Below, one piece after another: positions 1 to 64,000 of a DNA stretch of 64,000 nucleotides. Below the pieces are notes generated by a model. It was given only the letters and a program-made list of their open reading frames with translations, was not told the origin of the DNA and did no database searches. The stretch spans positions 681,001 through 745,000 of the forward strand of contig NZ_AP024619.1 in assembly GCF_019668485.1 (NCBI RefSeq), read 5' to 3'. A program made the translations under genes and the position numbers. The number at the start of each line of letters is the position of its first letter. The first letter of the stretch is position 1. Source of the DNA: Gelria sp. Kuro-4. Lineage in GTDB: Bacteria; Bacillota; DTU030; DUMP01.

Positions 1-632
1 CGGTCGGGGCCTCTTCCTGGGGGGCCAACCTGCCCACCTTGACGTGGCCGGATCTGGAGCGCCTGCTCATCCGCGCCCACGTATTGGCGGACGTACCGAC
101 GGCTGTTACCTTAGGGGGCGGCGAAGACCTAGGCCATGGATTTTCCGCAGCCGGCCTGGCAGCTGCCCAGGCCGCGGCCAGGCGCAGCGGGTTTCCTCTG
201 CTGAAGGCAAACAGCTGGCCCGAGCAGCTGCAGACACGCCTGGATTTTTACACGCACGCCGCCGGCAGGCAACCGATCAAGGCGTATGTTAACGTGGGCG
301 GTAATGCGGCCAGCCTCGGCGTTTATCCGGCCAGCGAGCGTATTGCCGGCGGGCTGAACCCAGGCGGCGTTTTATTGGGGTTACCTAAGGCAGGAGAGGG
401 GAATGCTCACACTTTTTTGCGCCGCGGGGTGCCGGTGCTGAACCTCCTCGATGTACGAAGCCTTGCCCTGCGCTATGGTCTGCCCGTTGACCCGGTGCCC
501 TTGCCCGAACCGGGGCAGGGCGGTATTTACGAGCGCGCGGTTCCGGTCGCGCTGCGCTGGGCCGGTGTGCTGCTGCTGAGTTTCTTGACCGGTGTGGTGG
601 CTTGGGTGGGTGCAAAGGAGGCTGCGCGGTGA
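1..632 (+). CDS. pgsW: PgsW-like poly-gamma-glutamate system protein (5' end outside window)
   Basis: The frame is open from the first bases of the window, so this is the C-terminal ~210 residues of a longer protein. The visible part begins GASSWGANLPTLTWPDLE and continues through GGNAASLG to a single hydrophobic segment near the C-terminus (AGVLLLSFLTGVVAWVGA). This pattern fits the 'poly-gamma-glutamate system' PgsW family, a membrane-anchored protein linked to poly-gamma-glutamate synthesis or export; its biochemical role is not known to me. The stop overlaps the GTG start of the next gene (GTGA), so the kinase and regulator downstream are probably cotranscribed with it. The family call rests on recalled sequence pattern, not on a search. 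The pgsBCA partners would lie upstream of the window. Confidence 0.72.
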   Translation, partial: VGASSWGANLPTLTWPDLERLLIRAHVLADVPTAVTLGGGEDLGHGFSAAGLAAAQAAARRSGFPLLKANSWPEQLQTRLDFYTHAAGRQPIKAYVNVGGNAASLGVYPASERIAGGLNPGGVLLGLPKAGEGNAHTFLRRGVPVLNLLDVRSLALRYGLPVDPVPLPEPGQGGIYERAVPVALRWAGVLLLSFLTGVVAWVGAKEAAR

Positions 633-2008
633 ACAAGCGACGCCTGTTCCTGGGCGCAGCGCTTATTGTGCTCGGCATTCTTGGCCCGACACTGCTGCCC
701 ATCCATCTTTTCGGCATTATTCCGGACCTCTATCGGGCCATAGAGACAGCCCACCAGGGGTTGCTCATTCTCGTCGCGGCCAAGCTGGTTCTCATCAACA
801 CGCTGCGCGGCGTACCCCACTACCTGGGTACTTTTCTGGTCGCGGACGAGCTTTACGTTCTGGGCGGGCGATACGGTAGCCTGTTCAGCGCAGCCGCCCC
901 ACTCATCATTCTTCCTTTCGTCTATCACAGCATTTACCTACTTCATGGTGTAACTTATGACCTCGGTACCCCGGCGGTGGTCACCATTGTGGGAATGCTG
1001 CTTCTCAGCGCCATGCGTCGCGACGTCCCAGGAATTATGAACCGCGCGCTGATCGTGTTGCTGGTTCTTTTTGGTGTGCAGTGGCTGGACGTCATGCCGG
1101 CGTTCGACAGCTTCCGTTCAGGCCGCGGTGAGATCTCCCACGAAATAAAGGCCGTGGCGGATTTCCTCGGCTCGCAGGAAGTCCTCAACTTTCTGGGCTG
1201 CACCTTTCTTGTCGTCATCTTGACCATGGCTTTTCTGTTGGTGCAACTTCTTGTGGCCCACCACCGGGAAATCGAGCGGGAGCGCTTGGATCGCGAGCGC
1301 GAGCGGGAACTGGAACGGATGCGCATCGCAGCACTAGAGGCCAAAAGCCTGCGCGAAATCCAAAGTCTGGTGCACGACCTAAAGACACCGCTGACGGCTA
1401 TCCAAGGACTGAGCAGTGTCCTTGAACTCACCTGGGCCGCCGGAGAAAGAGGAACGGACCTTGGGGCGGTCTTCGCCCGCATGAATAAGGCCATCGATGC
1501 CATGAACAACATGGTTTCCGATCTGTTGGTGGAAAAGCGTCGTCAACCTCTGGAGGTTGAGGAGCTGCTCAAGTACGTAATTGCACAGGTGTCGACCCAG
1601 CAGGGGGCGTGTACAATTGAGCTCAAGGTGGAGCCTGGCCTGCCCAGAGTGGCAGGGAACCGGATCCGCCTGGCGCGTGCTCTGGCTAACCTTTTGGAAA
1701 ATTCGCTGCAGGCCGTGCCCCAGGGCGAAGGCCGGATAACAATTCGGGCGCTCTCAAAGCCTGGCGGCGGTGTGCGGATAAGTATTACGGACAACGGCAG
1801 CGGCTTAGGCGAGCCCGACCAGGATCGTGTGTTTGCGCCGGGCTTCAGCACCAAAGGCTCCACAGGGTTGGGCCTTCCGTTTGCTCGTGAAGTCATCGAG
1901 ACTCATGGCGGATACCTGACTTTGAGCTGCAACGCCGGAAAGGGAACGACAGCAATAGTTGACCTTCCGGGGGTGAAAGAGAGTGCCGGTGCACATTCTG
2001 GTGATTGA
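629..2008 (+). CDS. Membrane sensor histidine kinase
   Basis: A 459-residue kinase. The GTG at 629 is chosen because AAAGGAGG at 614-621 sits at correct spacing and the start overlaps the preceding stop. Several hydrophobic segments fill residues 1-210, followed by a charged coiled stretch (REIERERLDRERERELERM). The DHp helix carries the phospho-acceptor His249 in VHDLKTPLTAIQG. The ATPase domain shows an N box (LANLLENSLQ), a G1 box (DNGSGLG) and a G2-like TGLGLPFA. It should autophosphorylate and pass phosphate to the regulator encoded by the next gene, which overlaps it by 26 bp. The input is unknown; the membrane region resembles no sensor domain I can name. Linkage to pgsW suggests it may control that locus. 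Confidence 0.88.
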   Translation: MNKRRLFLGAALIVLGILGPTLLPIHLFGIIPDLYRAIETAHQGLLILVAAKLVLINTLRGVPHYLGTFLVADELYVLGGRYGSLFSAAAPLIILPFVYHSIYLLHGVTYDLGTPAVVTIVGMLLLSAMRRDVPGIMNRALIVLLVLFGVQWLDVMPAFDSFRSGRGEISHEIKAVADFLGSQEVLNFLGCTFLVVILTMAFLLVQLLVAHHREIERERLDRERERELERMRIAALEAKSLREIQSLVHDLKTPLTAIQGLSSVLELTWAAGERGTDLGAVFARMNKAIDAMNNMVSDLLVEKRRQPLEVEELLKYVIAQVSTQQGACTIELKVEPGLPRVAGNRIRLARALANLLENSLQAVPQGEGRITIRALSKPGGGVRISITDNGSGLGEPDQDRVFAPGFSTKGSTGLGLPFAREVIETHGGYLTLSCNAGKGTTAIVDLPGVKESAGAHSGD

Positions 2009-2612
2009 CGACGATGAAAACATTTGCTTCACCATAGGGGCTATCGGCGCATATGCCGGTTGGCTTGTCAAGGCTTGTGCTGATGTAGCCGGTGGGCTAA
2101 GAATCCTGCGTGATTTTCGCGCCGATCTCATCTTGCTCGATTATCACCTTCCTTTTCAGAACGGGCTGGCAGCCTTGCCTGAGATACACCGTGCGGCTCC
2201 CGACGTTCCGGTGGTGGTCCTTACAGTGGAAGAAGACCAGACGCTGGCGGAGCAGTTTCACCGCCAGGGAGCGGCGGACTACGCCCTGAAACCCATCAAG
2301 GCGCCAGACCTGATCTCGCGGGTGAACCTCAACCTCGAGGTGGCCCGCCTGAAACAAAAGGTCCAGAGCAGCGTGAAACCCTACGTGGAAAAAGGTATGA
2401 ACCAGGAAACGCTCGACCTGCTGGTCGCCTTTGCCCGGACCCGACCGTCGTTCTTTGCCATTGATGAGGCGGCCCAAGCCTTGCACCTGGGTTATTCCAC
2501 CACGCATCGCTACCTCAGCTACTTGGAGCAGAGTGGTGTTCTGCACGTGCGTTACAACTATGGGAAACAAGGCCGGCCGCGCAAGGAGTACGCACTTGTT
2601 GGCAAGAACTGA
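1983..2612 (+). CDS. Response regulator, CitB/DcuR-like with C-terminal HTH
   Basis: Receiver domain in residues 1-120 with the acidic pair D9-D10, phospho-acceptor Asp53 (LILLDYHLP) and the conserved Lys in the ALKPIKAPD loop. The C-terminal part (about 140-205) has a winged-helix-like HTH (DEAAQALHLGYSTTHRYL, then YNYGKQGRPRKEY), the layout of regulators of the CitB/DcuR/MalR group. GTG 1983 is used; a GTG two codons further in is equally possible. It overlaps the kinase gene, so the two form a cognate pair. Targets cannot be read from the sequence. Confidence 0.88.
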   Translation: MPVHILVIDDDENICFTIGAIGAYAGWLVKACADVAGGLRILRDFRADLILLDYHLPFQNGLAALPEIHRAAPDVPVVVLTVEEDQTLAEQFHRQGAADYALKPIKAPDLISRVNLNLEVARLKQKVQSSVKPYVEKGMNQETLDLLVAFARTRPSFFAIDEAAQALHLGYSTTHRYLSYLEQSGVLHVRYNYGKQGRPRKEYALVGKN

Positions 2613-2622
2613 GGTGCAAATA

Positions 2623-2651
2623 CCGAGGAGGCAGCCCGGCCGCCTCCTCGG
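2623..2651 (+). terminator. Hairpin after the response regulator gene
   Basis: Perfect 10-bp arms (ccgaggaggc / gcctcctcgg) with a 9-nt loop start 10 bases past the stop codon. No T-run follows, so it may be a weak or RNA-stabilising terminator. Confidence 0.5.
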
Positions 2652-2655
2652 CTGT

Positions 2656-2708
2656 GCTTACAGCATCACCGCGACATCGAGGACAGCGATGCGGCGGAGC
2701 ATCAGGAG
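2656..2708 (-). pseudogene. Decayed copy of the 3' end of the small gene at 2831-3067
   Basis: About 45 bases here match the last codons of the neighbouring small gene (2833-2877) at roughly 38 positions. Read on the minus strand in the same frame it gives MLRRIAVLDVAVML and then a stop; the intact gene ends VLRRIGVPEVPVMM and then a stop. Only the 3' end is recognisable. I infer a tandem duplication of which one copy has largely eroded. Confidence 0.45.
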
Positions 2709-2744
2709 GGGAGAAGCGCCTGGAAGAGGAGCGGCCCCCAAAGT

Positions 2745-2782
2745 GGTGCCTGCCCCCGGGATTCTCCCCGGAGGCAGGCACC
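2745..2782. repeat. Long perfect hairpin, REP-like
   Basis: Arms ggtgcctgcc (2745-2754) and ggcaggcacc (2773-2782) are perfectly complementary, and the GC-rich loop could pair further. It lies between the fragment and the intact small gene with no T-run. It may be a dispersed palindromic element or a terminator for the leftward small gene. Confidence 0.5.
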
Positions 2783-2830
2783 TTGTTCAATAGCTGGTTT
2801 TGTAAGAGTGCCCACTGAAAAGGCCGGGCG

Positions 2831-3067
2831 CTACATCATCACCGGCACCTCGGGGACACCGATGCGGCGGAGCACCATGTACTCCTGCTCGCTCATCTGT
2901 CGGATCACCATCTCGTCGTCGTAATATTCATAGGGGTTGTAATCGGCCGCGAAAAAGCGGCGGCCGCCGGGGATAAAGCCTACGAAGAAACCGGGTGCGA
3001 TCCGGAATATAAAAAAGAAGCCGAACCTTCTCCGGGCGAACTGCTGCGCTTCCGGGACGTCAGGCAC
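2831..3067 (-). CDS. Small hypothetical protein, aromatic-rich
   Basis: A 78-residue product starting at GTG with AAAGGAGG upstream at ideal spacing on the minus strand, the main reason to accept it as a gene. The N-terminal half has a Phe/Ile-rich stretch (RRFGFFFIFRIAPGFFVGF) that could be membrane-associated. The middle is Tyr/Asp-rich (YNPYEYYDDE). I recognise no domain. The 3' end is partly duplicated about 170 bp downstream. It is divergent from speE, and the two share an upstream region of about 295 bp. Confidence 0.6.
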   Translation of the reverse strand: MPDVPEAQQFARRRFGFFFIFRIAPGFFVGFIPGGRRFFAADYNPYEYYDDEMVIRQMSEQEYMVLRRIGVPEVPVMM

Positions 3068-3263
3068 GGTACCAGCCTCCTTTCTTCGTCAGGCGCCACA
3101 GGCATTACTATTGTATGAACCGGGCAAGAAGTTGGTTACACAGGAACTTACCGGCCTTGTTCAGGGCGACCGGAGCTGAAAAGGTAAGGTCCGTGACGCG
3201 GCTCGGTGCTGCACGCGTTTGCAGCAACGGCTGTCCCGGACTTCCGGGGTGAGAGTGGAGAGG

Positions 3264-3292
3264 TGTTTTTTTTCTTCCTCGTCTGGTATAAT
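3264..3292 (+). promoter_or_regulatory. Probable sigma-A promoter for speE
   Basis: A perfect -10 hexamer TATAAT (3287-3292) with an extended TGG before it. The -35 region is T-rich and poor in consensus. It lies about 70 bp before the speE start. Confidence 0.55.
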
Positions 3293-3362
3293 AGGGCTTA
3301 GCTTGGGCACCCCCCGGCCGGGGGCCGGCCGGGACCGATTCCAGCCCTCGGAGGTGGTCGGA

Positions 3363-4211
3363 GTGGATGTGTGGTTTTATGAAGAACACAAGCAGAACCT
3401 ACGCCTGAACTACCGGGTGAAAAGGGTACTCGCTCACAAAAAGACAGACTACCAAGAACTGGTGGTGGTTGAGACAGAAAACTACGGGCGCACCCTGGTG
3501 CTGGACGGCGCCGTGCAGCTTACCGTGCGCGATGAGTTCATTTACCATGAGATGATCGCCCACGTTCCGCTTTTTACGCATCCCGACCCGCAAAAGGTGC
3601 TCGTGATCGGGGGCGGCGACGGCGGTACCGTGCGCGAGACGTTGAAACATAAGGAAGTGAACGAGGTCCATCTGGTGGAGATCGACCCGGAAGTGGTGGC
3701 GGCGGCGCGGGAATACTTCCCGGAAACCAGTGCGGGCCTCAGCGACAAACGGGTGCATGTCCATTACGCGGACGGCATAAGGTTTGTGGCCGAGCAGGAA
3801 GGAGCCTTTGATGTGATCATTGTGGACTCCTCCGACCCGGTCGGCCCGGCGGAGGGGCTGTTTGGGAAGCAATTCTACGCCGACGTGGCCCGGGCGCTGA
3901 AACCGGACGGGCTTTTTGTGGCGCAGACGGAGTCGCCCTGGGCGAACCAGGACATCCTGCCGCGCATTTACGCCGGGATCCGCGCCACCTTCCCCATTGC
4001 GCGTCTCTACCTGGCCACCGTTCCCACCTACCCGGGGTGGCTGTGGAGCTTTACCCTGGGCTCTAAAAAGCACGACCCGCTCACCGTCGATCCCGCCCGC
4101 ATTCCGGACCTGGGCTGCCGTTACTACACCCCCGAGCTGCACCGCGCCGCCTTTACCCTGCCCCGGTTTGTCGGCGACCTCCTGGAAAAACCTGCTGACC
4201 CGTTCGCCTAG
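3363..4211 (+). CDS. speE: Spermidine synthase (polyamine aminopropyltransferase)
   Basis: Transfers the aminopropyl group of decarboxylated S-adenosylmethionine to putrescine, or to agmatine in some thermophiles. The 282-residue protein starts at GTG 3363, placed by GGAGG at 3350-3354; the open frame upstream is not protein-like. Hallmarks are the N-terminal WFYEEHKQNLRL, LDGAVQLTVRDEFIYHEM, the nucleotide-binding GGGDGGTVRE, the acidic VEIDPE, the catalytic loop DSSDPVGPAEGLF, and the substrate-site AQTESPW and PTYPGWLW. The length is normal for the family. The agmatinase gene begins 11 bp after its stop, so the pair is an operon. No speA or speD lies in the window. Confidence 0.95.
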   Translation: MDVWFYEEHKQNLRLNYRVKRVLAHKKTDYQELVVVETENYGRTLVLDGAVQLTVRDEFIYHEMIAHVPLFTHPDPQKVLVIGGGDGGTVRETLKHKEVNEVHLVEIDPEVVAAAREYFPETSAGLSDKRVHVHYADGIRFVAEQEGAFDVIIVDSSDPVGPAEGLFGKQFYADVARALKPDGLFVAQTESPWANQDILPRIYAGIRATFPIARLYLATVPTYPGWLWSFTLGSKKHDPLTVDPARIPDLGCRYYTPELHRAAFTLPRFVGDLLEKPADPFA

Positions 4212-4222
4212 GAAACGCAGCC

Positions 4223-5095
4223 ATGGTAGAGAAAGCAGCAGGACTTGTTACAGCCAGCCCCCGTTTTCTCGCGGCGGGCGCCGACCCGGCCCCGGCGCGC
4301 GTGGTGCTCCTCGGTGCTCCGCTCGACGTTACGGTGAGTTACCGCCCCGGCACGCGCCGCGGCCCAGCGGCTATCCGCCAGGCCTCTTGGGATCTGGAGG
4401 AGTTCAGCCTTTACCAAGAGCGCGATCTAAGTACAGTGCCCTTTGCCGACCTGGGCGACCTGGCCCTGCCCGCCGGCGGCGTGGGACGCGCCCTGGAGCG
4501 CATCGGCGCGGCGCTGAGCGAGCTTGTGCGGCAGGAAAAAATCCCGTTTGTTCTAGGCGGTGAGCACCTGCTCACCCTGCCGGCGGTGCGCGCCCTGGCG
4601 GCCCGGTACCCGGACCTTACGGTCCTGCAGTTCGACGCCCACGCCGACCTGCGGCCGGAATACGAGGGGGAAGAGCTGTCGCACGCCACCGTCATGCGGC
4701 AGATCGCCGCCTTTCTCCCGCCGGAGCGCTTGTATCAGTTCGGCATTCGCTCTGCCACGCGGGAGGAGCTCAAGTATGCGCGCACCCATACGCATTTTTT
4801 CCCCGGCGACCTGGCCGACCCGCTCCACCGGGTGCGTGCCGAGCTCAACGGGCGGCCGCTCTACCTTACAATTGATCTGGACGTGTTTGACCCGGCCTTC
4901 GCGCCCGGTGTCGGGACCCCCGAACCCGGCGGCATCGGCGTGCGCGAGGCTTTGGCGGCCCTCAGCCTGCTTAAGGGCCTGCACTTGGTAGGGGTGGACA
5001 TCGTTGAGGCCTGCCCGCCCTTCGACCCGAGCGAGCGTACGGCCGCCCTGGCCGCCCTGCTGGTGCGGGAGCTGCTCCTTTTCTGGGCCGCCTGA
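4223..5095 (+). CDS. speB: Agmatinase / ureohydrolase
   Basis: A 290-residue arginase-family enzyme that would hydrolyse agmatine (or aminopropylagmatine) to urea and putrescine (or spermidine). The binuclear manganese ligands are all visible: His in LGGEHLLT, Asp-His-Asp in FDAHADLR, and two Asp in TIDLDVFDPAFAPG; SHATVMRQ and GTPEPGG complete the active site. It follows speE by 11 bp. This speE-speB pairing suggests a route from agmatine to spermidine, with the order of the two steps undecided. Confidence 0.93.
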   Translation: MVEKAAGLVTASPRFLAAGADPAPARVVLLGAPLDVTVSYRPGTRRGPAAIRQASWDLEEFSLYQERDLSTVPFADLGDLALPAGGVGRALERIGAALSELVRQEKIPFVLGGEHLLTLPAVRALAARYPDLTVLQFDAHADLRPEYEGEELSHATVMRQIAAFLPPERLYQFGIRSATREELKYARTHTHFFPGDLADPLHRVRAELNGRPLYLTIDLDVFDPAFAPGVGTPEPGGIGVREALAALSLLKGLHLVGVDIVEACPPFDPSERTAALAALLVRELLLFWAA

Positions 5096-5256
5096 ATCTC
5101 CACCGACAAAAATCGGCTCCCTCCTCCCGAACGCTGTGCCTGCTGTCACATAATGGCAGGAAAATCATCCCTTGCTTGAGCAGGAATATACTGGGCCGCG
5201 TCGAAGATACTTAATCACAAGTTGTCAGTTACAAGATGGTTAACGGAGGTGGTGCG

Positions 5257-6666
5257 GTGCCCTGGAGACGAAAAGCTCAAACGGTGCTGGGACGTCTGAA
5301 GCAGCAGGTGAAACTGCCGGCGGCAGTGCCGGGCGTGCGCCTGCGCGGGCGCCGGCGCCTGGCGGCGGGGGCCGCCCTTGTCCTGCTCCTTGCTGCGTTT
5401 GCCACCGCCCTGCCCCTGACGCAGAAAGCCTGGGCGGTGAGCGTGGACGGCCAGGTAATCGGCTGGACGGGTGACCGGGAGGCTACGGCCGCCGCGGTGA
5501 ACGAGATCCTGGCGCGCGATGGGGCCGGGCCGGGGGCGGCGGCGCGGGTGAGTTACAGCCCGGTGCCGCGCTACAAGGTGAAGCTGACCCCCACAGAAGA
5601 CATGAAAGAAAAGCTGGCCTGCTCCCTCCTCAAGCTGCGCGAAGCCTGGCAGATTTCCGTGGCCGGGCGGCCGGTGGTGGCCGTGGGCAGTGAGGAGGAA
5701 GCGCGCGCTGTTGTAACCAGGGTGAAGGCCGCCTTTCCGCCCGCGCCGGGCGCAGTGCTTAAGAAGGTCGCGCTCAAAGAAGACGTAACCTTTACCCCGC
5801 AGCTGATAAAAGCCGATCAGGTGCGCAGCGTTGAGGAAGCCGCGGCCTATCTGCTGCGCGGGACGGACGAAACCCGCGTCTACGAAGTGAAGGCCGGGGA
5901 TTCGCTCTGGAGCATCGCCCGGGCGCACGACCTGCACGTGGCCGATCTGCAGCAGGCCAACCCCGGCGTGACCGAGCGGTTGCAGCTGGGACAGAAGCTC
6001 AATCTGGTGGTGCCCAGGCCGTACGTCACCGTGGTTACCCAGGAAGAGAAAACCGTATCCGAGGCCATCCCTTTCGCCGTAGAAACGGTGAAGGACAGCA
6101 GCCTCTACACGTATGAAAAGAAGGTCAAGACGCCCGGAGAGGCGGGCAGTAAAAAGGTGACCTACGCCCTGGTACGGGAAAACGGGCAGGTGCGCCAAGA
6201 ACAGGTCGTAACCGCTGTGGTGGAAAAAGAGCCCGTGACGCAGGTGGTGGCGGTGGGGACGCGTGAGCCGGCCGTCGTCGGCACAGGCCGTTACATCTGG
6301 CCGCTCAGCCGTGGCGGCGGCGTGGTTACGTCCCGCTTCGGGCAGCGCGGAGGCGAGTTTCACCAAGGAGTTGATATTGCCGCCCCAACCGGTACACCGG
6401 TGCTGGCGGCCGACAGCGGTGTGGTCAGCCTGGCCGGGTGGAACGGTGGGTACGGCAAGTGCATCATCATCACGCACGGCAATGGCAGCGCCACCCTGTA
6501 CGGTCACCTTTCCCAGATCTTTGTCCGGGAGGGCCAGAAGGTGACCAAAGGCAAGACCATCGGCCTGGTTGGTTCCACCGGCCGGAGTACGGGGTCCCAC
6601 CTGCACTTTGAAACCATGCAGGGCGGGGCGAAAAAGAACCCGCTCGCGTACTTTAAGCACCAATAG
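5257..6666 (+). CDS. LysM-G5-M23 cell-wall endopeptidase
   Basis: An exported peptidoglycan peptidase of 469 residues. GTG 5257 is preferred to the ATG 21 bases earlier because TAACGGAGGTGG lies just upstream of it. Order: basic N-terminus, one membrane segment (about residues 30-50), a linker, LysM (YEVKAGDSLWSIARAHDLHV), a G5 domain (EKTVSEAIPFAVETVKDSSL to EPVTQVVAVGTRE) and a C-terminal M23 domain. The M23 zinc ligands are in HQGVDIA and HLHFET, with THGNGSATLYGHL between them. Full catalytic motifs suggest an active, LytM-type enzyme. A long hairpin follows the stop. It could help wall remodelling under the WalRK system encoded further on, which is inference. Confidence 0.9.
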   Translation: MPWRRKAQTVLGRLKQQVKLPAAVPGVRLRGRRRLAAGAALVLLLAAFATALPLTQKAWAVSVDGQVIGWTGDREATAAAVNEILARDGAGPGAAARVSYSPVPRYKVKLTPTEDMKEKLACSLLKLREAWQISVAGRPVVAVGSEEEARAVVTRVKAAFPPAPGAVLKKVALKEDVTFTPQLIKADQVRSVEEAAAYLLRGTDETRVYEVKAGDSLWSIARAHDLHVADLQQANPGVTERLQLGQKLNLVVPRPYVTVVTQEEKTVSEAIPFAVETVKDSSLYTYEKKVKTPGEAGSKKVTYALVRENGQVRQEQVVTAVVEKEPVTQVVAVGTREPAVVGTGRYIWPLSRGGGVVTSRFGQRGGEFHQGVDIAAPTGTPVLAADSGVVSLAGWNGGYGKCIIITHGNGSATLYGHLSQIFVREGQKVTKGKTIGLVGSTGRSTGSHLHFETMQGGAKKNPLAYFKHQ

Positions 6667-6668
6667 GC

Positions 6669-6700
6669 GCATGGGGTCAGGGGGACACCTGGCCCCATGC
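6669..6700 (+). terminator. Long hairpin between the M23 peptidase and cheR
   Basis: Arms gcatggggtcagg (6669-6681) and cctggccccatgc (6688-6700) form a 13-bp stem with one G-U pair and a 6-nt loop, just after the stop codon. There is no T-run. The ggggtcagg core resembles the REP-like element found elsewhere in the window. Confidence 0.55.
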
Positions 6701-6724
6701 CTTGGTTTCAGGGAGGGGAACAGC

Positions 6725-7540
6725 ATGGAGGGCTGGCCGGAGTTCAAGGCGGCTATCCTGAAGCGCACAGGGATTGACCTTAACGCCTATAAGGAACGAC
6801 AGATGCTGCGGCGGATCACCACGCTCATGGCCAGCCACGGCCTGAGCGATTTCGTCTCCTACCTGCGCCTGTTAAGCCACGACCCGGCGGCCTACCGCCA
6901 GTTCCTGGAGCGCATCACCATCAACGTCTCCGAGCTCTTTCGCAACCCGGAGCGCTTCGCCGAGCTTAGGGAGCGTTTTCTCCCGGAGCTCTTGGCGGGC
7001 GCCGCCCCGGCGGGCGGCCGACCACAGCTCAAAGCCTGGAGCGCCGGCTGCGCCGCCGGCGAAGAGCCTTATTCCCTGGCCATCCTCTTGGCCGAGAACG
7101 TGCCCGGGCAGGACCTGCCGGTCCTGGCCACCGACATCGACGCCGAAGTGCTGAAAGAAGCAGAGGCGGGCCGCTACCCTGCGGCCCGCCTAAAAAACGT
7201 TCCTCTGGATCTAAGGCGGCGCTACTTCACCCAGGAAGGGGACTTTTTCACCGTACGCCCGTCACTCAGGGCCCGGGTGCGCTTTCAGCGCCACGACCTG
7301 CTGCGCGACCCGTATCCCCAGGGGTTGGACCTCATCCTCTGCCGCAACGTGGTGATCTATTTTACGGAAGAGGCGAAGGAAACCCTTTACCTCCGCTTTG
7401 CTCAGGCCCTGCGCCCGGGCGGCATCCTCTTCACCGGCGCCACCGAACAGATCTTCCAGCCCCAGCGCTACGGCCTGCGCTCCGTCGCGCCGTTCTTTTA
7501 CCAGCGGACGGACGGCCAGGCCTTGGGGATAACGCGCTAA
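6725..7540 (+). CDS. cheR: CheR-type protein-glutamate methyltransferase
   Basis: A 271-residue S-adenosylmethionine-dependent methyltransferase that methylates glutamates of chemoreceptors. ATG 6725 follows GGGAGGGGA. The N-terminal helical domain includes YKERQMLRRITTLM and ITINVSELFRNPERF. The SAM-binding core has WSAGCAAGEEPYSLA, the acidic ATDIDAEVL, LILCRNVVIYF and RPGGILFTGATEQI. No receptors, CheA or CheB are nearby, so it is an isolated copy and could modify an unconventional partner. Confidence 0.93.
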   Translation: MEGWPEFKAAILKRTGIDLNAYKERQMLRRITTLMASHGLSDFVSYLRLLSHDPAAYRQFLERITINVSELFRNPERFAELRERFLPELLAGAAPAGGRPQLKAWSAGCAAGEEPYSLAILLAENVPGQDLPVLATDIDAEVLKEAEAGRYPAARLKNVPLDLRRRYFTQEGDFFTVRPSLRARVRFQRHDLLRDPYPQGLDLILCRNVVIYFTEEAKETLYLRFAQALRPGGILFTGATEQIFQPQRYGLRSVAPFFYQRTDGQALGITR

Positions 7541-7542
7541 AA

Positions 7543-7580
7543 GCGCCCCACAGGGAGTTTCCGCGGGGCGCCGCGGTTTT
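7543..7580. terminator. Terminator between convergent genes
   Basis: Arms gcgcccc (7543-7549) and ggggcgc (7565-7571) are followed by TTTT at 7577-7580, placed just after the cheR stop and before the end of the leftward deacetylase gene. Confidence 0.5.
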
Positions 7581-7609
7581 CACAGCGAGCGGGATCCCAG
7601 GCGTGCTGC

Positions 7610-8347
7610 CTACCGCCCGGCGGCCAGGAGCTCGCTCACCGTCACCGGCTGCAGCCCCTTCTTCTTGAGCCCCTTGAGGATTTGCGGGAGCGCCTCCACC
7701 GTAGGCTGGGTCGGGTGCATGAGCACAATGCCCCCAGGCTGGATGCCCGCCAGCACCCGCTCCACAATCACCTCCGCCGGCGGCCGCTCCCAGTCCACCG
7801 TGTCCAGGCTCCACATGATGGTCGGGTAGCCCAGCTCCCCGGCTGTGCTTACCACCCGTTCATCCCACTCCCCGTAGGGCGGCGCAAAGAGAGCCGGTTT
7901 TTTCTGCGTCAGCTTTTCCAGCAGGTCCGCCGTGCGCTGGAGCTCTTCTTTGAGCTCGGCTTCGCTTATTTGCGTGGGGTGGGGATGGTACCAGGTGTGG
8001 TTGCCCAGCTCGTGGCCGCCGGCGGCGATGTCCTTGGTGAGCGCCGGAAACTGTCGCACCCAGTCGCCCACCATAAAGAACGTGGCTTTGGCCTCGCCCG
8101 CCTTAAGCGCCGCCAAAAGGTCGGGCAGGTACTCCTCGCCCCAGGCCACGTTCACCGTGAGGGCCACCAGGGGTTTGGGGGTGTCCACCTGAAAGACGGG
8201 GTTGGTGCGACCGGTACTGGCAGGCAAAAGCTCCCTCACCCCTTGCAGGGAGTAAAAGGCCAGGCCCACCAGGGTGAGCCCCAACACGGCCGCCAGCAGC
8301 CCGCGGCGCAGGCGCTGAGAAGGTAAACGCCAGAAAAAGACGCGCAC
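7610..8347 (-). CDS. Polysaccharide deacetylase-like protein (YlxY/PdaB type)
   Basis: A 245-residue NodB-fold protein with an N-terminal membrane anchor (LLAAVLGLTLVGLAFYSL). The GTG start has GGGAGG upstream. NodB motif 2 is present as HELGNHTWYHPH, motif 3 as APPYGEWD and motif 5 as LMHPTQ. Motif 1, normally TFDDG, reads TVNVAWGEE, so the catalytic base and metal Asp are missing. That variant is shared, as I recall, with the YlxY branch in spore formers, which may act as a non-catalytic or altered enzyme. It is divergent from phoP, and its upstream region contains the phased TGTAA repeats. Confidence 0.82.
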   Translation of the reverse strand: MRVFFWRLPSQRLRRGLLAAVLGLTLVGLAFYSLQGVRELLPASTGRTNPVFQVDTPKPLVALTVNVAWGEEYLPDLLAALKAGEAKATFFMVGDWVRQFPALTKDIAAGGHELGNHTWYHPHPTQISEAELKEELQRTADLLEKLTQKKPALFAPPYGEWDERVVSTAGELGYPTIMWSLDTVDWERPPAEVIVERVLAGIQPGGIVLMHPTQPTVEALPQILKGLKKKGLQPVTVSELLAAGR

Positions 8348-8460
8348 GGATCTTCCTCCCTTCGGGCGGCTCCTTTCTGCCGCGTCCTTGTCTTCGTTTC
8401 ACCATATGTACTCGGCAGCCGCTTTAGACTAGCGGCGCGCGGCCGGACCCTGCCCCAGAA

Positions 8461-8515
8461 TGTAATGGGCCCGTAAAAAAGGTGTAATGGGCATGTAACC
8501 GTGACGTGGTACGAT
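8461..8515 (+). promoter_or_regulatory. Four-repeat OmpR-family operator with promoter
   Basis: TGTAA, CGTAA, TGTAA and TGTAA start at 8461, 8472, 8483 and 8494, a strict 11-bp period, as expected for tandem response-regulator monomers on one DNA face. A -10-like TACGAT (8510-8515) begins 11 bp past the last repeat, so the repeats replace the -35 element, as in PhoB-type activated promoters. The hexamers also fit the Bacillus WalR consensus TGTWAH-N5-TGTWAH. PhoP (by location) and WalR (by sequence) are both candidates. Confidence 0.65.
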
Positions 8516-8557
8516 GTAAACGAACCCAAGCGAAAACCTTTGAACCCCCTCTCAGAT

Positions 8558-8585
8558 AGCGCGGTACGGCCGCGCTTCTTTTTTT
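8558..8585 (+). terminator. Intrinsic terminator ahead of phoP
   Basis: Arms agcgcgg (8558-8564) and ccgcgct (8570-8576), loop tacgg, then a T-rich tail to 8585. It lies downstream of the repeat-driven promoter and upstream of phoP, so it would end a transcript of about 60 nt starting near 8522. Confidence 0.7.
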
Positions 8586-8664
8586 GTGTGGTCTGGGGCC
8601 GAAGGCAGATCCCGGCGGGGAGCGGCAGCTTTGCCCTTGAGTGAAGCTCTGTCAGAACCTTCCA

Positions 8665-8693
8665 TTGAAGCGGCCCGTCCGGGCCGCTATACT
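8665..8693 (+). promoter_or_regulatory. Probable phoP promoter with palindromic spacer
   Basis: TTGAAG (8665-8670) and TATACT (8688-8693) are 17 bp apart. The spacer is almost filled by the inverted repeat agcggccc-gtcc-gggccgct (8669-8688), which could be an operator. phoP starts 24 bp downstream. Confidence 0.5.
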
Positions 8694-8716
8694 TTTGGGT
8701 AGGGGAGGTGGAAGCG

Positions 8717-9403
8717 GTGGCGGAAAAAATCCTGGTGGTGGACGATGAGGCTACCATTGTGGAGTTTGTGCGCATCAACCTGGAGAAGGCGGGCTTTACC
8801 GTCCTCAGCGCCGGCGACGGCGACACCGCTTTGGCCTTGGCCACCTCTGAACGCCCGGACCTCATCGTCCTCGACGTGATGCTGCCCGGCCGCGACGGCT
8901 TCGAGGTCTGCCGCGAGCTCCGGCGCACCTCGTCCACGCCCATCATCATGCTCACCGCCCGGGACGAAGACATCGACAAGATCCTGGGCCTGGAGCTGGG
9001 CGCCGACGACTATATAACCAAGCCCTTCAACCCGCGCGAGCTGGTGGCCCGCATCAAGGCCATCCTCCGCCGGGTGGATCGCTCCGGCAAAATGGACGGC
9101 CGCGTCATCGCGCGCGGCCGCCTGCAGCTCGACCTGGACCGGCACCAGGTGACGGCCGGCGGCCGCCTGGTGGACCTGACGCCCAAGGAGTTCGAACTCT
9201 TAGAGCTCCTGATGAATAACCCGGGCCGCGTCTTTTCCCGCGAGACGCTGCTGGAGCGGCTCTGGGGCTACGACTTCTTCGGTGACTCCAAAACGGTGGA
9301 CGTGCACATCCGCCGCCTGCGCGAAAAGGTGGAGGAAGACCCGAGCTCGCCCACCCACATCCTTACCGTTTGGGGCGTCGGCTACAAGTTCCGGGAGTTT
9401 TAG
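8717..9403 (+). CDS. phoP: OmpR-family response regulator, PhoP/PhoB type
   Basis: A 228-residue regulator with a receiver domain (acidic pocket DDE, phospho-acceptor Asp53 in LIVLDVMLPG, Lys in ITKPFNPREL) and a C-terminal winged helix (LTPKEFELLELLMNNPGRVF, RLWGYDFFGDSKTVDVHIRR, GVGYKF). GTG 8717 is chosen because GGGGAGG at 8702-8708 sits 8 bases before it; the GTG nine bases earlier overlaps that site. It pairs with the adjacent kinase, which has a PAS and HAMP layout like PhoR. Assignment to phosphate control is by architecture; WalR, encoded 7.7 kb on, is a close paralogue. Confidence 0.85.
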   Translation: MAEKILVVDDEATIVEFVRINLEKAGFTVLSAGDGDTALALATSERPDLIVLDVMLPGRDGFEVCRELRRTSSTPIIMLTARDEDIDKILGLELGADDYITKPFNPRELVARIKAILRRVDRSGKMDGRVIARGRLQLDLDRHQVTAGGRLVDLTPKEFELLELLMNNPGRVFSRETLLERLWGYDFFGDSKTVDVHIRRLREKVEEDPSSPTHILTVWGVGYKFREF

Positions 9404-9405
9404 CC

Positions 9406-11142
9406 ATGCTGCGCACCATCCGCGGGCGCCTCACGCTCAGTTACGCCGTGCTTCTTTTTGTGACGGTCAGCCTCCTAGGGACCTTTCTCCTCGAGTCTTT
9501 GAACCGCTACTACCTGGAAGAGAGCCGGGCCAAGCTGGAGGCGCACGCGCGCGTTTTCTCGCATTACGCCGAACTCTCTTTTTTAGGCAACGCCCTGGCG
9601 CGCCGGTTCAGCCAGGATGTGGACGCCCGCGTGCAGATTCTCGATGTGAACGGCACCGTGGTAGGCGACTCGCGCTGGCCGGAGGAGCGGGCCATGGGGC
9701 AGACCATCGGCGGGCCCCTGGTGGAGCGGGCGCTGGCCGGCGAGGTGGTGAGCCAGGTCGCCCGGGCCGGCGGCAGCCGCGTGCTCTACGTGGCGGCGCC
9801 GCTTCGGGTGCAGGGCGGCACCGTCGGCCTGGTGTACCTGTCGTCCTCCCTGGCTGCTGCCGATGAGACCCTGGCCGTGGCCCGCAACCTCATCCTCTTG
9901 AGCGCGCTGGCGGCCCTGGCCGTGGCGCTGGTGGCCGGTTCCTTCCTGGCGCGCAGCATCACCCGGCCGCTGGCGGCGGTTACCGCGGTGGCGCGCCGGC
10001 TCGCCAGCGGCGACTTTTCGCCCCGTCTCACCCCTCAGCCCCCGGCGGAGGTGGAAGAGCTGTCGCGGGCTTTTAACTACTTGACAGAACGCCTGAGCGC
10101 TACCCTCAAGGCGATTGAGGCGGAGCAGCAAAAGCTTACCACGGTGCTGGCCGGCATGGGGGACCTGCTCCTGGCGGTGGACCGGAGCAGCCGGGTGGTC
10201 CTGGTGAACCCGGCCTTGGCGCGCACCCTGGGCCGCAAAGAAGAGGAACTCATTGGTGCGCCGCTGCCGGCGGCGGTGGCGGAGTCCGGGCTGGGACGGG
10301 TGCTCAGCGCCGGCCTTACGAGCGCCTGGCCCCAGGTGGCGGAGGTGACGCTTCCCGGCCAGAGCGCCGTCTACCGCGCCCAGGTGACGCCCTGGCAGGG
10401 CGGCCCCGGCGGGACGGGCGTCGTGGCCGTGCTGCGCGATATCACTGACCTCAAGCGGCTGGAGGCGGCCCGCCTGGAGTTTTTGGCCAACGTCTCCCAC
10501 GAGCTGCGCACCCCGCTCACTTCCATCAAGGGCTTTGCCGTAACGCTGCAGGACGATCTGCCGCCGGATTCGGACGCCGCCCGTTACGCCCGCGTCATCG
10601 AGCAGGAGACGGACCGCCTCTCCCGCCTGGTGGCCGATATTATGGACCTTTCCAAGATCGATGCCCGCGAGATCAGCCTGGATCTCAAGGCGCTGGACTT
10701 AACCGGGCTCATCTCGCAGGTGGTGGAACAGCTGCTCCCGCGCGCCGAGAGCGCCGGGCTTAAGCTCGGCACGGAGCTTCCTGCCGCCCTGCCGCGCGTG
10801 CTCTGCGACCCGGACCGCATCCAGCAGGTGCTGCTCAACCTTTTGGACAACGCCATCAAGTACACGCCGGCGGGGGGAAGGGTGGAGGTGAAGGCCTGGG
10901 CCGAGGAAAAGCGCGTGTGCGTGAGTGTGCGCGACACCGGCGTGGGCATCCCCGCCGCCGACCTGCCGCACATCTTTGAGCGCTTTTACCGGGTGGACAA
11001 GGCGCGCTCCCGGGCCTTGGGCGGCACCGGGCTCGGCCTCGCCATCGTCCAGGCCATCGTGGCGGAGCACGGGGGCGAGGTAAAGGTAAGGAGCGAGCCG
11101 GGGGCCGGGAGCGAGTTCACCATCCGGCTGCCGCACCTGTAA
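9406..11142 (+). CDS. phoR: Sensor histidine kinase, PhoR type
   Basis: A 578-residue membrane kinase starting two bases after phoP ends. The first membrane helix is near residues 10-28; an extracytoplasmic domain follows, then a second helix (LILLSALAALAVALVAGSFLA) and HAMP (RSITRPLAAVTAVARRL). A PAS domain (LLLAVDRSSRVVLVNPAL) precedes the DHp helix with its acceptor His (FLANVSHELRTPLTSIKGF). The ATPase domain has LLNLLDNAIKYTP, DTGVGIP, FERFYRVDKARSR and GGTGLGLAIV. It is the partner of the regulator just upstream. The ligand sensed outside the cell is not evident. Confidence 0.88.
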   Translation: MLRTIRGRLTLSYAVLLFVTVSLLGTFLLESLNRYYLEESRAKLEAHARVFSHYAELSFLGNALARRFSQDVDARVQILDVNGTVVGDSRWPEERAMGQTIGGPLVERALAGEVVSQVARAGGSRVLYVAAPLRVQGGTVGLVYLSSSLAAADETLAVARNLILLSALAALAVALVAGSFLARSITRPLAAVTAVARRLASGDFSPRLTPQPPAEVEELSRAFNYLTERLSATLKAIEAEQQKLTTVLAGMGDLLLAVDRSSRVVLVNPALARTLGRKEEELIGAPLPAAVAESGLGRVLSAGLTSAWPQVAEVTLPGQSAVYRAQVTPWQGGPGGTGVVAVLRDITDLKRLEAARLEFLANVSHELRTPLTSIKGFAVTLQDDLPPDSDAARYARVIEQETDRLSRLVADIMDLSKIDAREISLDLKALDLTGLISQVVEQLLPRAESAGLKLGTELPAALPRVLCDPDRIQQVLLNLLDNAIKYTPAGGRVEVKAWAEEKRVCVSVRDTGVGIPAADLPHIFERFYRVDKARSRALGGTGLGLAIVQAIVAEHGGEVKVRSEPGAGSEFTIRLPHL

Positions 11143-11202
11143 CGAGTTCGTAACCATTCGTTACCTTTTACTAATTCTTCTGTAAGGGCTGGGGCATAGA
11201 AT
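11138..11202 (+). promoter_or_regulatory. Second phased TGTAA-type operator, upstream of the GerMN lipoprotein gene
   Basis: TGTAA (11138), CGTAA (11149), CGTTA (11159), ACTAA (11170) and TGTAA (11181) lie at spacings of 11, 10, 11 and 11. A -10-like TAGAAT (11197-11202) starts 11 bp after the last repeat, the same geometry as at 8461-8515. It begins inside the last codons of phoR. A hairpin (11211-11236) sits in the predicted leader before the ribosome binding site. Confidence 0.55.
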
Positions 11203-11255
11203 GGAGATGGAACGCCCGGCCGAGGCGTCGGGCGTTACAACAAGGAGGGAGACCC

Positions 11256-12323
11256 ATGCCGCGATACGGGCTTTTTCTCCTGGCGGCCCTCGTCAGCCTC
11301 AGCCTTGTAGTGACCGGGTGCACGGCACCGGCTGAGACCCCGCCCCCTCCCGAGTCTCCGGCCGGACAGGCCGAGGCGCCGGCCCCGAACCCGGAACAGG
11401 CACCTCCGGTTGCGCCGGTCGCTGCGCCGGCGGCGCCCCAACCAGGCCCCGGCACGGATGTCGGCGGCGGGCGCCTCTACTTCCGCCTCTGGGGTACCAC
11501 GCCCGACCTTATGTACCTGGTACCGGTGACGGTGGAGGCACCGCATCCCGAGGATATGCCGCAGCAGGCATTGGCACTCCTCCTCGCCTGGCCTGACAAA
11601 AGCGGGGCCACCGTCTCGCTCTGGCCGGCGGGAACCAAGGCCGCCCTGCGCATCCAAGACGGCACAGCGACGGTTGATTTCACCAGCCTGGACACCACCA
11701 AGTTCGGCAGCACGCGCGAGACCTGGGCGCTCGACGGCCTGACCCTCACGCTGACCCAGTTCCCCCTCATCAGACGCGTGCAGGTTGAGGTGAAGGGCCG
11801 GGTGGTAGAGACCTTGGCCGGACACGTAGAAACGCGCCGGCCGCTTATCCCGCCGCCCTCTGTCAACCGCGTCGCCTTCAGCGGTACCCCGGCCGCCGGG
11901 GCGGGCACCATGCCGGTGACCCTGTACTTCCCCGGTCCCCAGAACTTGTTCCTGGTACCGATTACGCGCGACGTGCCCAAGACGCCGGCGGTCGCCCGCA
12001 CCGTGGTGGAGGAGCTCATCCGTGGGCCGGAGAAGGATTCCGGGCTCGGCCGGGTGATCCCGGAGGGGACGCGCCTGAGGGGCATCAAGCTGAAGGACGG
12101 TCTTCTCACCGTGGACTTCTCCAAGGAACTCAGGGATAAGCACTGGGGCGGCAGTGCCGGCGAGCGCCTTACCATCGAGGCCATCGTCCATTCTTTGGGC
12201 GCCGTTCCCGGTGTCGAGCAGGTGGAGATCCTCATCGAAGGACAGCGCGGCGCGACCATCGGCGGCCACGTGATCCTCGACCGTCCTATTGCGCCGGGAC
12301 CACTGAACATCCTTGGATCTTAA
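11256..12323 (+). CDS. Lipoprotein with two GerMN domains
   Basis: A 355-residue lipoprotein: signal peptide with lipobox LVVTGC, a Pro/Ala/Glu-rich linker to about residue 65, then two GerMN (sporulation/spore germination) modules. Module 1 runs through YFRLWGTTPDLMYLVPVTV and GTATVDFTSLDTTKF; module 2 through VTLYFPGPQNLFLVPITRDV, VVEELIRGPEKDSGL and GLLTVDFSKELRDKHWGG. GerMN proteins act at the outer face of the membrane in spore formers; the exact role is uncertain. AAGGAGGGA precedes the ATG. The upstream repeat operator suggests control by PhoP or WalR. Confidence 0.88.
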   Translation: MPRYGLFLLAALVSLSLVVTGCTAPAETPPPPESPAGQAEAPAPNPEQAPPVAPVAAPAAPQPGPGTDVGGGRLYFRLWGTTPDLMYLVPVTVEAPHPEDMPQQALALLLAWPDKSGATVSLWPAGTKAALRIQDGTATVDFTSLDTTKFGSTRETWALDGLTLTLTQFPLIRRVQVEVKGRVVETLAGHVETRRPLIPPPSVNRVAFSGTPAAGAGTMPVTLYFPGPQNLFLVPITRDVPKTPAVARTVVEELIRGPEKDSGLGRVIPEGTRLRGIKLKDGLLTVDFSKELRDKHWGGSAGERLTIEAIVHSLGAVPGVEQVEILIEGQRGATIGGHVILDRPIAPGPLNILGS

Positions 12324-12424
12324 GCACCTCTAGGGACCGCAGAGCGCCCGAGGGGAACTCCCAAAGAGCCTGACCTCGGACTGGGAAAGAGGCGGGTAAG
12401 TCACAGGGAAAGGAGGCGGGTGCG

Positions 12425-14119
12425 GTGCGGCGGGGAACGAAGATCGCTCTGCTGGTTCTGGCCCTTGTTGCTGCAGCGGCCCTGGCCTGGGCGGGCGGGG
12501 CAGGCCGCCCGCACCCCGCCCCTTCTCCAGGTTCGCCGCCCGCCCCACCCGACGAGACAAAAACCGTCAAACTGAAGCTCCATTTTGTCTATAGCGGCAG
12601 CGACCACGTGGTGACCCGGGAAGTGCCGGCTACGCGGGCTGTGGCCCGGGCGGCGCTGCAAGAGCTCCTCAAGGGTTACCTGGGCACCGCAGGCGAAGTA
12701 AACGTGCTGCCGCCCGGTACCCAGCTCCGGGATATTGCCATCCTGGACGGCATCGCCTACGTGGACTTTTCGCGCGAGTTTCGGGACAACCACTGGGGTG
12801 GGGTGGCCAGCGAGGTCGATACCATCTATTCGGTGGTCAACACCCTGGGCGAGTTCCCCACGGTGCGGGGGGTGCAGTTTCTCCTGGAGGGAAGCCCGCT
12901 CCGGACCATCGGCGCCGGTGTCGTGGACCTGGCACAACCCCTGAAGCCGCGCCGCATCGCCCCATCCCTTTACACCCAACTGGCCGCCCGGCTGGTGGGT
13001 CCGGCGGCGCGCGCCCTGCCCTGGAATGCCTGGGTGAAAAGTGAAGAGCGCCTGGCGCTGCGTGAGGGTTTTCCCGACGCCCTGGCCTTGGGAGACACCG
13101 ACGGCGACGGTGCCGACGAGCTGGTGCTCACCGCCGGTAAGCGGGTCGGCATTTGGGACCGGGAAGCGGGCGGCTTCGCTAGCGTTTGGGAACGCAAGTT
13201 CAGTTCCGCGCCGCGGGTGGTCCTGGCCGCCACCCGCGCCGGCAGCCGTAAAGACCTGGTGGTTGCGGCGGAAGAAGGGATCTTCATCTTTGGCTGGGGC
13301 GGTGACGGGTACGTCCAGCTGGGCTGGCAGGGGGTATCGGGGAACATCCAGGACTTGGCCGTGGGCGATACCGATGGCAACGGGCGGGCGGAAATCCTGG
13401 CGCTCTTCGGCCGGGTGGATGGCGCCGGCGAAGAGCTGGCCGGCGGTCGCATTGTCATCTGGGAGTGGAACGGCGAGACGTACCTGCGCCGCCGTGAAGA
13501 GGCCTTTTCCTTCCTGCGCCTGCTGCCGGCCGACGTAAACGGCGACGGCCGCGATGAAATCCTGGCCTTTGCGCGCCGGGGCGTCACCGTGTTTGGGTGG
13601 CAGGGAGCGGCCTATGTGGAGCTGGGCAGCAACCCGGCCGCCGGGGGTGCGCTGGCTACGGTGCTGGCCGGCGATGTGAACGGCGACGGGCATGCCGACC
13701 TGGTGGTGCGCGACGAAGCGGCACCCTCCCTCTATGTGTATAGCTGGCAGAGGGGCGGGTTCAGCAAGCTGTGGCAGGGTCCGCCGGCCGGCGGGCAGGT
13801 ACTGGGGCGGGAGGCCTTCATTTGGCCCGCCGGCGGCGGTTACCCCACCCTGCTGGTGGCCGGCAACAACCCGGGCAGTTATGTCTTCTTGCGCGCTGCT
13901 GCGGATGGCTGGCAGCAACAGGGCCTGGTCGGGGCCAGCGGTGAGCAGGTGCTGGGCTTCGGGGATGTGGACGGCGACGGCGCGCCGGAGGTCATCTTCC
14001 GCCGCCACCAGCTCCTCTCCAATCCGGTGCAGTGGCTCTACATCGGCCGGCTCAGCTCGCTGTCCTGGCCGGCTCCTGCGCCGCAAGACAAGGCGAAAAC
14101 CCCGCCGGGGCGGCTGTGA
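12425..14119 (+). CDS. GerMN domain fused to FG-GAP/VCBS-like repeats, exported
   Basis: A 564-residue protein starting at GTG behind GGAAAGGAGG. It has a signal or anchor segment (IALLVLALVAAAALAWAGG), a GerMN domain (about residues 50-165, with IAYVDFSREFRDNHWGGVA) closely related to the second module of the preceding lipoprotein, and then a C-terminal array of Asp-rich repeats of the integrin-like FG-GAP/VCBS kind (LGDTDGDGADELVLTAG, VGDTDGNGRAEILALFG, DVNGDGRDEILAFARRG, DVNGDGHADLVVRDE, DVDGDGAPEVIFRR). These probably form a Ca2+-binding beta-propeller. The fusion is unusual to me. It is likely surface-exposed, in one run of exported proteins with its neighbours. Confidence 0.82.
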   Translation: MRRGTKIALLVLALVAAAALAWAGGAGRPHPAPSPGSPPAPPDETKTVKLKLHFVYSGSDHVVTREVPATRAVARAALQELLKGYLGTAGEVNVLPPGTQLRDIAILDGIAYVDFSREFRDNHWGGVASEVDTIYSVVNTLGEFPTVRGVQFLLEGSPLRTIGAGVVDLAQPLKPRRIAPSLYTQLAARLVGPAARALPWNAWVKSEERLALREGFPDALALGDTDGDGADELVLTAGKRVGIWDREAGGFASVWERKFSSAPRVVLAATRAGSRKDLVVAAEEGIFIFGWGGDGYVQLGWQGVSGNIQDLAVGDTDGNGRAEILALFGRVDGAGEELAGGRIVIWEWNGETYLRRREEAFSFLRLLPADVNGDGRDEILAFARRGVTVFGWQGAAYVELGSNPAAGGALATVLAGDVNGDGHADLVVRDEAAPSLYVYSWQRGGFSKLWQGPPAGGQVLGREAFIWPAGGGYPTLLVAGNNPGSYVFLRAAADGWQQQGLVGASGEQVLGFGDVDGDGAPEVIFRRHQLLSNPVQWLYIGRLSSLSWPAPAPQDKAKTPPGRL

Positions 14120-14215
14120 AGCCGGTCGAGTGGCGGGCGCAATACTTTGCGCGGTACGCAAGGTGTGTCGCCCACGTAAGAGCGAAGGCCAGAACTTATG
14201 AAGGAGGCCGGGTCC

Positions 14216-15316
14216 ATGCGTTTCATCTCTTGTCTGACAGTAACCCTGCTCCTTGTTGCACTTTCAGTCGGCGGCTGCAGCCTCGGGGCGGGATCGAAAC
14301 CGGAGGCGGCGCCCCCGCCGCCTGCCGCTGCGGCACCCCTCGACAGCGAGGGTTACGGCCGGGTGGAGCTTTTGGCTGCCTTAAGCGGGGAGCCCCTGAG
14401 CAACCCGGCCGGCGTGGCGGTTAACGCGGCCGGCGACCTCTATGTGAGCGATGCCGCCAAACAGGTGGTGCTGGAGTTCCCCGGCGGCGATCTCAAGGCA
14501 ACACCTAAGGTCATCGGCGGCGAAGGCGGCGGCCTGGGACAGTTCGTCCACCCGCGCGACCTGGCCGTGGACGGCGCCGGTAACCTCTACGTGCTGGACG
14601 ACGGCAATTCCCGGGTGGAAAAATTCAGCCCGGACGGCAAACCCCTGGCCCAGGTGGGCGGCAGGGACGAGTTCGCTCCTTACTTCAGCCTGCAGGACGG
14701 CTACGACGAGCCCTTGAGCGCCCTGGCCGTGGATAAAGACGGCAACATCTACGTCGGCGTGAGCGGCGCCAATTACGACATCTCGCCGCACGCTCTGGTG
14801 AAGTTCGCTCCGGACGGCCGTAAGGTGTGGGAGGTAAAGAGCACCCTGGAAGGCGACGTGGACGTGGCGCCCTTCGCCTGGCCGGACGCGCTGGCCGTGG
14901 GCCGGGACGGCACCGGGAAGGACGGCACCCTCTTCGTGGCCCACGGGGCCAACGGCACCGGCAAGATCCTCATCCTGCCGCAACGGGATGGGCAGGTGGA
15001 CAAGAAGGCTGCGCGCGACTTCGGCCCCATCGGCAAAGGCCCCGGCGAGCTCATGCACACCCCGGCGGGCATCGCCCTTACCGCCTCCGGCGACATCCTG
15101 GTGGCCGACACCTACAACAACCGCCTGCAGCTCTTCAGCGCGGATGAGAAGCTGAAGGCCATGTACCGCTTAAAGGGCCTGCCGACGGCGGAGTTCGATC
15201 AGCCCGGGCCCTTGGCCGTCGCGCCGGACGGCAGTGTGTACGTGGTGGACGCCGGCAACAAGCGTGTCCTCAAGCTGCGCCTGGTACCACCGACGGCCGA
15301 CACAGAGAAGAAATGA
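14216..15316 (+). CDS. NHL-repeat beta-propeller lipoprotein
   Basis: A 366-residue lipoprotein. ATG 14216 is preferred because AAGGAGG at 14201-14207 follows the earlier ATG. The lipobox is SVGGC. The rest is NHL-type propeller repeats such as NPAGVAVNAAGDLYVSD, HPRDLAVDGAGNLYVLDD, PLSALAVDKDGNIYVGV, TPAGIALTASGDILVADTYNNRLQLF and GPLAVAPDGSVYVVDAGNKRVLKL. Such propellers bind partners or carbohydrates; no enzymatic residues are recognisable. It lies between two other exported proteins in the same direction. Confidence 0.85.
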   Translation: MRFISCLTVTLLLVALSVGGCSLGAGSKPEAAPPPPAAAAPLDSEGYGRVELLAALSGEPLSNPAGVAVNAAGDLYVSDAAKQVVLEFPGGDLKATPKVIGGEGGGLGQFVHPRDLAVDGAGNLYVLDDGNSRVEKFSPDGKPLAQVGGRDEFAPYFSLQDGYDEPLSALAVDKDGNIYVGVSGANYDISPHALVKFAPDGRKVWEVKSTLEGDVDVAPFAWPDALAVGRDGTGKDGTLFVAHGANGTGKILILPQRDGQVDKKAARDFGPIGKGPGELMHTPAGIALTASGDILVADTYNNRLQLFSADEKLKAMYRLKGLPTAEFDQPGPLAVAPDGSVYVVDAGNKRVLKLRLVPPTADTEKK

Positions 15317-15368
15317 TTGAGCCTGCAACATGCTCTTTCGGATGACAGTCTAGGGGGAGGGGAATACC

Positions 15369-16256
15369 GTGACAATGAGAATAGTTTCCGGGCCGGCCGG
15401 GCGCGGGCTGATTCCCCGCTCCCTGCTGGCCGTCATCTGCTTCGGCCTCGTTCTGCTCCTGGTCTTTTGCCAGACCGGCTGGCTCAGGCCGCTCACCTAC
15501 CAGCTGGCCCGCGCCGCCGCCCAGGCCGACCTCCTGCACCGGGTTCGCAGCTGGCAGACCCTCACCGGCGAGCATTTCGTCGTGAAGTTCCTGCCCCAGG
15601 ATAGGGACGTTGCTCCCCTGGTACTGCAGGCCGCCGAAGCGGCGTACGCGCCGGTGACCAAAGATTTGGCCTACGCCCCGCCCGGCCGCACCACGGTGGT
15701 CATCTACCCCACCCGCAAGGAGCTTAACGCCAGCTTCGGTTGGTCGGCCCAGGAGAGCGCCATGGGGGTTTACTGGGGCGGTGCCATCCGTGTCCTTTCC
15801 CCCAAGGCCTGGGTGGAGGGCAAAGACCCGGCGGAGATCGGCCGGGTGTTCCTCACCATGGGGCCCATGGCGCATGAGTTCACCCACCTGGTGCTGGACT
15901 ACAAAACGTGCGGCAACTACCCGCGCTGGTTCAGCGAAGGCTTGGCGCAGTACGAAGAGCTGCGCCACGGCGGGGTCCTCTGGGACGACCCGGCGGCGGA
16001 CTTCACGGGCGAGCTCTACTCCCTGGCCGACCTGGAGCGCTTCAGCGACCTGCCCAACCAGAGCCTGGCCTACCGCCAGGCCCTCTCGCTGGTGCAGTAC
16101 CTGGCCGCCAGCCGCGGCGAAGCAGGCCTGAAAAAAATCATCGCCGCCCTCGGCGATGGCGCCGGCTTCCCTGAGGCCCTCGCCGCCGCGGGCATCACCT
16201 CGCCGGCGGCCTTGGCCGCCGGCTGGCAGACCTGGCTCGCGGGCGCGGGAAAGTAG
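15369..16256 (+). CDS. Membrane-anchored zinc peptidase (peptidase MA-like)
   Basis: A 295-residue protein whose N-terminal hydrophobic segment (LLAVICFGLVLLLVFCQTG) anchors it outside the membrane. The catalytic HExxH appears as AHEFTHLVLDY, followed about 20 residues on by a downstream glutamate in RWFSEGLAQYEE, the gluzincin layout of the peptidase MA superfamily. GTG 15369 has GGGGGAGG 8 bases upstream. The substrate is unknown. The terminator before walR follows it after 156 bp. Confidence 0.83.
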   Translation: MTMRIVSGPAGRGLIPRSLLAVICFGLVLLLVFCQTGWLRPLTYQLARAAAQADLLHRVRSWQTLTGEHFVVKFLPQDRDVAPLVLQAAEAAYAPVTKDLAYAPPGRTTVVIYPTRKELNASFGWSAQESAMGVYWGGAIRVLSPKAWVEGKDPAEIGRVFLTMGPMAHEFTHLVLDYKTCGNYPRWFSEGLAQYEELRHGGVLWDDPAADFTGELYSLADLERFSDLPNQSLAYRQALSLVQYLAASRGEAGLKKIIAALGDGAGFPEALAAAGITSPAALAAGWQTWLAGAGK

Positions 16257-16412
16257 CCGGGGTGCCTGACTGAGTAAATAAACCTATCCTCTGTTCGGCG
16301 CTGAAACCCGACCCCGACGGATAGCGCAGGCGGGCGAAGGCAAGCGGGGGCCGAAGGGTTCCCGGGCTGCAGATGGGCTTTTGAGAACAGCTGGTGAGGT
16401 GCCCGGAAGGAT

Positions 16413-16442
16413 TTCGGCCCGGCGGGGCCGAATTTTCTTTTT
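16413..16442 (+). terminator. Intrinsic terminator directly before walR
   Basis: Arms ttcggccc and gggccgaa, 4-nt loop, then TTTTCTTTTT. It ends about 15 bases before the walR start, so it may end the upstream transcript or attenuate walR expression. Confidence 0.75.
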
Positions 16443-16457
16443 GAGAGGGGTGAGAAG

Positions 16458-17150
16458 ATGCCGGAGAAGATCCTGGTGGTGGACGACGAAGAACCCATCG
16501 CCGACATCTTGGAGTTCAACCTGAAAAAAGACGGCTACCAGGTCGAAGTCGCCTTCGACGGTGAAGCGGCCCTGGCCAAGGCGGCCAGCTTCAAGCCCGA
16601 CCTGATCATCCTCGATATCATGCTTCCCAAGCTGGACGGCTGGGCGGTCTGCCAGCGCCTGCGCCAGCACTCCACCGTGCCCATCATCATGCTCACCGCC
16701 AAGGACGAAGAGACCGACAAGGTCCTCGGCCTTGAACTCGGCGCCGACGACTACGTCACCAAACCCTTCAGCCCGCGCGAGCTCCTGGCCCGGGTGCGGG
16801 CGCTGCTGCGCCGCGCCCAGTCCTATCGCGGCGACGAAGGGCACGGCTCGGTGCTCACCTTTGGCGACCTTACCCTGGACCTTACCCGCTACGAGGTTAC
16901 CAAGCGGGGCGAAAACATCGGGCTGACGCTGCGTGAATTTGAGCTCCTCAAGTTCCTGGCGCTCTCGCCCGGCCGAGTCTTCTCACGCGAGACCCTGCTC
17001 GAGAAGGTGTGGGGCTACGACTATTACGGCGACATCCGCACCGTGGATGTCACCGTGCGCCGCCTGCGTGAAAAGCTGGAAGACGACCCGGGCAACCCTA
17101 CCTACGTGCAGACTAAGCGCGGTATCGGGTACTTTTTTAGGGGGCAGTAA
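16458..17150 (+). CDS. walR: Response regulator WalR (YycF)
   Basis: A 230-residue OmpR-family regulator. The receiver domain has DDEE at 9-12, Asp53 in LIILDIMLPKLDGW and Lys in YVTKPFSPREL. The winged helix includes LTLREFELLKFLALSPGRVF, KVWGYDYYGDIRTVDVTVRR and RGIGYFF. The order regulator, kinase, YycH, YycI identifies it as WalR, the regulator of cell-wall metabolism. Phosphorylation comes from WalK, encoded 3 bases downstream. Bacillus WalR binds TGTWAH-N5-TGTWAH, which matches the repeats at 8461. Confidence 0.93.
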   Translation: MPEKILVVDDEEPIADILEFNLKKDGYQVEVAFDGEAALAKAASFKPDLIILDIMLPKLDGWAVCQRLRQHSTVPIIMLTAKDEETDKVLGLELGADDYVTKPFSPRELLARVRALLRRAQSYRGDEGHGSVLTFGDLTLDLTRYEVTKRGENIGLTLREFELLKFLALSPGRVFSRETLLEKVWGYDYYGDIRTVDVTVRRLREKLEDDPGNPTYVQTKRGIGYFFRGQ

Positions 17151-17153
17151 GTT

Positions 17154-18950
17154 TTGCGGAGCATCCAGGGGAAGATCGTCGTTATCTACATTCTCCTGGT
17201 ACTGGTGGCGATGGAACTCATCAGCGTCCAGCTGGTGCGCCGCCTGCAGAGTTACTACGAGACCAACTTTCGCACCTCACTCACGGCCCAGGCCAACCTC
17301 CTGGCCGGCTTTTCCGTGCGCTACTTCAGCGGTGAGCAACCGGAGAGCTACCTGGGCGACCTGGTGGATAATTTCCGCCTGCAGACGGGAGCCCAGATTG
17401 TGGTGGTGGATGCCGGCGGCATGGTGCTGGCGGCCACCGGGGACGCCAGCACGCAACTCGGGAAGCGCCTGCAGCAACCGGAACTCACCCGCGCCCTCTC
17501 CGGGGTGGCCGGGGGTGAAATACGCCGCGACAGCGCCCAAGGGTCCCGCACCTTCTACCTGGCCGTCCCGGTGCGCCGGGAAGCCCAGGTGGTAGGCGCC
17601 GTGGGCTTTAGTTCGTCTTTGGCCGAGGTTGACCGGACGCTGAATGAGATCAAGGGGATTCTGCTCAAGGCCACGGCCATCGCCCTTTCAGCCACGGTTT
17701 TCCTCGGCTTTGCCCTGGCCCGCACCATCACCCAGCCCATTCAAGAGGTTACCCGCCAGGCGGCGGTGATTGCCGGGGGCGAGTTTGGAGAACCGGTCAC
17801 CGTCCGCTCCCATGACGAGATTGGGCAGCTGGCCGCCGGCTTCAATTACCTGCGCGAGCGCCTGCAGCAAACCCTGCAGGAGATCTCCGACGAAAAAGAA
17901 AAGGTAGAGGCCGTCCTCGCCAACTTGAACGACGGCGTTCTGGCCCTGGACCCGGCGGGGCGCATTGTGCACCTCAACCCGGCGGCCCGGGGCCTGCTGC
18001 GCCTGCCGCAGGCGCCGGCGGATGTCCGCGGCCGCCGTTGGACGGAGGTTTTCCCCGAGCTCGGGCTCGCTGCGGAGCTGGCCCGGGCCCAAGGCGGCAC
18101 CCCGGTGACGGTGCGCCTCGACGGCGAAAAGACCGGCGGCCGCGTGCTCAAGGTGCACCTTGACCCCTTCAAAAGTGGCACGCGCCACGCCGGAGTGGTG
18201 CTCACCCTGCAGGACATCACCGAGCAGGAGCAGCTGGAGTCGCTGCGGCGTGAGTTTGTGGCCAATGTCTCCCACGAACTCCGGACGCCGCTGACCACCA
18301 TCAAGAGCTACGTCGAAACCCTGCTGGACAACGAGGGCGCCCTGGAGCCTTCGCTCAGCCGGCGGTTCCTCGCCGTCATCAATGCCGAAGTGGACCGGAT
18401 GACCCGCCTGGTGCGCGATCTATTGCAGCTGGCCCAGCTGGATGCCGGACGCGTGCGCTGGGATAAGCGGCCGCTCGACCTGGCGACGGTGGTGGCCGAG
18501 GTGGCCGAGCGCTTTCGCATGCCCGCCGAGCGGGCCGGCCTTACCTTGAGCGTAAGCTCCGCCCCGGGGCTCCCGCCGGTGATCGCCGACCGGGACCGGG
18601 TGGAGCAGGTGCTGGCCAACCTCATCGGTAACGCCATCAAGTTTACGCCTTCCGGCGGGCGGATCGAGCTGCGCCTGGTCCGGGAAGGGTCCATGGTACG
18701 CACCACGGTGGCCGACACCGGGGTAGGCATCCCCTTGGAGGACCAGCCGCGCATCTTCGAGCGCTTTTACCGCGTGGACAAGGCCCGCTCCCGTACCCTG
18801 GGGGGCACCGGGCTGGGGCTTTCCATCGCCCGGCAGATCGTTGAGGCCCACGGCGGCGAGATCACGTTGACCAGCACACCCGGGCAGGGCACGGCGGTGA
18901 GCTTCGCCCTCCCGGTCCAGAAAGCCGGGGGTGGCGGTGTTGTGGCGTGA
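17154..18950 (+). CDS. walK: Sensor histidine kinase WalK (YycG)
   Basis: A 598-residue kinase starting at TTG behind AGGGGG. Domains: membrane helix (IVVIYILLVLVAMELISV), an extracytoplasmic Cache-like region (about 30-165), second helix (AIALSATVFLGFALA), HAMP (RTITQPIQEVTRQAAVIAGG), PAS (LNDGVLALDPAGRIVHLNPA), DHp with acceptor His (FVANVSHELRTPLTTIKSY) and ATPase motifs (NLIGNAIKFTPSGG, DTGVGIP, ERFYRVDKARSR, GGTGLGLSIA). It should phosphorylate WalR in response to cell-wall state, modulated by the YycH and YycI homologues that follow. Confidence 0.93.
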   Translation: MRSIQGKIVVIYILLVLVAMELISVQLVRRLQSYYETNFRTSLTAQANLLAGFSVRYFSGEQPESYLGDLVDNFRLQTGAQIVVVDAGGMVLAATGDASTQLGKRLQQPELTRALSGVAGGEIRRDSAQGSRTFYLAVPVRREAQVVGAVGFSSSLAEVDRTLNEIKGILLKATAIALSATVFLGFALARTITQPIQEVTRQAAVIAGGEFGEPVTVRSHDEIGQLAAGFNYLRERLQQTLQEISDEKEKVEAVLANLNDGVLALDPAGRIVHLNPAARGLLRLPQAPADVRGRRWTEVFPELGLAAELARAQGGTPVTVRLDGEKTGGRVLKVHLDPFKSGTRHAGVVLTLQDITEQEQLESLRREFVANVSHELRTPLTTIKSYVETLLDNEGALEPSLSRRFLAVINAEVDRMTRLVRDLLQLAQLDAGRVRWDKRPLDLATVVAEVAERFRMPAERAGLTLSVSSAPGLPPVIADRDRVEQVLANLIGNAIKFTPSGGRIELRLVREGSMVRTTVADTGVGIPLEDQPRIFERFYRVDKARSRTLGGTGLGLSIARQIVEAHGGEITLTSTPGQGTAVSFALPVQKAGGGGVVA

Positions 18951-20256
18951 GCGGGTAAAAAGTGCGCTCCTTGTGGTGTTGGTGGGCCTCAGCATTCACC
19001 TCAGCCTGCTTCTCTGGCAGGGGCTGCCGGCCGCCGAAGCGCCGGCGGCGGAACTCCCGGCCGGGGGCACGTACTGGGGCGCCGGGCGGGACCCGGTGGC
19101 GCTCTTGGCGCCGGCCCGGCTGGTCCTCCACCGCGCCAAGGGTGCGCCGGCTTTGCTGTACCCGGGTTCCCCCGGCTACGAACGGGCGTGGAGCGGGGCG
19201 CTGGATGTGTTGCAGCAGCTGGGCAGCCTGAGCCCCGCCCAGCTGGCCGGAGAGGAGGTCGCCGCGGCGGCGTGGAAACCCGGCGCCGGCGGTATTGCCT
19301 TAGAACTGATTTTTCCTTTGCCCATAGGCCCGGAGCTCTGGGGGCCGGTGCTGGACTACCCGGAGGGCTTCCAGCTTCCCTGGCCGGTGCAGCGGGCGCT
19401 GGTGGTGCCGGGGCAGGAGCCGGCCCTCCTTTTGGCCGGCCCCGGCCCGGGCCAGCTGCGCGGCTTCAAGCTGCCCGGCGCCGGGACAACCCTGGGCGGT
19501 ATCTTACGGGAGCTTTCGGGCACAGCGCTGCTTCCCGCCCGCGAACTCAAAGGCCCGCCGCCGGTCGGAAGCGGCCTTTACGTACCGGGGACAAGTCTTT
19601 CCCTCCCGGTACTTAGAGTGGGCGGCGAGGCGGCGGACCCGGAGGTGGTGGCAAGCAGCTTTTTCGCCGACCTTTCCCTGACGCGCTGCATCCGCGAACG
19701 CGACGGGGCCACCATTTACAGCGATGGGCAGCGCGGCGTGCGCGTCCGCCCGGACGGTGGGGTGGAATACAACGCGCCGGAGGTGATGGCCGGTGTCCTG
19801 CTGCCACCGGCCCAGGCCCTGGAGCGTGCGGCCCGCTTCATCACCCAGCACGGCGGCTGGCCCCAAGAGGCGCGCCTGGCCCAGTTGACCGAGGTGCCGA
19901 GCGCCCCGGATGGCTTCCACTACCGCCTTGTCTTCACGCAATACTGGAACGGCCTGCCGGCGCTGACGCCCACGCTCGAACTTATGCTCAGCGACCGTGG
20001 CGTGGGCCGCTACCGGCGTTCGGTGTTGCGCGCGGCATGGCGTGCCCGCTGGGCCAGCGTAAGCTCCGCCGGCCTGGAGGAGGCCATCGGCCGCAGCGGT
20101 AAACTACCCAAAGAAGACACGGTGGCCGACGTGTACCTGGCCTACCGGGAAGAGACGGGGCAGAGCGGCGAGCTCTTGCTGGTGCCGGTGTGGGCGGTGG
20201 AAACGGCTCACGGCCGTATCTTCTGGCTGCCGGCGGAGGGGGGCGGCGGGCAGTGA
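18937..20256 (+). CDS. walH: YycH-like regulator of WalK
   Basis: About 440 residues with an N-terminal membrane helix (VKSALLVVLVGLSIHLSLLL) and a large extracytoplasmic region, as in YycH. The start overlaps the end of walK; GTG 18937 is chosen behind GGGGGTGG, with GTG 18931 and TTG 18940 as alternatives. Sequence conservation in this family is low, so the name rests on position, topology and size. In Bacillus, YycH and YycI contact the WalK membrane domain and restrain it. Confidence 0.8.
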   Translation: MLWRERVKSALLVVLVGLSIHLSLLLWQGLPAAEAPAAELPAGGTYWGAGRDPVALLAPARLVLHRAKGAPALLYPGSPGYERAWSGALDVLQQLGSLSPAQLAGEEVAAAAWKPGAGGIALELIFPLPIGPELWGPVLDYPEGFQLPWPVQRALVVPGQEPALLLAGPGPGQLRGFKLPGAGTTLGGILRELSGTALLPARELKGPPPVGSGLYVPGTSLSLPVLRVGGEAADPEVVASSFFADLSLTRCIRERDGATIYSDGQRGVRVRPDGGVEYNAPEVMAGVLLPPAQALERAARFITQHGGWPQEARLAQLTEVPSAPDGFHYRLVFTQYWNGLPALTPTLELMLSDRGVGRYRRSVLRAAWRARWASVSSAGLEEAIGRSGKLPKEDTVADVYLAYREETGQSGELLLVPVWAVETAHGRIFWLPAEGGGGQ

Positions 20257-21119
20257 ACTGGGCGCGGGCGAAAAGCCTTCTTTTGGCGGCTTTTTTAGTG
20301 CTGGACCTGGCCTTGGCGTGGCTTTACCTGAACTTGGAACAGAAGGTTCCGGGGCAGGCGGCGGCGGGCCAGGCGGAACCCGAGCTGGTGGAGCGGCTGG
20401 CGCAGAAGAACGTCACCCTGGCCGCCGCGCTGCCGCGGGAGACGCCGGCGCTGGCGCTGCTGCGCGTCGGCATCGACAAGGAGAACCCTTACCCCCAGGC
20501 TCTGAGCTTGTTTGGCAGCCTGGATGGTGTGGAGGTGGTGCGCGGCGCTGACCCTCTCTTGGAGCTGGCCTTCAGCCGGGGGCCGGAGGAGCTCCTCTTT
20601 TACACCAGCGGGGTCACCGTTTACACCCACCGGGGACGGGGAGCAACCACCGGGGAGCAGACAGCGGCCGGCGCGGTGGACAAGGCACGCGCGTTTCTAG
20701 AGCGGCACGGCGGCCTGGACGGGCTTACGCTCAGCCGGGTTGTTCCTTACCGCCGGGAGGGTACATACCTGGTGGAGTTCGGGCAAAGCTATGGAAGGTT
20801 CCCCTTGGTGGGGGCGAGCGGTGCGGTGCTGGTGGTGGCGCCGGAGGGCGTGGAGAACTGTTGGCGGCGGCGGCTCACGGTTTTCGGTGAGAGCGGGCGT
20901 CCCCGCACGGTGGTTTCCGCCGCCGACGCGCTTCTGGCGCTGGCCCTGGAGCGGCCGCGCCCCGAAGCCGCCCCGCTTACGGTGCACGAGGTGGTGCTGG
21001 GGTACTACAACAAGATCTACAATGCCGACGAATGGGAGGCGGCCCCTGTGTGGCGCATCTGGACGGGTGGTGACACCTACTTTTACGTAAACGCCTTTAC
21101 GGGTGAACTGGAAGGGTAG
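20253..21119 (+). CDS. walI: YycI-like regulator of WalK
   Basis: 288 residues starting with GTG, which overlaps the walH stop (GTGA). It begins VNWARAKSLLLAAFLVLDLALAWLYL, the short inside, single-helix topology seen in YycI, and the C-terminal part (VHEVVLGYYNKIYNADEW through APVWRIWTGGDTYFYVNAFTGE) matches the usual end of the family. The usual next gene, yycJ (a metallo-beta-lactamase-fold protein), is absent here; the V-ATPase operon follows instead. Confidence 0.85.
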   Translation: MNWARAKSLLLAAFLVLDLALAWLYLNLEQKVPGQAAAGQAEPELVERLAQKNVTLAAALPRETPALALLRVGIDKENPYPQALSLFGSLDGVEVVRGADPLLELAFSRGPEELLFYTSGVTVYTHRGRGATTGEQTAAGAVDKARAFLERHGGLDGLTLSRVVPYRREGTYLVEFGQSYGRFPLVGASGAVLVVAPEGVENCWRRRLTVFGESGRPRTVVSAADALLALALERPRPEAAPLTVHEVVLGYYNKIYNADEWEAAPVWRIWTGGDTYFYVNAFTGELEG

Positions 21120-21155
21120 CCCGGTTAAAGTTTTAACAGATATAAAGAATATTGT

Positions 21156-21185
21156 TTGCCCCAGGGTTTTTCCTTATGCTATAAT
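21156..21185 (+). promoter_or_regulatory. Promoter of the V-ATPase operon
   Basis: TTGCCC (21156-21161), an 18-bp spacer and TATAAT (21180-21185) with an extended TGC before it, 58 bp ahead of the first V-ATPase gene. It separates the operon from the wal genes. Confidence 0.65.
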
Positions 21186-21243
21186 GTGGTCGTGCTGGTC
21201 TTTATGCTCAATTGACGATGTCCAGCTTGCGCAAGAGGTGGTG

Positions 21244-21562
21244 ATGTCTTTGGCAATCGAAGCCCTGCGTGCCGTGCGCGAGACGGAGGCGAACGCCCTG
21301 GAACTGAGGCGTGCCGCCCGCGAAGAAGCCCGGCGCACGGTGGAACGCGCGGAGGCCGAGGGCGAAGCCCTGGTGGAGCAGGCCGTTCGGGCGGCCCAGG
21401 AGGAAGCCCGCAAGCTGCTGGCCCAGGCTGAGGCCGAAGCCGCGCGGGAAGCCGAACCGATTAAGAAAGAGGCCGAAAAGGCCTGTGCCCGGATCCGGCA
21501 GGAAGCGGCAGGGCGTCTCCCCCCGGCGGTAGCGCTTATCGTGGAGAGGATAGTGAAAGCCA

Positions 21563-21576
<14 letters not shown>
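21244..21576 (+). CDS. ntpF: V-type ATPase peripheral stalk subunit (G/H, NtpF-like)
   Basis: A 110-residue protein that is almost entirely charged alpha-helix with Ala/Glu/Arg heptads (REEARRTVERAEAEGEALVE, RKLLAQAEAEAAREAEP), as expected for the coiled-coil stalk subunit that pairs with subunit E. The first gene of the operon is where Enterococcus hirae has ntpF. Its stop overlaps the start of the subunit I gene. Confidence 0.82.
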
Positions 21577-24012
<2,436 letters not shown>

Positions 24013-24618
24013 ATGGCGGACATTACGGCACTGGCCCAGCGCATCCGCTCGCGGGCGGAAGCGGAAGCGGAGGAGGTAAAGGCTGCGGCCCGCCGGCAGG
24101 CGGAAGACCTCCTTGCGCGGGCGCGGGCACGGGCGGAAAAGGAGCGGGAGGCCATCCTGACCCGGGCCCGCACCGAAGCCGCGGAAAGAAAGCGCCGGCT
24201 CCTGGCCAAGGCGGAGATGGAAGCGCGCCAGGAGGAGCTCCGGGCCAAGGACGAGCTGGTGGACAAGGCCTTTGAGCTGGCGCTGAAAGAGCTCCGGGAA
24301 CTCCCGGCCGCCGAGTACCAGGCGCTGCTCCGGCCGCTCCTGGTGGCGGCCGCCGAAACGGGCGAGGAAGAGGTGATCGTGGCGCCCCATGACCGGGAGC
24401 GCCTGGGTCCGGACTTTTTGGCCCGCGTGAACCAGGAGCTTGCCGCCCGCGGCAAGCCCGGCAGACTGACCCTGGCGGCCGAGACCCGGCCGCTCGAGGG
24501 TGGCTTTGTCCTGCGTTCCGGCGGTGTGGAAAACAACTACTCCTTCGAATTGATCCTTAAGCTTACCCGGGATGAACTGGAGCAGGAAGTAGCTGCCGTC
24601 CTTTTCCCTGCCGGCTGA
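24013..24618 (+). CDS. ntpE: V-type ATPase subunit E
   Basis: A 201-residue peripheral stalk subunit. Residues 1-95 are an unbroken charged helix (RIRSRAEAEAEEVKAAARRQ, ARARAEKEREAILTRARTEA); the C-terminal half is a compact domain with EEVIVAPHDRERLG and EGGFVLRSGGVENNYSFE, typical of the family. Its ATG directly follows the stop of the K gene. Confidence 0.93.
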   Translation: MADITALAQRIRSRAEAEAEEVKAAARRQAEDLLARARARAEKEREAILTRARTEAAERKRRLLAKAEMEARQEELRAKDELVDKAFELALKELRELPAAEYQALLRPLLVAAAETGEEEVIVAPHDRERLGPDFLARVNQELAARGKPGRLTLAAETRPLEGGFVLRSGGVENNYSFELILKLTRDELEQEVAAVLFPAG

Positions 24619-24645
24619 GTCCAGGTTAGGAAAGGAGGCGGAGAA

Positions 24646-25668
24646 GTGAACGGCGACAAGACAGAGTACGCTTACTCGGTGGCCCGCGTGCGGGCGCTGG
24701 AGACGGGGCTTCTCGACCGCGGTAAGATCGAGCGCATGGTGGAGGCCAGGGACGCCGCTGAAGCGCTGAAGGTCCTGGGCGAAACCCCCTACGCCGCGGC
24801 GGTGGGGCAGCTGGCGAGCGTGTACGATTATGAGTCCATGCTGCGCCGGGAGCTCGTCGCGGTGCGTGCCCTCTTTTGGAAGATCTCGCCCCACCCCGAG
24901 CTGACAGACCTGTTTTTCCTGAAGTACGACGTCCTCAACCTGAAGCTGCTGCTCAAAGGACGTCACCTGGGGCAGAAGACGGACGACCTTTTAGTAGCCG
25001 CCGGCACCATCGGGCCGGAGCGGCTGGCCGCCATGGCGGCCGCGGACAACTGGAAAGAGCTCCCCGCAGAGCTGGCTGCGGCTGCCCACCAGGCCGGGGA
25101 GGCCCTGGCGGAAGAGGGCGACCCGCAGCTGGTGGACACCCTCCTCGATAAGGCGTACTACGCCTACCTGACACGGGTCCTCGGCGAGCGGGGGGAGGAG
25201 TTCCTGCGCGCCCTGGTCAGCCTGCAGGTGGACCTCACCAATATCAAGACCTTCGTCCGCGTGCGGCACGTGGTGGGCGGAGACGCCGCCCGCGCCCGCG
25301 CGCTCCTGCCGCGCTTTTTCCTCCCTGGTGGCCGGCTCGCCCTCGATTACTTCCTGGCCCAGGTCGAAGAACCGCTCCCGGCCTTTGCCGACCGCCTGGC
25401 CAAAGATGCCCTGGGGCCGGTGGTGGGGGAAGGAATCACGGCCTGGCAACGCGAAAAGAGCCTCACCCGCTACGAGAAGCTGGCCGATGACTTTCTGCTG
25501 GCCTACGTGAAAAAAAGCCGGCTCATCGCCTTCGGCGTTGAGCCGCTGGTGGCTTATCTTATGGCTAAGGAGAACGAGATTAAGCTCATCCGCATCATCA
25601 TGGTGGGGAAGATCAACGGGCTCCCGGCGGCCGAGATCAGGGAAAGGCTGCGTGATGTCTATGCCTAA
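24646..25668 (+). CDS. ntpC: V-type ATPase subunit C (d-like)
   Basis: A 340-residue helical subunit that seats the central shaft on the membrane ring. It begins YAYSVARVRALETGLL and shows DLFFLKYDVLNLKLLLKGRH, LQVDLTNIKTFVRVRH and the C-terminal EPLVAYLMAKENEIKLIRII, all standard for the family. The GTG start is preceded by AAAGGAGG. The end overlaps the next gene by 14 bp. Confidence 0.94.
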   Translation: MNGDKTEYAYSVARVRALETGLLDRGKIERMVEARDAAEALKVLGETPYAAAVGQLASVYDYESMLRRELVAVRALFWKISPHPELTDLFFLKYDVLNLKLLLKGRHLGQKTDDLLVAAGTIGPERLAAMAAADNWKELPAELAAAAHQAGEALAEEGDPQLVDTLLDKAYYAYLTRVLGERGEEFLRALVSLQVDLTNIKTFVRVRHVVGGDAARARALLPRFFLPGGRLALDYFLAQVEEPLPAFADRLAKDALGPVVGEGITAWQREKSLTRYEKLADDFLLAYVKKSRLIAFGVEPLVAYLMAKENEIKLIRIIMVGKINGLPAAEIRERLRDVYA

Positions 25669-25987
25669 GATTGCAGTCATCGGCGACCGTGACTCCATCC
25701 TCGGCTTCAAGGCCGTAGGCGTCAGCACCTTTCCCGTAACCGGCTCCGAAGAGGTGGCGGAAGCTTTGCGCCGGGTAGCCGGGGGTGACTACGGTGTGGT
25801 GTTCATCACCGAGCAGGCTGCCGATGAGGCCCGCGAGGCCGTAAGTGAGGCAAGCCGAAGAAACACCCCTATCCTGGTTCCCATTCCCAGCAGCCGCGGG
25901 AGCCTGGGGCTGGGGATGGCCCAGATCAGGCGCAGCGTCGAAAGGGCCGTCGGCGCGGACATCTTATTCGGGAAAGAGGGTAGGTAA
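25655..25987 (+). CDS. ntpG: V-type ATPase subunit F (NtpG-like)
   Basis: A 110-residue Rossmann-like subunit: [20 protein letters not shown] at the start, [15 protein letters not shown] in the middle and [16 protein letters not shown] near the end. It binds the central shaft and regulates rotation. ATG 25655 or 25661 could be the start; both lie inside the end of the C gene. Confidence 0.92.
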
Positions 25988-25989
25988 GT

Positions 25990-27762
25990 TTGGCGGTTGG
26001 CAGGATAATCAAAGTCTCCGGCCCCCTGGTGGTGGCCGAAGGCATGCAAGAAGCCAAGATGTACGACGTGGTCCGGGTAAGCGAAGCGCGCCTGATCGGC
26101 GAGGTGATCGAGATTCACGGGGACCGGGCCTCCATCCAGGTCTACGAAGAGACCGGCGGCATCGGCCCCGGAGAGCCCGTGTACCTGACCGGGGCGCCTC
26201 TTTCCGTGGAACTGGGCCCGGGCCTCATTGAGTCCATTTACGACGGCATCCAGCGCCCCCTGAACGTGGTCAGGGAGCAGGTGGGTGACCGCATCACCCG
26301 CGGCGTGGAAGCCTACGCCCTCAACCGGGAGAAAAAGTGGCGGTTTGTGCCGCGCGTCAAGGCGGGCGACAAGGTGGGCGCCGGCGACATTCTCGGCACC
26401 GTGCAGGAGACCACCCTGGTGGAGCACCGCATCATGGTACCGCCGGGCATCGCGGGCGAAGTGGCGGAGATCTTCAGCGGCGAGGCCACCGTCACCGACA
26501 CCATCGCCAAGATCCGCACCCCGGACGGTGTGCGCGAGGTCAGCATGCTGCAGCGGTGGCCGGTGCGCCAGGGGCGTCCCTATGGGGAAAAGCTCGCCCC
26601 GGAGGAGATCATGGTCACCGGCCAGCGCGTCATCGACATGTTCTTCCCGGTGGCCAAAGGCGGTACCGCCTGCATCCCGGGCCCCTTCGGGAGCGGCAAG
26701 ACGGTGGTGCAGCACCAGCTGGCCAAGTGGGCCGACGCCGAGATCATCGTCTACATCGGCTGCGGCGAGCGCGGCAACGAGATGACCGACGTGCTCCTGG
26801 AGTTCCCGGAACTGAAAGACCCCAAGAGCGGCGAGCCTCTCATGAAGCGCACCGTCCTCATCGCCAACACCTCCAACATGCCGGTGGCGGCGCGGGAGGC
26901 TTCCATTTACACCGGGATCACCATCGCCGAGTACTTCCGCGACATGGGCTACAGCGTGGCCCTCATGGCCGACTCCACCTCCCGCTGGGCCGAGGCCCTG
27001 CGCGAGATGTCCGGCCGTCTGGAGGAGATGCCCGGCGAAGAGGGCTACCCGGCCTACCTGGGTTCCCGGCTGGCGGAGTTCTACGAGCGGGCCGGGCGCG
27101 TGCGCTGCCTGGGCTCCGACGGCCGTATCGGCAACCTCACCGCTGTGGGCGCTGTCTCGCCTCCGGGCGGCGACCTCTCCGAGCCGGTCACCCAGAGCAC
27201 ACTGCGCATCGTCAAGGTGTTCTGGAGCCTGGACGCCTCCCTGGCCTATGCGCGCCACTTCCCGGCGATCAACTGGCTGCTCAGCTACTCGCTTTACCTC
27301 GACAACATCGATGCCTCCCTGCGCGAGCGCCTGGGAAATGAGTGGGTGGAGATGCGCACCGAGGCTATGCGCATCCTGCAGGAAGAGGCCGAACTCCAGG
27401 AGATCGTGCGCCTGGTGGGCGTAGACGCCCTCTCGCCGCGCGAGCGCCTTACCCTGGAGACGGCCAAGTCCGTGCGCGAGGACTTCCTCCTGCAAAACGC
27501 CTTCCACGATGTAGACACCTACTGCTCCCTGGAGAAGCAAAAGCGCATGATCCGCCTCATCCTCCTTCTGTACCACGAATGCCAGCGGGCCCTGGAGAAA
27601 GAGGCGCCGCTCGGCAAGCTCCTGGCGCTGCCGGTGCGCGAGCGTATCGCCCGTGCCAAGTACACGCCGGAGGACCAGCTGGCGGCCTTCGACGGGATTG
27701 AGGCCGAGATCAAGGAGCAGGTGACGGGCGTCACTGCCGAGGGAGGTGAGGAGGTTGCCTAA
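25990..27762 (+). CDS. ntpA: V-type ATPase catalytic subunit A
   Basis: A 590-residue catalytic subunit starting at TTG. It shows the family-specific non-homologous insert after the barrel (residues ~115-185), the P-loop [25 protein letters not shown] with the catalytic Glu, [14 protein letters not shown]-type region (here [14 protein letters not shown]) and [19 protein letters not shown]. It is full length with all ATPase motifs intact, so the complex should be functional. Confidence 0.97.
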
Positions 27763-29137
27763 GGAGTACCGTACCATTTCCGAGATCGCCGGCCCCCTGA
27801 TGCTGGTGCAGGAGGTCGCCGGCGTCAAGTACAATGAACTGGTGGAGATTGAGCTGGCGGATGGCAGCATCCGGCGCGGGCAGGTCCTGGAGGTGAGCGG
27901 CGACACCGCCCTGGTGCAGGTGTTCGAGGGCACTTCAGGGCTCAACCTGGGGACCGCCAAGGTGCGCTTCCTGGGCCGGGGCCTGGAGCTGGCGGTCTCG
28001 CTCGATATCCTCGGCCGCGTCTTTGACGGCCTCGGTCGGCCGCGCGACACCGGGCCGCGCATCATCCCGGAGGCGCGGCTGGACATCAACGGCTACCCCA
28101 TCAACCCCACGGCGCGCGACTACCCCTCCGAGTTCATCCAGACCGGCATCTCGGCCATCGACGGCCTCAACACCATGGTCCGCGGCCAGAAGCTGCCCAT
28201 CTTCTCCGCCTCCGGCCTGCCGCACTCGCGCCTCGCGGCCCAGATCGCCCGCCAGGCCAAGGTGCTGGGGACGGAGACCAAGTTCGCCGTGGTGTTCGCC
28301 GCCATGGGCATCACCTTCGAAGAGGCCGACTTCTTCATCTCGGACTTCAGAAAGAGCGGCGCCATCGAGCGGGCCGTACTCTTTCTCAACCTCGCCGACG
28401 ACCCGGCCATCGAGCGTATCGCCACCCCGCGCATGGCGCTTACCGCGGCCGAGTACCTGGCCTACGAGAAGGACATGCACGTGCTGGTCATCCTCACCGA
28501 CATGACCAACTACGCCGAGGCCCTGCGCGAGATCTCCGCGGCCCGCAAAGAAGTGCCGGGCCGGCGCGGCTACCCCGGCTATCTCTACACGGACCTGGCC
28601 ACCATCTACGAGCGGGCCGGCCGCATCCGCGGCCGCGAAGGCTCGGTGACCCAGGTGCCCATCCTCACCATGCCTGAGGATGACAAGACCCACCCCATCC
28701 CGGACCTCACCGGGTACATCACCGAGGGGCAGATCATCTTAAGCCGCGACCTGCACCGCAAGGGTATCTACCCGCCCATCGACGTGCTGCCGTCGCTCTC
28801 CCGCTTAAAGGATAAAGGTATCGGCCGCGGCAAGACGCGTGAGGACCACGCCGACACCATGAACCAGCTCTACGCCGCCTACGCCCGCGGCAAAGAGGCC
28901 AAGGAGCTGGCCGCCATCCTGGGTGAAGCGGCGCTTTCCGAGACGGACAAACTCTTCTCCAAGTTCGCCGACGAGTTTGAGGCGCGCTACGTCAAGCAGG
29001 GCGAGAACGAGGACCGCACCATCATCCAAACGCTGGACCTCGGCTGGGAGCTTCTGAGCATGCTGCCGCGCGGTGAACTCAAGCGCATCCGCGACGAGTA
29101 CCTGGATAAGTACCTGCCGGCTGAGAAGGAGGAGTAG
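27755..29137 (+). CDS. ntpB: V-type ATPase regulatory subunit B
   Basis: A 460-residue nucleotide-binding but non-catalytic partner of A. TTG 27755 gives the usual start ([18 protein letters not shown]) with GGGAGG 8 bases upstream, and overlaps the A stop by 8 bp. Other landmarks are [39 protein letters not shown] in place of a P-loop, [16 protein letters not shown] (here [18 protein letters not shown]) and [17 protein letters not shown]. Confidence 0.96.
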
Positions 29138-29140
29138 CCC

Positions 29141-29779
29141 ATGGAGATCCGGGTGAACCCCACTCGCATGGAGCTGAACCGCCTCAAGCGGCGGCTCGCC
29201 ATGGCCCAGCGCGGCCATAAACTCCTCAAGGACAAGCGCGATGAGTTGATGCGGCAGTTCCTGGTGCTCGTCAGGAAGAACAAGGAACTCCGGGAAGAGG
29301 TGGAGGAGCGCCTGGCCGGCTCCTTCCGCAAGTTCATGCTGGCCCGGGCGGTGATGTCCGCCGAGGCGGTGGAAGAGGCCATCATGTACCCCAAGGAGCG
29401 CCTCGAGGTGAAGCTGGGCCGCCAGAACATCATGAGCGTACACACCCCCAAGCTCACTTGGGAGCGGGTCAGCGCCGAGACCGACAGCATCTATCCCTAC
29501 GGTTTCGCCGAGACCTCAGCCGAGCTGGACGATTCCATCAGCACGCTGGCCGAGCTTTTGCCGCGGCTCTTGGAGCTGGCCGAGGTAGAAAAGGCGGTGG
29601 CGCTGCTCGCGGCCGAAATCGAGCGCACCCGCCGCCGCGTGAACGCCTTGGAGTACGTGATGATCCCGCAGCTGGCGAGCACCGTGCGCTACATCACCAT
29701 GAAGCTCGACGAAAACGAGCGCTCCAGCCTCACTCGGCTGATGAAGGTCAAGGACATCGTGCGGGCCAAGGGCGTGTGA
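29141..29779 (+). CDS. ntpD: V-type ATPase subunit D (central shaft)
   Basis: A 212-residue long antiparallel coiled coil that turns inside the A3B3 head. It begins [20 protein letters not shown] and [17 protein letters not shown] and ends with [20 protein letters not shown], the strongest signature of the family. It starts 3 bases after B and is the last gene of the operon, with a terminator 42 bp downstream. Confidence 0.96.
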
Positions 29780-29820
29780 CGAAAACCCGGCCGGTAAGCG
29801 AGAAAGGGAAAGACCCCATA

Positions 29821-29850
29821 GGGAGACCCTACCAGAGGGTCGCCCTTTTC
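29821..29850 (+). terminator. Terminator of the V-ATPase operon
   Basis: Arms gggagaccct (29821-29830) and agggtcgccc (29836-29845), one mismatch, 5-nt loop, then TTTTC. Confidence 0.8.
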
Positions 29851-29983
29851 TCATTTAGCCTCAGGTCGCCGGCGCCGCCGGGGAATGCCGAGGGCGGCAG
29901 AGAAATTTCCGCCGACCATGCCACTGAGTGCCACAGGCGTTTAGCGGAAATACTGTAGGGAGAAGCCGAGAGGAGGTAGTTGC

Positions 29984-31111
29984 ATGAGCCGCTTCTCACG
30001 CAGGCTCGAAATCCGCTGGACGTTAGCTGTAGCCTTACTTCTAGTCGCCTTCTTGGCCGGGGGCGCCCTGGTGGGCGGTGTCCTTGCTGCGCGGTCCCAG
30101 CTCCTGCCCGGCCCGCAGGCCTCACCTGCACCCCCAAGCGCCCCGCGCGCCAGCCCGGGCGACAGCCCGGAACTCAATCCCTACAGCGTCATCAGCGCCG
30201 TCGCCGAGCGCGTGGCTCCCACTGTGGTGGGCGTGGCCACCCGGCAGCGCGCGTATGACTGGTTCTACGGCGCCTACGAAGAGGCGGGCGTGGGTTCCGG
30301 CATCATCTTCGACCCTACAGGTTATATCCTCACCAATGACCACGTGGTAGGGAGCGCCGGCCGCATTACGGTCACCCTGGCCGACGGCCGGCAGCTGCCG
30401 GCCCGCCTGGTGGGCACCGATCCGGGCACGGATCTCGCGGTGATCAAAGTAAACGCCGCCGGCCTCACCCCGGCCCTGCTCGGGAGCTCCGAAAACCTGC
30501 GCGTGGGCGACCTGGCCGTGGCCATCGGCAACCCATTGGGGCTGGAGTTCCAGCGCAGCGTCACCGCCGGCATCGTGAGCGCGCTCAACCGCACCATCCA
30601 GACCGACGACGGCAAGGTGCTGGAGAACCTCATCCAAACCGATGCCCCCATCAACCCGGGCAACAGCGGCGGACCGCTCCTCAACTCCCGGGGAGAGGTG
30701 GTGGGCATCAATACAGCCAAGGCCCAGGCGGCCGAAGGCATGGGCTTCGCCATTCCCATCAGCCAGGCGCGGCCGGTGGTGGAGGAGCTCATGGCGCACG
30801 GGCGGGTGCTCAGGCCCTGGCTGGGGGTGTACACCGCCGAGGTGAACCGGGAGATAAGCGCCTACTTCGACCTCAAGGTCACATCCGGTATTGCGGTGCT
30901 GGACGTCTATAAAGGCAGCCCGGCCCAGCGCGCCGGAATGCGCCCCGGCGATGTCATCCTTTCCGTCGGCGGCACGAGCGTGCGGACCCTCCCCGAATTC
31001 ACCGCCGCCCTGGCGCGCCACAAGGTGGGCGAGCGCGTCGCCCTGGGCATCGACCGCCAGGGCAAAAAACTCACCCTCACCGCCCTTCTCGCCCCGCGGC
31101 CGAACCGGTGA
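29984..31111 (+). CDS. htrA: HtrA/DegP-family membrane serine protease
   Basis: A 375-residue protease with an N-terminal membrane anchor (residues 12-35), a trypsin-like domain with triad His120 (LTNDHVVG), Asp150 (GTDPGTDLAV) and Ser228 (NPGNSGGPLLN), and one C-terminal PDZ domain (about 275-370; GIAVLDVYKGSPAQRAGM). It would degrade misfolded exported proteins. GAGGAGG precedes the ATG. In Bacillus an htrA paralogue closes the wal operon; here the V-ATPase genes lie between it and walI. Confidence 0.94.
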   Translation: MSRFSRRLEIRWTLAVALLLVAFLAGGALVGGVLAARSQLLPGPQASPAPPSAPRASPGDSPELNPYSVISAVAERVAPTVVGVATRQRAYDWFYGAYEEAGVGSGIIFDPTGYILTNDHVVGSAGRITVTLADGRQLPARLVGTDPGTDLAVIKVNAAGLTPALLGSSENLRVGDLAVAIGNPLGLEFQRSVTAGIVSALNRTIQTDDGKVLENLIQTDAPINPGNSGGPLLNSRGEVVGINTAKAQAAEGMGFAIPISQARPVVEELMAHGRVLRPWLGVYTAEVNREISAYFDLKVTSGIAVLDVYKGSPAQRAGMRPGDVILSVGGTSVRTLPEFTAALARHKVGERVALGIDRQGKKLTLTALLAPRPNR

Positions 31112-31273
31112 CAAACCCGACGCCTCTCCTCTTTATGACGGCCGCCGTGCGCCCGTTCCATTACTCGACAAGAAACCACAGGACCAAGAAGGAATAGTAT
31201 ACCGTATGCAGAAATAACGTAAGAAGAAGGCTGCACGGCAGGCAGGGCCTCCGGGCAGCGCAAAGGAGGAGAG

Positions 31274-32692
31274 ATGATAATGGCGAAGGCACGGCCGGTC
31301 CGGCTCTGCGATACCTCGCTGCGCGACGCCCACCAGAGCCTCTTTGCCACCCGCATGAAGACCGAGGACATGGTACCCATCCTGGAGAAGCTGGACTCCG
31401 TGGGCTACTTCTCCCTGGAGATGTGGGGCGGCGCCACCTTTGACACCTGCATGCGCTTCCTCAACGAAGATCCCTGGGAGCGCCTCTGGACCATCAGGAA
31501 GCACGTCAAGAACACCAAGCTGCAGATGCTGCTCCGCGGCCAGAATATCCTGGGCTACCGCAACTACCCGGACGACGTGGTGGAGGAGTTTGTGAGGCGC
31601 ATGGTGGCGGGCGGCATCGACATCGTGCGCATCTTTGACGCCTTAAACGACGTGCGCAACATGGAGACGGCCATCCGCGCCACCAAAGCCGCCGGGGCAC
31701 ACGCTCAGGGCACCGTGGTCTACACCATCAGCCCCGTGCACGATGTTCCCCTGTACATCCGCATCGCCAAGGACCTGGTCGAACTTGGCGTCGACTCCAT
31801 CTGCATCAAAGACATGGCTGGGTTGCTCACCCCTTACACGGCCTATGAGCTGGTGACAGAGCTTAAGAAGGCGGTGGACGTGCCCATCCAGCTTCACTGT
31901 CACTACACCAGCGGCATGGCTTCCATGACCTACCTGAAGGCCATCGAGGCGGGCGTCGACGTGGTGGATACCGCCAGCTCTCCTCTGGCTCTGGGCACCT
32001 CCCAGCCGCCGGCGGAGTCCCTGGTGGCCACCCTGGCCGGGACCGAGCGCGACACCGGCTTAAACCTCGAGCTTCTTTCCGAGATCGCCGCTTACTGGCG
32101 GGATGTCAAGAAAAAGTACGACCAGTTCGCCGCCATCTCCAGCGGCGTCGATACCAACGTCCTTTCCTACCAAATCCCCGGCGGCATGATCAGTAACCTG
32201 GCCTCCCAGCTCAAGCAGCAGGGGGCGCTGGATAAGTACCGCGACTGCCTGGCCGAGGTGCCGCGCGTCCGGAAAGAGCTCGGCTACCCGCCGCTCGTCA
32301 CCCCCACCAGCCAGATCGTCGGCACCCAGGCCGTTTTCAACGTGCTCCTGGGCGAGCGCTACAAGGTGGTTCCAACCGAGGTCAAGAACTACGCCCTCGG
32401 CTATTACGGCCGCCCGCCGGCGCCCATCGACGAAGCGGTGAAAAAGAAGATCATCGGCGATGAACAGCCCATCACCTGCCGCCCGGCCGACCTCCTGGAG
32501 CCGGGGCTGGAGAAGGCGAAACAGGCCGTCGCCGCCTACATCCAAAAGCCCGAGGACATCCTTTCCTACGCTATTTTCCCGCAGGTGGCCGAGCGCTTCC
32601 TCAAAGAGCGCCTGGCGGCCAAGACCGGCGTGGACTACAACATCGCCGAGGCCGCGGCAGCCGAGGCGCCGCGCCCTTATTACCCGGCCTGA
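31274..32692 (+). CDS. oadA: Carboxyltransferase subunit (pyruvate carboxylase B / oxaloacetate decarboxylase alpha type), no biotin domain
   Basis: A 472-residue enzyme of the DRE-TIM family that transfers CO2 between carboxybiotin and pyruvate/oxaloacetate or a related acid. The metal site is built from DTSLRDAHQSL and LHCHYTSGMA, with the likely carbamylated Lys in ICIKDMAGLL. The C-terminal PYC_OADA domain follows (from about 300; PGGMISNLASQLKQQG). It stops before any Met-Lys-Met biotinyl domain, and none is encoded nearby, so it must use a separate biotin carrier, like the 5S subunit of transcarboxylase or PycB-type proteins. A strong terminator follows; it appears monocistronic. Confidence 0.9.
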   Translation: MIMAKARPVRLCDTSLRDAHQSLFATRMKTEDMVPILEKLDSVGYFSLEMWGGATFDTCMRFLNEDPWERLWTIRKHVKNTKLQMLLRGQNILGYRNYPDDVVEEFVRRMVAGGIDIVRIFDALNDVRNMETAIRATKAAGAHAQGTVVYTISPVHDVPLYIRIAKDLVELGVDSICIKDMAGLLTPYTAYELVTELKKAVDVPIQLHCHYTSGMASMTYLKAIEAGVDVVDTASSPLALGTSQPPAESLVATLAGTERDTGLNLELLSEIAAYWRDVKKKYDQFAAISSGVDTNVLSYQIPGGMISNLASQLKQQGALDKYRDCLAEVPRVRKELGYPPLVTPTSQIVGTQAVFNVLLGERYKVVPTEVKNYALGYYGRPPAPIDEAVKKKIIGDEQPITCRPADLLEPGLEKAKQAVAAYIQKPEDILSYAIFPQVAERFLKERLAAKTGVDYNIAEAAAAEAPRPYYPA

Positions 32693-32755
32693 GTGGCGGT
32701 TGCAGCTCTATCGCGCCTTCCGTATCTTCCAGCACGAACCCTATCATTACTGACA

Positions 32756-32778
32756 CCCGGCCGCGCGGCCGGGTTTTC
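32756..32778 (+). terminator. Terminator after the carboxyltransferase gene
   Basis: Arms cccggcc and ggccggg, loop gcgc, followed by TTTTC. Confidence 0.8.
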
Positions 32779-32792
32779 TCGTGACGGTGGGA

Positions 32793-32822
32793 TTGTTAAT
32801 CGGGATACAAAAGTTGTTTAAT
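32793..32822 (+). promoter_or_regulatory. Possible promoter of the tandem-repeat lipoprotein gene
   Basis: TTGTTA, an 18-bp spacer and TTTAAT. The leader to the start codon would be about 150 nt; I see no known riboswitch in it. Confidence 0.4.
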
Positions 32823-32977
32823 AGATGCTCTTCCCCGGCAGGATTCGGCTGTTATTTGGCGAACTAACTATAGCAGGGAAAGGGAGACTGGAAAAGGGGG
32901 ACTGAGTGGGACAAAGGGGTTCGCTGGGTAGGATCGGTCAAACAACATACGACTGATTAGGGGGAGAAACTAGAAGA

Positions 32978-34072
32978 ATGAAGCGCCTTTTAGCTACAGC
33001 GCTGGTGTTGCTTCTGGCCGGCACTCTCTTGGCCGGTTGCTCTGCGCCGAAAGAGGAGGCCAACAACCCTGCGCCGCAAGAGCAGGCTCAGAATCAGCAA
33101 CAGGCTCAGACAGCTAAGCTGGGACTCGGCATCGTCACTTCTATTGCCAAATCCAAGGACGCCACTGCTGACGCTACGGCCGTAGGCCAAGTGGACAGTG
33201 TCATTGCTGCCGCCCTCTTTGACAAGGACGGCAAGGTGGTCAAAGTTGACATCGACACTGCGCAGCCCAAAGTTCAGTTCGATAAGAACATGAAGGTTAC
33301 CTCGGACAAGACTGCAGAAATCCAGACCAAGAAAGAGCTGGGCGACAAGTACGGCATGATTAAGGCATCCTCGATTAAAAAGGAATGGTACCAGCAGATA
33401 GCCGAGCTGGAGAAGTGGATGGTAGGCAAGACCGTAGATGAGATCAAGGCGATGAAGGTGAAGGCCCGCGACGAGGAGCACCAGTCAGTTCCAGACGTTC
33501 CGGAGCTCACCTCATCGGTAACCATCTCGGTGGAGGATTACATCGCCGCGGTGGAGAAGGCCTACCAGAACGCCGTGAACGTTAAGGACGCGGCCAAACT
33601 CGGCCTTGGCCATAACGTCTCAATTGCCAAGTCGAAGGATTACAGTGTTAAGGATGGCCAGGAGACTCTTCCCGTGGCCCAGGCGGATGTGGTTGTAGCC
33701 GCCGTGGCTTTCGACAAGGACGGTAAGGTAGCCGGTGCGCAGATCGACACGGCCCAGACCAAGGTCAACTTCGACAAGAACGGCAAAGTGACCTCGGACA
33801 AGACCGCGGTCATCAAGACCAAGAAAGAGCTGGGCGATGCTTACGGTATGGGTAAGGTCTCCTCGATTGGTAAGAACTGGTACCAGCAGATCGCCGAGCT
33901 CGAAAAGTGGATGGCGGGTAAGACCGTCGATGAGATCAAGGCCTTGAAGGTTAAGGCCCGCGACGAAGAACACACCGCCGTTCCAGATGTTCCGGAACTT
34001 ACCTCGCTGGTCACCATCTCCGTTGAGGATTACATTGCTGCAGTCGCAGAGGCCTACACCAACGCAAAGTAA
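32978..34072 (+). CDS. Tandem-repeat lipoprotein, divergent FMN_bind-like, next to apbE
   Basis: A 364-residue lipoprotein (lipobox LLAGC21) made of a Gln-rich linker and two ~155-residue repeats (about 47-200 and 207-364) that are highly similar in sequence. Each repeat runs from LGLG..SIAKSKD through FDKDGKV, TKKELGD.YGM and WYQQIAELEKWM.GKTVDEIK to a C-terminal TISVEDYIAAV. That last block aligns without gaps to the end of the FMN_bind domain encoded at 36112, where TGATQSTEAFNEAVASA carries the flavin-acceptor Thr. Here the acceptor-like residues are Thr182 (ELTSSVT) and Thr346 (ELTSLVT), with GA of the usual DxxTGAT changed. I infer a divergent FMN-carrying or FMN_bind-fold electron carrier on the cell surface; the family is unnamed as far as I know. 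Confidence 0.72.
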   Translation: MKRLLATALVLLLAGTLLAGCSAPKEEANNPAPQEQAQNQQQAQTAKLGLGIVTSIAKSKDATADATAVGQVDSVIAAALFDKDGKVVKVDIDTAQPKVQFDKNMKVTSDKTAEIQTKKELGDKYGMIKASSIKKEWYQQIAELEKWMVGKTVDEIKAMKVKARDEEHQSVPDVPELTSSVTISVEDYIAAVEKAYQNAVNVKDAAKLGLGHNVSIAKSKDYSVKDGQETLPVAQADVVVAAVAFDKDGKVAGAQIDTAQTKVNFDKNGKVTSDKTAVIKTKKELGDAYGMGKVSSIGKNWYQQIAELEKWMAGKTVDEIKALKVKARDEEHTAVPDVPELTSLVTISVEDYIAAVAEAYTNAK

Positions 34073-34102
34073 GGTCTCACTACAGTAAGATGAGGCCGAC
34101 TG

Positions 34103-34135
34103 ACTCCCCTGCCCGAAGCGGGGGAGTTAGTTTTT
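34103..34135 (+). terminator. Terminator after the tandem-repeat lipoprotein gene
   Basis: Arms actcccctg and cgggggagt, loop cccgaag, then TTTTT at 34131-34135. Confidence 0.8.
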
Positions 34136-34205
34136 CGGGGCTTTTCCAGGAGTTGCCATTGTCCGGCCGGTGCATTTCTGTTACTATGGACAAAAGGTGA
34201 GGCTA

Positions 34206-35291
34206 ATGAAAAAGGCAACCGCGGCTTTTGTGGCCCTCCTCGTGCTGCTTCTTTCCCTTCCGGGCTGCCGGACGACGCCCCGCAGTGAGTACAGCAAGTA
34301 CACCAACAGCTTTTTTGATACCTTTGACACGCTGATACAGGTGGTGGCCTACGCAAAAAGTCAGCAGGAGTTCGATGCCTGGTTTGAAAAAATCCATGCC
34401 CGCTTTCAAAAGTTGCACCGGCTGTACGATATCTATAACACCTACCCGGGCCTGAACAACGTCAAGACCATCAACGACAATGCCGGAGTGAGGCCGGTGA
34501 AGGTGGACAAGGCCATCATCGACCTTATTCTCTTTGCCAAGGACTGGTACGCCCGTACCGGCGGGCGCACCAACATTGCACTGGGTCCTGTGCTGAGGAT
34601 CTGGCACGACTATCGCACCGCGGGGATGGACGACCCTTTGAGCGCCAAGCTGCCGCCTCCGGCCGAGCTTCGCCGGGCGGCTGAGCACACCGACATCGGT
34701 AAGGTTATCGTCGATCCAGAGAAAAGTACTGTCTACCTGGCCGAACGCGGGATGAGCCTCGATGTCGGGGCGGTGGCCAAAGGATTCGCCGTCGAGTTGG
34801 TGGCACGGGAGGCGCAGGCGGACGGTCTGGTCTCGGGGATCATCAGCGCAGGCGGTAATGTGCGCGCCATCGGTAAACCGCTCGACGGCGTGCGGGAGCG
34901 CTGGGGCATCGGCATTCAGGACCCGAACAAGCCCATTGTATCCGACGGCCCGACGCTGCTCGATACGGTCTACGTGAACGACGCCGCCGTCGTGACCAGC
35001 GGTGACTACCAGCGTTACTATATCGTCGATGGCAAGGTCATCCACCACCTGATCGACCCCGATACCCTGATGCCGGCCTCTTACTACCATGCGGTAACCA
35101 TAGTGGCCGAGGATTCCGGCGTGGCCGACTTCCTGTCCACTACGGCGTTTCTTCTGCCCTATGAAAAAAGCCGCGCCCTGATCGAAAGCCTGGACGGCGT
35201 GGAGGCCCTCTGGGTCCTGCCCGACGGCAGGGTGGAGAGTACCCCGGGAATGCAGAAAATCATGCAGAGTCATGGGGCCGGTGGCCGTTAG
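34206..35291 (+). CDS. apbE: ApbE lipoprotein, FAD:protein FMN transferase
   Basis: Attaches FMN covalently to Ser/Thr of DxxS/TGAT-type motifs in exported proteins, using FAD. 361 residues from ATG 34206 (AAGGTGAG upstream); signal peptide with lipobox SLPGC. Family motifs: SFFDTFDTLIQV, GGRTNIALGPVLRIW, LDVGAVAKGFAVEL, SAGGNVRAIG, VVTSGDYQRYY, HHLIDPDTLMPA and the C-terminal DFLSTTAFLL. Its target proteins are probably the flanking lipoproteins at 32978 and 36112. No Rnf or Nqr genes lie nearby. Confidence 0.95.
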   Translation: MKKATAAFVALLVLLLSLPGCRTTPRSEYSKYTNSFFDTFDTLIQVVAYAKSQQEFDAWFEKIHARFQKLHRLYDIYNTYPGLNNVKTINDNAGVRPVKVDKAIIDLILFAKDWYARTGGRTNIALGPVLRIWHDYRTAGMDDPLSAKLPPPAELRRAAEHTDIGKVIVDPEKSTVYLAERGMSLDVGAVAKGFAVELVAREAQADGLVSGIISAGGNVRAIGKPLDGVRERWGIGIQDPNKPIVSDGPTLLDTVYVNDAAVVTSGDYQRYYIVDGKVIHHLIDPDTLMPASYYHAVTIVAEDSGVADFLSTTAFLLPYEKSRALIESLDGVEALWVLPDGRVESTPGMQKIMQSHGAGGR

Positions 35292-35329
35292 TTTTGCCCG
35301 CCGGTCCCGCTTTCTGAAGCAGGTTTTGC

Positions 35330-35358
35330 TTGCGACGTTTCTGAAAACGAGCTATGAT
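35330..35358 (+). promoter_or_regulatory. Probable promoter of the LUD-domain gene
   Basis: TTGCGA (35330-35335), a 17-bp spacer and TATGAT (35353-35358), about 90 bp before the start codon. Confidence 0.5.
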
Positions 35359-35448
35359 AAAAACTAGCTGAAAGTATAACGACGGCGCGTGAAGACGTTC
35401 CTACCCCCAGCGCGGTGGGGGACACACCTTTTCAGGAGGGATTGTGGA

Positions 35449-36063
35449 ATGGAAGACAAACTTGCCCGCGCCCAGGTTGCGCTCGAAAGGCACGGCATCA
35501 AGACCACCGTGGTGGACACGCCGGAAGAGGCGAAAGCCTTCATCCTTAAGGAAGTACGGCCGGGCCAGCGCGTCGGCGTGGGCGGCTCGCGCAGCATCGA
35601 GGCGCTCGGCGTGGTACCGGAGCTGGAGGCGCTGGGTTGCCGGGTCGCCTGGCACTGGCGCGGGAACGGCCCGGAGGAAGTGCTGGCCCTGCGGCGGGCT
35701 CAGCTGAGCGCCGATGTATTCCTGGCCAGCTCCAACGCCGTCACCGAGGACGGTCGCCTGGTGAACGTCGACGGGGTAGGCAACCGCGTGGGCGCCATGG
35801 TCTTCGGACCGCCCAAAGTCATCCTGGTGTGCGGGCAGAACAAAGTGGTGCCCGATCTCGAGGCCGCGCTGGACCGCGTGCACAACGTGGCGGCTCCGCT
35901 CAACGGCCGGCGGCTCAACACCGGAACGCCCTGTGCCGTAGCCGGACGGTGTACCGACTGCAACTCGCCCGGCCGTATGTGCGCCGTGACCGTGATCATC
36001 GAGCGGCGGCCGCAGAAGACGGACCTGCAGGTGGTACTCGTCCGCACTGACTTAGGTTATTAG
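35449..36063 (+). CDS. LUD-domain (LutC/YkgG-like, DUF162) protein
   Basis: A 204-residue protein with the LUD fold: EVRPGQRVGVGGSRSIEALG, ADVFLASSNAVTEDGRLVNV, DGVGNRVGAMVFGPPKVILV and a C-terminal Cys-containing segment (CAVAGRCTDCNSPGRMC) that could bind metal or an Fe-S cluster. LUD proteins serve lactate oxidation in LutABC, but many single copies are uncharacterised. CAGGAGGG sits 8 bases before the ATG. It lies between apbE and the FMN_bind lipoprotein gene, which hints at a redox role; this is inference. Confidence 0.85.
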   Translation: MEDKLARAQVALERHGIKTTVVDTPEEAKAFILKEVRPGQRVGVGGSRSIEALGVVPELEALGCRVAWHWRGNGPEEVLALRRAQLSADVFLASSNAVTEDGRLVNVDGVGNRVGAMVFGPPKVILVCGQNKVVPDLEAALDRVHNVAAPLNGRRLNTGTPCAVAGRCTDCNSPGRMCAVTVIIERRPQKTDLQVVLVRTDLGY

Positions 36064-36111
36064 GGCCAACTGTGTTCCAGGGACGGCTCTAGCTGTTGAG
36101 GGGGGGAAGTG

Positions 36112-36873
36112 ATGAAGCGCATCCTGGTGCTGAGTTTGGCCTTCGCTCTTACCCTGAGCCTTCTGGCCGGTTGCTCGGCGCTCAAGCCGCAGGAGCGGCC
36201 CCAGGGCCGGCAACAAGGGGCTGGAGCCCAGCCGCCGGCTGCCGCTAAGACGTACAGCGATGGTACTTACACCGCGGCGTCCGACGCCGATGATCACGGC
36301 TACGCCCTGGCTACCGTGACCATTAAGGACGACAAAATCACCGCCGTCCAGCTGAAAGAGGTTACCGAGAAGGCCGTCGACAAGGACTTCAACACTTATC
36401 CTTACGCGCCTTCCAAAGAAGCCAACGCCGAAATGGCTGAGCGCTTCGTAGAGAAGAACTCGGTGGACGTAGACGACTACACCAAGGCGACCCACAGCAG
36501 CCAAAAATACAAACAGGCCGTCAGGCGGGCCCTGGAGAAGGCGAAGGTTACGCCCGCAGTTATGACCGCCTACTTCGACGGCACCTTTATGGGCCGGTCC
36601 AAGGCCGGCGAGCACGGCTACGCCATCGCCCTGGTCACCATAAAGGGCGACAAGGTGACGGATGTCAAGCTCAACGAGGTCACCGAGAAGAACGAGTTCA
36701 AGGATTACACCAAGTACCCGTACAAGAAGTCTGTGGAAGCCCACGACCAGCTCCCGGCCAAGTTCGTGGAGTCCAACGGCCGGCCGGTGGACGCCTTCAC
36801 CGGCGCCACGCAGAGCACCGAGGCCTTCAACGAGGCCGTGGCGAGCGCCATGGAGCAGGCCAAGGTAAAATAA
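36112..36873 (+). CDS. Lipoprotein with two FMN_bind domains (flavinylated electron carrier)
   Basis: A 253-residue lipoprotein (lipobox LLAGC21) with two FMN_bind domains, residues about 47-145 and 152-253. Domain 2 has a canonical flavinylation motif, D227-AFTGAT233, with Thr233 as the expected FMN acceptor. Domain 1 has D121-DYTKAT127, in which Gly is replaced by Lys. The layout matches the extracellular electron-transfer lipoprotein PplA of Listeria, which also has two such domains and is flavinylated by an ApbE-type enzyme. ATG 36112 is used behind AGGGGGGGAA. It is the last gene of the cluster, with a terminator 23 bp after it. Confidence 0.88.
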   Translation: MKRILVLSLAFALTLSLLAGCSALKPQERPQGRQQGAGAQPPAAAKTYSDGTYTAASDADDHGYALATVTIKDDKITAVQLKEVTEKAVDKDFNTYPYAPSKEANAEMAERFVEKNSVDVDDYTKATHSSQKYKQAVRRALEKAKVTPAVMTAYFDGTFMGRSKAGEHGYAIALVTIKGDKVTDVKLNEVTEKNEFKDYTKYPYKKSVEAHDQLPAKFVESNGRPVDAFTGATQSTEAFNEAVASAMEQAKVK

Positions 36874-36895
36874 GCCGGGAAGTAGTGGAATATAG

Positions 36896-36925
36896 GAACC
36901 CGGGCGGCCAAGCCCGGGTTCTTGT
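36896..36925. terminator. Terminator between the FMN_bind gene and ymaF
   Basis: Perfect 10-bp arms (gaacccgggc / gcccgggttc) and a 6-nt loop between convergent genes; it could serve both strands. Confidence 0.75.
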
Positions 36926-36926
36926 A

Positions 36927-37280
36927 TTAACCAGGCATCTCGCGGACGGGTTCAACGAAACCGGCCAACACGTGGTCATGGCCTTCGTTGTAAGAGGTAT
37001 CGAACCGGAAGTAGTGGGTATGGTAGCCATCGCCCAGCAGCTCTGCCGGTCCCGTCTGGCCGTTGTAGGTGTGGAAGTGGCCGTCGTTGTACGTGGTGGC
37101 GCCCCACAGACGGTGGTAGTGGCTCGCGCCCCTGCCCTGGGCCGCTCCGCTCACACCAGGATGCATGTGCACATGCCCGGCAGCCACGCTGGTAGCTCCC
37201 GTCTGCGCGTGAACGTGAATCCGGTAAAGCTCCTCAGCCTGCTTGAGTGCGGGTCCAGGTTCCTCGGCGTTCTCCGGCAT
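36927..37280 (-). CDS. ymaF: YmaF-like histidine-rich protein
   Basis: A 117-residue protein with regularly spaced His motifs (YRIHVHAQTGATS, GHVHMHPGVS, GHFHTYNGQTGPA, GYHTHYFRF, GHDHVLAGF), matching the Bacillus YmaF family, whose function is unknown; metal binding is plausible. TGAGGAGGG precedes the ATG. It lies downstream of hsp20 in the same direction. Confidence 0.8.
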   Translation of the reverse strand: MPENAEEPGPALKQAEELYRIHVHAQTGATSVAAGHVHMHPGVSGAAQGRGASHYHRLWGATTYNDGHFHTYNGQTGPAELLGDGYHTHYFRFDTSYNEGHDHVLAGFVEPVREMPG

Positions 37281-37349
37281 CTTCCCGGCCCTCCTCAGAA
37301 AAAATCGGGGTGCTCCCTTCTAAGGTATGGCCGGTGCCGGACGAAGGTG

Positions 37350-37799
37350 CTAGTGAACCTCGTTGATCTTTACCTTGACCCCTTTGGTTCGGCCCTCTGC
37401 GGCTTTGGGCACGCGTACCTCGAGCACACCGTTTTTAAACGTGGCCTTGGCCTCCTCCGGCTTCACCTCGGCCGGCAGCGTCAGGGTGCGGTAAAACTGC
37501 CCGAAGCGGCGCTCCGACCTTACATAACCGTCTTCGCGTTCTTCCCTCTCTTCCTTGAGCTCCCCGCGCAGGCTCAGACTGTCGGCCGTCACAGTGATGT
37601 CGACATCCTTTGGTTCCACCCCGGGGATCTCGGCTTTGACAACGACTTCTTTTTCGTCTTCGTACATATCTACGGCCGGCTGCCAGCCGCGCCGCCCGGC
37701 CAGGGCTGGGTAACGGCTCAGCGTGTGATCGAAGAGCCGGTTCACCTCTTCGCGAACCTGCCACAGGTCCTGGAAAGGATCCCAGCGCATCAAGGCCAT
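37350..37799 (-). CDS. hsp20: Small heat-shock protein Hsp20
   Basis: A 149-residue alpha-crystallin-type chaperone. The crystallin domain spans about residues 40-140 (PAVDMYEDEKEVVVKAEIPG, ADSLSLRGELKEEREEREDG, FYRTLTLPAEVKPEEAKATF, NGVLEVRVPK). The start follows GGGAGG. No CIRCE or other heat-shock operator is evident upstream. Confidence 0.94.
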   Translation of the reverse strand: MALMRWDPFQDLWQVREEVNRLFDHTLSRYPALAGRRGWQPAVDMYEDEKEVVVKAEIPGVEPKDVDITVTADSLSLRGELKEEREEREDGYVRSERRFGQFYRTLTLPAEVKPEEAKATFKNGVLEVRVPKAAEGRTKGVKVKINEVH

Positions 37800-37957
37800 C
37801 GCGACACCTCCCAGTTGTTTTTTTTATTTTACCCGGCTTTTCTGCCCCTATGTACCGGGGACGCATCTTTTCTTCCCGCCCGGGTATACTAAAAACGCGC
37901 CTGAAGGGGATGCTCTTACCTTGAAACCCGTCGCTTTTACTTACACGCCGGGAGGCC

Positions 37958-38165
37958 ATGAACATGGCACGGAAATTTACCCGGCCTCCCGGCGCCCGCT
38001 TCGCCGTCCAAAACAACCGGCTCGAGCACATCGTGGCACGGGAGCATATTCCAAGCGGGTCATCGCCGCTCCATCCACCAAGGTGGACGCCGCCGCCAAG
38101 GTACCGGAACATCAAACAGCCTGCTGAAGACAGTCGAAGACGCCTTGAGCAAAGCGAAGAAATAG
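37958..38165 (+). pseudogene. Probable frameshifted small gene
   Basis: A good site (CGGGAGG) precedes ATG 37958/37964 and an opening ARKFTRPPGARFAVQNNRLE. A stop codon (38163-38165) in a different frame directly abuts a strong terminator and is preceded by the convincing tail NSLLKTVEDALSKAKK. The middle reads best in the third frame (SKRVIAAPSTKVDAAAKV). Two frame changes would be needed to join them. A -10-like TATACT lies at 37885-37890. I read this as a small gene broken by indels, or sequence error; no family is recognisable. Confidence 0.4.
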
Positions 38166-38201
38166 CCCGGCCCTGCCACCCGGCTGCGCCGGGCTGTTTT
38201 T
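38164..38201 (+). terminator. Strong terminator after the broken small gene
   Basis: Arms agcccggc (38164-38171) and gccgggct (38188-38195), then GTTTTTT. Confidence 0.8.
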
Positions 38202-38267
38202 TCCTCGCATGGCCGGGCAGGACAAGGGGCATACTGAGCTTGCACTCTTACGAAGGGAGCGAGTCCT

Positions 38268-38969
38268 GTGGACACGAAACCCTTGAGCGATGCCTTGAAT
38301 CAGGTGCAGCAAAAACTCTCCGCCGCCGACCAGGCCTACCAGACGGCCGAAGGGAAGCTGCGCGGCTTTCTCCAGCAGGCGGAAAACCGTGTGAAAGACG
38401 CGCAAAAGAAGCTGCAGGAGATCAACCAAAAGCAGCAGGAATTCCAAACCAAGCTGGACCAGACCCTACAGACATTGGAGCAAGAGGTTACTAAGAACAA
38501 CGGCGTCATCGCTTCTTTATCCCCCGGTAACTCCCTCTCGAAAAAGGAGCAGGTGGCTCAAAAACGCATTGCCCTGCTGCGGGGATTAAAGCAGGTGGAA
38601 CAGGCCATCCAGCAGGCCGACCAGGAGCTGAATAATGTTCTCGGTGAACTGCAGCAGGGGGCGCAGCAGGCCCAGCAGGATGTCCAGCCGGTACATTCCG
38701 GGATTCACGACATCACCACCAGCCTCAACGCCCTGGGCGGACAAATTGAAAACCTGGCGGCCCAGGCCGCCGCCACACCCGCCCAGCCGGCTGCTGCAGC
38801 GGCGCCGGCTCCCCCGCCGCCCACCTCCCTCGACGCCCAGGTGCTCCAGAGCCTGGACCAAGCGCAGGTGGCCCTCATTCACCTTGAGCAGGGGCTGCAA
38901 CGAGGGCGCTGGCTGGGGCGGCTTTGCAGCAATATCGAGGACTTCGGCCGGCGGCACGGGCTCTCCTAG
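38268..38969 (+). CDS. Glutamine-rich coiled-coil protein, unknown function
   Basis: A 233-residue protein with no signal peptide or membrane helix. Residues 1-155 have heptad-like patterns rich in Gln, Leu, Lys and Glu (NQVQQKLSAADQAYQTAEGK, LKQVEQAIQQADQELNNVLG). A Pro/Ala linker follows (about 168-190), then a short helical end (LDQAQVALIHLEQGLQRG). The GTG start has GAAGGGAG upstream. I recognise no family. It is followed after 128 bp by an even more Gln-rich gene, and the two may be functionally paired. Confidence 0.72.
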   Translation: MDTKPLSDALNQVQQKLSAADQAYQTAEGKLRGFLQQAENRVKDAQKKLQEINQKQQEFQTKLDQTLQTLEQEVTKNNGVIASLSPGNSLSKKEQVAQKRIALLRGLKQVEQAIQQADQELNNVLGELQQGAQQAQQDVQPVHSGIHDITTSLNALGGQIENLAAQAAATPAQPAAAAAPAPPPPTSLDAQVLQSLDQAQVALIHLEQGLQRGRWLGRLCSNIEDFGRRHGLS

Positions 38970-39097
38970 CCGGGCTGGAGGCAGCCGGGGTGCACTGGGC
39001 CCGCACCACGGCTGCCGTCCCCGGAAAGAGGAAACATAAAACTGCCGTGAACCGGGCAACTTAGTGCTGTACGACAAATTCTAAAGGAGGTTCAATC

Positions 39098-39634
39098 ATG
39101 GCCGTCTACTCGGACTGGGAAGAAAAGAAGATCGAGAGCGAGGTGGCCGACGAGGTGGGCCATCACCTGAACAATCTCCAGGCTGCCCGACAGGCGCAGC
39201 AGCAGGCACAGCAACAGGCGCAGCAACAGGCACAGCAGCAGGCACAACAGCAGGCCGCACAGCGCCTGCAGCAGCTGGCACAGGCGGCGGTAACGGCCAG
39301 CGGCCCGCAGGCGCAGGCCCAGTTCCAGCAGCTCTTTACCCAACTGAAACAGCAGGCGCAGCAACAGGCTTCCCAAACCGACCAGCAGGTGCAACAGGCC
39401 CTGCAGCAGGCCATGCAGGCGCTCAACTCGGCCCAACAAGCCATTCAGTCCAACCAGGTGTTCGCCCAAATGACCCAAATGCTCGACCAGTCGGCTGCCC
39501 AGCTGCAGCAGCTCCAGCAGCAGACCGCTACCGGGCAGCAGTACGCCCAGGCGGTGCAAACCCTGGGCAACCAGGCCGCCCAGGCCGGCGCCGCCGCCCA
39601 GAGCGCCTTCACCGCTGGGGTAACACAACAGTAG
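39098..39634 (+). CDS. Extremely glutamine-rich protein with AQQQ repeats
   Basis: 178 residues of which about a third are Gln. The first 30 residues (VYSDWEEKKIESEVADEVGH) look like a folded or targeting segment; then come five exact AQQQ units and a long Gln/Ala helix-forming tail. AAAGGAGG precedes the ATG and a perfect terminator follows, so it is a real transcription unit. No signal peptide. Function unknown; possible roles as an assembly scaffold or spore/coat component are speculation. Confidence 0.75.
   Translation: MAVYSDWEEKKIESEVADEVGHHLNNLQAARQAQQQAQQQAQQQAQQQAQQQAAQRLQQLAQAAVTASGPQAQAQFQQLFTQLKQQAQQQASQTDQQVQQALQQAMQALNSAQQAIQSNQVFAQMTQMLDQSAAQLQQLQQQTATGQQYAQAVQTLGNQAAQAGAAAQSAFTAGVTQQ
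39194..39253 (+). repeat. Five 12-bp units encoding AQQQ
   Basis: Five tandem 12-bp units, each encoding Ala-Gln-Gln-Gln with mixed CAG/CAA and GCG/GCA codons. The synonymous variation suggests selection on the protein rather than recent slippage. Confidence 0.85.
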
Positions 39635-39655
39635 GAAGCCGAAACAACCATCTGC

Positions 39656-39680
39656 GGAGGGGAATAACCCCTCCTTTTTT
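39656..39680 (+). terminator. Terminator after the AQQQ protein gene
   Basis: Arms ggagggg and cccctcc, loop aataa, then TTTTTT. Confidence 0.88.
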
Positions 39681-40008
39681 ATGACCAAGAAGGAACTTAT
39701 ACCGTTCGTGGCGAAGCTGACTTACCATAACTCGCCCCGCTCCTACCGCCCACCCGGCATCGCGCCAAGGAACGCTTTACCGCACCCGGGCTCGTGCCTG
39801 CCGCAGCGGCCGCTCCCACTGGGCATACTTCGTTTCCTTGCGGGGGCGCGCTTCATGCGCCCGCGCCTGCGTCCTGCAGCAGCCCCCATCGTCGTTTGGA
39901 CTCTGCTTTTCATGTCGGGCCGCCCGCGTGCGGCGAGGTGCCTGCATTCATTCTCACGTCTGCGAAAAACGACGAGAAGTTGATACCTGACCCCGGAGGA
40001 GGATGTTT
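39681..40008. other. 328-bp stretch without a gene
   Basis: Short open frames here have no ribosome binding site or protein-like composition. The right end (about 39948-39994) holds a REP-like half element, and the ribosome binding site of the DUF362 gene (GGAGGAGG) starts at its edge. Confidence 0.6.
39948..39994. repeat. REP/MITE-like element, right half
   Basis: Ends in aagttgatacctgacccc (39977-39994). The preceding ttctcacgtctgcgaaaaac resembles the interior of the copy at 58948. It abuts the ribosome binding site of the DUF362 gene. Confidence 0.7.
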
Positions 40009-41112
40009 ATGGCAGCAGAAGTGTTTTTCACTGACATGCGCACGCGTGCGGAACATAACCTGCTCGACAAGGTGGACCGGCTTTTTACCGCGTCCGGCTT
40101 TGCCTCGCTGATTGCGCCGGGCGATTTTGTCGCCCTCAAGGTGCACGTGGGCGAGGCGGGGAACACCACCTACGTGCGGCCGCAGTTTGTGCGCCGCGTG
40201 GTGGACAAGGTTAAGGCGGCCGGCGGCAAACCCTTCCTTACCGACTGCAACACCCTCTACCGCGGCAGCCGCGCCAACGCCGTGGATCACCTGCAGACGG
40301 CGGTGGAGAACGGTTTCGGTTGGGCACAGGTGGGCGCCCCGGTCATCATCGCCGACGGGCTGACCGGACACGACTACGTAGAGGTGGAGGTGGGCCAGAA
40401 ACACTTCCCCAAGGTGAAAATCGGCAGCGCCGCCTACCACGCCGACGCGCTCATCGCCATCTCCCACTTCAAGGGTCACGAAGCGGTGGGCTTCGGCGGG
40501 GCGCTCAAGAACATCGGTATGGGGCTCGGTTCCCGCGCCGCCAAGCAGATGATGCACTCCGACCTTAAGCCCCAGGTGATCACCGACAAGTGTACCGCCT
40601 GCGGCCGCTGTACCCGCTGGTGCCCGCAGCAGGCCATCACCCTGGTGGAGCGGCACAGCGCCATCAACGAGGCGGTCTGCATCGGCTGCGGCGAGTGCAC
40701 CATCACCTGCCCCGTAGGCGCCATCCGCGTCAACTGGAAGACCAGCCCCGAGGCCATCCAGGAGAAAATCGTCGAGCACGCCTACGGCGTCCTCAAAGAT
40801 AAGGCCGGCAAGGCAGGCTTCATCACCTTCATCATGGACGTCACCCCCGAGTGCGACTGCGCCTCCTGGAGCGATGCGTCCCTCGTACCCAACATCGGTA
40901 TCCTGGCCTCCCGCGACCCGGTGGCCATCGACCAGGCCGCCGCCGATCTCGTCCTCGCAGCCCCCGGCCTTGCCGGCACCCGCCTGGGGGAGAAAAATGC
41001 CGCGCCCGACAAGTTCCGCACCGTTTATCCCCACATCGATTGGAGCGTCCAGCTTGCCTACGCCGAAAAAATCGGCCTCGGCACCCGCTCCTACCACCTC
41101 ACCCGCCTCTAA
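40009..41112 (+). CDS. DUF362 protein with two [4Fe-4S] ferredoxin motifs
   Basis: A 367-residue protein: an N-terminal DUF362 domain (about 1-185, with GDFVALKVHVGEAGNTTYVR and ALIAISHFKGHEAVGFGGAL), a two-cluster ferredoxin insert (CTACGRCTRWCP and CIGCGECTITCP) and the rest of DUF362 (FITFIMDVTPECDCASW, ASRDPVAIDQAAADLV). It is probably a cytoplasmic iron-sulfur electron-transfer protein of unknown partner. ATG 40009 is preferred to ATG 40003 for spacing to GGAGGAGG. Confidence 0.88.
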   Translation: MAAEVFFTDMRTRAEHNLLDKVDRLFTASGFASLIAPGDFVALKVHVGEAGNTTYVRPQFVRRVVDKVKAAGGKPFLTDCNTLYRGSRANAVDHLQTAVENGFGWAQVGAPVIIADGLTGHDYVEVEVGQKHFPKVKIGSAAYHADALIAISHFKGHEAVGFGGALKNIGMGLGSRAAKQMMHSDLKPQVITDKCTACGRCTRWCPQQAITLVERHSAINEAVCIGCGECTITCPVGAIRVNWKTSPEAIQEKIVEHAYGVLKDKAGKAGFITFIMDVTPECDCASWSDASLVPNIGILASRDPVAIDQAAADLVLAAPGLAGTRLGEKNAAPDKFRTVYPHIDWSVQLAYAEKIGLGTRSYHLTRL

Positions 41113-41113
41113 T

Positions 41114-41187
41114 CGGGGTCAGGTATCAACTTTCCACTGTTTTTATCAACCATGAGAAAAACAACGATAAGTTGATACCTGACCCCG
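41114..41187. repeat. REP/MITE-like element, complete palindromic copy
   Basis: ggggtcaggtatcaactt (41115-41132) and its exact reverse complement (41169-41186) flank a 36-nt interior. It sits exactly between the convergent stops of the DUF362 gene and gerAC, and may act as a two-way terminator. Confidence 0.85.
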
Positions 41188-41190
41188 GGG

Positions 41191-42348
41191 TTAGTTGGCG
41201 GCCATGCCCAGGCGGCGCACCTCGGCTTCTACCCGGATGTTGATGGGAACATCCGGGAATTCTTTTTCCCAGTCGATTTGCCGCCAAACCTTCGGGTAGC
41301 GGGCTTGGATGATGGCGCCGAAGCCGTACGCGTCTGTGCGGAAGTCCTTCTGGAAGTGCCTAAGCACCGTGCGGCAGTCGGCCTGCAGTTTGGCGGCGAC
41401 CGCGGCCTCCACCTCACGCAGGTAGGCCTCGTCCGCCAGGCTGGTCGCTCCGTTTTTTTCCATGATGTTTCCTTCTACCCGCACGCGCACGCTGAGAGAA
41501 ACCTCATTCCCTCGCACGGAAGGCTTTACCAGTCGCTGCGCCCCTGTGATGGTGTACACCAGCGTTCCGTTTCCACGTGGAGCGGGAATTCGTTCCGGCC
41601 CCAGCCCGCGCCCCATGGCCGCCAGCAGGAAGTGGCGTGTTTCCGGTGTGTTAAGCTTGCCCACCATCTTATCACCCTTGAATACAGCCAATCCAGACAG
41701 GCGGACCGTGTCTTTCTCCGCTTTGAGAAGCGCCGCCACCGGTGCTTCCCCGGGCGCCGACGCCTTGGTCATGAACTCCCCCAGGCGGAGGGGGGTGATC
41801 ATCTTTAAATAGTCTTGCATTTCCAAGGTGCGGGCCAGGTAAAGGGAGGGAACGGCCTCCAGTTTCGGCAAGGTGTTGAGGATTTTGCCGGCTCCTTCCT
41901 CTCCTATTATGATCCAGGCCTTGCGCCGGACGTCCGCACTCCTGAGCATGGTGTCCAGCACTTCCTTGATGCCTTGGCGGGCCAGATCTTCGCCGATCAC
42001 CACGGCCTGCAGGTGACCGAAAAAGAGGGGGTTATTGACCTTTTCCTGCATCGCCTGCCGGGCTTCCCAGAGGCTTTTGGCGGTGGCTGTCTCCACCAGC
42101 ACCGGTTTCTGGCCGCCACCGCCGCCACCGCCTCTCCCTCCCGCCTCGCCGCCGCCTCCGGCCGCCGCCCGGGGAACAACAATGTGGTAAAACGCGCGGA
42201 AACCGCCTTCCGGGTTGCTGTCCACACCTTCGGCCAGGATGAAGGCGCGCTTTTCCAGGTCCCGGGAGCTGCCCCAGCCCCGGGCGCTGAGGAAGACAAT
42301 GAGGGCAAGGGCGATTACCGTCTTAACTTTTTGCTTGGTCGGCGTCAT
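41191..42348 (-). CDS. gerAC: Spore germination protein GerAC-like, without lipobox Cys
   Basis: A 385-residue C subunit of a nutrient germinant receptor. ATG 42348 is placed by AAAGGAGG. GerAC domain landmarks: LEKRAFILAEGVD, NNPLFFGHLQAVVIGEDLAR, RRKAWIIIGEEGAGKIL and the C-terminal FQKDFRTDAYGFGAIIQ. Two oddities: where GerAC proteins have a lipobox ending in Cys-Trp, this one reads LSARGWGSSRD, so the lipidation Cys is missing; and a Gly-rich insert (GGGGEAGGRGGGGGGGQ) interrupts the first domain. Its start overlaps the end of the gerAB gene. Confidence 0.88.
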   Translation of the reverse strand: MTPTKQKVKTVIALALIVFLSARGWGSSRDLEKRAFILAEGVDSNPEGGFRAFYHIVVPRAAAGGGGEAGGRGGGGGGGQKPVLVETATAKSLWEARQAMQEKVNNPLFFGHLQAVVIGEDLARQGIKEVLDTMLRSADVRRKAWIIIGEEGAGKILNTLPKLEAVPSLYLARTLEMQDYLKMITPLRLGEFMTKASAPGEAPVAALLKAEKDTVRLSGLAVFKGDKMVGKLNTPETRHFLLAAMGRGLGPERIPAPRGNGTLVYTITGAQRLVKPSVRGNEVSLSVRVRVEGNIMEKNGATSLADEAYLREVEAAVAAKLQADCRTVLRHFQKDFRTDAYGFGAIIQARYPKVWRQIDWEKEFPDVPINIRVEAEVRRLGMAAN

Positions 42349-43438
42349 CAGGGCGGTCCTCCTTTCCGCGGAGCACGGCCATGAGCAGTATGAGCAGCGG
42401 GGCCACCAGGATAACACTCCACCACACCATACCCGCGAGAGAAATCAGCCTGTTCAGCGCGATGATGTTGGGCGGCTGGATGGCCAGGAAGTAAAGGGGG
42501 ATCACCAAAAGGTAGGGCCACCCCTCGCGCGACTTGATGTTGAAGAGGCTGCCCAGCGTTAGAACTGCGCCAAAGAAGTTGGCGCCGATGGTGGTGAAGA
42601 CGGTGATCACGTATACGGCCAGAAAAGGTGCCTCCAGGCGCTCAAAGGCCCCGATGAACCCCACCAACCGCACCAGCTCCAGGGTAGGCCACTGGCTCTT
42701 CACGAGTTCCGTCACCCCAAAGGCGCCGGTGGCAGCCAGCACGGTCAGGGTGAAAAGGGCTATCACCAGGAGCATGGCGTTCCGGTGCGCCGGGATGGCC
42801 GCCTCAGGTTGGGCATAGAAGGGCATGAAGAGCGCGATGAGTTCAAAGCCGGCATACCCCGGAGTCGCCGCGAAGACACCGGCGCCGACTTGTCTCAGGC
42901 CGTAACCGAACGGCGGTAACATCCGCCAAATGTTCACCCGCGAGGCGGAGAGGGCGAGGAGGATGGCGAAGGTGCCCACAATAATGGGGAGAAAGAGCTC
43001 GTTTACCCGGGCGAAGGTTTTTATATCCTGGGTGGCCAGGTGGGCGGCGAGAAGGAGCATCACGATGACGCCTGTCTCCAGCGGTATCCGCGGAAGAACG
43101 GAGGTCACCACGATCTCGGCAAACAGGCGGCTGGTCAGGGCCACTACCAGGAGCCAGCCGGCGATGAAGGTGAGGGCCACCAGGGCGCCGAAGAAAACGC
43201 CCAGGGTTTTGACGGCATACTCCGGCAGTGTGCTCCGGGAGAAGCGCCGCCCCAGCACGGTGTAAAGATAAAGCACCAGCAGGCTTAAGAAGCCGGCGCC
43301 CATCACGGCCAGCGGGCCTCCTGTACCGGCAGCCCGGGCGACGTCCCGCGGCAGGGTGAGGAGGACGACGCCGACGATGGCGTTGGCGACGATGGCGGTG
43401 GCCTGGTAGGCGGTTACCTGCTTATTCTTTTTGTTCAT
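42323..43438 (-). CDS. gerAB: Spore germination protein GerAB-like transporter
   Basis: A 371-residue integral membrane protein of the APC-like germinant receptor B subunit family with about ten helices (ITAYQ-type start: KQVTAYQATAIVANAIVGVV; NVWRMLPPFG-type loop: NIWRMLPPFGYGLRQVG). It is the likely germinant-binding subunit. ATG 43438 is used; it overlaps gerAA by 17 bp and gerAC by 26 bp, so translation of the three is probably coupled. Confidence 0.92.
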   Translation of the reverse strand: MNKKNKQVTAYQATAIVANAIVGVVLLTLPRDVARAAGTGGPLAVMGAGFLSLLVLYLYTVLGRRFSRSTLPEYAVKTLGVFFGALVALTFIAGWLLVVALTSRLFAEIVVTSVLPRIPLETGVIVMLLLAAHLATQDIKTFARVNELFLPIIVGTFAILLALSASRVNIWRMLPPFGYGLRQVGAGVFAATPGYAGFELIALFMPFYAQPEAAIPAHRNAMLLVIALFTLTVLAATGAFGVTELVKSQWPTLELVRLVGFIGAFERLEAPFLAVYVITVFTTIGANFFGAVLTLGSLFNIKSREGWPYLLVIPLYFLAIQPPNIIALNRLISLAGMVWWSVILVAPLLILLMAVLRGKEDRPDDADQAKS

Positions 43439-45035
43439 CGCCGGTGTCCTCCTTGCCCACGTCATCCGGCAGGCGTTCTACGTCCTGCGGCTTAAGGAAG
43501 GTGGGCCGCTCTTTCAAGTAAGGCCAGGTGCGCCGCACCACCGCATCGCCCTGTGATTCGACGTGGTAGGGGGCGTAGGGGGCCAGGTAGGGCACCCCCA
43601 GGGATTCCAGCGAGGCTACGTGGATGGTGAGGAGAATCAGCCCTGTGGCGATGCCGATGAGGCCGAAGGTGGCGGCCAGGAACATAAAGGGAAAGCGCAA
43701 GAGGCGCAGCGCAATAGCCGAGCTGTAACTGGGTGTGGCAAAGGAGCCGATGGCGGTGATGGCCACCACAATCACGGTAAGGGGGCTGACGATTCCCGCC
43801 CGCACCGAGGCCTCGCCCAGAATAATGCCGCCCACGATACCCACGGTAGGTCCGATGGGTCCCGGCAGGCGCACGCTGGCCTCGCGGACAACCTCGACGG
43901 CGATTTCCATGAGCAGCACTTCCACGAGCAGGGAAAACGGAACCCCCGTGCGCGCCGCCGCCAGGGCGAGGGCCAGCGAGGTGGGCAGCATCTCGGGGTG
44001 AAAGGAGGCCAGGGCGATGTACGCGGAGGGTAGAAGCAGAGCCGACGCCATGGAAATCAGGCGGATGAAACGGATGAAGATCGCGATGTGCGCACGCTCG
44101 TAAAAATCGTCCGGGGACTGGAAGAACTGCGCCCACACCGCCGGCGCCAACAGTACAAAGGGAGTGCCGTCGACGATGACGGCGATGCGTCCCTCCAGGA
44201 TCCCGGCTGCCACCTTATCCGGGCGCTCCGTGCCCTGCATCTGCGGGAACACCGTCATGGAGCGGTCCTGGAGCATCTGCTCGATATAGCCGCTTTCTAA
44301 AATGCCGTCCACGCGGAGCTTTTCGATACGCCCCTTAAGCTCCTTGACCACCTTGACGTTGGCCAGGTCCTTTATGTACACCAGGGCGATGTCGGTGTGC
44401 GTGCGGTCGCCTATGGTGAGCATCTCTACCACCAGGTCCGGGTCCTTGATGCGCCGGCGCAGGAGTGAGGTGTTGGTGCGCAGGTTCTCGGAAAACCCTT
44501 CGCGCGGGCCGCGTACCACGGCCTCGATGGTGGGCTCCTGCACGCCGCGCGTTTCGTACCCGCGCGTGTTGACGGCGAGGCCCTGCGCCGCCCCCTCCAC
44601 CAGTATGAAGGTGTCGCCCGAGAGGAGGGAGTGGATGATCTTCTCCACCTCGGCCATGACCTTAATCTCGCCGATGGTAAGCAGGTGGGTCTGAATCACC
44701 TCGAGCGCATTGCCTTTGCTCAGGCGGTCGAGAAAGCCCTGGATGCGGGCCAGGTGCAGCAGTCCCTGGAGAATGTCCAGGTCTACCACGCGCTTGTCGG
44801 CCATGCCGTCCACGTAGATGAGGGCGAGGTCGATATCGCGTTCGGCCGGGAGGCGGACCCGGCGTATTACCACGTCGGAGCTGTCGTGCAGCAGCGAGCG
44901 CAAGAAGTTTAGGTCCGCGGCCAGGTTCCCGGTGAGCCGGGCCGGCTTTTCCTGCTTGACCTGTTCTTCCTGCCGCCGGTTCTTCAGTTCCGCCGCCGGG
45001 ACTGCCTTCACCGGTTTTTTGAACTCGCCTTCCAC
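43422..45035 (-). CDS. gerAA: Spore germination protein GerAA-like
   Basis: About 537 residues. The soluble N-terminal part (NLAADLNFLRSLLHDSSDVV, FILVEGAAQGLAVNTRGYET, GPREGFSENLRTNTSLLRRR) is followed by the membrane part (FIRLISMASALLLPSAYIAL, RLPGPIGPTVGIVGGIILGE). All are standard GerAA landmarks. GTG 45035 is chosen behind AGGGGTGAGG; GTG 45044 is possible. First gene of the leftward germination operon. Confidence 0.93.
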   Translation of the reverse strand: MEGEFKKPVKAVPAAELKNRRQEEQVKQEKPARLTGNLAADLNFLRSLLHDSSDVVIRRVRLPAERDIDLALIYVDGMADKRVVDLDILQGLLHLARIQGFLDRLSKGNALEVIQTHLLTIGEIKVMAEVEKIIHSLLSGDTFILVEGAAQGLAVNTRGYETRGVQEPTIEAVVRGPREGFSENLRTNTSLLRRRIKDPDLVVEMLTIGDRTHTDIALVYIKDLANVKVVKELKGRIEKLRVDGILESGYIEQMLQDRSMTVFPQMQGTERPDKVAAGILEGRIAVIVDGTPFVLLAPAVWAQFFQSPDDFYERAHIAIFIRFIRLISMASALLLPSAYIALASFHPEMLPTSLALALAAARTGVPFSLLVEVLLMEIAVEVVREASVRLPGPIGPTVGIVGGIILGEASVRAGIVSPLTVIVVAITAIGSFATPSYSSAIALRLLRFPFMFLAATFGLIGIATGLILLTIHVASLESLGVPYLAPYAPYHVESQGDAVVRRTWPYLKERPTFLKPQDVERLPDDVGKEDTGDEQKE

Positions 45036-45131
45036 CGCCCTCACCCCTTGGAGAAAAAATACTGAGGACGCATCCGCTTCCCTGTGCCGTCTTAGTCTGG
45101 GCAAAGGGGGAGGGGATCATGCAACTTCCTC

Positions 45132-45161
45132 TGGTCAGGGACGCACCGCCGGGTATATAAT
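45132..45161 (+). promoter_or_regulatory. Possible promoter of the MFS gene
   Basis: TATAAT at 45156-45161 with a weak TGGTCA 18 bp upstream, in the divergent region between gerAA and the MFS gene. Confidence 0.4.
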
Positions 45162-45226
45162 TGGCCTTAGCAGGCCGGCCTGGGCTGGGGCCGCGCCGCC
45201 GAGAGCGATCACAAGGAGGTTACGCC

Positions 45227-46453
45227 GTGCTGCCAGATGCTTCCCCAGGCCGGGCGCCCGAACCATTGCGCTGGCCGGCGGTGCTGTGGAGCACCGGGGC
45301 GCACTTTACCCTGGATTTATACATGAACACCATACCGCCGCTCTTGCCGTACCTGGCCCAGGTACAGGGGCTCTCCCTGGCCGAGACAGGACTGGTGCTG
45401 TCGGCCCAGTCCATCACCGCCTCGTTCCTGCAGCCGCTGGCCGGGCTGGTGCTCGACCGCTGCGGCCGCCCCTGGGTAATGGCGGCCAGCCTGGTCTACA
45501 CCGCGGTATTGGTGAGCCTCATCGGGCTGTTCCCGGCCTACTCGACCCTGCTGGTCCTCTTTACCCTGGCCGGGCTCGGCTCTTCACTCCTTCACCCGCT
45601 GGGGTCGGTCACGGCCACCCGCGCCGCAGGCTCCCAGCCGGGCCTGGCGGTTTCCATCTACTCCACGGGGGGCAACCTGGGCTTTGCCTTGGGGCCTGCC
45701 TTTGCCGTGCCGCTGGTGGCGCACTTCGGCCTCCAGGCCCTGGTGTACCTGTTGCCCATCGGCCTTCTTTACGCCGCCAGCTTCCTCTGGGTGCGGCACG
45801 CGCTGCCCGGGGCGAAGCCGGCTTCCTCGGAGAAGGGGCGGGCGCGGCCCGTGCTGGCCGACCGACCGCCCCGCTGGGGCGCCTTGGCCCTGCTCAACGT
45901 GGTGTCGTGGCTCCGCGCCTGGGCCCAGTTCATCGTCATCGCCTACTTCCCTTATCACTTCATCAACCAGGGCTACCCCGTCACCGTGGCCGGCCCCCTT
46001 ATGAGCACCTTCCTCCTGGCCGGCACCGTCGGCACCTTTGCAGCCGGCTTCCTGGCCGACCACCTGGGCCGGCGCGGCGTGGTCACCGGCTCCCTGCTCC
46101 TTTCCCTGGCCGCGACGTGGATCAGCCTCACGGCGCGCGGAGCCTTTGCCTGGGCGGGCATAGCCGTCCTCGGCGCAGCGCTCCACGCCTTAATGCCGGT
46201 GAGCATCGTCATCGCTCAGGAACTAGCCCCGCGGCAGGCCGGGCTGGCGGCCGGCATGATGATGGGCCTGGCCTTCGGGCTGGGCGGGCTCTGCACCCCG
46301 CTCACGGGCTTCCTGGCCGATACCTACGGCCTGGCTACGGCCCTGGCAAGCTTCTATCCCATCGTCGGCCTGGCGCTGCTGCTCTTCCTGGCGCTGCCGG
46401 CCGAGGGGAGACAGGGGAATTCCCTGCCAAGCGACTTAAAGGCGAGCGGCTGA
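45227..46453 (+). CDS. MFS transporter, fosmidomycin-resistance (Fsr)-like
   Basis: A 408-residue protein with twelve predicted helices. GTG 45227 follows AAGGAGG. Landmarks: FTLDLYMNTIPPLLPYLAQV, QPLAGLVLDRCGRPWVM (the conserved loop 2-3 motif), GLGSSLLHPLGSVTATRAAG and GFLADHLGRRGVVTGSLL. The HP-containing loop after helix 4 is typical of Fsr-type exporters. The substrate is unknown. Confidence 0.86.
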   Translation: MLPDASPGRAPEPLRWPAVLWSTGAHFTLDLYMNTIPPLLPYLAQVQGLSLAETGLVLSAQSITASFLQPLAGLVLDRCGRPWVMAASLVYTAVLVSLIGLFPAYSTLLVLFTLAGLGSSLLHPLGSVTATRAAGSQPGLAVSIYSTGGNLGFALGPAFAVPLVAHFGLQALVYLLPIGLLYAASFLWVRHALPGAKPASSEKGRARPVLADRPPRWGALALLNVVSWLRAWAQFIVIAYFPYHFINQGYPVTVAGPLMSTFLLAGTVGTFAAGFLADHLGRRGVVTGSLLLSLAATWISLTARGAFAWAGIAVLGAALHALMPVSIVIAQELAPRQAGLAAGMMMGLAFGLGGLCTPLTGFLADTYGLATALASFYPIVGLALLLFLALPAEGRQGNSLPSDLKASG

Positions 46454-46556
46454 GAGTCTACCGTGAACCGAAAGCCCGAGGGCAGGGCCTGACCGTCAAG
46501 GCGAGGCGGCCGCCGGAGCGCCAGGTGCGAATCGGCCCGGTGGCTGGTTCGACGGC

Positions 46557-47459
46557 CTACAGCGAGGCCAGGACGAGGATGAGCCCGGTGAGGCCGTGCA
46601 CGGCGATGGTGGCGGCGGAGGCGGCCGTAAGGCGCTCCGGCTCCGTAAGGTTGCGGCGGATACGCTCCGCCGCCCAGCGGGCCAGCGGCGCCGTCAGGCA
46701 GGCGCCCAGGGCGGCGGGCGGCAGGGCACCCGCCGCCACGGCCGCGACGACGCTCAGGTAGGCGGCGGCAAAGAGCAGGTACACCCCCGGGAGGGCCCGC
46801 TCCCGCCCCAGGATAACCACCAGGTTCCGCTTACCCGCTTCCCGGTCCTCCAGGTAGTCGGAATACTGATTCACATAAAGAACGTCGGCGATGAGAAACC
46901 CGAGCGGCACCCCGGCCAGGACGGGGAGAGGCCCCGGCGCGCCGCCCTGTACCAGGAACGAGCCCAGGACAGCCAGCGGCCCGAAGGTGAGCCCCACCGC
47001 GACCTCCCCCAGCCCCCGGTAAGACAGCCTTACCGGGGGCGCTGTGTAATAGTAGGCCACCAGCGCCCCGGTGAGACCCAGGACGAGGGCCAGGGGGCCA
47101 CGGACATAACCGAAGAAAAGGGCAATTACGGCCGCCAGGCCCAGGTGGCCGAATATGAGGAAGGTGTAGTGCCGCGGCTGCAAGATACCGCGCTGCAGGA
47201 GCTGGCTGCCACCGCTGAAGGGTTTTACGGGCCGGGCCGGGTCGGCCCCGCTCAGGTAGTCATAGTAGTCGTTGGCGGCGTTGGCCCCGAAGTGCAGCGC
47301 CACCACGCCGGCCAGGTTCAGCCCGAAAAAGACCGGGTTTAAGCTGTGACCCTGGCCGCGCGCCATGGCCGTGCCGATAAGCACAGGAACGGCGGAGGCG
47401 GAGAGGAAAGGCCCCCGCACGGCGAGAAAGTACACCCAAAAGGGCGGCATTCGCTTCAC
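46557..47459 (-). CDS. menA: UbiA-family prenyltransferase (MenA-like)
   Basis: A 300-residue membrane prenyltransferase. Both Asp-rich motifs are present: NAANDYYDYLSGAD and NQYSDYLEDREAGKRN. They bind Mg2+-diphosphate of the polyprenyl donor. Length and the PVLIGTAMA start fit 1,4-dihydroxy-2-naphthoate prenyltransferase of menaquinone synthesis. GTG 47459 follows AAAGGAGA. It lies 91 bp downstream of the reductase gene in the same direction. No other men genes are in the window, so the acceptor is not certain. Confidence 0.82.
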   Translation of the reverse strand: MKRMPPFWVYFLAVRGPFLSASAVPVLIGTAMARGQGHSLNPVFFGLNLAGVVALHFGANAANDYYDYLSGADPARPVKPFSGGSQLLQRGILQPRHYTFLIFGHLGLAAVIALFFGYVRGPLALVLGLTGALVAYYYTAPPVRLSYRGLGEVAVGLTFGPLAVLGSFLVQGGAPGPLPVLAGVPLGFLIADVLYVNQYSDYLEDREAGKRNLVVILGRERALPGVYLLFAAAYLSVVAAVAAGALPPAALGACLTAPLARWAAERIRRNLTEPERLTAASAATIAVHGLTGLILVLASL

Positions 47460-47550
47460 AGCTGTATTCTCCTTTCCTGGCCACCTGCACACGCGGGTCC
47501 CGGCCGGCGCGGTGCCCTGCTGTGCAGGTAGGGATGTGCCCAAAGGCCGC

Positions 47551-48729
47551 CTATTCGGCCCCGGCCGGCCGTACCGCTTTCCGTCGCCGGGGGAAAATGC
47601 TCCGGTAGGCGCACGGGTTGGTCATTATCTGGACGATGAGTTCCAGCCTTTCCGGCTGCGCCTGGATGCAACGAAAAAAGCGCCCCTTCGTCCCCGCCCA
47701 GAGGGTGAGGAGCAGGGCCGGCCTAAGCTCACTGAGGAGCTCCCGGCGGCAAGCGGCGGCATAGAGCCGGGCGGGGGGCATGGCCGCGGCCCCGGGGGCT
47801 CCCAGGCACCCGGCCAGGGTCTCGGCGGCGAGCTGCCCGCCGCGCAGCGCAAAGTAGATGCCCTCGCCGGCGAAGGGGTCCACCAGGCCGGCCGCATCGC
47901 CGGCTAAGAGTACCCGGCCGTGCCCGGGACGAAACACGAGCCCGCCGGCTGGGAGGTAGGCCCCGCGGGGGCGCAGGGACTGGGGGGTAAGCCCCCAGGC
48001 CAGCTGGAGCTGGCGCGCGAACCCGGCAAAAGCCTGGGGCAGCACGGCCGCCGCTCCGCTCCAGGCGCCTATTCCCAGGTTGACGCGATCTTGGTGCGGG
48101 AAGGCCCAGCCGAAGGCATAGGGAAGCGGCAGGCAGTGAAAGTGAACGGCGCGGCCGCCGCCGAACACCTCGGCCAGGTGCGCCGCCGGCAGCGGGAGCG
48201 CGGCGCTTAGGGCCAGCCCCATGCGCCAGGCGGGGAGGCGCCGCCCCCCGGCCAGCGCCCGGGCCACCGAGCTCAGGCTGCCGTCAGCGCCGATGGCGGC
48301 GCGGGCCCTCACGCTGCCCCGGCTGGTCCGGAAGGTAATATGAGCGGGAGCGACGCTTTCTATGCCCTGAAAGGCCGTCCCCGCCTGAAGCTCCACCCCG
48401 GCCCGCACGGCTTCCTCGACCAGGAAGGCATCGAAAGCGGCCCGGTCCACCGTCCAGCCGAGAAAGGGTGCCGAGCGCGTTACGGATGCTTCACCATCCG
48501 GACCTACCAGGCGGACGCTGCTGATACGCTGCTCGGCCAAGCCGGCCGGCAGGGGGAGACCCAGGGCGGCACAGGCCTTCTTCGAGATGAGGCCGCCACA
48601 GGTTTTGAAGCGGGGAAACGCCGCTTGGTCGAGCAGAAGCACCTTAAGCCCGCGTGCCGCCGCGGTGCGCGCCGCCTGGCTCCCCGCCGGCCCGGCGCCC
48701 ACCACCACCACATCCCAGATCGGCTGCAT
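47551..48729 (-). CDS. Geranylgeranyl reductase-like FAD oxidoreductase
   Basis: A 392-residue flavoprotein: N-terminal Rossmann motif VVVGAGPAGSQAARTAA, the FPRFKTCGGLIS segment typical of the geranylgeranyl reductase family, and the second FAD motif GRVLLAGDAAGLVDPFAGEG. Such enzymes saturate double bonds of isoprenoid chains. Next to a UbiA-type prenyltransferase it may reduce the menaquinone side chain; this is inference. ATG 48729 follows GGGGAGG. Confidence 0.85.
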   Translation of the reverse strand: MQPIWDVVVVGAGPAGSQAARTAAARGLKVLLLDQAAFPRFKTCGGLISKKACAALGLPLPAGLAEQRISSVRLVGPDGEASVTRSAPFLGWTVDRAAFDAFLVEEAVRAGVELQAGTAFQGIESVAPAHITFRTSRGSVRARAAIGADGSLSSVARALAGGRRLPAWRMGLALSAALPLPAAHLAEVFGGGRAVHFHCLPLPYAFGWAFPHQDRVNLGIGAWSGAAAVLPQAFAGFARQLQLAWGLTPQSLRPRGAYLPAGGLVFRPGHGRVLLAGDAAGLVDPFAGEGIYFALRGGQLAAETLAGCLGAPGAAAMPPARLYAAACRRELLSELRPALLLTLWAGTKGRFFRCIQAQPERLELIVQIMTNPCAYRSIFPRRRKAVRPAGAE

Positions 48730-49140
48730 CCTGCACCTCCCCTGCTTTCAGGGCTCGCTGAAGCCGGCCCCTACGAGATAACGGGCCTTCAGTAGGGGTT
48801 GCGTTCATTGCGCCCATCTCTTCGCCCACCATCGGCGCACCGACTCGGCCGCCCGCGGCACCGGCCCGCTTCACCCGGCCGGGCGCAGGGTGAGGTAATG
48901 GGCCACCACGCCCGGCAGGCGCGGGAGATCCCGGGCGGCAATCCGCGCGCTGCACGCACCTTCCTCCTGGGCGGCAACCTTTCCCCGCCCCTAGTCTTCG
49001 CCCTCCCGCCCCGCCTTATGTGCGCGGGCGCCCCCAAAGCCCCCTGGTACATAAAAAAACCGCCCGCGCGGCAAGCTGAGGACGAACGGCCCGGCGCGGG
49101 TTCAGGGCGGCCGCCCTTTGCCCTTTTCGATGAGCCCGGA
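48730..49140. other. 411-bp stretch without a confident gene
   Basis: It lies between the reductase start and the cobalamin-regulated promoter. On the minus strand near 48880-48985 a ~36-codon tail without a start codon (ARIAARDLPRLPGVVAHYLT) looks protein-like and may be the remnant of a lost gene. No other signal seen. Confidence 0.4.
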
Positions 49141-49169
49141 TTTACAGCAGACGGTTGTGCGGTTATAAT
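49141..49169 (+). promoter_or_regulatory. Promoter of the cobalamin-riboswitch operon
   Basis: TTTACA (49141-49146), a 17-bp spacer and TATAAT (49164-49169), about 35 bp before the aptamer. Near-consensus sigma-A promoter. Confidence 0.8.
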
Positions 49170-49204
49170 TATGCTGATGGGGACAGCTCCCCAACACAAC
49201 CGAA

Positions 49205-49357
49205 TACCTCGCCCGGTGCACGCTGCTTAATAGGGAAACCGGTGCAAATCCGGTGCGGTCCCGCCACTGTAAGCGGTATGCCACCTGCCCACTGCCACTG
49301 GGAAACTGGGAAGGCGGGCAGGGTGAGCCGCAAGCCAGGAGACCTGCCGGCGAGGCG
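49205..49357 (+). ncRNA. Cobalamin riboswitch (aptamer)
   Basis: The conserved adenosylcobalamin element is clear: the GGGAA...CCGGTGCAAATCCGG core (49233-49253), GGTCCCGCCACTGTAAGC (49257-49274) and the B12 box GCCAGGAGACCTGCC (49334-49348). The closing stem pairs cctcgcc (49207-49213) with ggcgagg (49349-49355). The expression platform is the terminator at 49412-49448, so bound cobalamin should stop transcription of the genes that follow. This is the basis for assigning the operon to corrinoid uptake. Confidence 0.96.
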
Positions 49358-49395
49358 TAGCGACCTACTTCACGCGGATGAAGGAGGTGGAGCGC

Positions 49396-49428
49396 ATGTG
49401 CGCCGGAAGGTCAGCCCCACCAACGTGA
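49396..49428 (+). CDS. Possible 10-codon leader peptide in the riboswitch platform
   Basis: ATG TGC GCC GGA... ending TGA encodes MCAGRSAPPT, preceded by AAGGAGGTGG (49381-49390) at ideal distance. The frame runs over the 5' arm of the terminator and stops in its loop. A ribosome here could affect folding. It may equally be chance. Confidence 0.3.
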   Translation: MCAGRSAPPT

Positions 49429-49448
49429 GTAGGTGGGGCTGAGTTTTT
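49412..49448 (+). terminator. Riboswitch-controlled intrinsic terminator
   Basis: Perfect arms cagccccacc (49412-49421) and ggtggggctg (49432-49441), 10-nt loop, then TTTTT at 49444-49448. Confidence 0.88.
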
Positions 49449-49503
49449 ACCCCACCGCCCAGCACCTTTGTCTATTGCCTTACTTGGGAGGAGATGAGAA
49501 ACC

Positions 49504-52149
49504 GTGCGGCGACACCTTGCGCTCTTCGTGAGCCTCGCCCTGCTGCTCGCCCTGCTTCCGGCTCCCGGCCCGGCCCTGGCGGCCGCCCCAGGCATTCCTC
49601 AAGAGGGAGACAGGGGCTTTTTCTGGGACTCACCCGGCCAGAGCTGGGGCATCTATGCGACGACGCGCGCCCTCGATGCGCTGACTGCGCTGGCGGATGC
49701 CGGCGCCAGCGTGCCGGACCTGGTTTACCGCACCGCGGCGGCCCGGGACTACCTGCTGAACCAGGCCTCGGCCGGAGTGTGGACCGACCCCATGGCCGGG
49801 GACTGGGCCGCCTTGGCTGTGGCCAAGGCCGGCGGCGATGCGACCCGGCACCTGGCGGCCCTGGCGCAAAACCTCCGCGAAAAAGACTTCGCGGAAACTG
49901 ATAAGACAAAGTCCACTTTTGTCAAGACCACCGACCTCGCCCGTTCGCTTTTGGTAGCCCAGGCCGTTTATGGCTCTGACCCGGTGCTCAGCGGCTTCCT
50001 ATCCACGCTAACGGACAAGAATAGCCGGCCAGCGACCGCGGCCCTTACCGCCCGACAGGTGACAGAAGACGTCTATATTGGTGGGACAAGCTTCCCGGCG
50101 GTACGCTTTGGATTGGCCGACGTCGAGTCCGCCCAGGATGCCAACATCACCGCGTACAGCGTGCTGGCCCTCCATGCGGCCGGCCAAAGCTTGGGACCTG
50201 ACCTGGCGGCCCGGGTGGCACGCTGGTTCCTGGCGAGGGAGACGGGAGCGGCGGCGGGCACGCCGCAGGGCAGCTGGGGTACGGACTGGGGACCGGACGT
50301 GGACACCACGGCCGCCGTCCTGCGCGCCCTCAGCCTCCAGAGCGCCGAGGTCCAGGATGCTGATCTCAAGGCGGAGATCGCGGCGGCCAAAGAGCGTGCG
50401 CTGGATTACATCCGCGCCCAGCAGGGGAGCGACGGGACCATCAGCGCCTGGGGCAGTCCTTCGGCCTGTTCCACATCCGAAGCCATCTTGGGACTCTTGG
50501 CGTGGAATGAAGACCCGACCGGTTTCACCCAGGCGGGTAAGTCCCTTGTCGATGGGCTCTTGGCGCTCCAGCAGCTCAGCCCTTATGCTCCGGCCCCGCC
50601 GCCGGCGGCGCCCGCAAAGATTTCCGTAAGCCTCGAGGTGCGGGGTGAGGGTGAGGTCTTCTTTTCCGGTACAGTTGAGCTCGCTGCCGACGCGGCCACA
50701 CCGCTGGGTGCCTTGAGGGCGAGCGGCCTTACCTACAGCACGCGGGGCCAGTATGTCTGGAAGATTGAGGACCTGGCCGAGGAAGGAACGGCCGGCTGGA
50801 AGTATGCCGTCAACGGCTTCGTGCCTTCGGTCCCGGCCGATTCTTACCCGCTCCACGAAGGAGACGAAGTGGTTTGGTTCTACGCTTCAAGTTACCTGGA
50901 CACGGGCGGCTTCCGGGAAGACATACCGGTCGCGGAGCTTAAGCCGCCTGAAGTAGCGGAAGAAGTCAAAGCGGCCAGGGATAAGGCGGCGGCGCAGGCG
51001 GCGGCCGAGCTGGCCAAGGCGGCCGCGGACCCCGACTGGTCCCGTAGAGCCGCTACGCCCATCGAGCTCGTGCGCGGGGCGGTTCTTGACCTACCCGGGG
51101 CCGAGGCAACCGCTTTCAGCGACGAAGAGCTCAGCTACTGGCGCGATGTTCTTAGCCTGAACAAGGTGGATGCGGCGCAAAAGGTGAGCGCCGGCCGGGA
51201 GGCCAAGGTGGGCGATGAGCTGGGCGAGGTGACCCTCTCCATCCCGGCGGGCGCGCTGGAGAAGGATGAGACCATTACCATAAAGGAGAACGAGGGAAGC
51301 GACAAGCTGCCGCTCCCGCTCACCCACAAGCTCCTGAGCCACGTTTATAGCCTGGGGCCGGACGGCATAAGCTTTAAGGAGCCGGTGACTTTGGCCCTGA
51401 AGCTGATTGTCGGCGAAGATACGAGCGCTTCCGACTTGGTGCTGGCGTACTTTGACGGGGAGCGCCGGGTTTGGCGGCCGGTGCCGGCTGTACTGGACCG
51501 GGCCAACGGGCTGATCCTGGCCCGGCTCACGCACTTCAGCGATTACGCTGTGCTGAAACGGGTGGAGCTTCCGCCCAGCTTTCCGGATGTGGAAGAAGGC
51601 TGGGAGTGGGCCAAGGATTCCATTTCGCTCCTCGCCCTGAAAGGCGTCGTGAGCGGCAACCTGGTGGGCCTCTACGAACCGGAGCGGCCGGTTACGCGCG
51701 GCGAATTCGCCCGCTTCCTGGCCCGCACCCTGGACCTTAAGCCGGCTTCCGGCGTAGCCTTCCGCGACGTCCTCCCCGGTGCCTGGTACGAAAAGGACGT
51801 GGCGGCCTGTGCAGGCGCCGGGCTGTTCACCGGCGCCGGCGGTAAGTTTTATCCCGATGCCCCGCTCACCCGCGAACAGGCGGCGGTGATCCTGGCCCGC
51901 GCCCTGCCCCAGGGAGAAACGCCGGAGCCGACCTTTGCCGATCAAGACACGATCGCACCTTGGGCGCGCGCCGGCGTCGCCCGGGCGCAGGCGGCCGGGC
52001 TCATCCAGGGCATCGGGGCCGACACCTTCGCCCCCCACCTCCCCGTTTCCCGCGCCCAGGCCGCCGTTCTCCTCGTCCGCCTCTCCGGGGTCAGGTATCA
52101 ACTTATCAACTTGCCAGCAACTGGAAGTGGCGGGGCGGGTGCGCGGTAG
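49504..52149 (+). CDS. SLH-anchored intrinsic-factor/transcobalamin-like protein (alpha-barrel + DUF4430)
   Basis: An 881-residue secreted surface protein under cobalamin riboswitch control. Order: signal peptide (1-27); alpha/alpha-barrel with prenyltransferase/squalene-cyclase-like repeats (about 30-360; SWGIYATTRALDALTALADA, GTDWGPDVDTTAAVLRALSL, SACSTSEAILGLLAW); DUF4430 (about 373-464; GWKYAVNGFVPSVPADSYPL, GDEVVWFYASSY); an Ala-rich helix; a ZU5-like domain (565-680; GEVTLSIPAGALEKDETITI); three SLH repeats (693-743, 752-800, 810-860). The barrel plus DUF4430 pair is the architecture of eukaryotic intrinsic factor and transcobalamin. I infer corrinoid capture at the S-layer. The last ~20 residues (from SGVRYQLINL) are encoded by a REP-like element. 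GTG start, GGGAGGAG upstream at long spacing. Confidence 0.85.
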   Translation: MRRHLALFVSLALLLALLPAPGPALAAAPGIPQEGDRGFFWDSPGQSWGIYATTRALDALTALADAGASVPDLVYRTAAARDYLLNQASAGVWTDPMAGDWAALAVAKAGGDATRHLAALAQNLREKDFAETDKTKSTFVKTTDLARSLLVAQAVYGSDPVLSGFLSTLTDKNSRPATAALTARQVTEDVYIGGTSFPAVRFGLADVESAQDANITAYSVLALHAAGQSLGPDLAARVARWFLARETGAAAGTPQGSWGTDWGPDVDTTAAVLRALSLQSAEVQDADLKAEIAAAKERALDYIRAQQGSDGTISAWGSPSACSTSEAILGLLAWNEDPTGFTQAGKSLVDGLLALQQLSPYAPAPPPAAPAKISVSLEVRGEGEVFFSGTVELAADAATPLGALRASGLTYSTRGQYVWKIEDLAEEGTAGWKYAVNGFVPSVPADSYPLHEGDEVVWFYASSYLDTGGFREDIPVAELKPPEVAEEVKAARDKAAAQAAAELAKAAADPDWSRRAATPIELVRGAVLDLPGAEATAFSDEELSYWRDVLSLNKVDAAQKVSAGREAKVGDELGEVTLSIPAGALEKDETITIKENEGSDKLPLPLTHKLLSHVYSLGPDGISFKEPVTLALKLIVGEDTSASDLVLAYFDGERRVWRPVPAVLDRANGLILARLTHFSDYAVLKRVELPPSFPDVEEGWEWAKDSISLLALKGVVSGNLVGLYEPERPVTRGEFARFLARTLDLKPASGVAFRDVLPGAWYEKDVAACAGAGLFTGAGGKFYPDAPLTREQAAVILARALPQGETPEPTFADQDTIAPWARAGVARAQAAGLIQGIGADTFAPHLPVSRAQAAVLLVRLSGVRYQLINLPATGSGGAGAR
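52087..52104. repeat. REP/MITE-like half element inside the 3' end of the SLH gene
   Basis: ggggtcaggtatcaactt occurs here inside the reading frame and changes the C-terminus right after the third SLH repeat. Confidence 0.8.
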
Positions 52150-52263
52150 GGATCGGCCACCGCTGCGTGAACAGGCAGGAGAGCGCCGGGTATACGGGGA
52201 GAAGACGTGGCCCGCCGCTGAGGTACGGCTGCAGGAGAGAAGCTAGCGAAGGAGTTGAGCGCA

Positions 52264-53448
52264 ATGCCGAAAGCGTTACGCGTGCTGGCGTTTATCTTCC
52301 TCGTTACCCTGCTCCTTACACCGCTGGGGTGTCGGCGGGGGGCGCGCCCCGCCCCCCCGGCCGCGGGGGTAGAGGAGGTACGGCCGGCGCCGGCTGCGAC
52401 CGGCCCCGCCTCCGGCGGGACACAAGGAGAGAATGCGGTCCGGCCGGCGCCGCCGGCTCCCGCCTCACCGGGAAAACCCGGCGGCGAAGCGGCTGCGGCG
52501 GCCCGCCCGGCGGGGGGGACACCGCCGAAAGGTGCGGCGGGGCAGTCCGGAGACCGGCCGGTGCCGGAGCCGGTGCGGCCGGCCCGGCCGCCGGCAGGTA
52601 CGGCGGCGCTCTGGATCACGCGCGACTTCGGCGCCCGGGTGCTCAAGAGCCCCAACGTCAAACCGGTGGAAGGTGAGAAGGTGCTTGCCCTTCTCGGCCG
52701 CCAAGCGCAGCTCGAGACGGCTTACGGCGGGGGCTTTGTCACCAAGATCGACGGCTTGGGCGGCGGCCGGCCGGGCGAGGACTGGTTTTACTGGGTAAAT
52801 GGTATCCTCGCCGGCGTCGGTGCAGGTGACTTCCCGGCGCGCCCGGGCGACGTCATCTGGTGGGACTTCCACCCCTGGAACCGCACGGCCTTTCTCCCCG
52901 CCGTGGTAGGCGCTTATCCAGAGCCTTTCGTGCGCGGCTACACCGGTAAGGCTCCGGCGGCGCGGATCGTCTACAGCGCTCAGGCGGCCAAGGAAGCACA
53001 GGCGGCGGCCAAGGCCCTTGCCGCGGCCGGCGCGCCGGCGCCGGAGCTTGCCCCTTACGGCGATGCGTCCCTTATGAAGCGCGCTGCCCCCACCCTGCTC
53101 GTGGCCACCTGGCCGGAGGTAAGCGGGGATAAAGACCTGGCGGGGCTCCTCAAGAACTGGCGCCGTACCGGCCTCTACTTCCGATTTGACGGAGCGGGAC
53201 TTTCCCCCTTGCGCGCGGATGGGAGCGAGGGGGGCCGGTACGGTCCGGGAGCGGGTGTTATTGCCGCCACAGGGAGCGGCCCGGGCGACGTGAGTCCTCT
53301 CTGGCTGGTTCTAGGTACCGATGCCGCAGGCCTCAACCGGGCGGTGGCCCTCCTTACCCAGCGGCCGGGGCACCTCGCGCGGCGCGTGGGCGTGGTGGTC
53401 GCCCCGACCGGGGAAGTAATCCCCCTTCCGGCGGTGAAGGGGCCATGA
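52264..53448 (+). CDS. DUF4430 (transcobalamin beta-domain-like) lipoprotein
   Basis: A 394-residue lipoprotein: lipobox LTPLGC23, an 85-residue Pro/Ala/Gly linker, then DUF4430 (about 115-203; GEDWFYWVNGILAGVGAGDF, PGDVIWWDFHPW) and a C-terminal domain (205-394; GAYPEPFVRGYTGKAPAARI, PTLLVATWPEVSGDKDLAGL) that I do not recognise. The WxYxVNG core is shared with the preceding S-layer protein. ATG 52264 is placed by AAGGAG. It ends in an ATGA overlap with ecfT. I infer a membrane-proximal acceptor that passes the ligand to the ECF transporter. Confidence 0.85.
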   Translation: MPKALRVLAFIFLVTLLLTPLGCRRGARPAPPAAGVEEVRPAPAATGPASGGTQGENAVRPAPPAPASPGKPGGEAAAAARPAGGTPPKGAAGQSGDRPVPEPVRPARPPAGTAALWITRDFGARVLKSPNVKPVEGEKVLALLGRQAQLETAYGGGFVTKIDGLGGGRPGEDWFYWVNGILAGVGAGDFPARPGDVIWWDFHPWNRTAFLPAVVGAYPEPFVRGYTGKAPAARIVYSAQAAKEAQAAAKALAAAGAPAPELAPYGDASLMKRAAPTLLVATWPEVSGDKDLAGLLKNWRRTGLYFRFDGAGLSPLRADGSEGGRYGPGAGVIAATGSGPGDVSPLWLVLGTDAAGLNRAVALLTQRPGHLARRVGVVVAPTGEVIPLPAVKGP

Positions 53449-54353
53449 GGCGCGGCCGGGCAGCGCCGGCCGCTCCGGCCCTGCATCCAGTGAGTGCCCT
53501 CGCCCATGCCGGCGTGCTGGTGCTCTTTCTTCTTCTTTACACCCACCCGCTCTTTCTCCTGCTGCTGGCCCTCCTTCCCGGCCTCACCCTGGCGGCGCGC
53601 GGCGATGTCCGCGCCTGGCGGCGCCAGCTGGCCTGGGGTTCAACCTTCGCCCTTTTCATCATCGCTTTCAACGGCCTCCTGGGCGGGGTAGGGGCGACGG
53701 AGCTCCTCGGCTTTTCCCTGCCGCTTCTCGGCCGGCGCACGGTTTCCCTGGAGGGCCTGGTGTACGGTGGGGCCATGGCGCTCCGCCTGGCCGGCATCAT
53801 CGGGGCGTTCGCCTTACTCAGCCGGCTGGTGGACCTGGAACGACTCCTCTATTTTTCGCCCCTGGCCGGGCGCAGCAGCCTCACCGCCGCCCTCACCCTG
53901 GGCCTTATTCCCCGCCTAAACCGTTCAGCCCGCACTCTCCTTGAGGTCCAGGCCAGCCGCGGGGCCCCCCTGGCGGCGGGGGGCCTGCGCCGGGGCGTTC
54001 GAGCGGCGGGACCGCTCCTGGCCGCCCTCACCGAAACGGCGCTGGAGGACTCGCTGGACCTGGCCGAAGTGCTGACTGCGCGTGGCTACGGCAGCGGGCG
54101 GCCGACTCATTTCCGGCCGGAGCGCTGGCACCGGCGCGATGCCGTCGTTCTCCTCGGCACCGTCTTCGCCCTGGCTGTGGGGCTGGAAGGTGCGCGTACG
54201 GGTGCGGCTTCCTTTACGTACTATCCTGCGCTTGCGGCACCGGCTTGGGTTCGCTCCCTGCCGGTGCTGGCCGGTGTTCTCGGCGGGCTGACTATTCCGG
54301 CATTCATTTTTTGGGGGTGGCGGCGTTGCCGCTGGCTGCGTGTGAACATTTAA
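53445..54353 (+). CDS. ecfT: ECF transporter T component (EcfT/CbiQ family)
   Basis: A 302-residue membrane protein with six or so helices. The two cytoplasmic Ala-Arg-Gly coupling motifs that dock on the ATPases are present as QASRGAPL and LTARGYGSG. The ATG overlaps the stop of the lipoprotein gene. It links the S component to the ATPase encoded next. Confidence 0.92.
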   Translation: MRRGRAAPAAPALHPVSALAHAGVLVLFLLLYTHPLFLLLLALLPGLTLAARGDVRAWRRQLAWGSTFALFIIAFNGLLGGVGATELLGFSLPLLGRRTVSLEGLVYGGAMALRLAGIIGAFALLSRLVDLERLLYFSPLAGRSSLTAALTLGLIPRLNRSARTLLEVQASRGAPLAAGGLRRGVRAAGPLLAALTETALEDSLDLAEVLTARGYGSGRPTHFRPERWHRRDAVVLLGTVFALAVGLEGARTGAASFTYYPALAAPAWVRSLPVLAGVLGGLTIPAFIFWGWRRCRWLRVNI

Positions 54354-56032
54354 CCTACTTTTATCCGGGTGCTGCTGCCCCGGCGCTCCAAGCTGTCGAA
54401 CTCGCCGTGAACCCAGGCGAGTTTCTCCTCGTTCTAGGTGGCTCGGGCAGCGGCAAGTCCACGCTCCTTCGTTTCCTGGCGGGCCTGGCGCCGGATTTTT
54501 CCGGCGGGCGCGTGCGCGGGCGCGTGCTCCTGGGGGGGCGCGACATGGCGGGCATCCGGCGGCGGGAACTGGCGCGCCGCATCGGCTTTGTCTTCCAGGA
54601 TCCGGGCCGGAGCCTGCTCTTCCGTGACCTCGAGGCGGAGGTGGCCTTCGGGCTGGAGAACGCCGGCCTTCCCCCCGCGGAGATCCGCCGGCGCGTGGCC
54701 GAGACCATCAGCGCCCTGGGCCTGAGCGAGTACCGAGGCGTGCCTCTTCCCGAACTTTCCGGGGGCCTCAGGCAAAAGGTCACACTGGCGGCGGCCCTGG
54801 CGCTTAGGCCGGACCTGCTGCTTCTCGATGAGCCTACGGCCGAGCTCGACCCGGTGGCGGCGGTGGACTTCCTCCACGTGCTGAAGGACCTCAACGCGGA
54901 TTTTGGGCTTACCGTGGTCCTGGCCGAACAACGGGCCGACCGTTGCCTGCCCCTGGCCGACCGGGTGGTGGTGCTGGAAGCAGGCAGGATCGCGTGGCAG
55001 GGCCCGCCGCGGGCGCTCGCACGCTGGGCCTGGCCGGAGCGCGCCTGGCTGCTCCCGCCGGTGCCGCGGCTTTTCGCCGGCCTGAACGCGCCGGCGGCAC
55101 CGCTTACAGTAAAAGAAGGGAGAAAGGTGCTGAAGCTTCTTCCCGGCCTCAGCCGGGTGCTGCCGCCTCTCGCGGGCGAACGGAGCGAAGCGGCGGCCTC
55201 CCGGCCGGCGGCGCGGCCGGGGAGCCGGGGCGGCGGGCCGGCAGGACAGCCGGTGGCCGCGCTGGAACGCGTCCAGGTGGTCTACCCGGGCGGGGTGGAA
55301 GCCTTGCGCGAGGTGGACTTGACCCTGGCGGGCGGAGAACTGGTCTGCGTCCTGGGCGAAAACGGCGCCGGGAAGAGCACCCTGCTCCGGGTGCTGGCAG
55401 GGCTTACGCTCCCTACGCGCGGTCGGGCGCTGGTGCTGGGCCGGGACACGCGCCAGGCCAAAGCCGGGGTGCTGGCGCGCGGCGTCGGCTACCTGGCCCA
55501 GGACACTACGGCCTACCTGGTGGCGGACAGCGTGGCGGAAGAAGTAGCCGGCACCCTGGAAAACCTGGGGGAGGCGGATAACGGGCGCGTGGCCGCCGCT
55601 TTAGCGGCCTTTCACCTGGAGGCGGTGGCGGGGCGTAACCCGCGCGACCTCAGCCTGGGGCAGCGGAAGGCGGTGGCCCTGGCGGCCACCCTGGTGCGCG
55701 ATCCGGAGCTCATCCTTTTGGACGAGCCCACCCGCGGCCTCAGCGCCGACCGGCGGGAAGAGCTGGGGCAGGTGCTCCGGGGCCATGTCCGCGCCGGGCG
55801 GGCGGTGCTGGCTGTAACCCACGATGTGGAATTTGCCGCCCAGTGGGCGGACCGGATCATCTTTCTTTTCGGGGGCCAGGTGGCGGCGGACGGGCACCCG
55901 GCCACGGCCTTCGCCGCTTCGCCCTTTTATGCTCCCCAGATCCAGCAGCTCCTCGGCGACCTCTTTCCAGAGGCCATCGAGCCGGGGCAGGCGCACGAGA
56001 TCCTCAGCAGGGTGGTGGCCGGAAGTGCTTGA
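54326..56032 (+). CDS. Fused double ECF ATPase (EcfA1-EcfA2 in one chain)
   Basis: One polypeptide of about 568 residues with two ABC ATPase domains. Half 1: Walker A GGSGSGKST, signature ELSGGLRQKV, Walker B LLLLDEPTAELDP. Half 2: Walker A GENGAGKST, signature DLSLGQRKAV, Walker B LILLDEPTRGLS. The switch histidine is present in half 2 (AVTHDVEFA) but replaced by Gln in half 1 (VLAEQRADR), where ECF ATPases usually have His. The linker (about 265-335) is Arg/Gly/Pro-rich. TTG 54326 is chosen behind GGGGGTGG; GTG 54317 is possible. It overlaps ecfT by 28 bp and the S-component gene by 8 bp. Confidence 0.9.
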   Translation: MPLAACEHLTYFYPGAAAPALQAVELAVNPGEFLLVLGGSGSGKSTLLRFLAGLAPDFSGGRVRGRVLLGGRDMAGIRRRELARRIGFVFQDPGRSLLFRDLEAEVAFGLENAGLPPAEIRRRVAETISALGLSEYRGVPLPELSGGLRQKVTLAAALALRPDLLLLDEPTAELDPVAAVDFLHVLKDLNADFGLTVVLAEQRADRCLPLADRVVVLEAGRIAWQGPPRALARWAWPERAWLLPPVPRLFAGLNAPAAPLTVKEGRKVLKLLPGLSRVLPPLAGERSEAAASRPAARPGSRGGGPAGQPVAALERVQVVYPGGVEALREVDLTLAGGELVCVLGENGAGKSTLLRVLAGLTLPTRGRALVLGRDTRQAKAGVLARGVGYLAQDTTAYLVADSVAEEVAGTLENLGEADNGRVAAALAAFHLEAVAGRNPRDLSLGQRKAVALAATLVRDPELILLDEPTRGLSADRREELGQVLRGHVRAGRAVLAVTHDVEFAAQWADRIIFLFGGQVAADGHPATAFAASPFYAPQIQQLLGDLFPEAIEPGQAHEILSRVVAGSA

Positions 56033-56699
56033 ATACTTCCTTACCCTACCCTGGTCCCTGCTTTCTTTGGGCATCCTTCTCTCGGCGCTTTCGGTGTTTG
56101 TCTTCCTTTACGAGCGCCGGCGCGAGAGCCGCGAGGTACCGGTGGTGGCCGCCCTGGCGGCGCTGGCGGCGGCAGGGCGCATCCCCTTTGCGGCCATCCC
56201 CAGCGTCCAGCCCACCACCTACCTGGTGCTCCTCAGCGGGTTCGTCTTCGGCCCGGTGCCGGGCTTCACCGTAGGCGCCACGGCGGCACTGGCCTCAAAT
56301 TTTTTTCTCGGGCAGGGGCCCTGGACCCCCTGGCAGATGCTGGCCTGGGGCCTGGCCGGGGCGAGCGGCGGGTGGGTCGGCCGGGCCTGCCCGCGGGCGG
56401 GGGCGCGCACTCTCGCCGTGCTGGGCTTTTTCTGGGGTTACCTCTTCGGGGCCATCATGAACGTTTGGAACTGGCTCACGTACATGTACCCCCTCGATCT
56501 CACCACCTTCGCGGCCGTGGAGGCGACCGGGGTGTGGTTTGACACCCTGCACGCTGCGGGCAACGCTCTCCTGGCCCTCCTCCTCACCGACCGCCTGCTG
56601 CCGCGCCTGCTGCGCTTCCGCGCGCGGCTCAGGGTGGAGGTGCTCCGCGAGGCCCCGCCCAGCGCCGGCTCCGCGGCAGCGGGTCCAGGGGAAAAGTAG
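56025..56699 (+). CDS. ECF transporter S component, likely corrinoid-specific
   Basis: A 224-residue membrane protein with about six helices, starting at GTG. Landmarks: AAAGRIPFAAIPSVQPTTYL, SGFVFGPVPGFTVGATAALA, NFFLGQGPWTPWQMLAWGLA and GAIMNVWNWLTYM. The QGPWTPWQM segment is typical of S components found, as I recall, next to cobalamin riboswitches (CblT-like). Substrate choice (cobalamin, cobinamide or the lower-ligand base) cannot be settled from sequence. Confidence 0.85.
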   Translation: MLEYFLTLPWSLLSLGILLSALSVFVFLYERRRESREVPVVAALAALAAAGRIPFAAIPSVQPTTYLVLLSGFVFGPVPGFTVGATAALASNFFLGQGPWTPWQMLAWGLAGASGGWVGRACPRAGARTLAVLGFFWGYLFGAIMNVWNWLTYMYPLDLTTFAAVEATGVWFDTLHAAGNALLALLLTDRLLPRLLRFRARLRVEVLREAPPSAGSAAAGPGEK

Positions 56700-56742
56700 C
56701 CGCGTGCCCTGCGGGGCGCAAAAAGTGAAAGGAGAATCGTGC

Positions 56743-58212
56743 ATGCTGAGAACGCGGCAAAGCTTGAGGCGTATTCTTACGACCGCCCTGATCCTGCTCC
56801 TCATCTTGGCACCGGCCGCGCAGGCCGTTCCCGCGGGGGACGACGTGCCGGCGGCGGCCGCCCGCGGCGTGGCATACCTGCGCAGCGTACAGAACGCCGA
56901 CGGCGGTTTCCCCGCCCAACCGGGCGGCAAGAGCGACGGCCTGGTCACCGCCTGGGTGACCCTGGCCCTGCGCGCCCAGGGCGAAGATCCGGGCGGTGCC
57001 GCCTGGACGAAGGGCGGGAATACCCCGCTCACCTTCCTCTTGAACGATAAGGAACCCTGGGAGGCCACCACCGACTACGCCCGCATCACCCTTGCCGTGC
57101 TGGCGGCAGGGGGGAACCCGCACCGGGTGGGAGGGCGCGATCTTCCGGCGCTCATCGCTCTTCGCCAGCGGCCGGACGGCTCCTTCGGTACAGAGGCGGA
57201 AGAAGGGCTCATCAACGCCACAGTCTGGAGCGTGCTGGCGCTTGAAGCGGCCGCCGGCACTACCCCGCGCGCAGCGGCCGTGCGGACGTGGCTTCTTAAC
57301 CAGCAGAACGAAGACGGCGGCTTCGCTTATGCCGGCGGCCTGCCCAGCGACGTGGACAACACCGCGGCCGCCATCCAGGCTCTGGTGGCGCTCGGCGAGC
57401 GGGGCAGGCCGCTCGGCCGCGCCCTCGCCTTCCTGCGCCGGGCCCGGGCGGAAAACGGGGCCTGGACCGGCTTCGCCGGCGGCCCGAACGTGGCCAGCGC
57501 CGCCTGGGGCCTGCAGGCCCTGGCCGCCTCTGGCGAAGATCCCGCCGCACCGCCTTGGACAGTGAACGGGGCAGGGCCCCTGGCCTACGTGCTTTCCCTC
57601 CAGGAAAAAGACGGCTGCTTCACCTACACCCCGGGCGTGCGCTCGCAGCCCGTCTGGATGACGGCGCAGGCGCTGCTGGGGCTCTCCGGCCTGCCCTTCC
57701 CGGTGGCGGCCGGGTTCCGCGACGTGCCGCCCGGCGCGCCCTTGGCCCAAGCGGTGCATAAGCTCCTTAAGCGCAGGGCGGTCTCCGGCTACAGCGATTT
57801 CGCCTTCCACCCTGAAGATCCCCTCACGCGTGCTCAGTTTGCCAAGCTGCTGGTCCTCTCCCTCAGCGATGAAAAGGTGGATCCGGGCGCCGGGCCGCTT
57901 CCCGCCGCCTTCGCCGATGTCCCCGCCTGGGCCGTGCCCTACGTCAACGCTGCGGCGGCGCGCGAGCGCGGCTGGCTGCAAGGGGTGGCGCCCGGCCGCT
58001 TCGCTCCCGACGAGCCGGTGACCGGGGCGCAGGTGGCGGCGGTGCTGCTGCGCGCCACCGGGCGGGGCAGCGCCGTGCCGGTCACCAACCCGTGGTACGC
58101 CGGGTACGTGGCTGCCGCCCGGGACGCCGGGCTCCTCTGGGACGGTTTCTCCCCGCTCGCCCCGGCCACCCGCGCCCAGTGTGTCCAGGCCCTGGCGGCC
58201 CTGCTCCCCTGA
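56743..58212 (+). CDS. SLH-anchored alpha-barrel protein (intrinsic-factor alpha-domain-like)
   Basis: A 489-residue exported protein: signal peptide (1-28), prenyltransferase/squalene-cyclase-like repeats (about 35-320; AYLRSVQNADGGFPAQPGGK, WLLNQQNEDGGFAYAGGLPS, DVDNTAAAIQALVALGERGR) and SLH repeats (from FRDVPPGAPLAQAV; FADVPAWAVPYVNAAAARER; a third, YVAAARDAGLLWDGF). It has no DUF4430. ATG 56743 follows AAAGGAGA. With the barrel+DUF4430 protein and the DUF4430-only lipoprotein, the operon holds fused and separate versions of both intrinsic-factor-like domains. Confidence 0.86.
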   Translation: MLRTRQSLRRILTTALILLLILAPAAQAVPAGDDVPAAAARGVAYLRSVQNADGGFPAQPGGKSDGLVTAWVTLALRAQGEDPGGAAWTKGGNTPLTFLLNDKEPWEATTDYARITLAVLAAGGNPHRVGGRDLPALIALRQRPDGSFGTEAEEGLINATVWSVLALEAAAGTTPRAAAVRTWLLNQQNEDGGFAYAGGLPSDVDNTAAAIQALVALGERGRPLGRALAFLRRARAENGAWTGFAGGPNVASAAWGLQALAASGEDPAAPPWTVNGAGPLAYVLSLQEKDGCFTYTPGVRSQPVWMTAQALLGLSGLPFPVAAGFRDVPPGAPLAQAVHKLLKRRAVSGYSDFAFHPEDPLTRAQFAKLLVLSLSDEKVDPGAGPLPAAFADVPAWAVPYVNAAAARERGWLQGVAPGRFAPDEPVTGAQVAAVLLRATGRGSAVPVTNPWYAGYVAAARDAGLLWDGFSPLAPATRAQCVQALAALLP

Positions 58213-58290
58213 AGAATAAAAAGGAAATCCGCCGGGTTGAGAAGAATAGGTAGGGCGTAACACCACCACGAAGCACAAGGGGGAGCAGAC

Positions 58291-58944
58291 GTGGCACGTA
58301 CGCGCGTGTTTCTCATCCGCCACGGCGAGACCGAGTACAACCGCAGCGCCCGCATCCAGGGCCAGCTCGACGTAGAGCTCTCCGGCAAGGGGCGCCGGCA
58401 GGCGCAGCTTCTGGGCCGGCGCCTCGCGCACGAGGAAATCGCCGCCCTGTACGCCAGCGACCTGAAGCGGGCGCGCGAGACGGCGGAGATGATCTGCCGG
58501 GAGGCGGGCCTCAGCATCACCGGCTTCCGGGAAGACCTGCGCGAGATCAAGTTCGGCCGCTGGCAGGGGCACACCATGGCTGAGGTGGAGGAGCTTTACC
58601 CGGCGGACGTCGCCTTCTGGCGGGCCGACATCAGCCGCCACGCCCCGCCCGGGGGCGAGTCCTACGCGGCCATGCGCGAGCGCGGCTGGCGCGCTGTTAC
58701 CGAGTTGGCGGCGGCCCACCCGGGCGCGACGGTGGCCGTCGTCTCGCACGGCGGCATCGTCAAGGCCGTCCTCTGCACCGTACTCGGCATCGACCTCGCT
58801 GAGCGCCGCCGCGTCGTGGTCGACAACGCCTCCCTGAGCATCATCGAACTCACCTCCGAGGGCTGGCGCGTCCAAACCATGAACGACACCTGCCACCTGG
58901 GCGGCCTCACCAGCGCCATCAGCAAACCCTGGCCCGAAGCCTGA
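58291..58944 (+). CDS. cobC: Histidine phosphatase, CobC-like (alpha-ribazole phosphatase candidate)
   Basis: A 217-residue phosphoglycerate-mutase-fold phosphatase: catalytic His in FLIRHGETEYN, YASDLKRARETAE, REIKFGRWQGHTM and the second His in VVSHGGIVKA. Size and the EIxFGxWQG motif fit CobC, which removes phosphate in cobalamin lower-loop synthesis, and its place at the end of the riboswitch gene set supports this; other histidine phosphatases look similar. GTG start behind AAGGGGGAG. Confidence 0.78.
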   Translation: MARTRVFLIRHGETEYNRSARIQGQLDVELSGKGRRQAQLLGRRLAHEEIAALYASDLKRARETAEMICREAGLSITGFREDLREIKFGRWQGHTMAEVEELYPADVAFWRADISRHAPPGGESYAAMRERGWRAVTELAAAHPGATVAVVSHGGIVKAVLCTVLGIDLAERRRVVVDNASLSIIELTSEGWRVQTMNDTCHLGGLTSAISKPWPEA

Positions 58945-58947
58945 CCC

Positions 58948-58996
58948 GGGGTCAGGTATCAACTTTCCACGGTATTTCTCACTTCTGCGAAACACG
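58948..58996. repeat. REP/MITE-like element, left half
   Basis: ggggtcaggtatcaactt (58948-58965) followed by an interior like that of the copy at 39948. It starts 3 bp after the stop codon of the phosphatase gene; the mirror half is missing. Confidence 0.72.
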
Positions 58997-59007
58997 TTAC
59001 CCGGTCG

Positions 59008-59036
59008 CTGCCTCTGGCTCGGCACCGTGCTATAAT
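59008..59036 (+). promoter_or_regulatory. Probable promoter of the surface-protein pair
   Basis: TATAAT at 59031-59036 with an extended TGC; the -35 region is poor. It starts a new unit after the cobalamin genes, with a ~120-nt leader. Confidence 0.5.
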
Positions 59037-59162
59037 GCTCCGGTGTATTGCCCTGGAAAAAAACCGCTATGTGAATACAAGAAAATTGCCGCTACAATGA
59101 AGGGAAAATGTACCTTCATGCCGAATTAAGGCGGAGCAATTAACTATGCGGAGGTGGAACGC

Positions 59163-60524
59163 TTGACCTGCTCCAGGCGGTCGGCCTGGAGGGCTCCTGC
59201 CCTGGTTCTGGCCGTTTTTCTTGCCTTAGTTTTCCCTACGCCGGCGTTGGCGGCGGTCGAGTCGCTGGATTTCACCTTTACCGTGGCCGGCGCAGAGCCA
59301 CCGGTTTTCAGCTCCGACGAGCTGGCGGGCGGCGAGCTGGCTACCGGGGCGAACGACTTCACCCTCACCCTGTGCAACCCGGAGGCAGGTGAGGACTACG
59401 CCGCCCTCGCGGTACGGCTTGAGCTCAGCGGTGCGGGCGGCCGCGATGCGGTGCGGCTGGCCTGGGAGGAGACACCCGGGCAGTGGGTTGAGCTCAGCCT
59501 GGACCAGCAGGGGGACACCTTGGTCTCGGACCTCCTGCCGGCTGGTGCCCTGGTGCGCGGGGACATGCAGGCATTTCACCTGCGCCTTACCCTGGGCGGC
59601 AACCTGCGGGATGCAGCGCTTACCCTGACGGCTGCGGCCTACGACGCGAGCGGTGCGGCCCCGGCGGCCATCGCGGGGGCCGCGACACCTTTCAGCTTGG
59701 CCGTGAAGGGCCCGGCGACCACCCTGGGGCCTACGGTGCCGGACGGCAGCCCACCGGCTTTTGGTGTGGAACAAACCGTGGCCGTCGACTTTACCCTTGC
59801 GAACGCGGCCGCCGCCGGCTATGAAAACTTGGGGGTAAGGTTAACCCTCTCCGGCGTCCCGGCGGACGTTGCCCTTACCGGCCCGGAAGCCCTTACCTTG
59901 TCCATGGAAGCGGGAGGCGAGTGGGAAACGGTAGCCCTCACCCGGAGCGTAAACGGAGACATCGGCGCCGACCTGATACCCGCCGCCGGGCTGGCTCTGG
60001 CACCGGGCGCGCGCCTTACCCTACCGCTCAAGCTCAGGTGGCCGGCGGGCAGTGCCGGCACCTACAGCTGGGCGGCGACCATAGTAGCAAACCCCGGCGC
60101 GGCGGACGAATGGACCTTGGCCCGGGACGATTTGGGCAGCATTCAGGTATTGAGCGTGAACGTCACCTGTGTCCTGAGCGCCGACCGCCTGGATTTCGGC
60201 CTGGTGCCGGTGGGTACCTCCTGGTCCAACCCCGTCCAGGTGACCGTGACGAACACCGGCAACGTGGCAGAACAGTTTAACATTAAAGCGACGGCTGCGG
60301 CCGGCGCTTACCAGCCCGGCGAGGACTTCTACGTGCTAATGCGCTATGACAATGGCAGCCGCGAGTTGCTCCTTAACAGGAGCTTTCAACTGCTTTCCCA
60401 GCTGGAGCCGCTGGCTCCCGGCGCTTCCACAACCTTTGAGTTGAGACTCAGAGCCAAGGCTGGGGCCATGCCTCCCGGCACCTATCACTTTACCCTGGCG
60501 GTTGAATCCCAGCCGGCCGGTTGA
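59163..60524 (+). CDS. Secreted beta-sandwich protein, unknown function
   Basis: A 453-residue exported protein: signal peptide to about residue 31 (LVFPTPALAAVE), then repeated Ig-like/NEW3-type beta modules with alternating hydrophobic residues (VRLELSGAGGRDAVRLAW, VRLTLSGVPADVALTGPEAL, VQVTVTNTGNVAEQFNIKAT, RLRAKAGAMPPGTYHFTLAV). No anchor is visible. TTG 59163 is chosen because GGAGG at 59150-59154 overlaps the upstream GTG. It lies 37 bp before an SLH gene, probably cotranscribed, and may be held at the surface by that protein. Confidence 0.75.
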   Translation: MTCSRRSAWRAPALVLAVFLALVFPTPALAAVESLDFTFTVAGAEPPVFSSDELAGGELATGANDFTLTLCNPEAGEDYAALAVRLELSGAGGRDAVRLAWEETPGQWVELSLDQQGDTLVSDLLPAGALVRGDMQAFHLRLTLGGNLRDAALTLTAAAYDASGAAPAAIAGAATPFSLAVKGPATTLGPTVPDGSPPAFGVEQTVAVDFTLANAAAAGYENLGVRLTLSGVPADVALTGPEALTLSMEAGGEWETVALTRSVNGDIGADLIPAAGLALAPGARLTLPLKLRWPAGSAGTYSWAATIVANPGAADEWTLARDDLGSIQVLSVNVTCVLSADRLDFGLVPVGTSWSNPVQVTVTNTGNVAEQFNIKATAAAGAYQPGEDFYVLMRYDNGSRELLLNRSFQLLSQLEPLAPGASTTFELRLRAKAGAMPPGTYHFTLAVESQPAG

Positions 60525-60561
60525 GCGGAGACATGGAACAAAAAAGAAGGGGGAGGGTGGC

Positions 60562-61554
60562 GTGCGCTGGAGCCGCATGGCTGTGCCGCGTCTTCTGGCC
60601 GGGAGACGGGGCAGGGGCTGCTTGGCTTTTCCGTGTGCCGCTGCTGTGGTTATAGCTCTGGCAACGTTCAGCCGCTGTCCGGCGACCGGCCGGGTGAGTG
60701 TCTGCCACGCAGCGCCCTGGGCCGGGGGGCCGCCGGCGGCTTCGCTCCCGCGGGGCGAGGCCGGCCTGACGTTCACCTTCCGCGTGGGACCGGCCCCGGA
60801 AACGGGGACAGGTGGCACATCCCGGCGCACGGACGAGGCCCGGCCGGGCACGGCCCGCGTACTGGAGCCTCCCGCGGCAGGCGCTTTGGCCCTGGTTGGC
60901 TCCGACCTCAGCGGCCACTGGGCGCGGGGCGCGGTGGCTGCGCTGGCCGGCCGCATCGACCTGGGGCTGGGAGCAGGCGGCCGGTTTTTCCCGGAAAGGC
61001 CCCTCACCCGATCTGAGTTCATCGCCTGGCTGGGACAGCTCTTCATTGCGCCCGGCGGCGTCCTGGGAACGCCCCCGGCGGAGAGCGGGCCCAACCCGGG
61101 CGGGGGCGCGGACGCCTTTTTCCGCGATGTGCCGACCGGGGCGCCCTATGCACCTTATCTGCGCGCCCTGGCCGCGCACAGCCTGGTACAGGGGGAGGGA
61201 TCCCGGCGCTTTGCCCCCGCGCGGCCGCTGACGCGTCTCGAGCTCATGGTGGTGGCCGGTCGGCTGCTGGGGCGGGCCGGGGGCGCCCCGGAAACGGCGG
61301 CGGCCGCGGCGGAGGCAGTGCCCCCTGCCGCTGGCGCCGGCGGGAACACCTTCCCGCTCTGGGCGAAATACAAAGACGGCGCCCAGGTACCTGCCTGGGC
61401 GCGTGCCGAGGTGGAAGCGGCCTTGGCCGCCGGCGTCATTCGGGGCCGGCCGGGGGGCCTGCTGGCACCCCGGGCACCGGCCACCCGCGCGGAAGCCGTG
61501 GCCGTTCTCTTCCGGGTGGGAAGCGCACTTTTACGCCTTACTAACGCACGGTGA
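60562..61554 (+). CDS. SLH-repeat surface protein
   Basis: A 330-residue protein with an N-terminal hydrophobic export segment (FPCAAAVVIALATFSRC), a disordered Gly/Arg/Pro stretch, then three SLH-type repeats (SDLSGHWARGAVAALAGRID; RDVPTGAPYAPYLRALAAHS; AQVPAWARAEVEAALAAGVI). No other domain, so it may be an S-layer linker or scaffold. GTG 60562 follows GGGGGAGGG. Its end overlaps the convergent glycosidase gene by 14 bp. Confidence 0.78.
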   Translation: MRWSRMAVPRLLAGRRGRGCLAFPCAAAVVIALATFSRCPATGRVSVCHAAPWAGGPPAASLPRGEAGLTFTFRVGPAPETGTGGTSRRTDEARPGTARVLEPPAAGALALVGSDLSGHWARGAVAALAGRIDLGLGAGGRFFPERPLTRSEFIAWLGQLFIAPGGVLGTPPAESGPNPGGGADAFFRDVPTGAPYAPYLRALAAHSLVQGEGSRRFAPARPLTRLELMVVAGRLLGRAGGAPETAAAAAEAVPPAAGAGGNTFPLWAKYKDGAQVPAWARAEVEAALAAGVIRGRPGGLLAPRAPATRAEAVAVLFRVGSALLRLTNAR

Positions 61555-63013
61555 ATTTGCTCTTGATAACCTCCCAGAGTTTTGGGTCCTCGAACCCAAG
61601 GCGCCAGAGCGCCACCCCGCCCAGCTTGTACTGGGCCGCCAGGTCGAGTTTCCCGGCTAGGCTGGCGGCGTTTTCAAACCACACCTCGCGCGCATACGGG
61701 CCGGGCCAGTAGGTGAAGTGCGGGCTCTGCGCGGCGGCGTCCCACTCGATAGTGGCGCCGTAGCGGCCCGCCAGGGCAGCGGCTTCCGTCGCCGTTACGG
61801 CGCGGCCGCCGTACCCGCCGGCCGGCCAGTCGTACCCGTAACCGGCCAGGCCCAGGCGGATCTTTTCCGGCGGTATTTCCCCGGCCGCATAGCGCACCAC
61901 CTCCTCCACCCAGCCCAAGGAGGCCACCGGGCCGGCGGCGCCGCCGCTCCAGTGCTCGTCGTACGCCATGATCATGATGGCATCGGCGAGCTGTCCCAGG
62001 GCGCGGTAATCAAAGGCCCCCGACCAGGCGTTGCTTTTGTCGTCCCAGGTTTTGGCGGGAACGGAAAGCGTCACCTGGTGACCGTCCCGCCCCAGCTCGG
62101 CGGCGAGCTCCCGCACGAAGGCGGTGTAGTTGTTGCGGTCGCTGGCGGGGACGTTTTCAAAGTCGATGTTCACCCCGGCGTAGCCGCCGTCGCGCACCAG
62201 GCGCGCGATGTTCTCCACCGTGGCCCGGCGCAGGCCTGGCTCCGCCAGCAGGGCATGAACTAGCTGGCGGTCGAAATCGCCGCCCTGGCTGATGTTGTGC
62301 ACCAGCGCCAGCACAGGTTTTCCGGCCTGCTTGCAGGTCTCCATGAGCCTCGTGAAGGGCCGGCCGCTCACGCTGCCGTCCCAGTTCACGCTGTAGCTGA
62401 ACGCCGCCAGGGTGGAGATGGCATCCCGGTGAGCGGCCAAGGACTGGAACGACAGGTCGTCGCCTTCGTAATACTCCACATAGTAACCCACCACCTCGAG
62501 GCTCTGCCTGGGTGCCGGGGGCGGCGGCGTCTCCGCCGGCGGCGCGGGCGGGAAGGCGCGCGGGACGGCCAGCGCCTGGCCCGGGTAAATCCACTCCGAC
62601 GTCAGCCCGTTGGCCTGGGAGATGGCTGCAACGGTGGTGCCGTAACGCTGGGCGATGTAGTACAGCGAATCCCCCGGCTGGACTATGTACCGCACGAAGC
62701 CCGCTCCGGAACGCGAGGTGTTGCTGAGCGCCTTCTGGAGCGCGGTGAACGTCGCCGGGCCGGCCACGCCGTCGACGATCAGCCCCGCGCGGGCTTGGAA
62801 CTGGCGGAGCGCCTGCTCGGTTTGGTAACCGAAGTCGCCGTCCACGGGGCCCACGTTGTAGCCCAGCCGGCTTAGGCCGGCCTGCAGTTCGGCCACGTCA
62901 GCGCCCGTCAGGCCAAAGTAGAGCAGCCGGTTGCCGAGCGGGGCGGCCTGCGCCGGCAGGGCCGCCGTGAGAACGGTGAGGACGGCCATAAGCACCAGTA
63001 TGTTTTTTCTCAT
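61541..63013 (-). CDS. PG-binding/LysM/GH18 glycosidase (SleL/YaaH-like)
   Basis: A 490-residue exported hydrolase: signal peptide (1-24), peptidoglycan-binding domain 1 (GADVAELQAGLSRLGYNVGP), LysM (YIVQPGDSLYYIAQRYGTTV) and a GH18 domain (about 175-490). The catalytic Glu is in GVNIDFENVPASD; MIMAYDEHWSGG and GVALWRLGFEDPKLW are typical of the family. YaaH/SleL enzymes cleave spore-cortex peptidoglycan during germination. ATG 63013 follows GAGGAGG. Confidence 0.9.
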   Translation of the reverse strand: MRKNILVLMAVLTVLTAALPAQAAPLGNRLLYFGLTGADVAELQAGLSRLGYNVGPVDGDFGYQTEQALRQFQARAGLIVDGVAGPATFTALQKALSNTSRSGAGFVRYIVQPGDSLYYIAQRYGTTVAAISQANGLTSEWIYPGQALAVPRAFPPAPPAETPPPPAPRQSLEVVGYYVEYYEGDDLSFQSLAAHRDAISTLAAFSYSVNWDGSVSGRPFTRLMETCKQAGKPVLALVHNISQGGDFDRQLVHALLAEPGLRRATVENIARLVRDGGYAGVNIDFENVPASDRNNYTAFVRELAAELGRDGHQVTLSVPAKTWDDKSNAWSGAFDYRALGQLADAIMIMAYDEHWSGGAAGPVASLGWVEEVVRYAAGEIPPEKIRLGLAGYGYDWPAGGYGGRAVTATEAAALAGRYGATIEWDAAAQSPHFTYWPGPYAREVWFENAASLAGKLDLAAQYKLGGVALWRLGFEDPKLWEVIKSKFTVR

Positions 63014-63070
63014 TCTATTCCTCCTCGGTGTGTTTTCGGTTCTTAGCGGACAGGCCACGTGGTCGTGGCC

Positions 63071-63100
63071 ATTATAACCTGTTACCCGCGCCGGTGTCAT
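63071..63100 (-). promoter_or_regulatory. Promoter of the GH18 gene
   Basis: On the minus strand, ATGACA (63100-63095), an 18-bp spacer and TATAAT (63076-63071), 57 bp before the start codon. Confidence 0.6.
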
Positions 63101-63141
63101 GCCGGTGAAAAGGGCGCAGCCTGTCCTGAGAGGAAAAGATA

Positions 63142-63174
63142 GCGCCAGCTGGAACTGTATCTGCCAGCTGGCGC
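63142..63174 (-). terminator. Terminator of the penicillin-binding protein gene
   Basis: Perfect 11-bp arms (gcgccagctgg / ccagctggcgc), 11-nt loop, then TATCTTTT on the minus strand, 59 bp after the stop codon. Confidence 0.7.
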
Positions 63175-63232
63175 AATTTGTGACATGCATGGTAACGGGA
63201 GGAAAGGTTGCCGGCCCGCCGAACAGCAGGGG

Positions 63233-64000
63233 CTAAGGTGTGGCCGGGGCCGGCCCGGGTGTCGCCGGCGGCGGAGGGGACGGCGCGCCCGGCCCGGGCG
63301 GCGTGCCCCCAAAGGGCCAGGGGAGCTGCCAGTTGCTCCAGGGCGTATGGATGTTGCAGGGCTGCCAGGGTTGGGTCCCCTGGATGAAAATCTCGCGCCG
63401 CACCGTTTCCGCCGGGCACCACTGGGTGGCCAGAAGGCCCGATTCGGTGCAGATCTCCGCTTCCACAATGCCGGCCGGCCGGGTAAACTCGTGGGGCGGG
63501 GTGCTCGCCAGGGCCGCCGTCAGGAAAGTGGCAAAAATTGGTGCGGCCAGACCGCCGCCGGTGCCGTAAATATCATGAGCCGGCTCATCGTTGCCCACGT
63601 ACACCGCCGCCACCAGGTCGGGGGTGAGGCCGATGAACCAGGCATTTCCCAGGCTGGTACCCGTTTTCCCGGCCACCGGGCGGTTAAGAAGCCGGCCGAC
63701 CGCGCTGCCGGTGCCGCCCGGGCGGGTAACGTCTTCCATTATATTGGTGACAATGTACACCGCCCGCGCATCGGCCGCTTGCTGCAGGCGGGGACGGTTT
63801 TCCTCCAGCACCCGCCCGTAGCGGTCCTCCACGCGCAGCACCGCCAGCGGCTCCACGCGCCTGCCCCCGTTGGCGAAGGCGCAGAAGGCGGCCGCCATCT
63901 CCAGCGGGGTCACCTCGTTGGTCCCCAGCACGGAGGAAAGGTGCGGGGTGAGGGGACTTGTAATACCCAGGTCGTGGGCCACCGCCACCCCTTTAGCGGG
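63233..64000 (-). CDS. Class A penicillin-binding protein, C-terminal part (runs off window)
   Basis: The frame is open to the window edge. The visible 255 residues are the end of a transpeptidase domain: VLGTNEVTPLEMAAAFCAFA, the KTGTS box in PVAGKTGTSLGNAWFIGLTP, VYVGNDEP, then a Cys-containing segment (CTESGLLATQWCPAETVRRE) and a Pro/Gly-rich tail (PPGPGAPSPPPPATPGPAPA). The pattern is that of bifunctional PBP1a-type enzymes. The SxxK and SxN boxes and the glycosyltransferase domain would lie beyond the edge. Confidence 0.88.
   Translation of the reverse strand, partial: PAKGVAVAHDLGITSPLTPHLSSVLGTNEVTPLEMAAAFCAFANGGRRVEPLAVLRVEDRYGRVLEENRPRLQQAADARAVYIVTNIMEDVTRPGGTGSAVGRLLNRPVAGKTGTSLGNAWFIGLTPDLVAAVYVGNDEPAHDIYGTGGGLAAPIFATFLTAALASTPPHEFTRPAGIVEAEICTESGLLATQWCPAETVRREIFIQGTQPWQPCNIHTPWSNWQLPWPFGGTPPGPGAPSPPPPATPGPAPATP

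Follow-up and report, generated by a model that had tools for sequence, protein, structure and literature searches.

An operon under a cobalamin riboswitch in Gelria sp. Kuro-4 as a candidate corrinoid scavenging system related to animal B12 carriers

We analysed a 64-kb window of the Gelria sp. Kuro-4 genome, that is, the whole stretch from position 681,001 to 745,000 of contig NZ_AP024619.1. An operon in this window very probably constitutes a corrinoid scavenging system controlled by a cobalamin riboswitch. The computational basis of this reading is the promoter, the riboswitch, the domain content, a two-domain fold, similarity to CbrT and the recurrence of the gene set in other genomes. 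An original prediction, made from the letters of the DNA, had proposed capture of corrinoids at the cell surface followed by import; this interpretation is for the most part supported, and all the elements that it named are present (Table 1; genes are called by their first position). The two checks that it had set itself, on folds and on riboswitch linkage, did not go against it. The operon is a well-supported new example of a system that was predicted in 2007 and is apparently uncharacterised by experiment, and the novelty first implied for it was overstated.

Table 1. Features of the operon, in window coordinates
Feature	Position	Strand	Evidence or remark
Sigma-70-type promoter TTTACA-17-TATAAT	49141..49169	+	11/12 consensus matches
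Cobalamin riboswitch aptamer RF00174	49196..49365	+	112.2 bits, E 2.6e-27
B12 box AGCCAGGAGACCTGCC	49333-49348	+	inside the cobalamin riboswitch aptamer
Putative expression platform, intrinsic-terminator-like hairpin	49411..49448	+	11-bp GC-rich stem + TTTTT
SLH-anchored two-domain candidate corrinoid binder	49504..52149	+	Pfam, AlphaFold2 model
Membrane-tethered DUF4430 protein	52264..53448	+	DUF4430, 44.2 bits (Pfam)
EcfT (CbiQ-type) transmembrane coupling protein	53445..54353	+	PF02361
Fused EcfA-EcfA' ATPase	54317..56032	+	two ABC domains
CbrT-like ECF S component, GTG start	56025..56699	+	Pfam; PDB match 6fnp_A
Secreted alpha6/alpha6 toroid with C-terminal SLH domains	56743..58212	+	Pfam, structural matches
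Histidine phosphatase, possible alpha-ribazole phosphatase (CobC-like, sub-cut-off)	58291..58944	+	

The control region is as had been proposed. The near-consensus promoter agrees with the consensus at 11 of 12 positions, a match of which 0.1 were expected in shuffled sequence. The covariance model of the riboswitch matched over its full length (model positions 1-189), far above the gathering score of 31.5, and this was the sole Rfam match within the window. The hairpin that follows, read directly from the sequence and absent from the list of the consensus scan, has a folding energy of -31.9 kcal/mol (z -4.2), with a U tract after the stem. It may mediate B12-off regulation, so that the operon would be transcribed when intracellular B12 is low.

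Pfam agrees with the proposed list of an SLH-anchored barrel and DUF4430 protein, a DUF4430 protein, EcfT, fused EcfA, an S component and an SLH-anchored barrel. In the 49504 product it found three SLH domains, DUF4430 (PF14478, 40.5 bits, above the cut-off), a ZU5 domain and a squalene-cyclase-like barrel below threshold. A signal peptide is followed by an alpha/alpha toroid (about aa 28-370), the DUF4430/SLBB beta-grasp domain (aa 377-467), ZU5 (575-633) and the SLH domains (about 692-859). When an AlphaFold2 model of the protein (pLDDT 86.8) was compared with the PDB, ranks 1-15 were all transcobalamin, haptocorrin or intrinsic factor, with E values from 9e-9 to 2.6e-7. The beta domain superposed on that of human transcobalamin (5no0) with a TM score of 0.74 at 2.1 Å, bearing out the proposed kinship of DUF4430 with the transcobalamin domain. 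The whole model gave TM scores of only 0.25-0.42 against the B12 carriers, with an rmsd of 11-13 Å, figures that do not confirm how the two domains are placed relative to each other. The link to transcobalamin came from fold comparison only: HMMER profiles of the aligned DUF4430 and toroid domains, run against the PDB sequences, missed transcobalamin. The toroid of 49504 also resembles terpene cyclases and GH76.

Transcobalamin and intrinsic factor bind B12 between an alpha/alpha toroid and a beta domain. The 49504 protein has the same succession of an alpha/alpha toroid and a DUF4430-type beta domain as transcobalamin, haptocorrin and intrinsic factor, which are its closest folds in the PDB. 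It differs from the animal carriers in its low identity to them (about 11-16%), in its SLH anchor and in its predicted delivery to an ABC-type importer rather than to receptor endocytosis. A corrinoid is the probable ligand of the toroid and DUF4430 proteins, and the SLH domains point to a location at the S-layer. Held there, the 49504 protein would bind a corrinoid between its toroid and its beta-grasp domain.

By Pfam, EcfT, two EcfA domains and an S component are all present, as in an ECF transporter. The only PDB sequence match of the 56025 product was 6fnp_A (E 5.4e-7), from the ECF-CbrT complex of Lactobacillus delbrueckii, which was shown to transport both cobalamin and cobinamide, hemin not competing (PMC5997447). 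Judged by this homology, and with no other solved S component matched, 56025 is probably a CbrT-type S component and would import a corrinoid with the help of EcfT and the fused EcfA. The likeness to the L. delbrueckii system extends to the ECF module and to linked B12 genes. However, the module used by CbrT in L. delbrueckii is shared (group II; PMC5997447), whereas the one found here is dedicated, has a fused EcfA and is encoded in the same operon, together with extracellular toroid and DUF4430 proteins.

The 52264 product had been called a DUF4430 lipoprotein. The DUF4430 domain (encoded at about 52603-52902) is there and a Cys follows the signal peptide, but the lipobox is non-canonical, since TPLGC carries a Pro at -3. 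This Cys is kept in the relatives at loci L102 and L103, and in many relatives a plain N-terminal membrane anchor replaces the lipobox-type end. A Pro-rich linker and a C-terminal domain that belongs to no assigned family complete the protein. Tethered to the membrane, it may take up the corrinoid, or present it, to the S component 56025.

Linkage of DUF4430 to cobalamin riboswitches proved strongly recurrent. In a sample of 300 genomes of the phylum, chosen without regard to riboswitches, 92 contained DUF4430, and a riboswitch lay directly upstream at 49 of the 56 assessable loci (38 with a B12 box at most 1.2 kb upstream, 11 more by cmscan). A CbrT-like gene was present in 53/60 DUF4430 loci and EcfT in 50/60. 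The order riboswitch, toroid+DUF4430, DUF4430, EcfT, EcfA, CbrT recurred at dozens of loci, drawn from two collections, and the arrangement was found in dozens of Firmicutes genomes. A minimal locus (L057) has a B12 box, DUF4430, a CbrT homologue (E 4e-20 against 6fnp) and a cobalamin adenosyltransferase, and is devoid of a toroid. Archaeal and Patescibacteria relatives occur without transporter and riboswitch; the domain pair alone is therefore no proof of a B12 role.

The genome of Gelria sp. Kuro-4 has genes for B12 enzymes (MetH-like and methylmalonyl-CoA mutase) and CobQ/CobU/CobS salvage genes; CbiD and CbiC were sought in it and neither was found. It also encodes a second B12 uptake system, BtuFCD, in a riboswitch operon (L042). 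Both systems are under a cobalamin riboswitch, but the binding-protein and permease families of BtuFCD (PF01497, FecCD) are unrelated to those described here. We rejected the locus as a marker of B12 auxotrophy: CbiD was present in 47/92 DUF4430-positive versus 82/208 negative genomes (Fisher p 0.08). The last gene, predicted to encode a CobC-like phosphatase, is a histidine phosphatase by Pfam, but its TIGR03162 (CobC) score of 151.5 lies under the cut-off of 162.9. A paralogue elsewhere in the genome scores similarly (146.8), and linkage of the phosphatase to the locus was seen within the genus only. We regard 58291 as no more than a possible CobC.

Could the operon import, in place of intact cobamides, some other compound related to B12, for instance cobinamide alone, alpha-ribazole/DMB or cobalt? 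The salvage enzymes could use incomplete corrinoids, the separate BtuFCD could handle cobalamin, the phosphatase resembles alpha-ribazole phosphatase, and a DUF4430-like fold among the structural matches (3u7z) is annotated as a putative metal-binding protein. We nevertheless consider this unlikely: the one solved S component matched is that of a transporter taking both cobalamin and cobinamide, the two-domain model matches carriers of whole B12, and the minimal operon encodes a cobalamin adenosyltransferase.

We give equally little credence to an enzymatic role at the cell surface (terpene-cyclase-like or glycan-directed) for the barrels, or at least for the barrel-only SLH protein, in which case B12 would be left to the DUF4430 proteins and the ECF transporter alone. 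Pfam identified a prenyltransferase/squalene-cyclase barrel and SLH in 56743. The best PDB matches of its model, a toroid of 12 helices, were squalene-hopene and other type II terpene cyclases, and no B12 carrier was among the top 50. Thus, of the proposal that both carrier domains occur fused and separately, the DUF4430 part stands (fused in 49504, alone in 52264), while the separate barrel resembles terpene cyclases. The existence of loci without a toroid, and the DxDD catalytic motif in 9/34 barrel-only rows, fit an enzymatic role as well. However, in the barrels of the window this motif is replaced by DVDT and DVDN, and it occurred in 0/58 fused-toroid rows; its loss disfavours terpene cyclases, which are possible for barrel-only relatives. 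Moreover, the barrel proteins are secreted, SLH-anchored and riboswitch-linked, and the fused toroid precedes a beta domain as in transcobalamin, the pair retrieving B12 carriers. In the scavenging system that we favour, 56743 would be an accessory surface partner. That the SLH proteins are ordinary S-layer or structural proteins, co-transcribed with an ECF importer by chance, is highly improbable: SLH proteins are common in the region (the 60502 product also has SLH), yet in most loci, and in many families, the toroid+DUF4430 gene comes first among the genes that follow the riboswitch, and at L047, L057 and L076, which have neither SLH nor toroid, DUF4430 is still found beside CbrT.

The original prediction knew of no characterised bacterial system of this type. 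We found no experimental study in the literature searched, but a genome-based prediction has existed since 2007: Burroughs et al. (PMC1796856) proposed B12 scavenging by proteins with a transcobalamin-like domain and a toroid, present as a paralogous pair in a CbiO/CbiQ operon. Their SLBB clade comprises secreted Gram-positive proteins with the toroid N-terminal to SLBB (as in their Desulfotomaculum example), a second paralogous SLBB gene and CbiO/CbiQ-type transporter genes; toroid fusion, second SLBB gene and CbiO/CbiQ operon were all found in the window. A further mark of the clade is a beta-hairpin insert whose hydrophobic residue stacks on the base of B12. Riboswitches, CbrT and SLH anchoring, which are present here, go unmentioned in the part of that paper available to us. 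The same part states that bacteria with such proteins usually lack B12 synthesis genes; by contrast, CbiD was present in 32/53 genomes with a CbrT-linked locus. Capture of B12 at the surface ahead of a transporter is also described for Bacteroides lipoproteins (PMC6143338); those proteins belong to a Gram-negative outer-membrane system.

The order in which the proteins hand over the corrinoid may be that of a wall-spanning relay, which we propose only tentatively and think rather doubtful: 49504 would capture, and 56743 and 52264 would be the halves of a split carrier that close transiently round B12 and pass it to CbrT. If true, an ECF transporter would have gained extracellular capture partners, which are normally thought unneeded. 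If binding is confirmed, a widespread uptake system of Gram-positive bacteria would employ relatives of intrinsic factor as functional corrinoid receptors. DUF4430 would thereby acquire a function, and the way in which ECF importers come by surface capture would be shown. The proposal of 2007 that animals obtained their B12 carriers from Gram-positive bacteria would then become biochemically testable.

The gene set described in the original prediction, with its promoter and cobalamin riboswitch, was present as claimed by Pfam, Rfam and promoter matching. The hairpin 3' of the riboswitch, which was not among the matches of the consensus scan that scored the promoter, is a putative transcription-attenuation platform. 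Directly downstream from the operon, on the same strand, lie genes for a secreted product that weakly matches choice-of-anchor-D (59154-60524) and another SLH protein (60502-61554).

Features of the putative corrinoid uptake locus and of the second riboswitch operon
Feature	Coordinates	Strand	Evidence
Sigma-70-like promoter, TTTACA-17-TATAAT	49141-49169	+	11/12 consensus matches
Cobalamin riboswitch, full-length	49196-49365	+	112.2 bits
11-bp GC-rich hairpin and U tract	49411-49448		-31.9 kcal/mol, z -4.2
DUF4430, ZU5, three SLH, sub-threshold squalene-cyclase-like barrel	49504-52149	+	Pfam
DUF4430 protein	52264-53448	+	Pfam
CbiQ/EcfT (next)		+	Pfam
Double ABC ATPase (next)		+	Pfam
ECF S component (next)		+	Pfam
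Prenyltransferase/squalene-cyclase barrel with SLH domains (next)	56743-58212	+	Pfam
Histidine phosphatase (last)		+	Pfam
Second riboswitch operon	L042 (G000:C1:620001-640000), 9693-16270	-	

DUF4430 occurred in 92 of 300 genomes of a phylum sample. Regions of up to 20 kb around it were taken from 59 positive genomes, picked without regard to riboswitches, which with the window made 60 loci; L042, the second riboswitch region of Gelria sp. Kuro-4, lacks DUF4430. A CbrT-like gene was found in 53/60 loci and EcfT in 50/60, and the order riboswitch, toroid+DUF4430, DUF4430, EcfT, fused EcfA, CbrT recurred many times, with or without a toroid-only gene. In 38/56 assessable loci, a same-strand B12 box lay no more than 1.2 kb upstream (pattern background: shuffled controls totalling ~1.2 Mb gave only 3 chance matches). 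When loci without the box were scanned with Rfam, a riboswitch was placed directly upstream in 11 more (L050, L052, L064, L069, L073, L079, L084, L085, L091, L099, L100), bringing the predicted recurrent linkage to 49/56. The same pattern was seen in another set, which shares some members with the first and comprises 79 named loci from organisms including Moorella, Desulfofundulus, Pelotomaculum, Thermosediminibacter and Paenibacillus (B12 box alone, 41/64 assessable). In Patescibacteria (L124, L125, L161) and archaea (L151, L152, L166, L167, L172, L176), toroid and DUF4430 were fused or encoded by separate adjacent genes; CbrT and the B12 box were absent at these loci, which may serve another ligand or another transporter.

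We modelled residues 25-472 of the fused 49504 protein with a 58-sequence alignment whose relatives were drawn from genome contigs (mean pLDDT 86.8, pTM 0.79). Transcobalamin, haptocorrin and intrinsic factor took ranks 1-15 in the whole PDB (E 9e-9 to 2.6e-7); sequence profiles alone did not reach transcobalamin from the bacterial domains. The predicted likeness to transcobalamin held for the beta domain, which, taken on its own, superposed on human transcobalamin (5no0; 2.1 A, TM 0.74 by target length) and on 3u7z of Ruminococcus gnavus (TM 0.71). The low whole-chain TM-scores (0.25-0.42) do not confirm how the two domains are oriented relative to each other. The likeness failed for the barrel-only 56743 protein: its model, a confident 12-helix toroid (pLDDT 92.5), best matched type II terpene cyclases, and B12 carriers were missing from the top 50. 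Both window barrel proteins lack the catalytic DxDD (DVDT and DVDN instead). The motif occurs in 0/58 fused rows versus 9/34 barrel-only rows (alignment A4), where it possibly reflects ancestry or residual enzymes. The 56743 gene also matched NCBIfam SCO2321_fam (96 bits, under the 300-bit cut-off), a hint that Streptomyces has a counterpart of the barrel.

SLH domains were found on 44/47 fused proteins of the phylum sample. The small DUF4430 proteins have an N-terminal hydrophobic helix, some with a lipobox, others as a plain anchor; the 52264 protein carries a non-canonical TPLGC, and its C-terminal part matched no Pfam family. The sole PDB match of the window S component was 6fnp_A (E 5.4e-7), ECF-CbrT, which carries cobalamin and cobinamide without competition from hemin (PMC5997447).

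The second riboswitch of the genome precedes BtuF, BtuC, a BtuD::CobU fusion (ABC ATPase and cobinamide kinase on one chain), CobS and CobQ. As B12 users the genome encodes, among others, methylmalonyl-CoA mutase with MeaB and a MetH-like protein. The genome, complete in one contig, has neither CbiD nor CbiC, so the organism probably salvages corrinoids. The locus is not a general marker of B12 auxotrophs: CbiD is present in 32/53 genomes with a CbrT-linked locus, at odds with the statement in Burroughs et al. 2007 that such bacteria usually lack synthesis genes. In the phylum sample, CbiD occurred in 47/92 DUF4430-positive versus 82/208 other genomes (p 0.08). A second histidine phosphatase (G000:C1:896315-896851, 146.8 bits) scores much like the window CobC candidate; each is a possible alpha-ribazole phosphatase.

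The study of Burroughs et al. 2007 (PMC1796856) defines the transcobalamin-like SLBB clade, reports toroid fusions on either side of SLBB in Desulfotomaculum and Bacillus, notes paralogous pairs and CbiO/CbiQ operons, and proposes transfer of such domains to animals. B12 scavenging was already predicted there, and the implied novelty appears to stand for experiment only: the literature searched contained no experimental characterisation of such a system, which does not prove that none exists. This analysis adds the quantified riboswitch linkage, the identification of the S component as CbrT-like, SLH display, structural evidence drawn from models and the comparison of CbiD occurrence.

Most likely, B12 limitation would relieve attenuation, the S-layer two-domain protein would bind corrinoid, the membrane-tethered DUF4430 protein would hand it to the CbrT-like S component, and ECF would bring it inside; we infer the capture and hand-over steps. 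DUF4430 stays with CbrT without toroids at L047, L057 and L076, and the minimal L057 comprises a B12 box, a DUF4430 protein, an S component resembling CbrT (6fnp, E 4e-20) and a PF01923 cobalamin adenosyltransferase. For this persistence without toroids we rank DUF4430-to-CbrT contact as the putative core step, to which the toroid proteins would add a capture layer.
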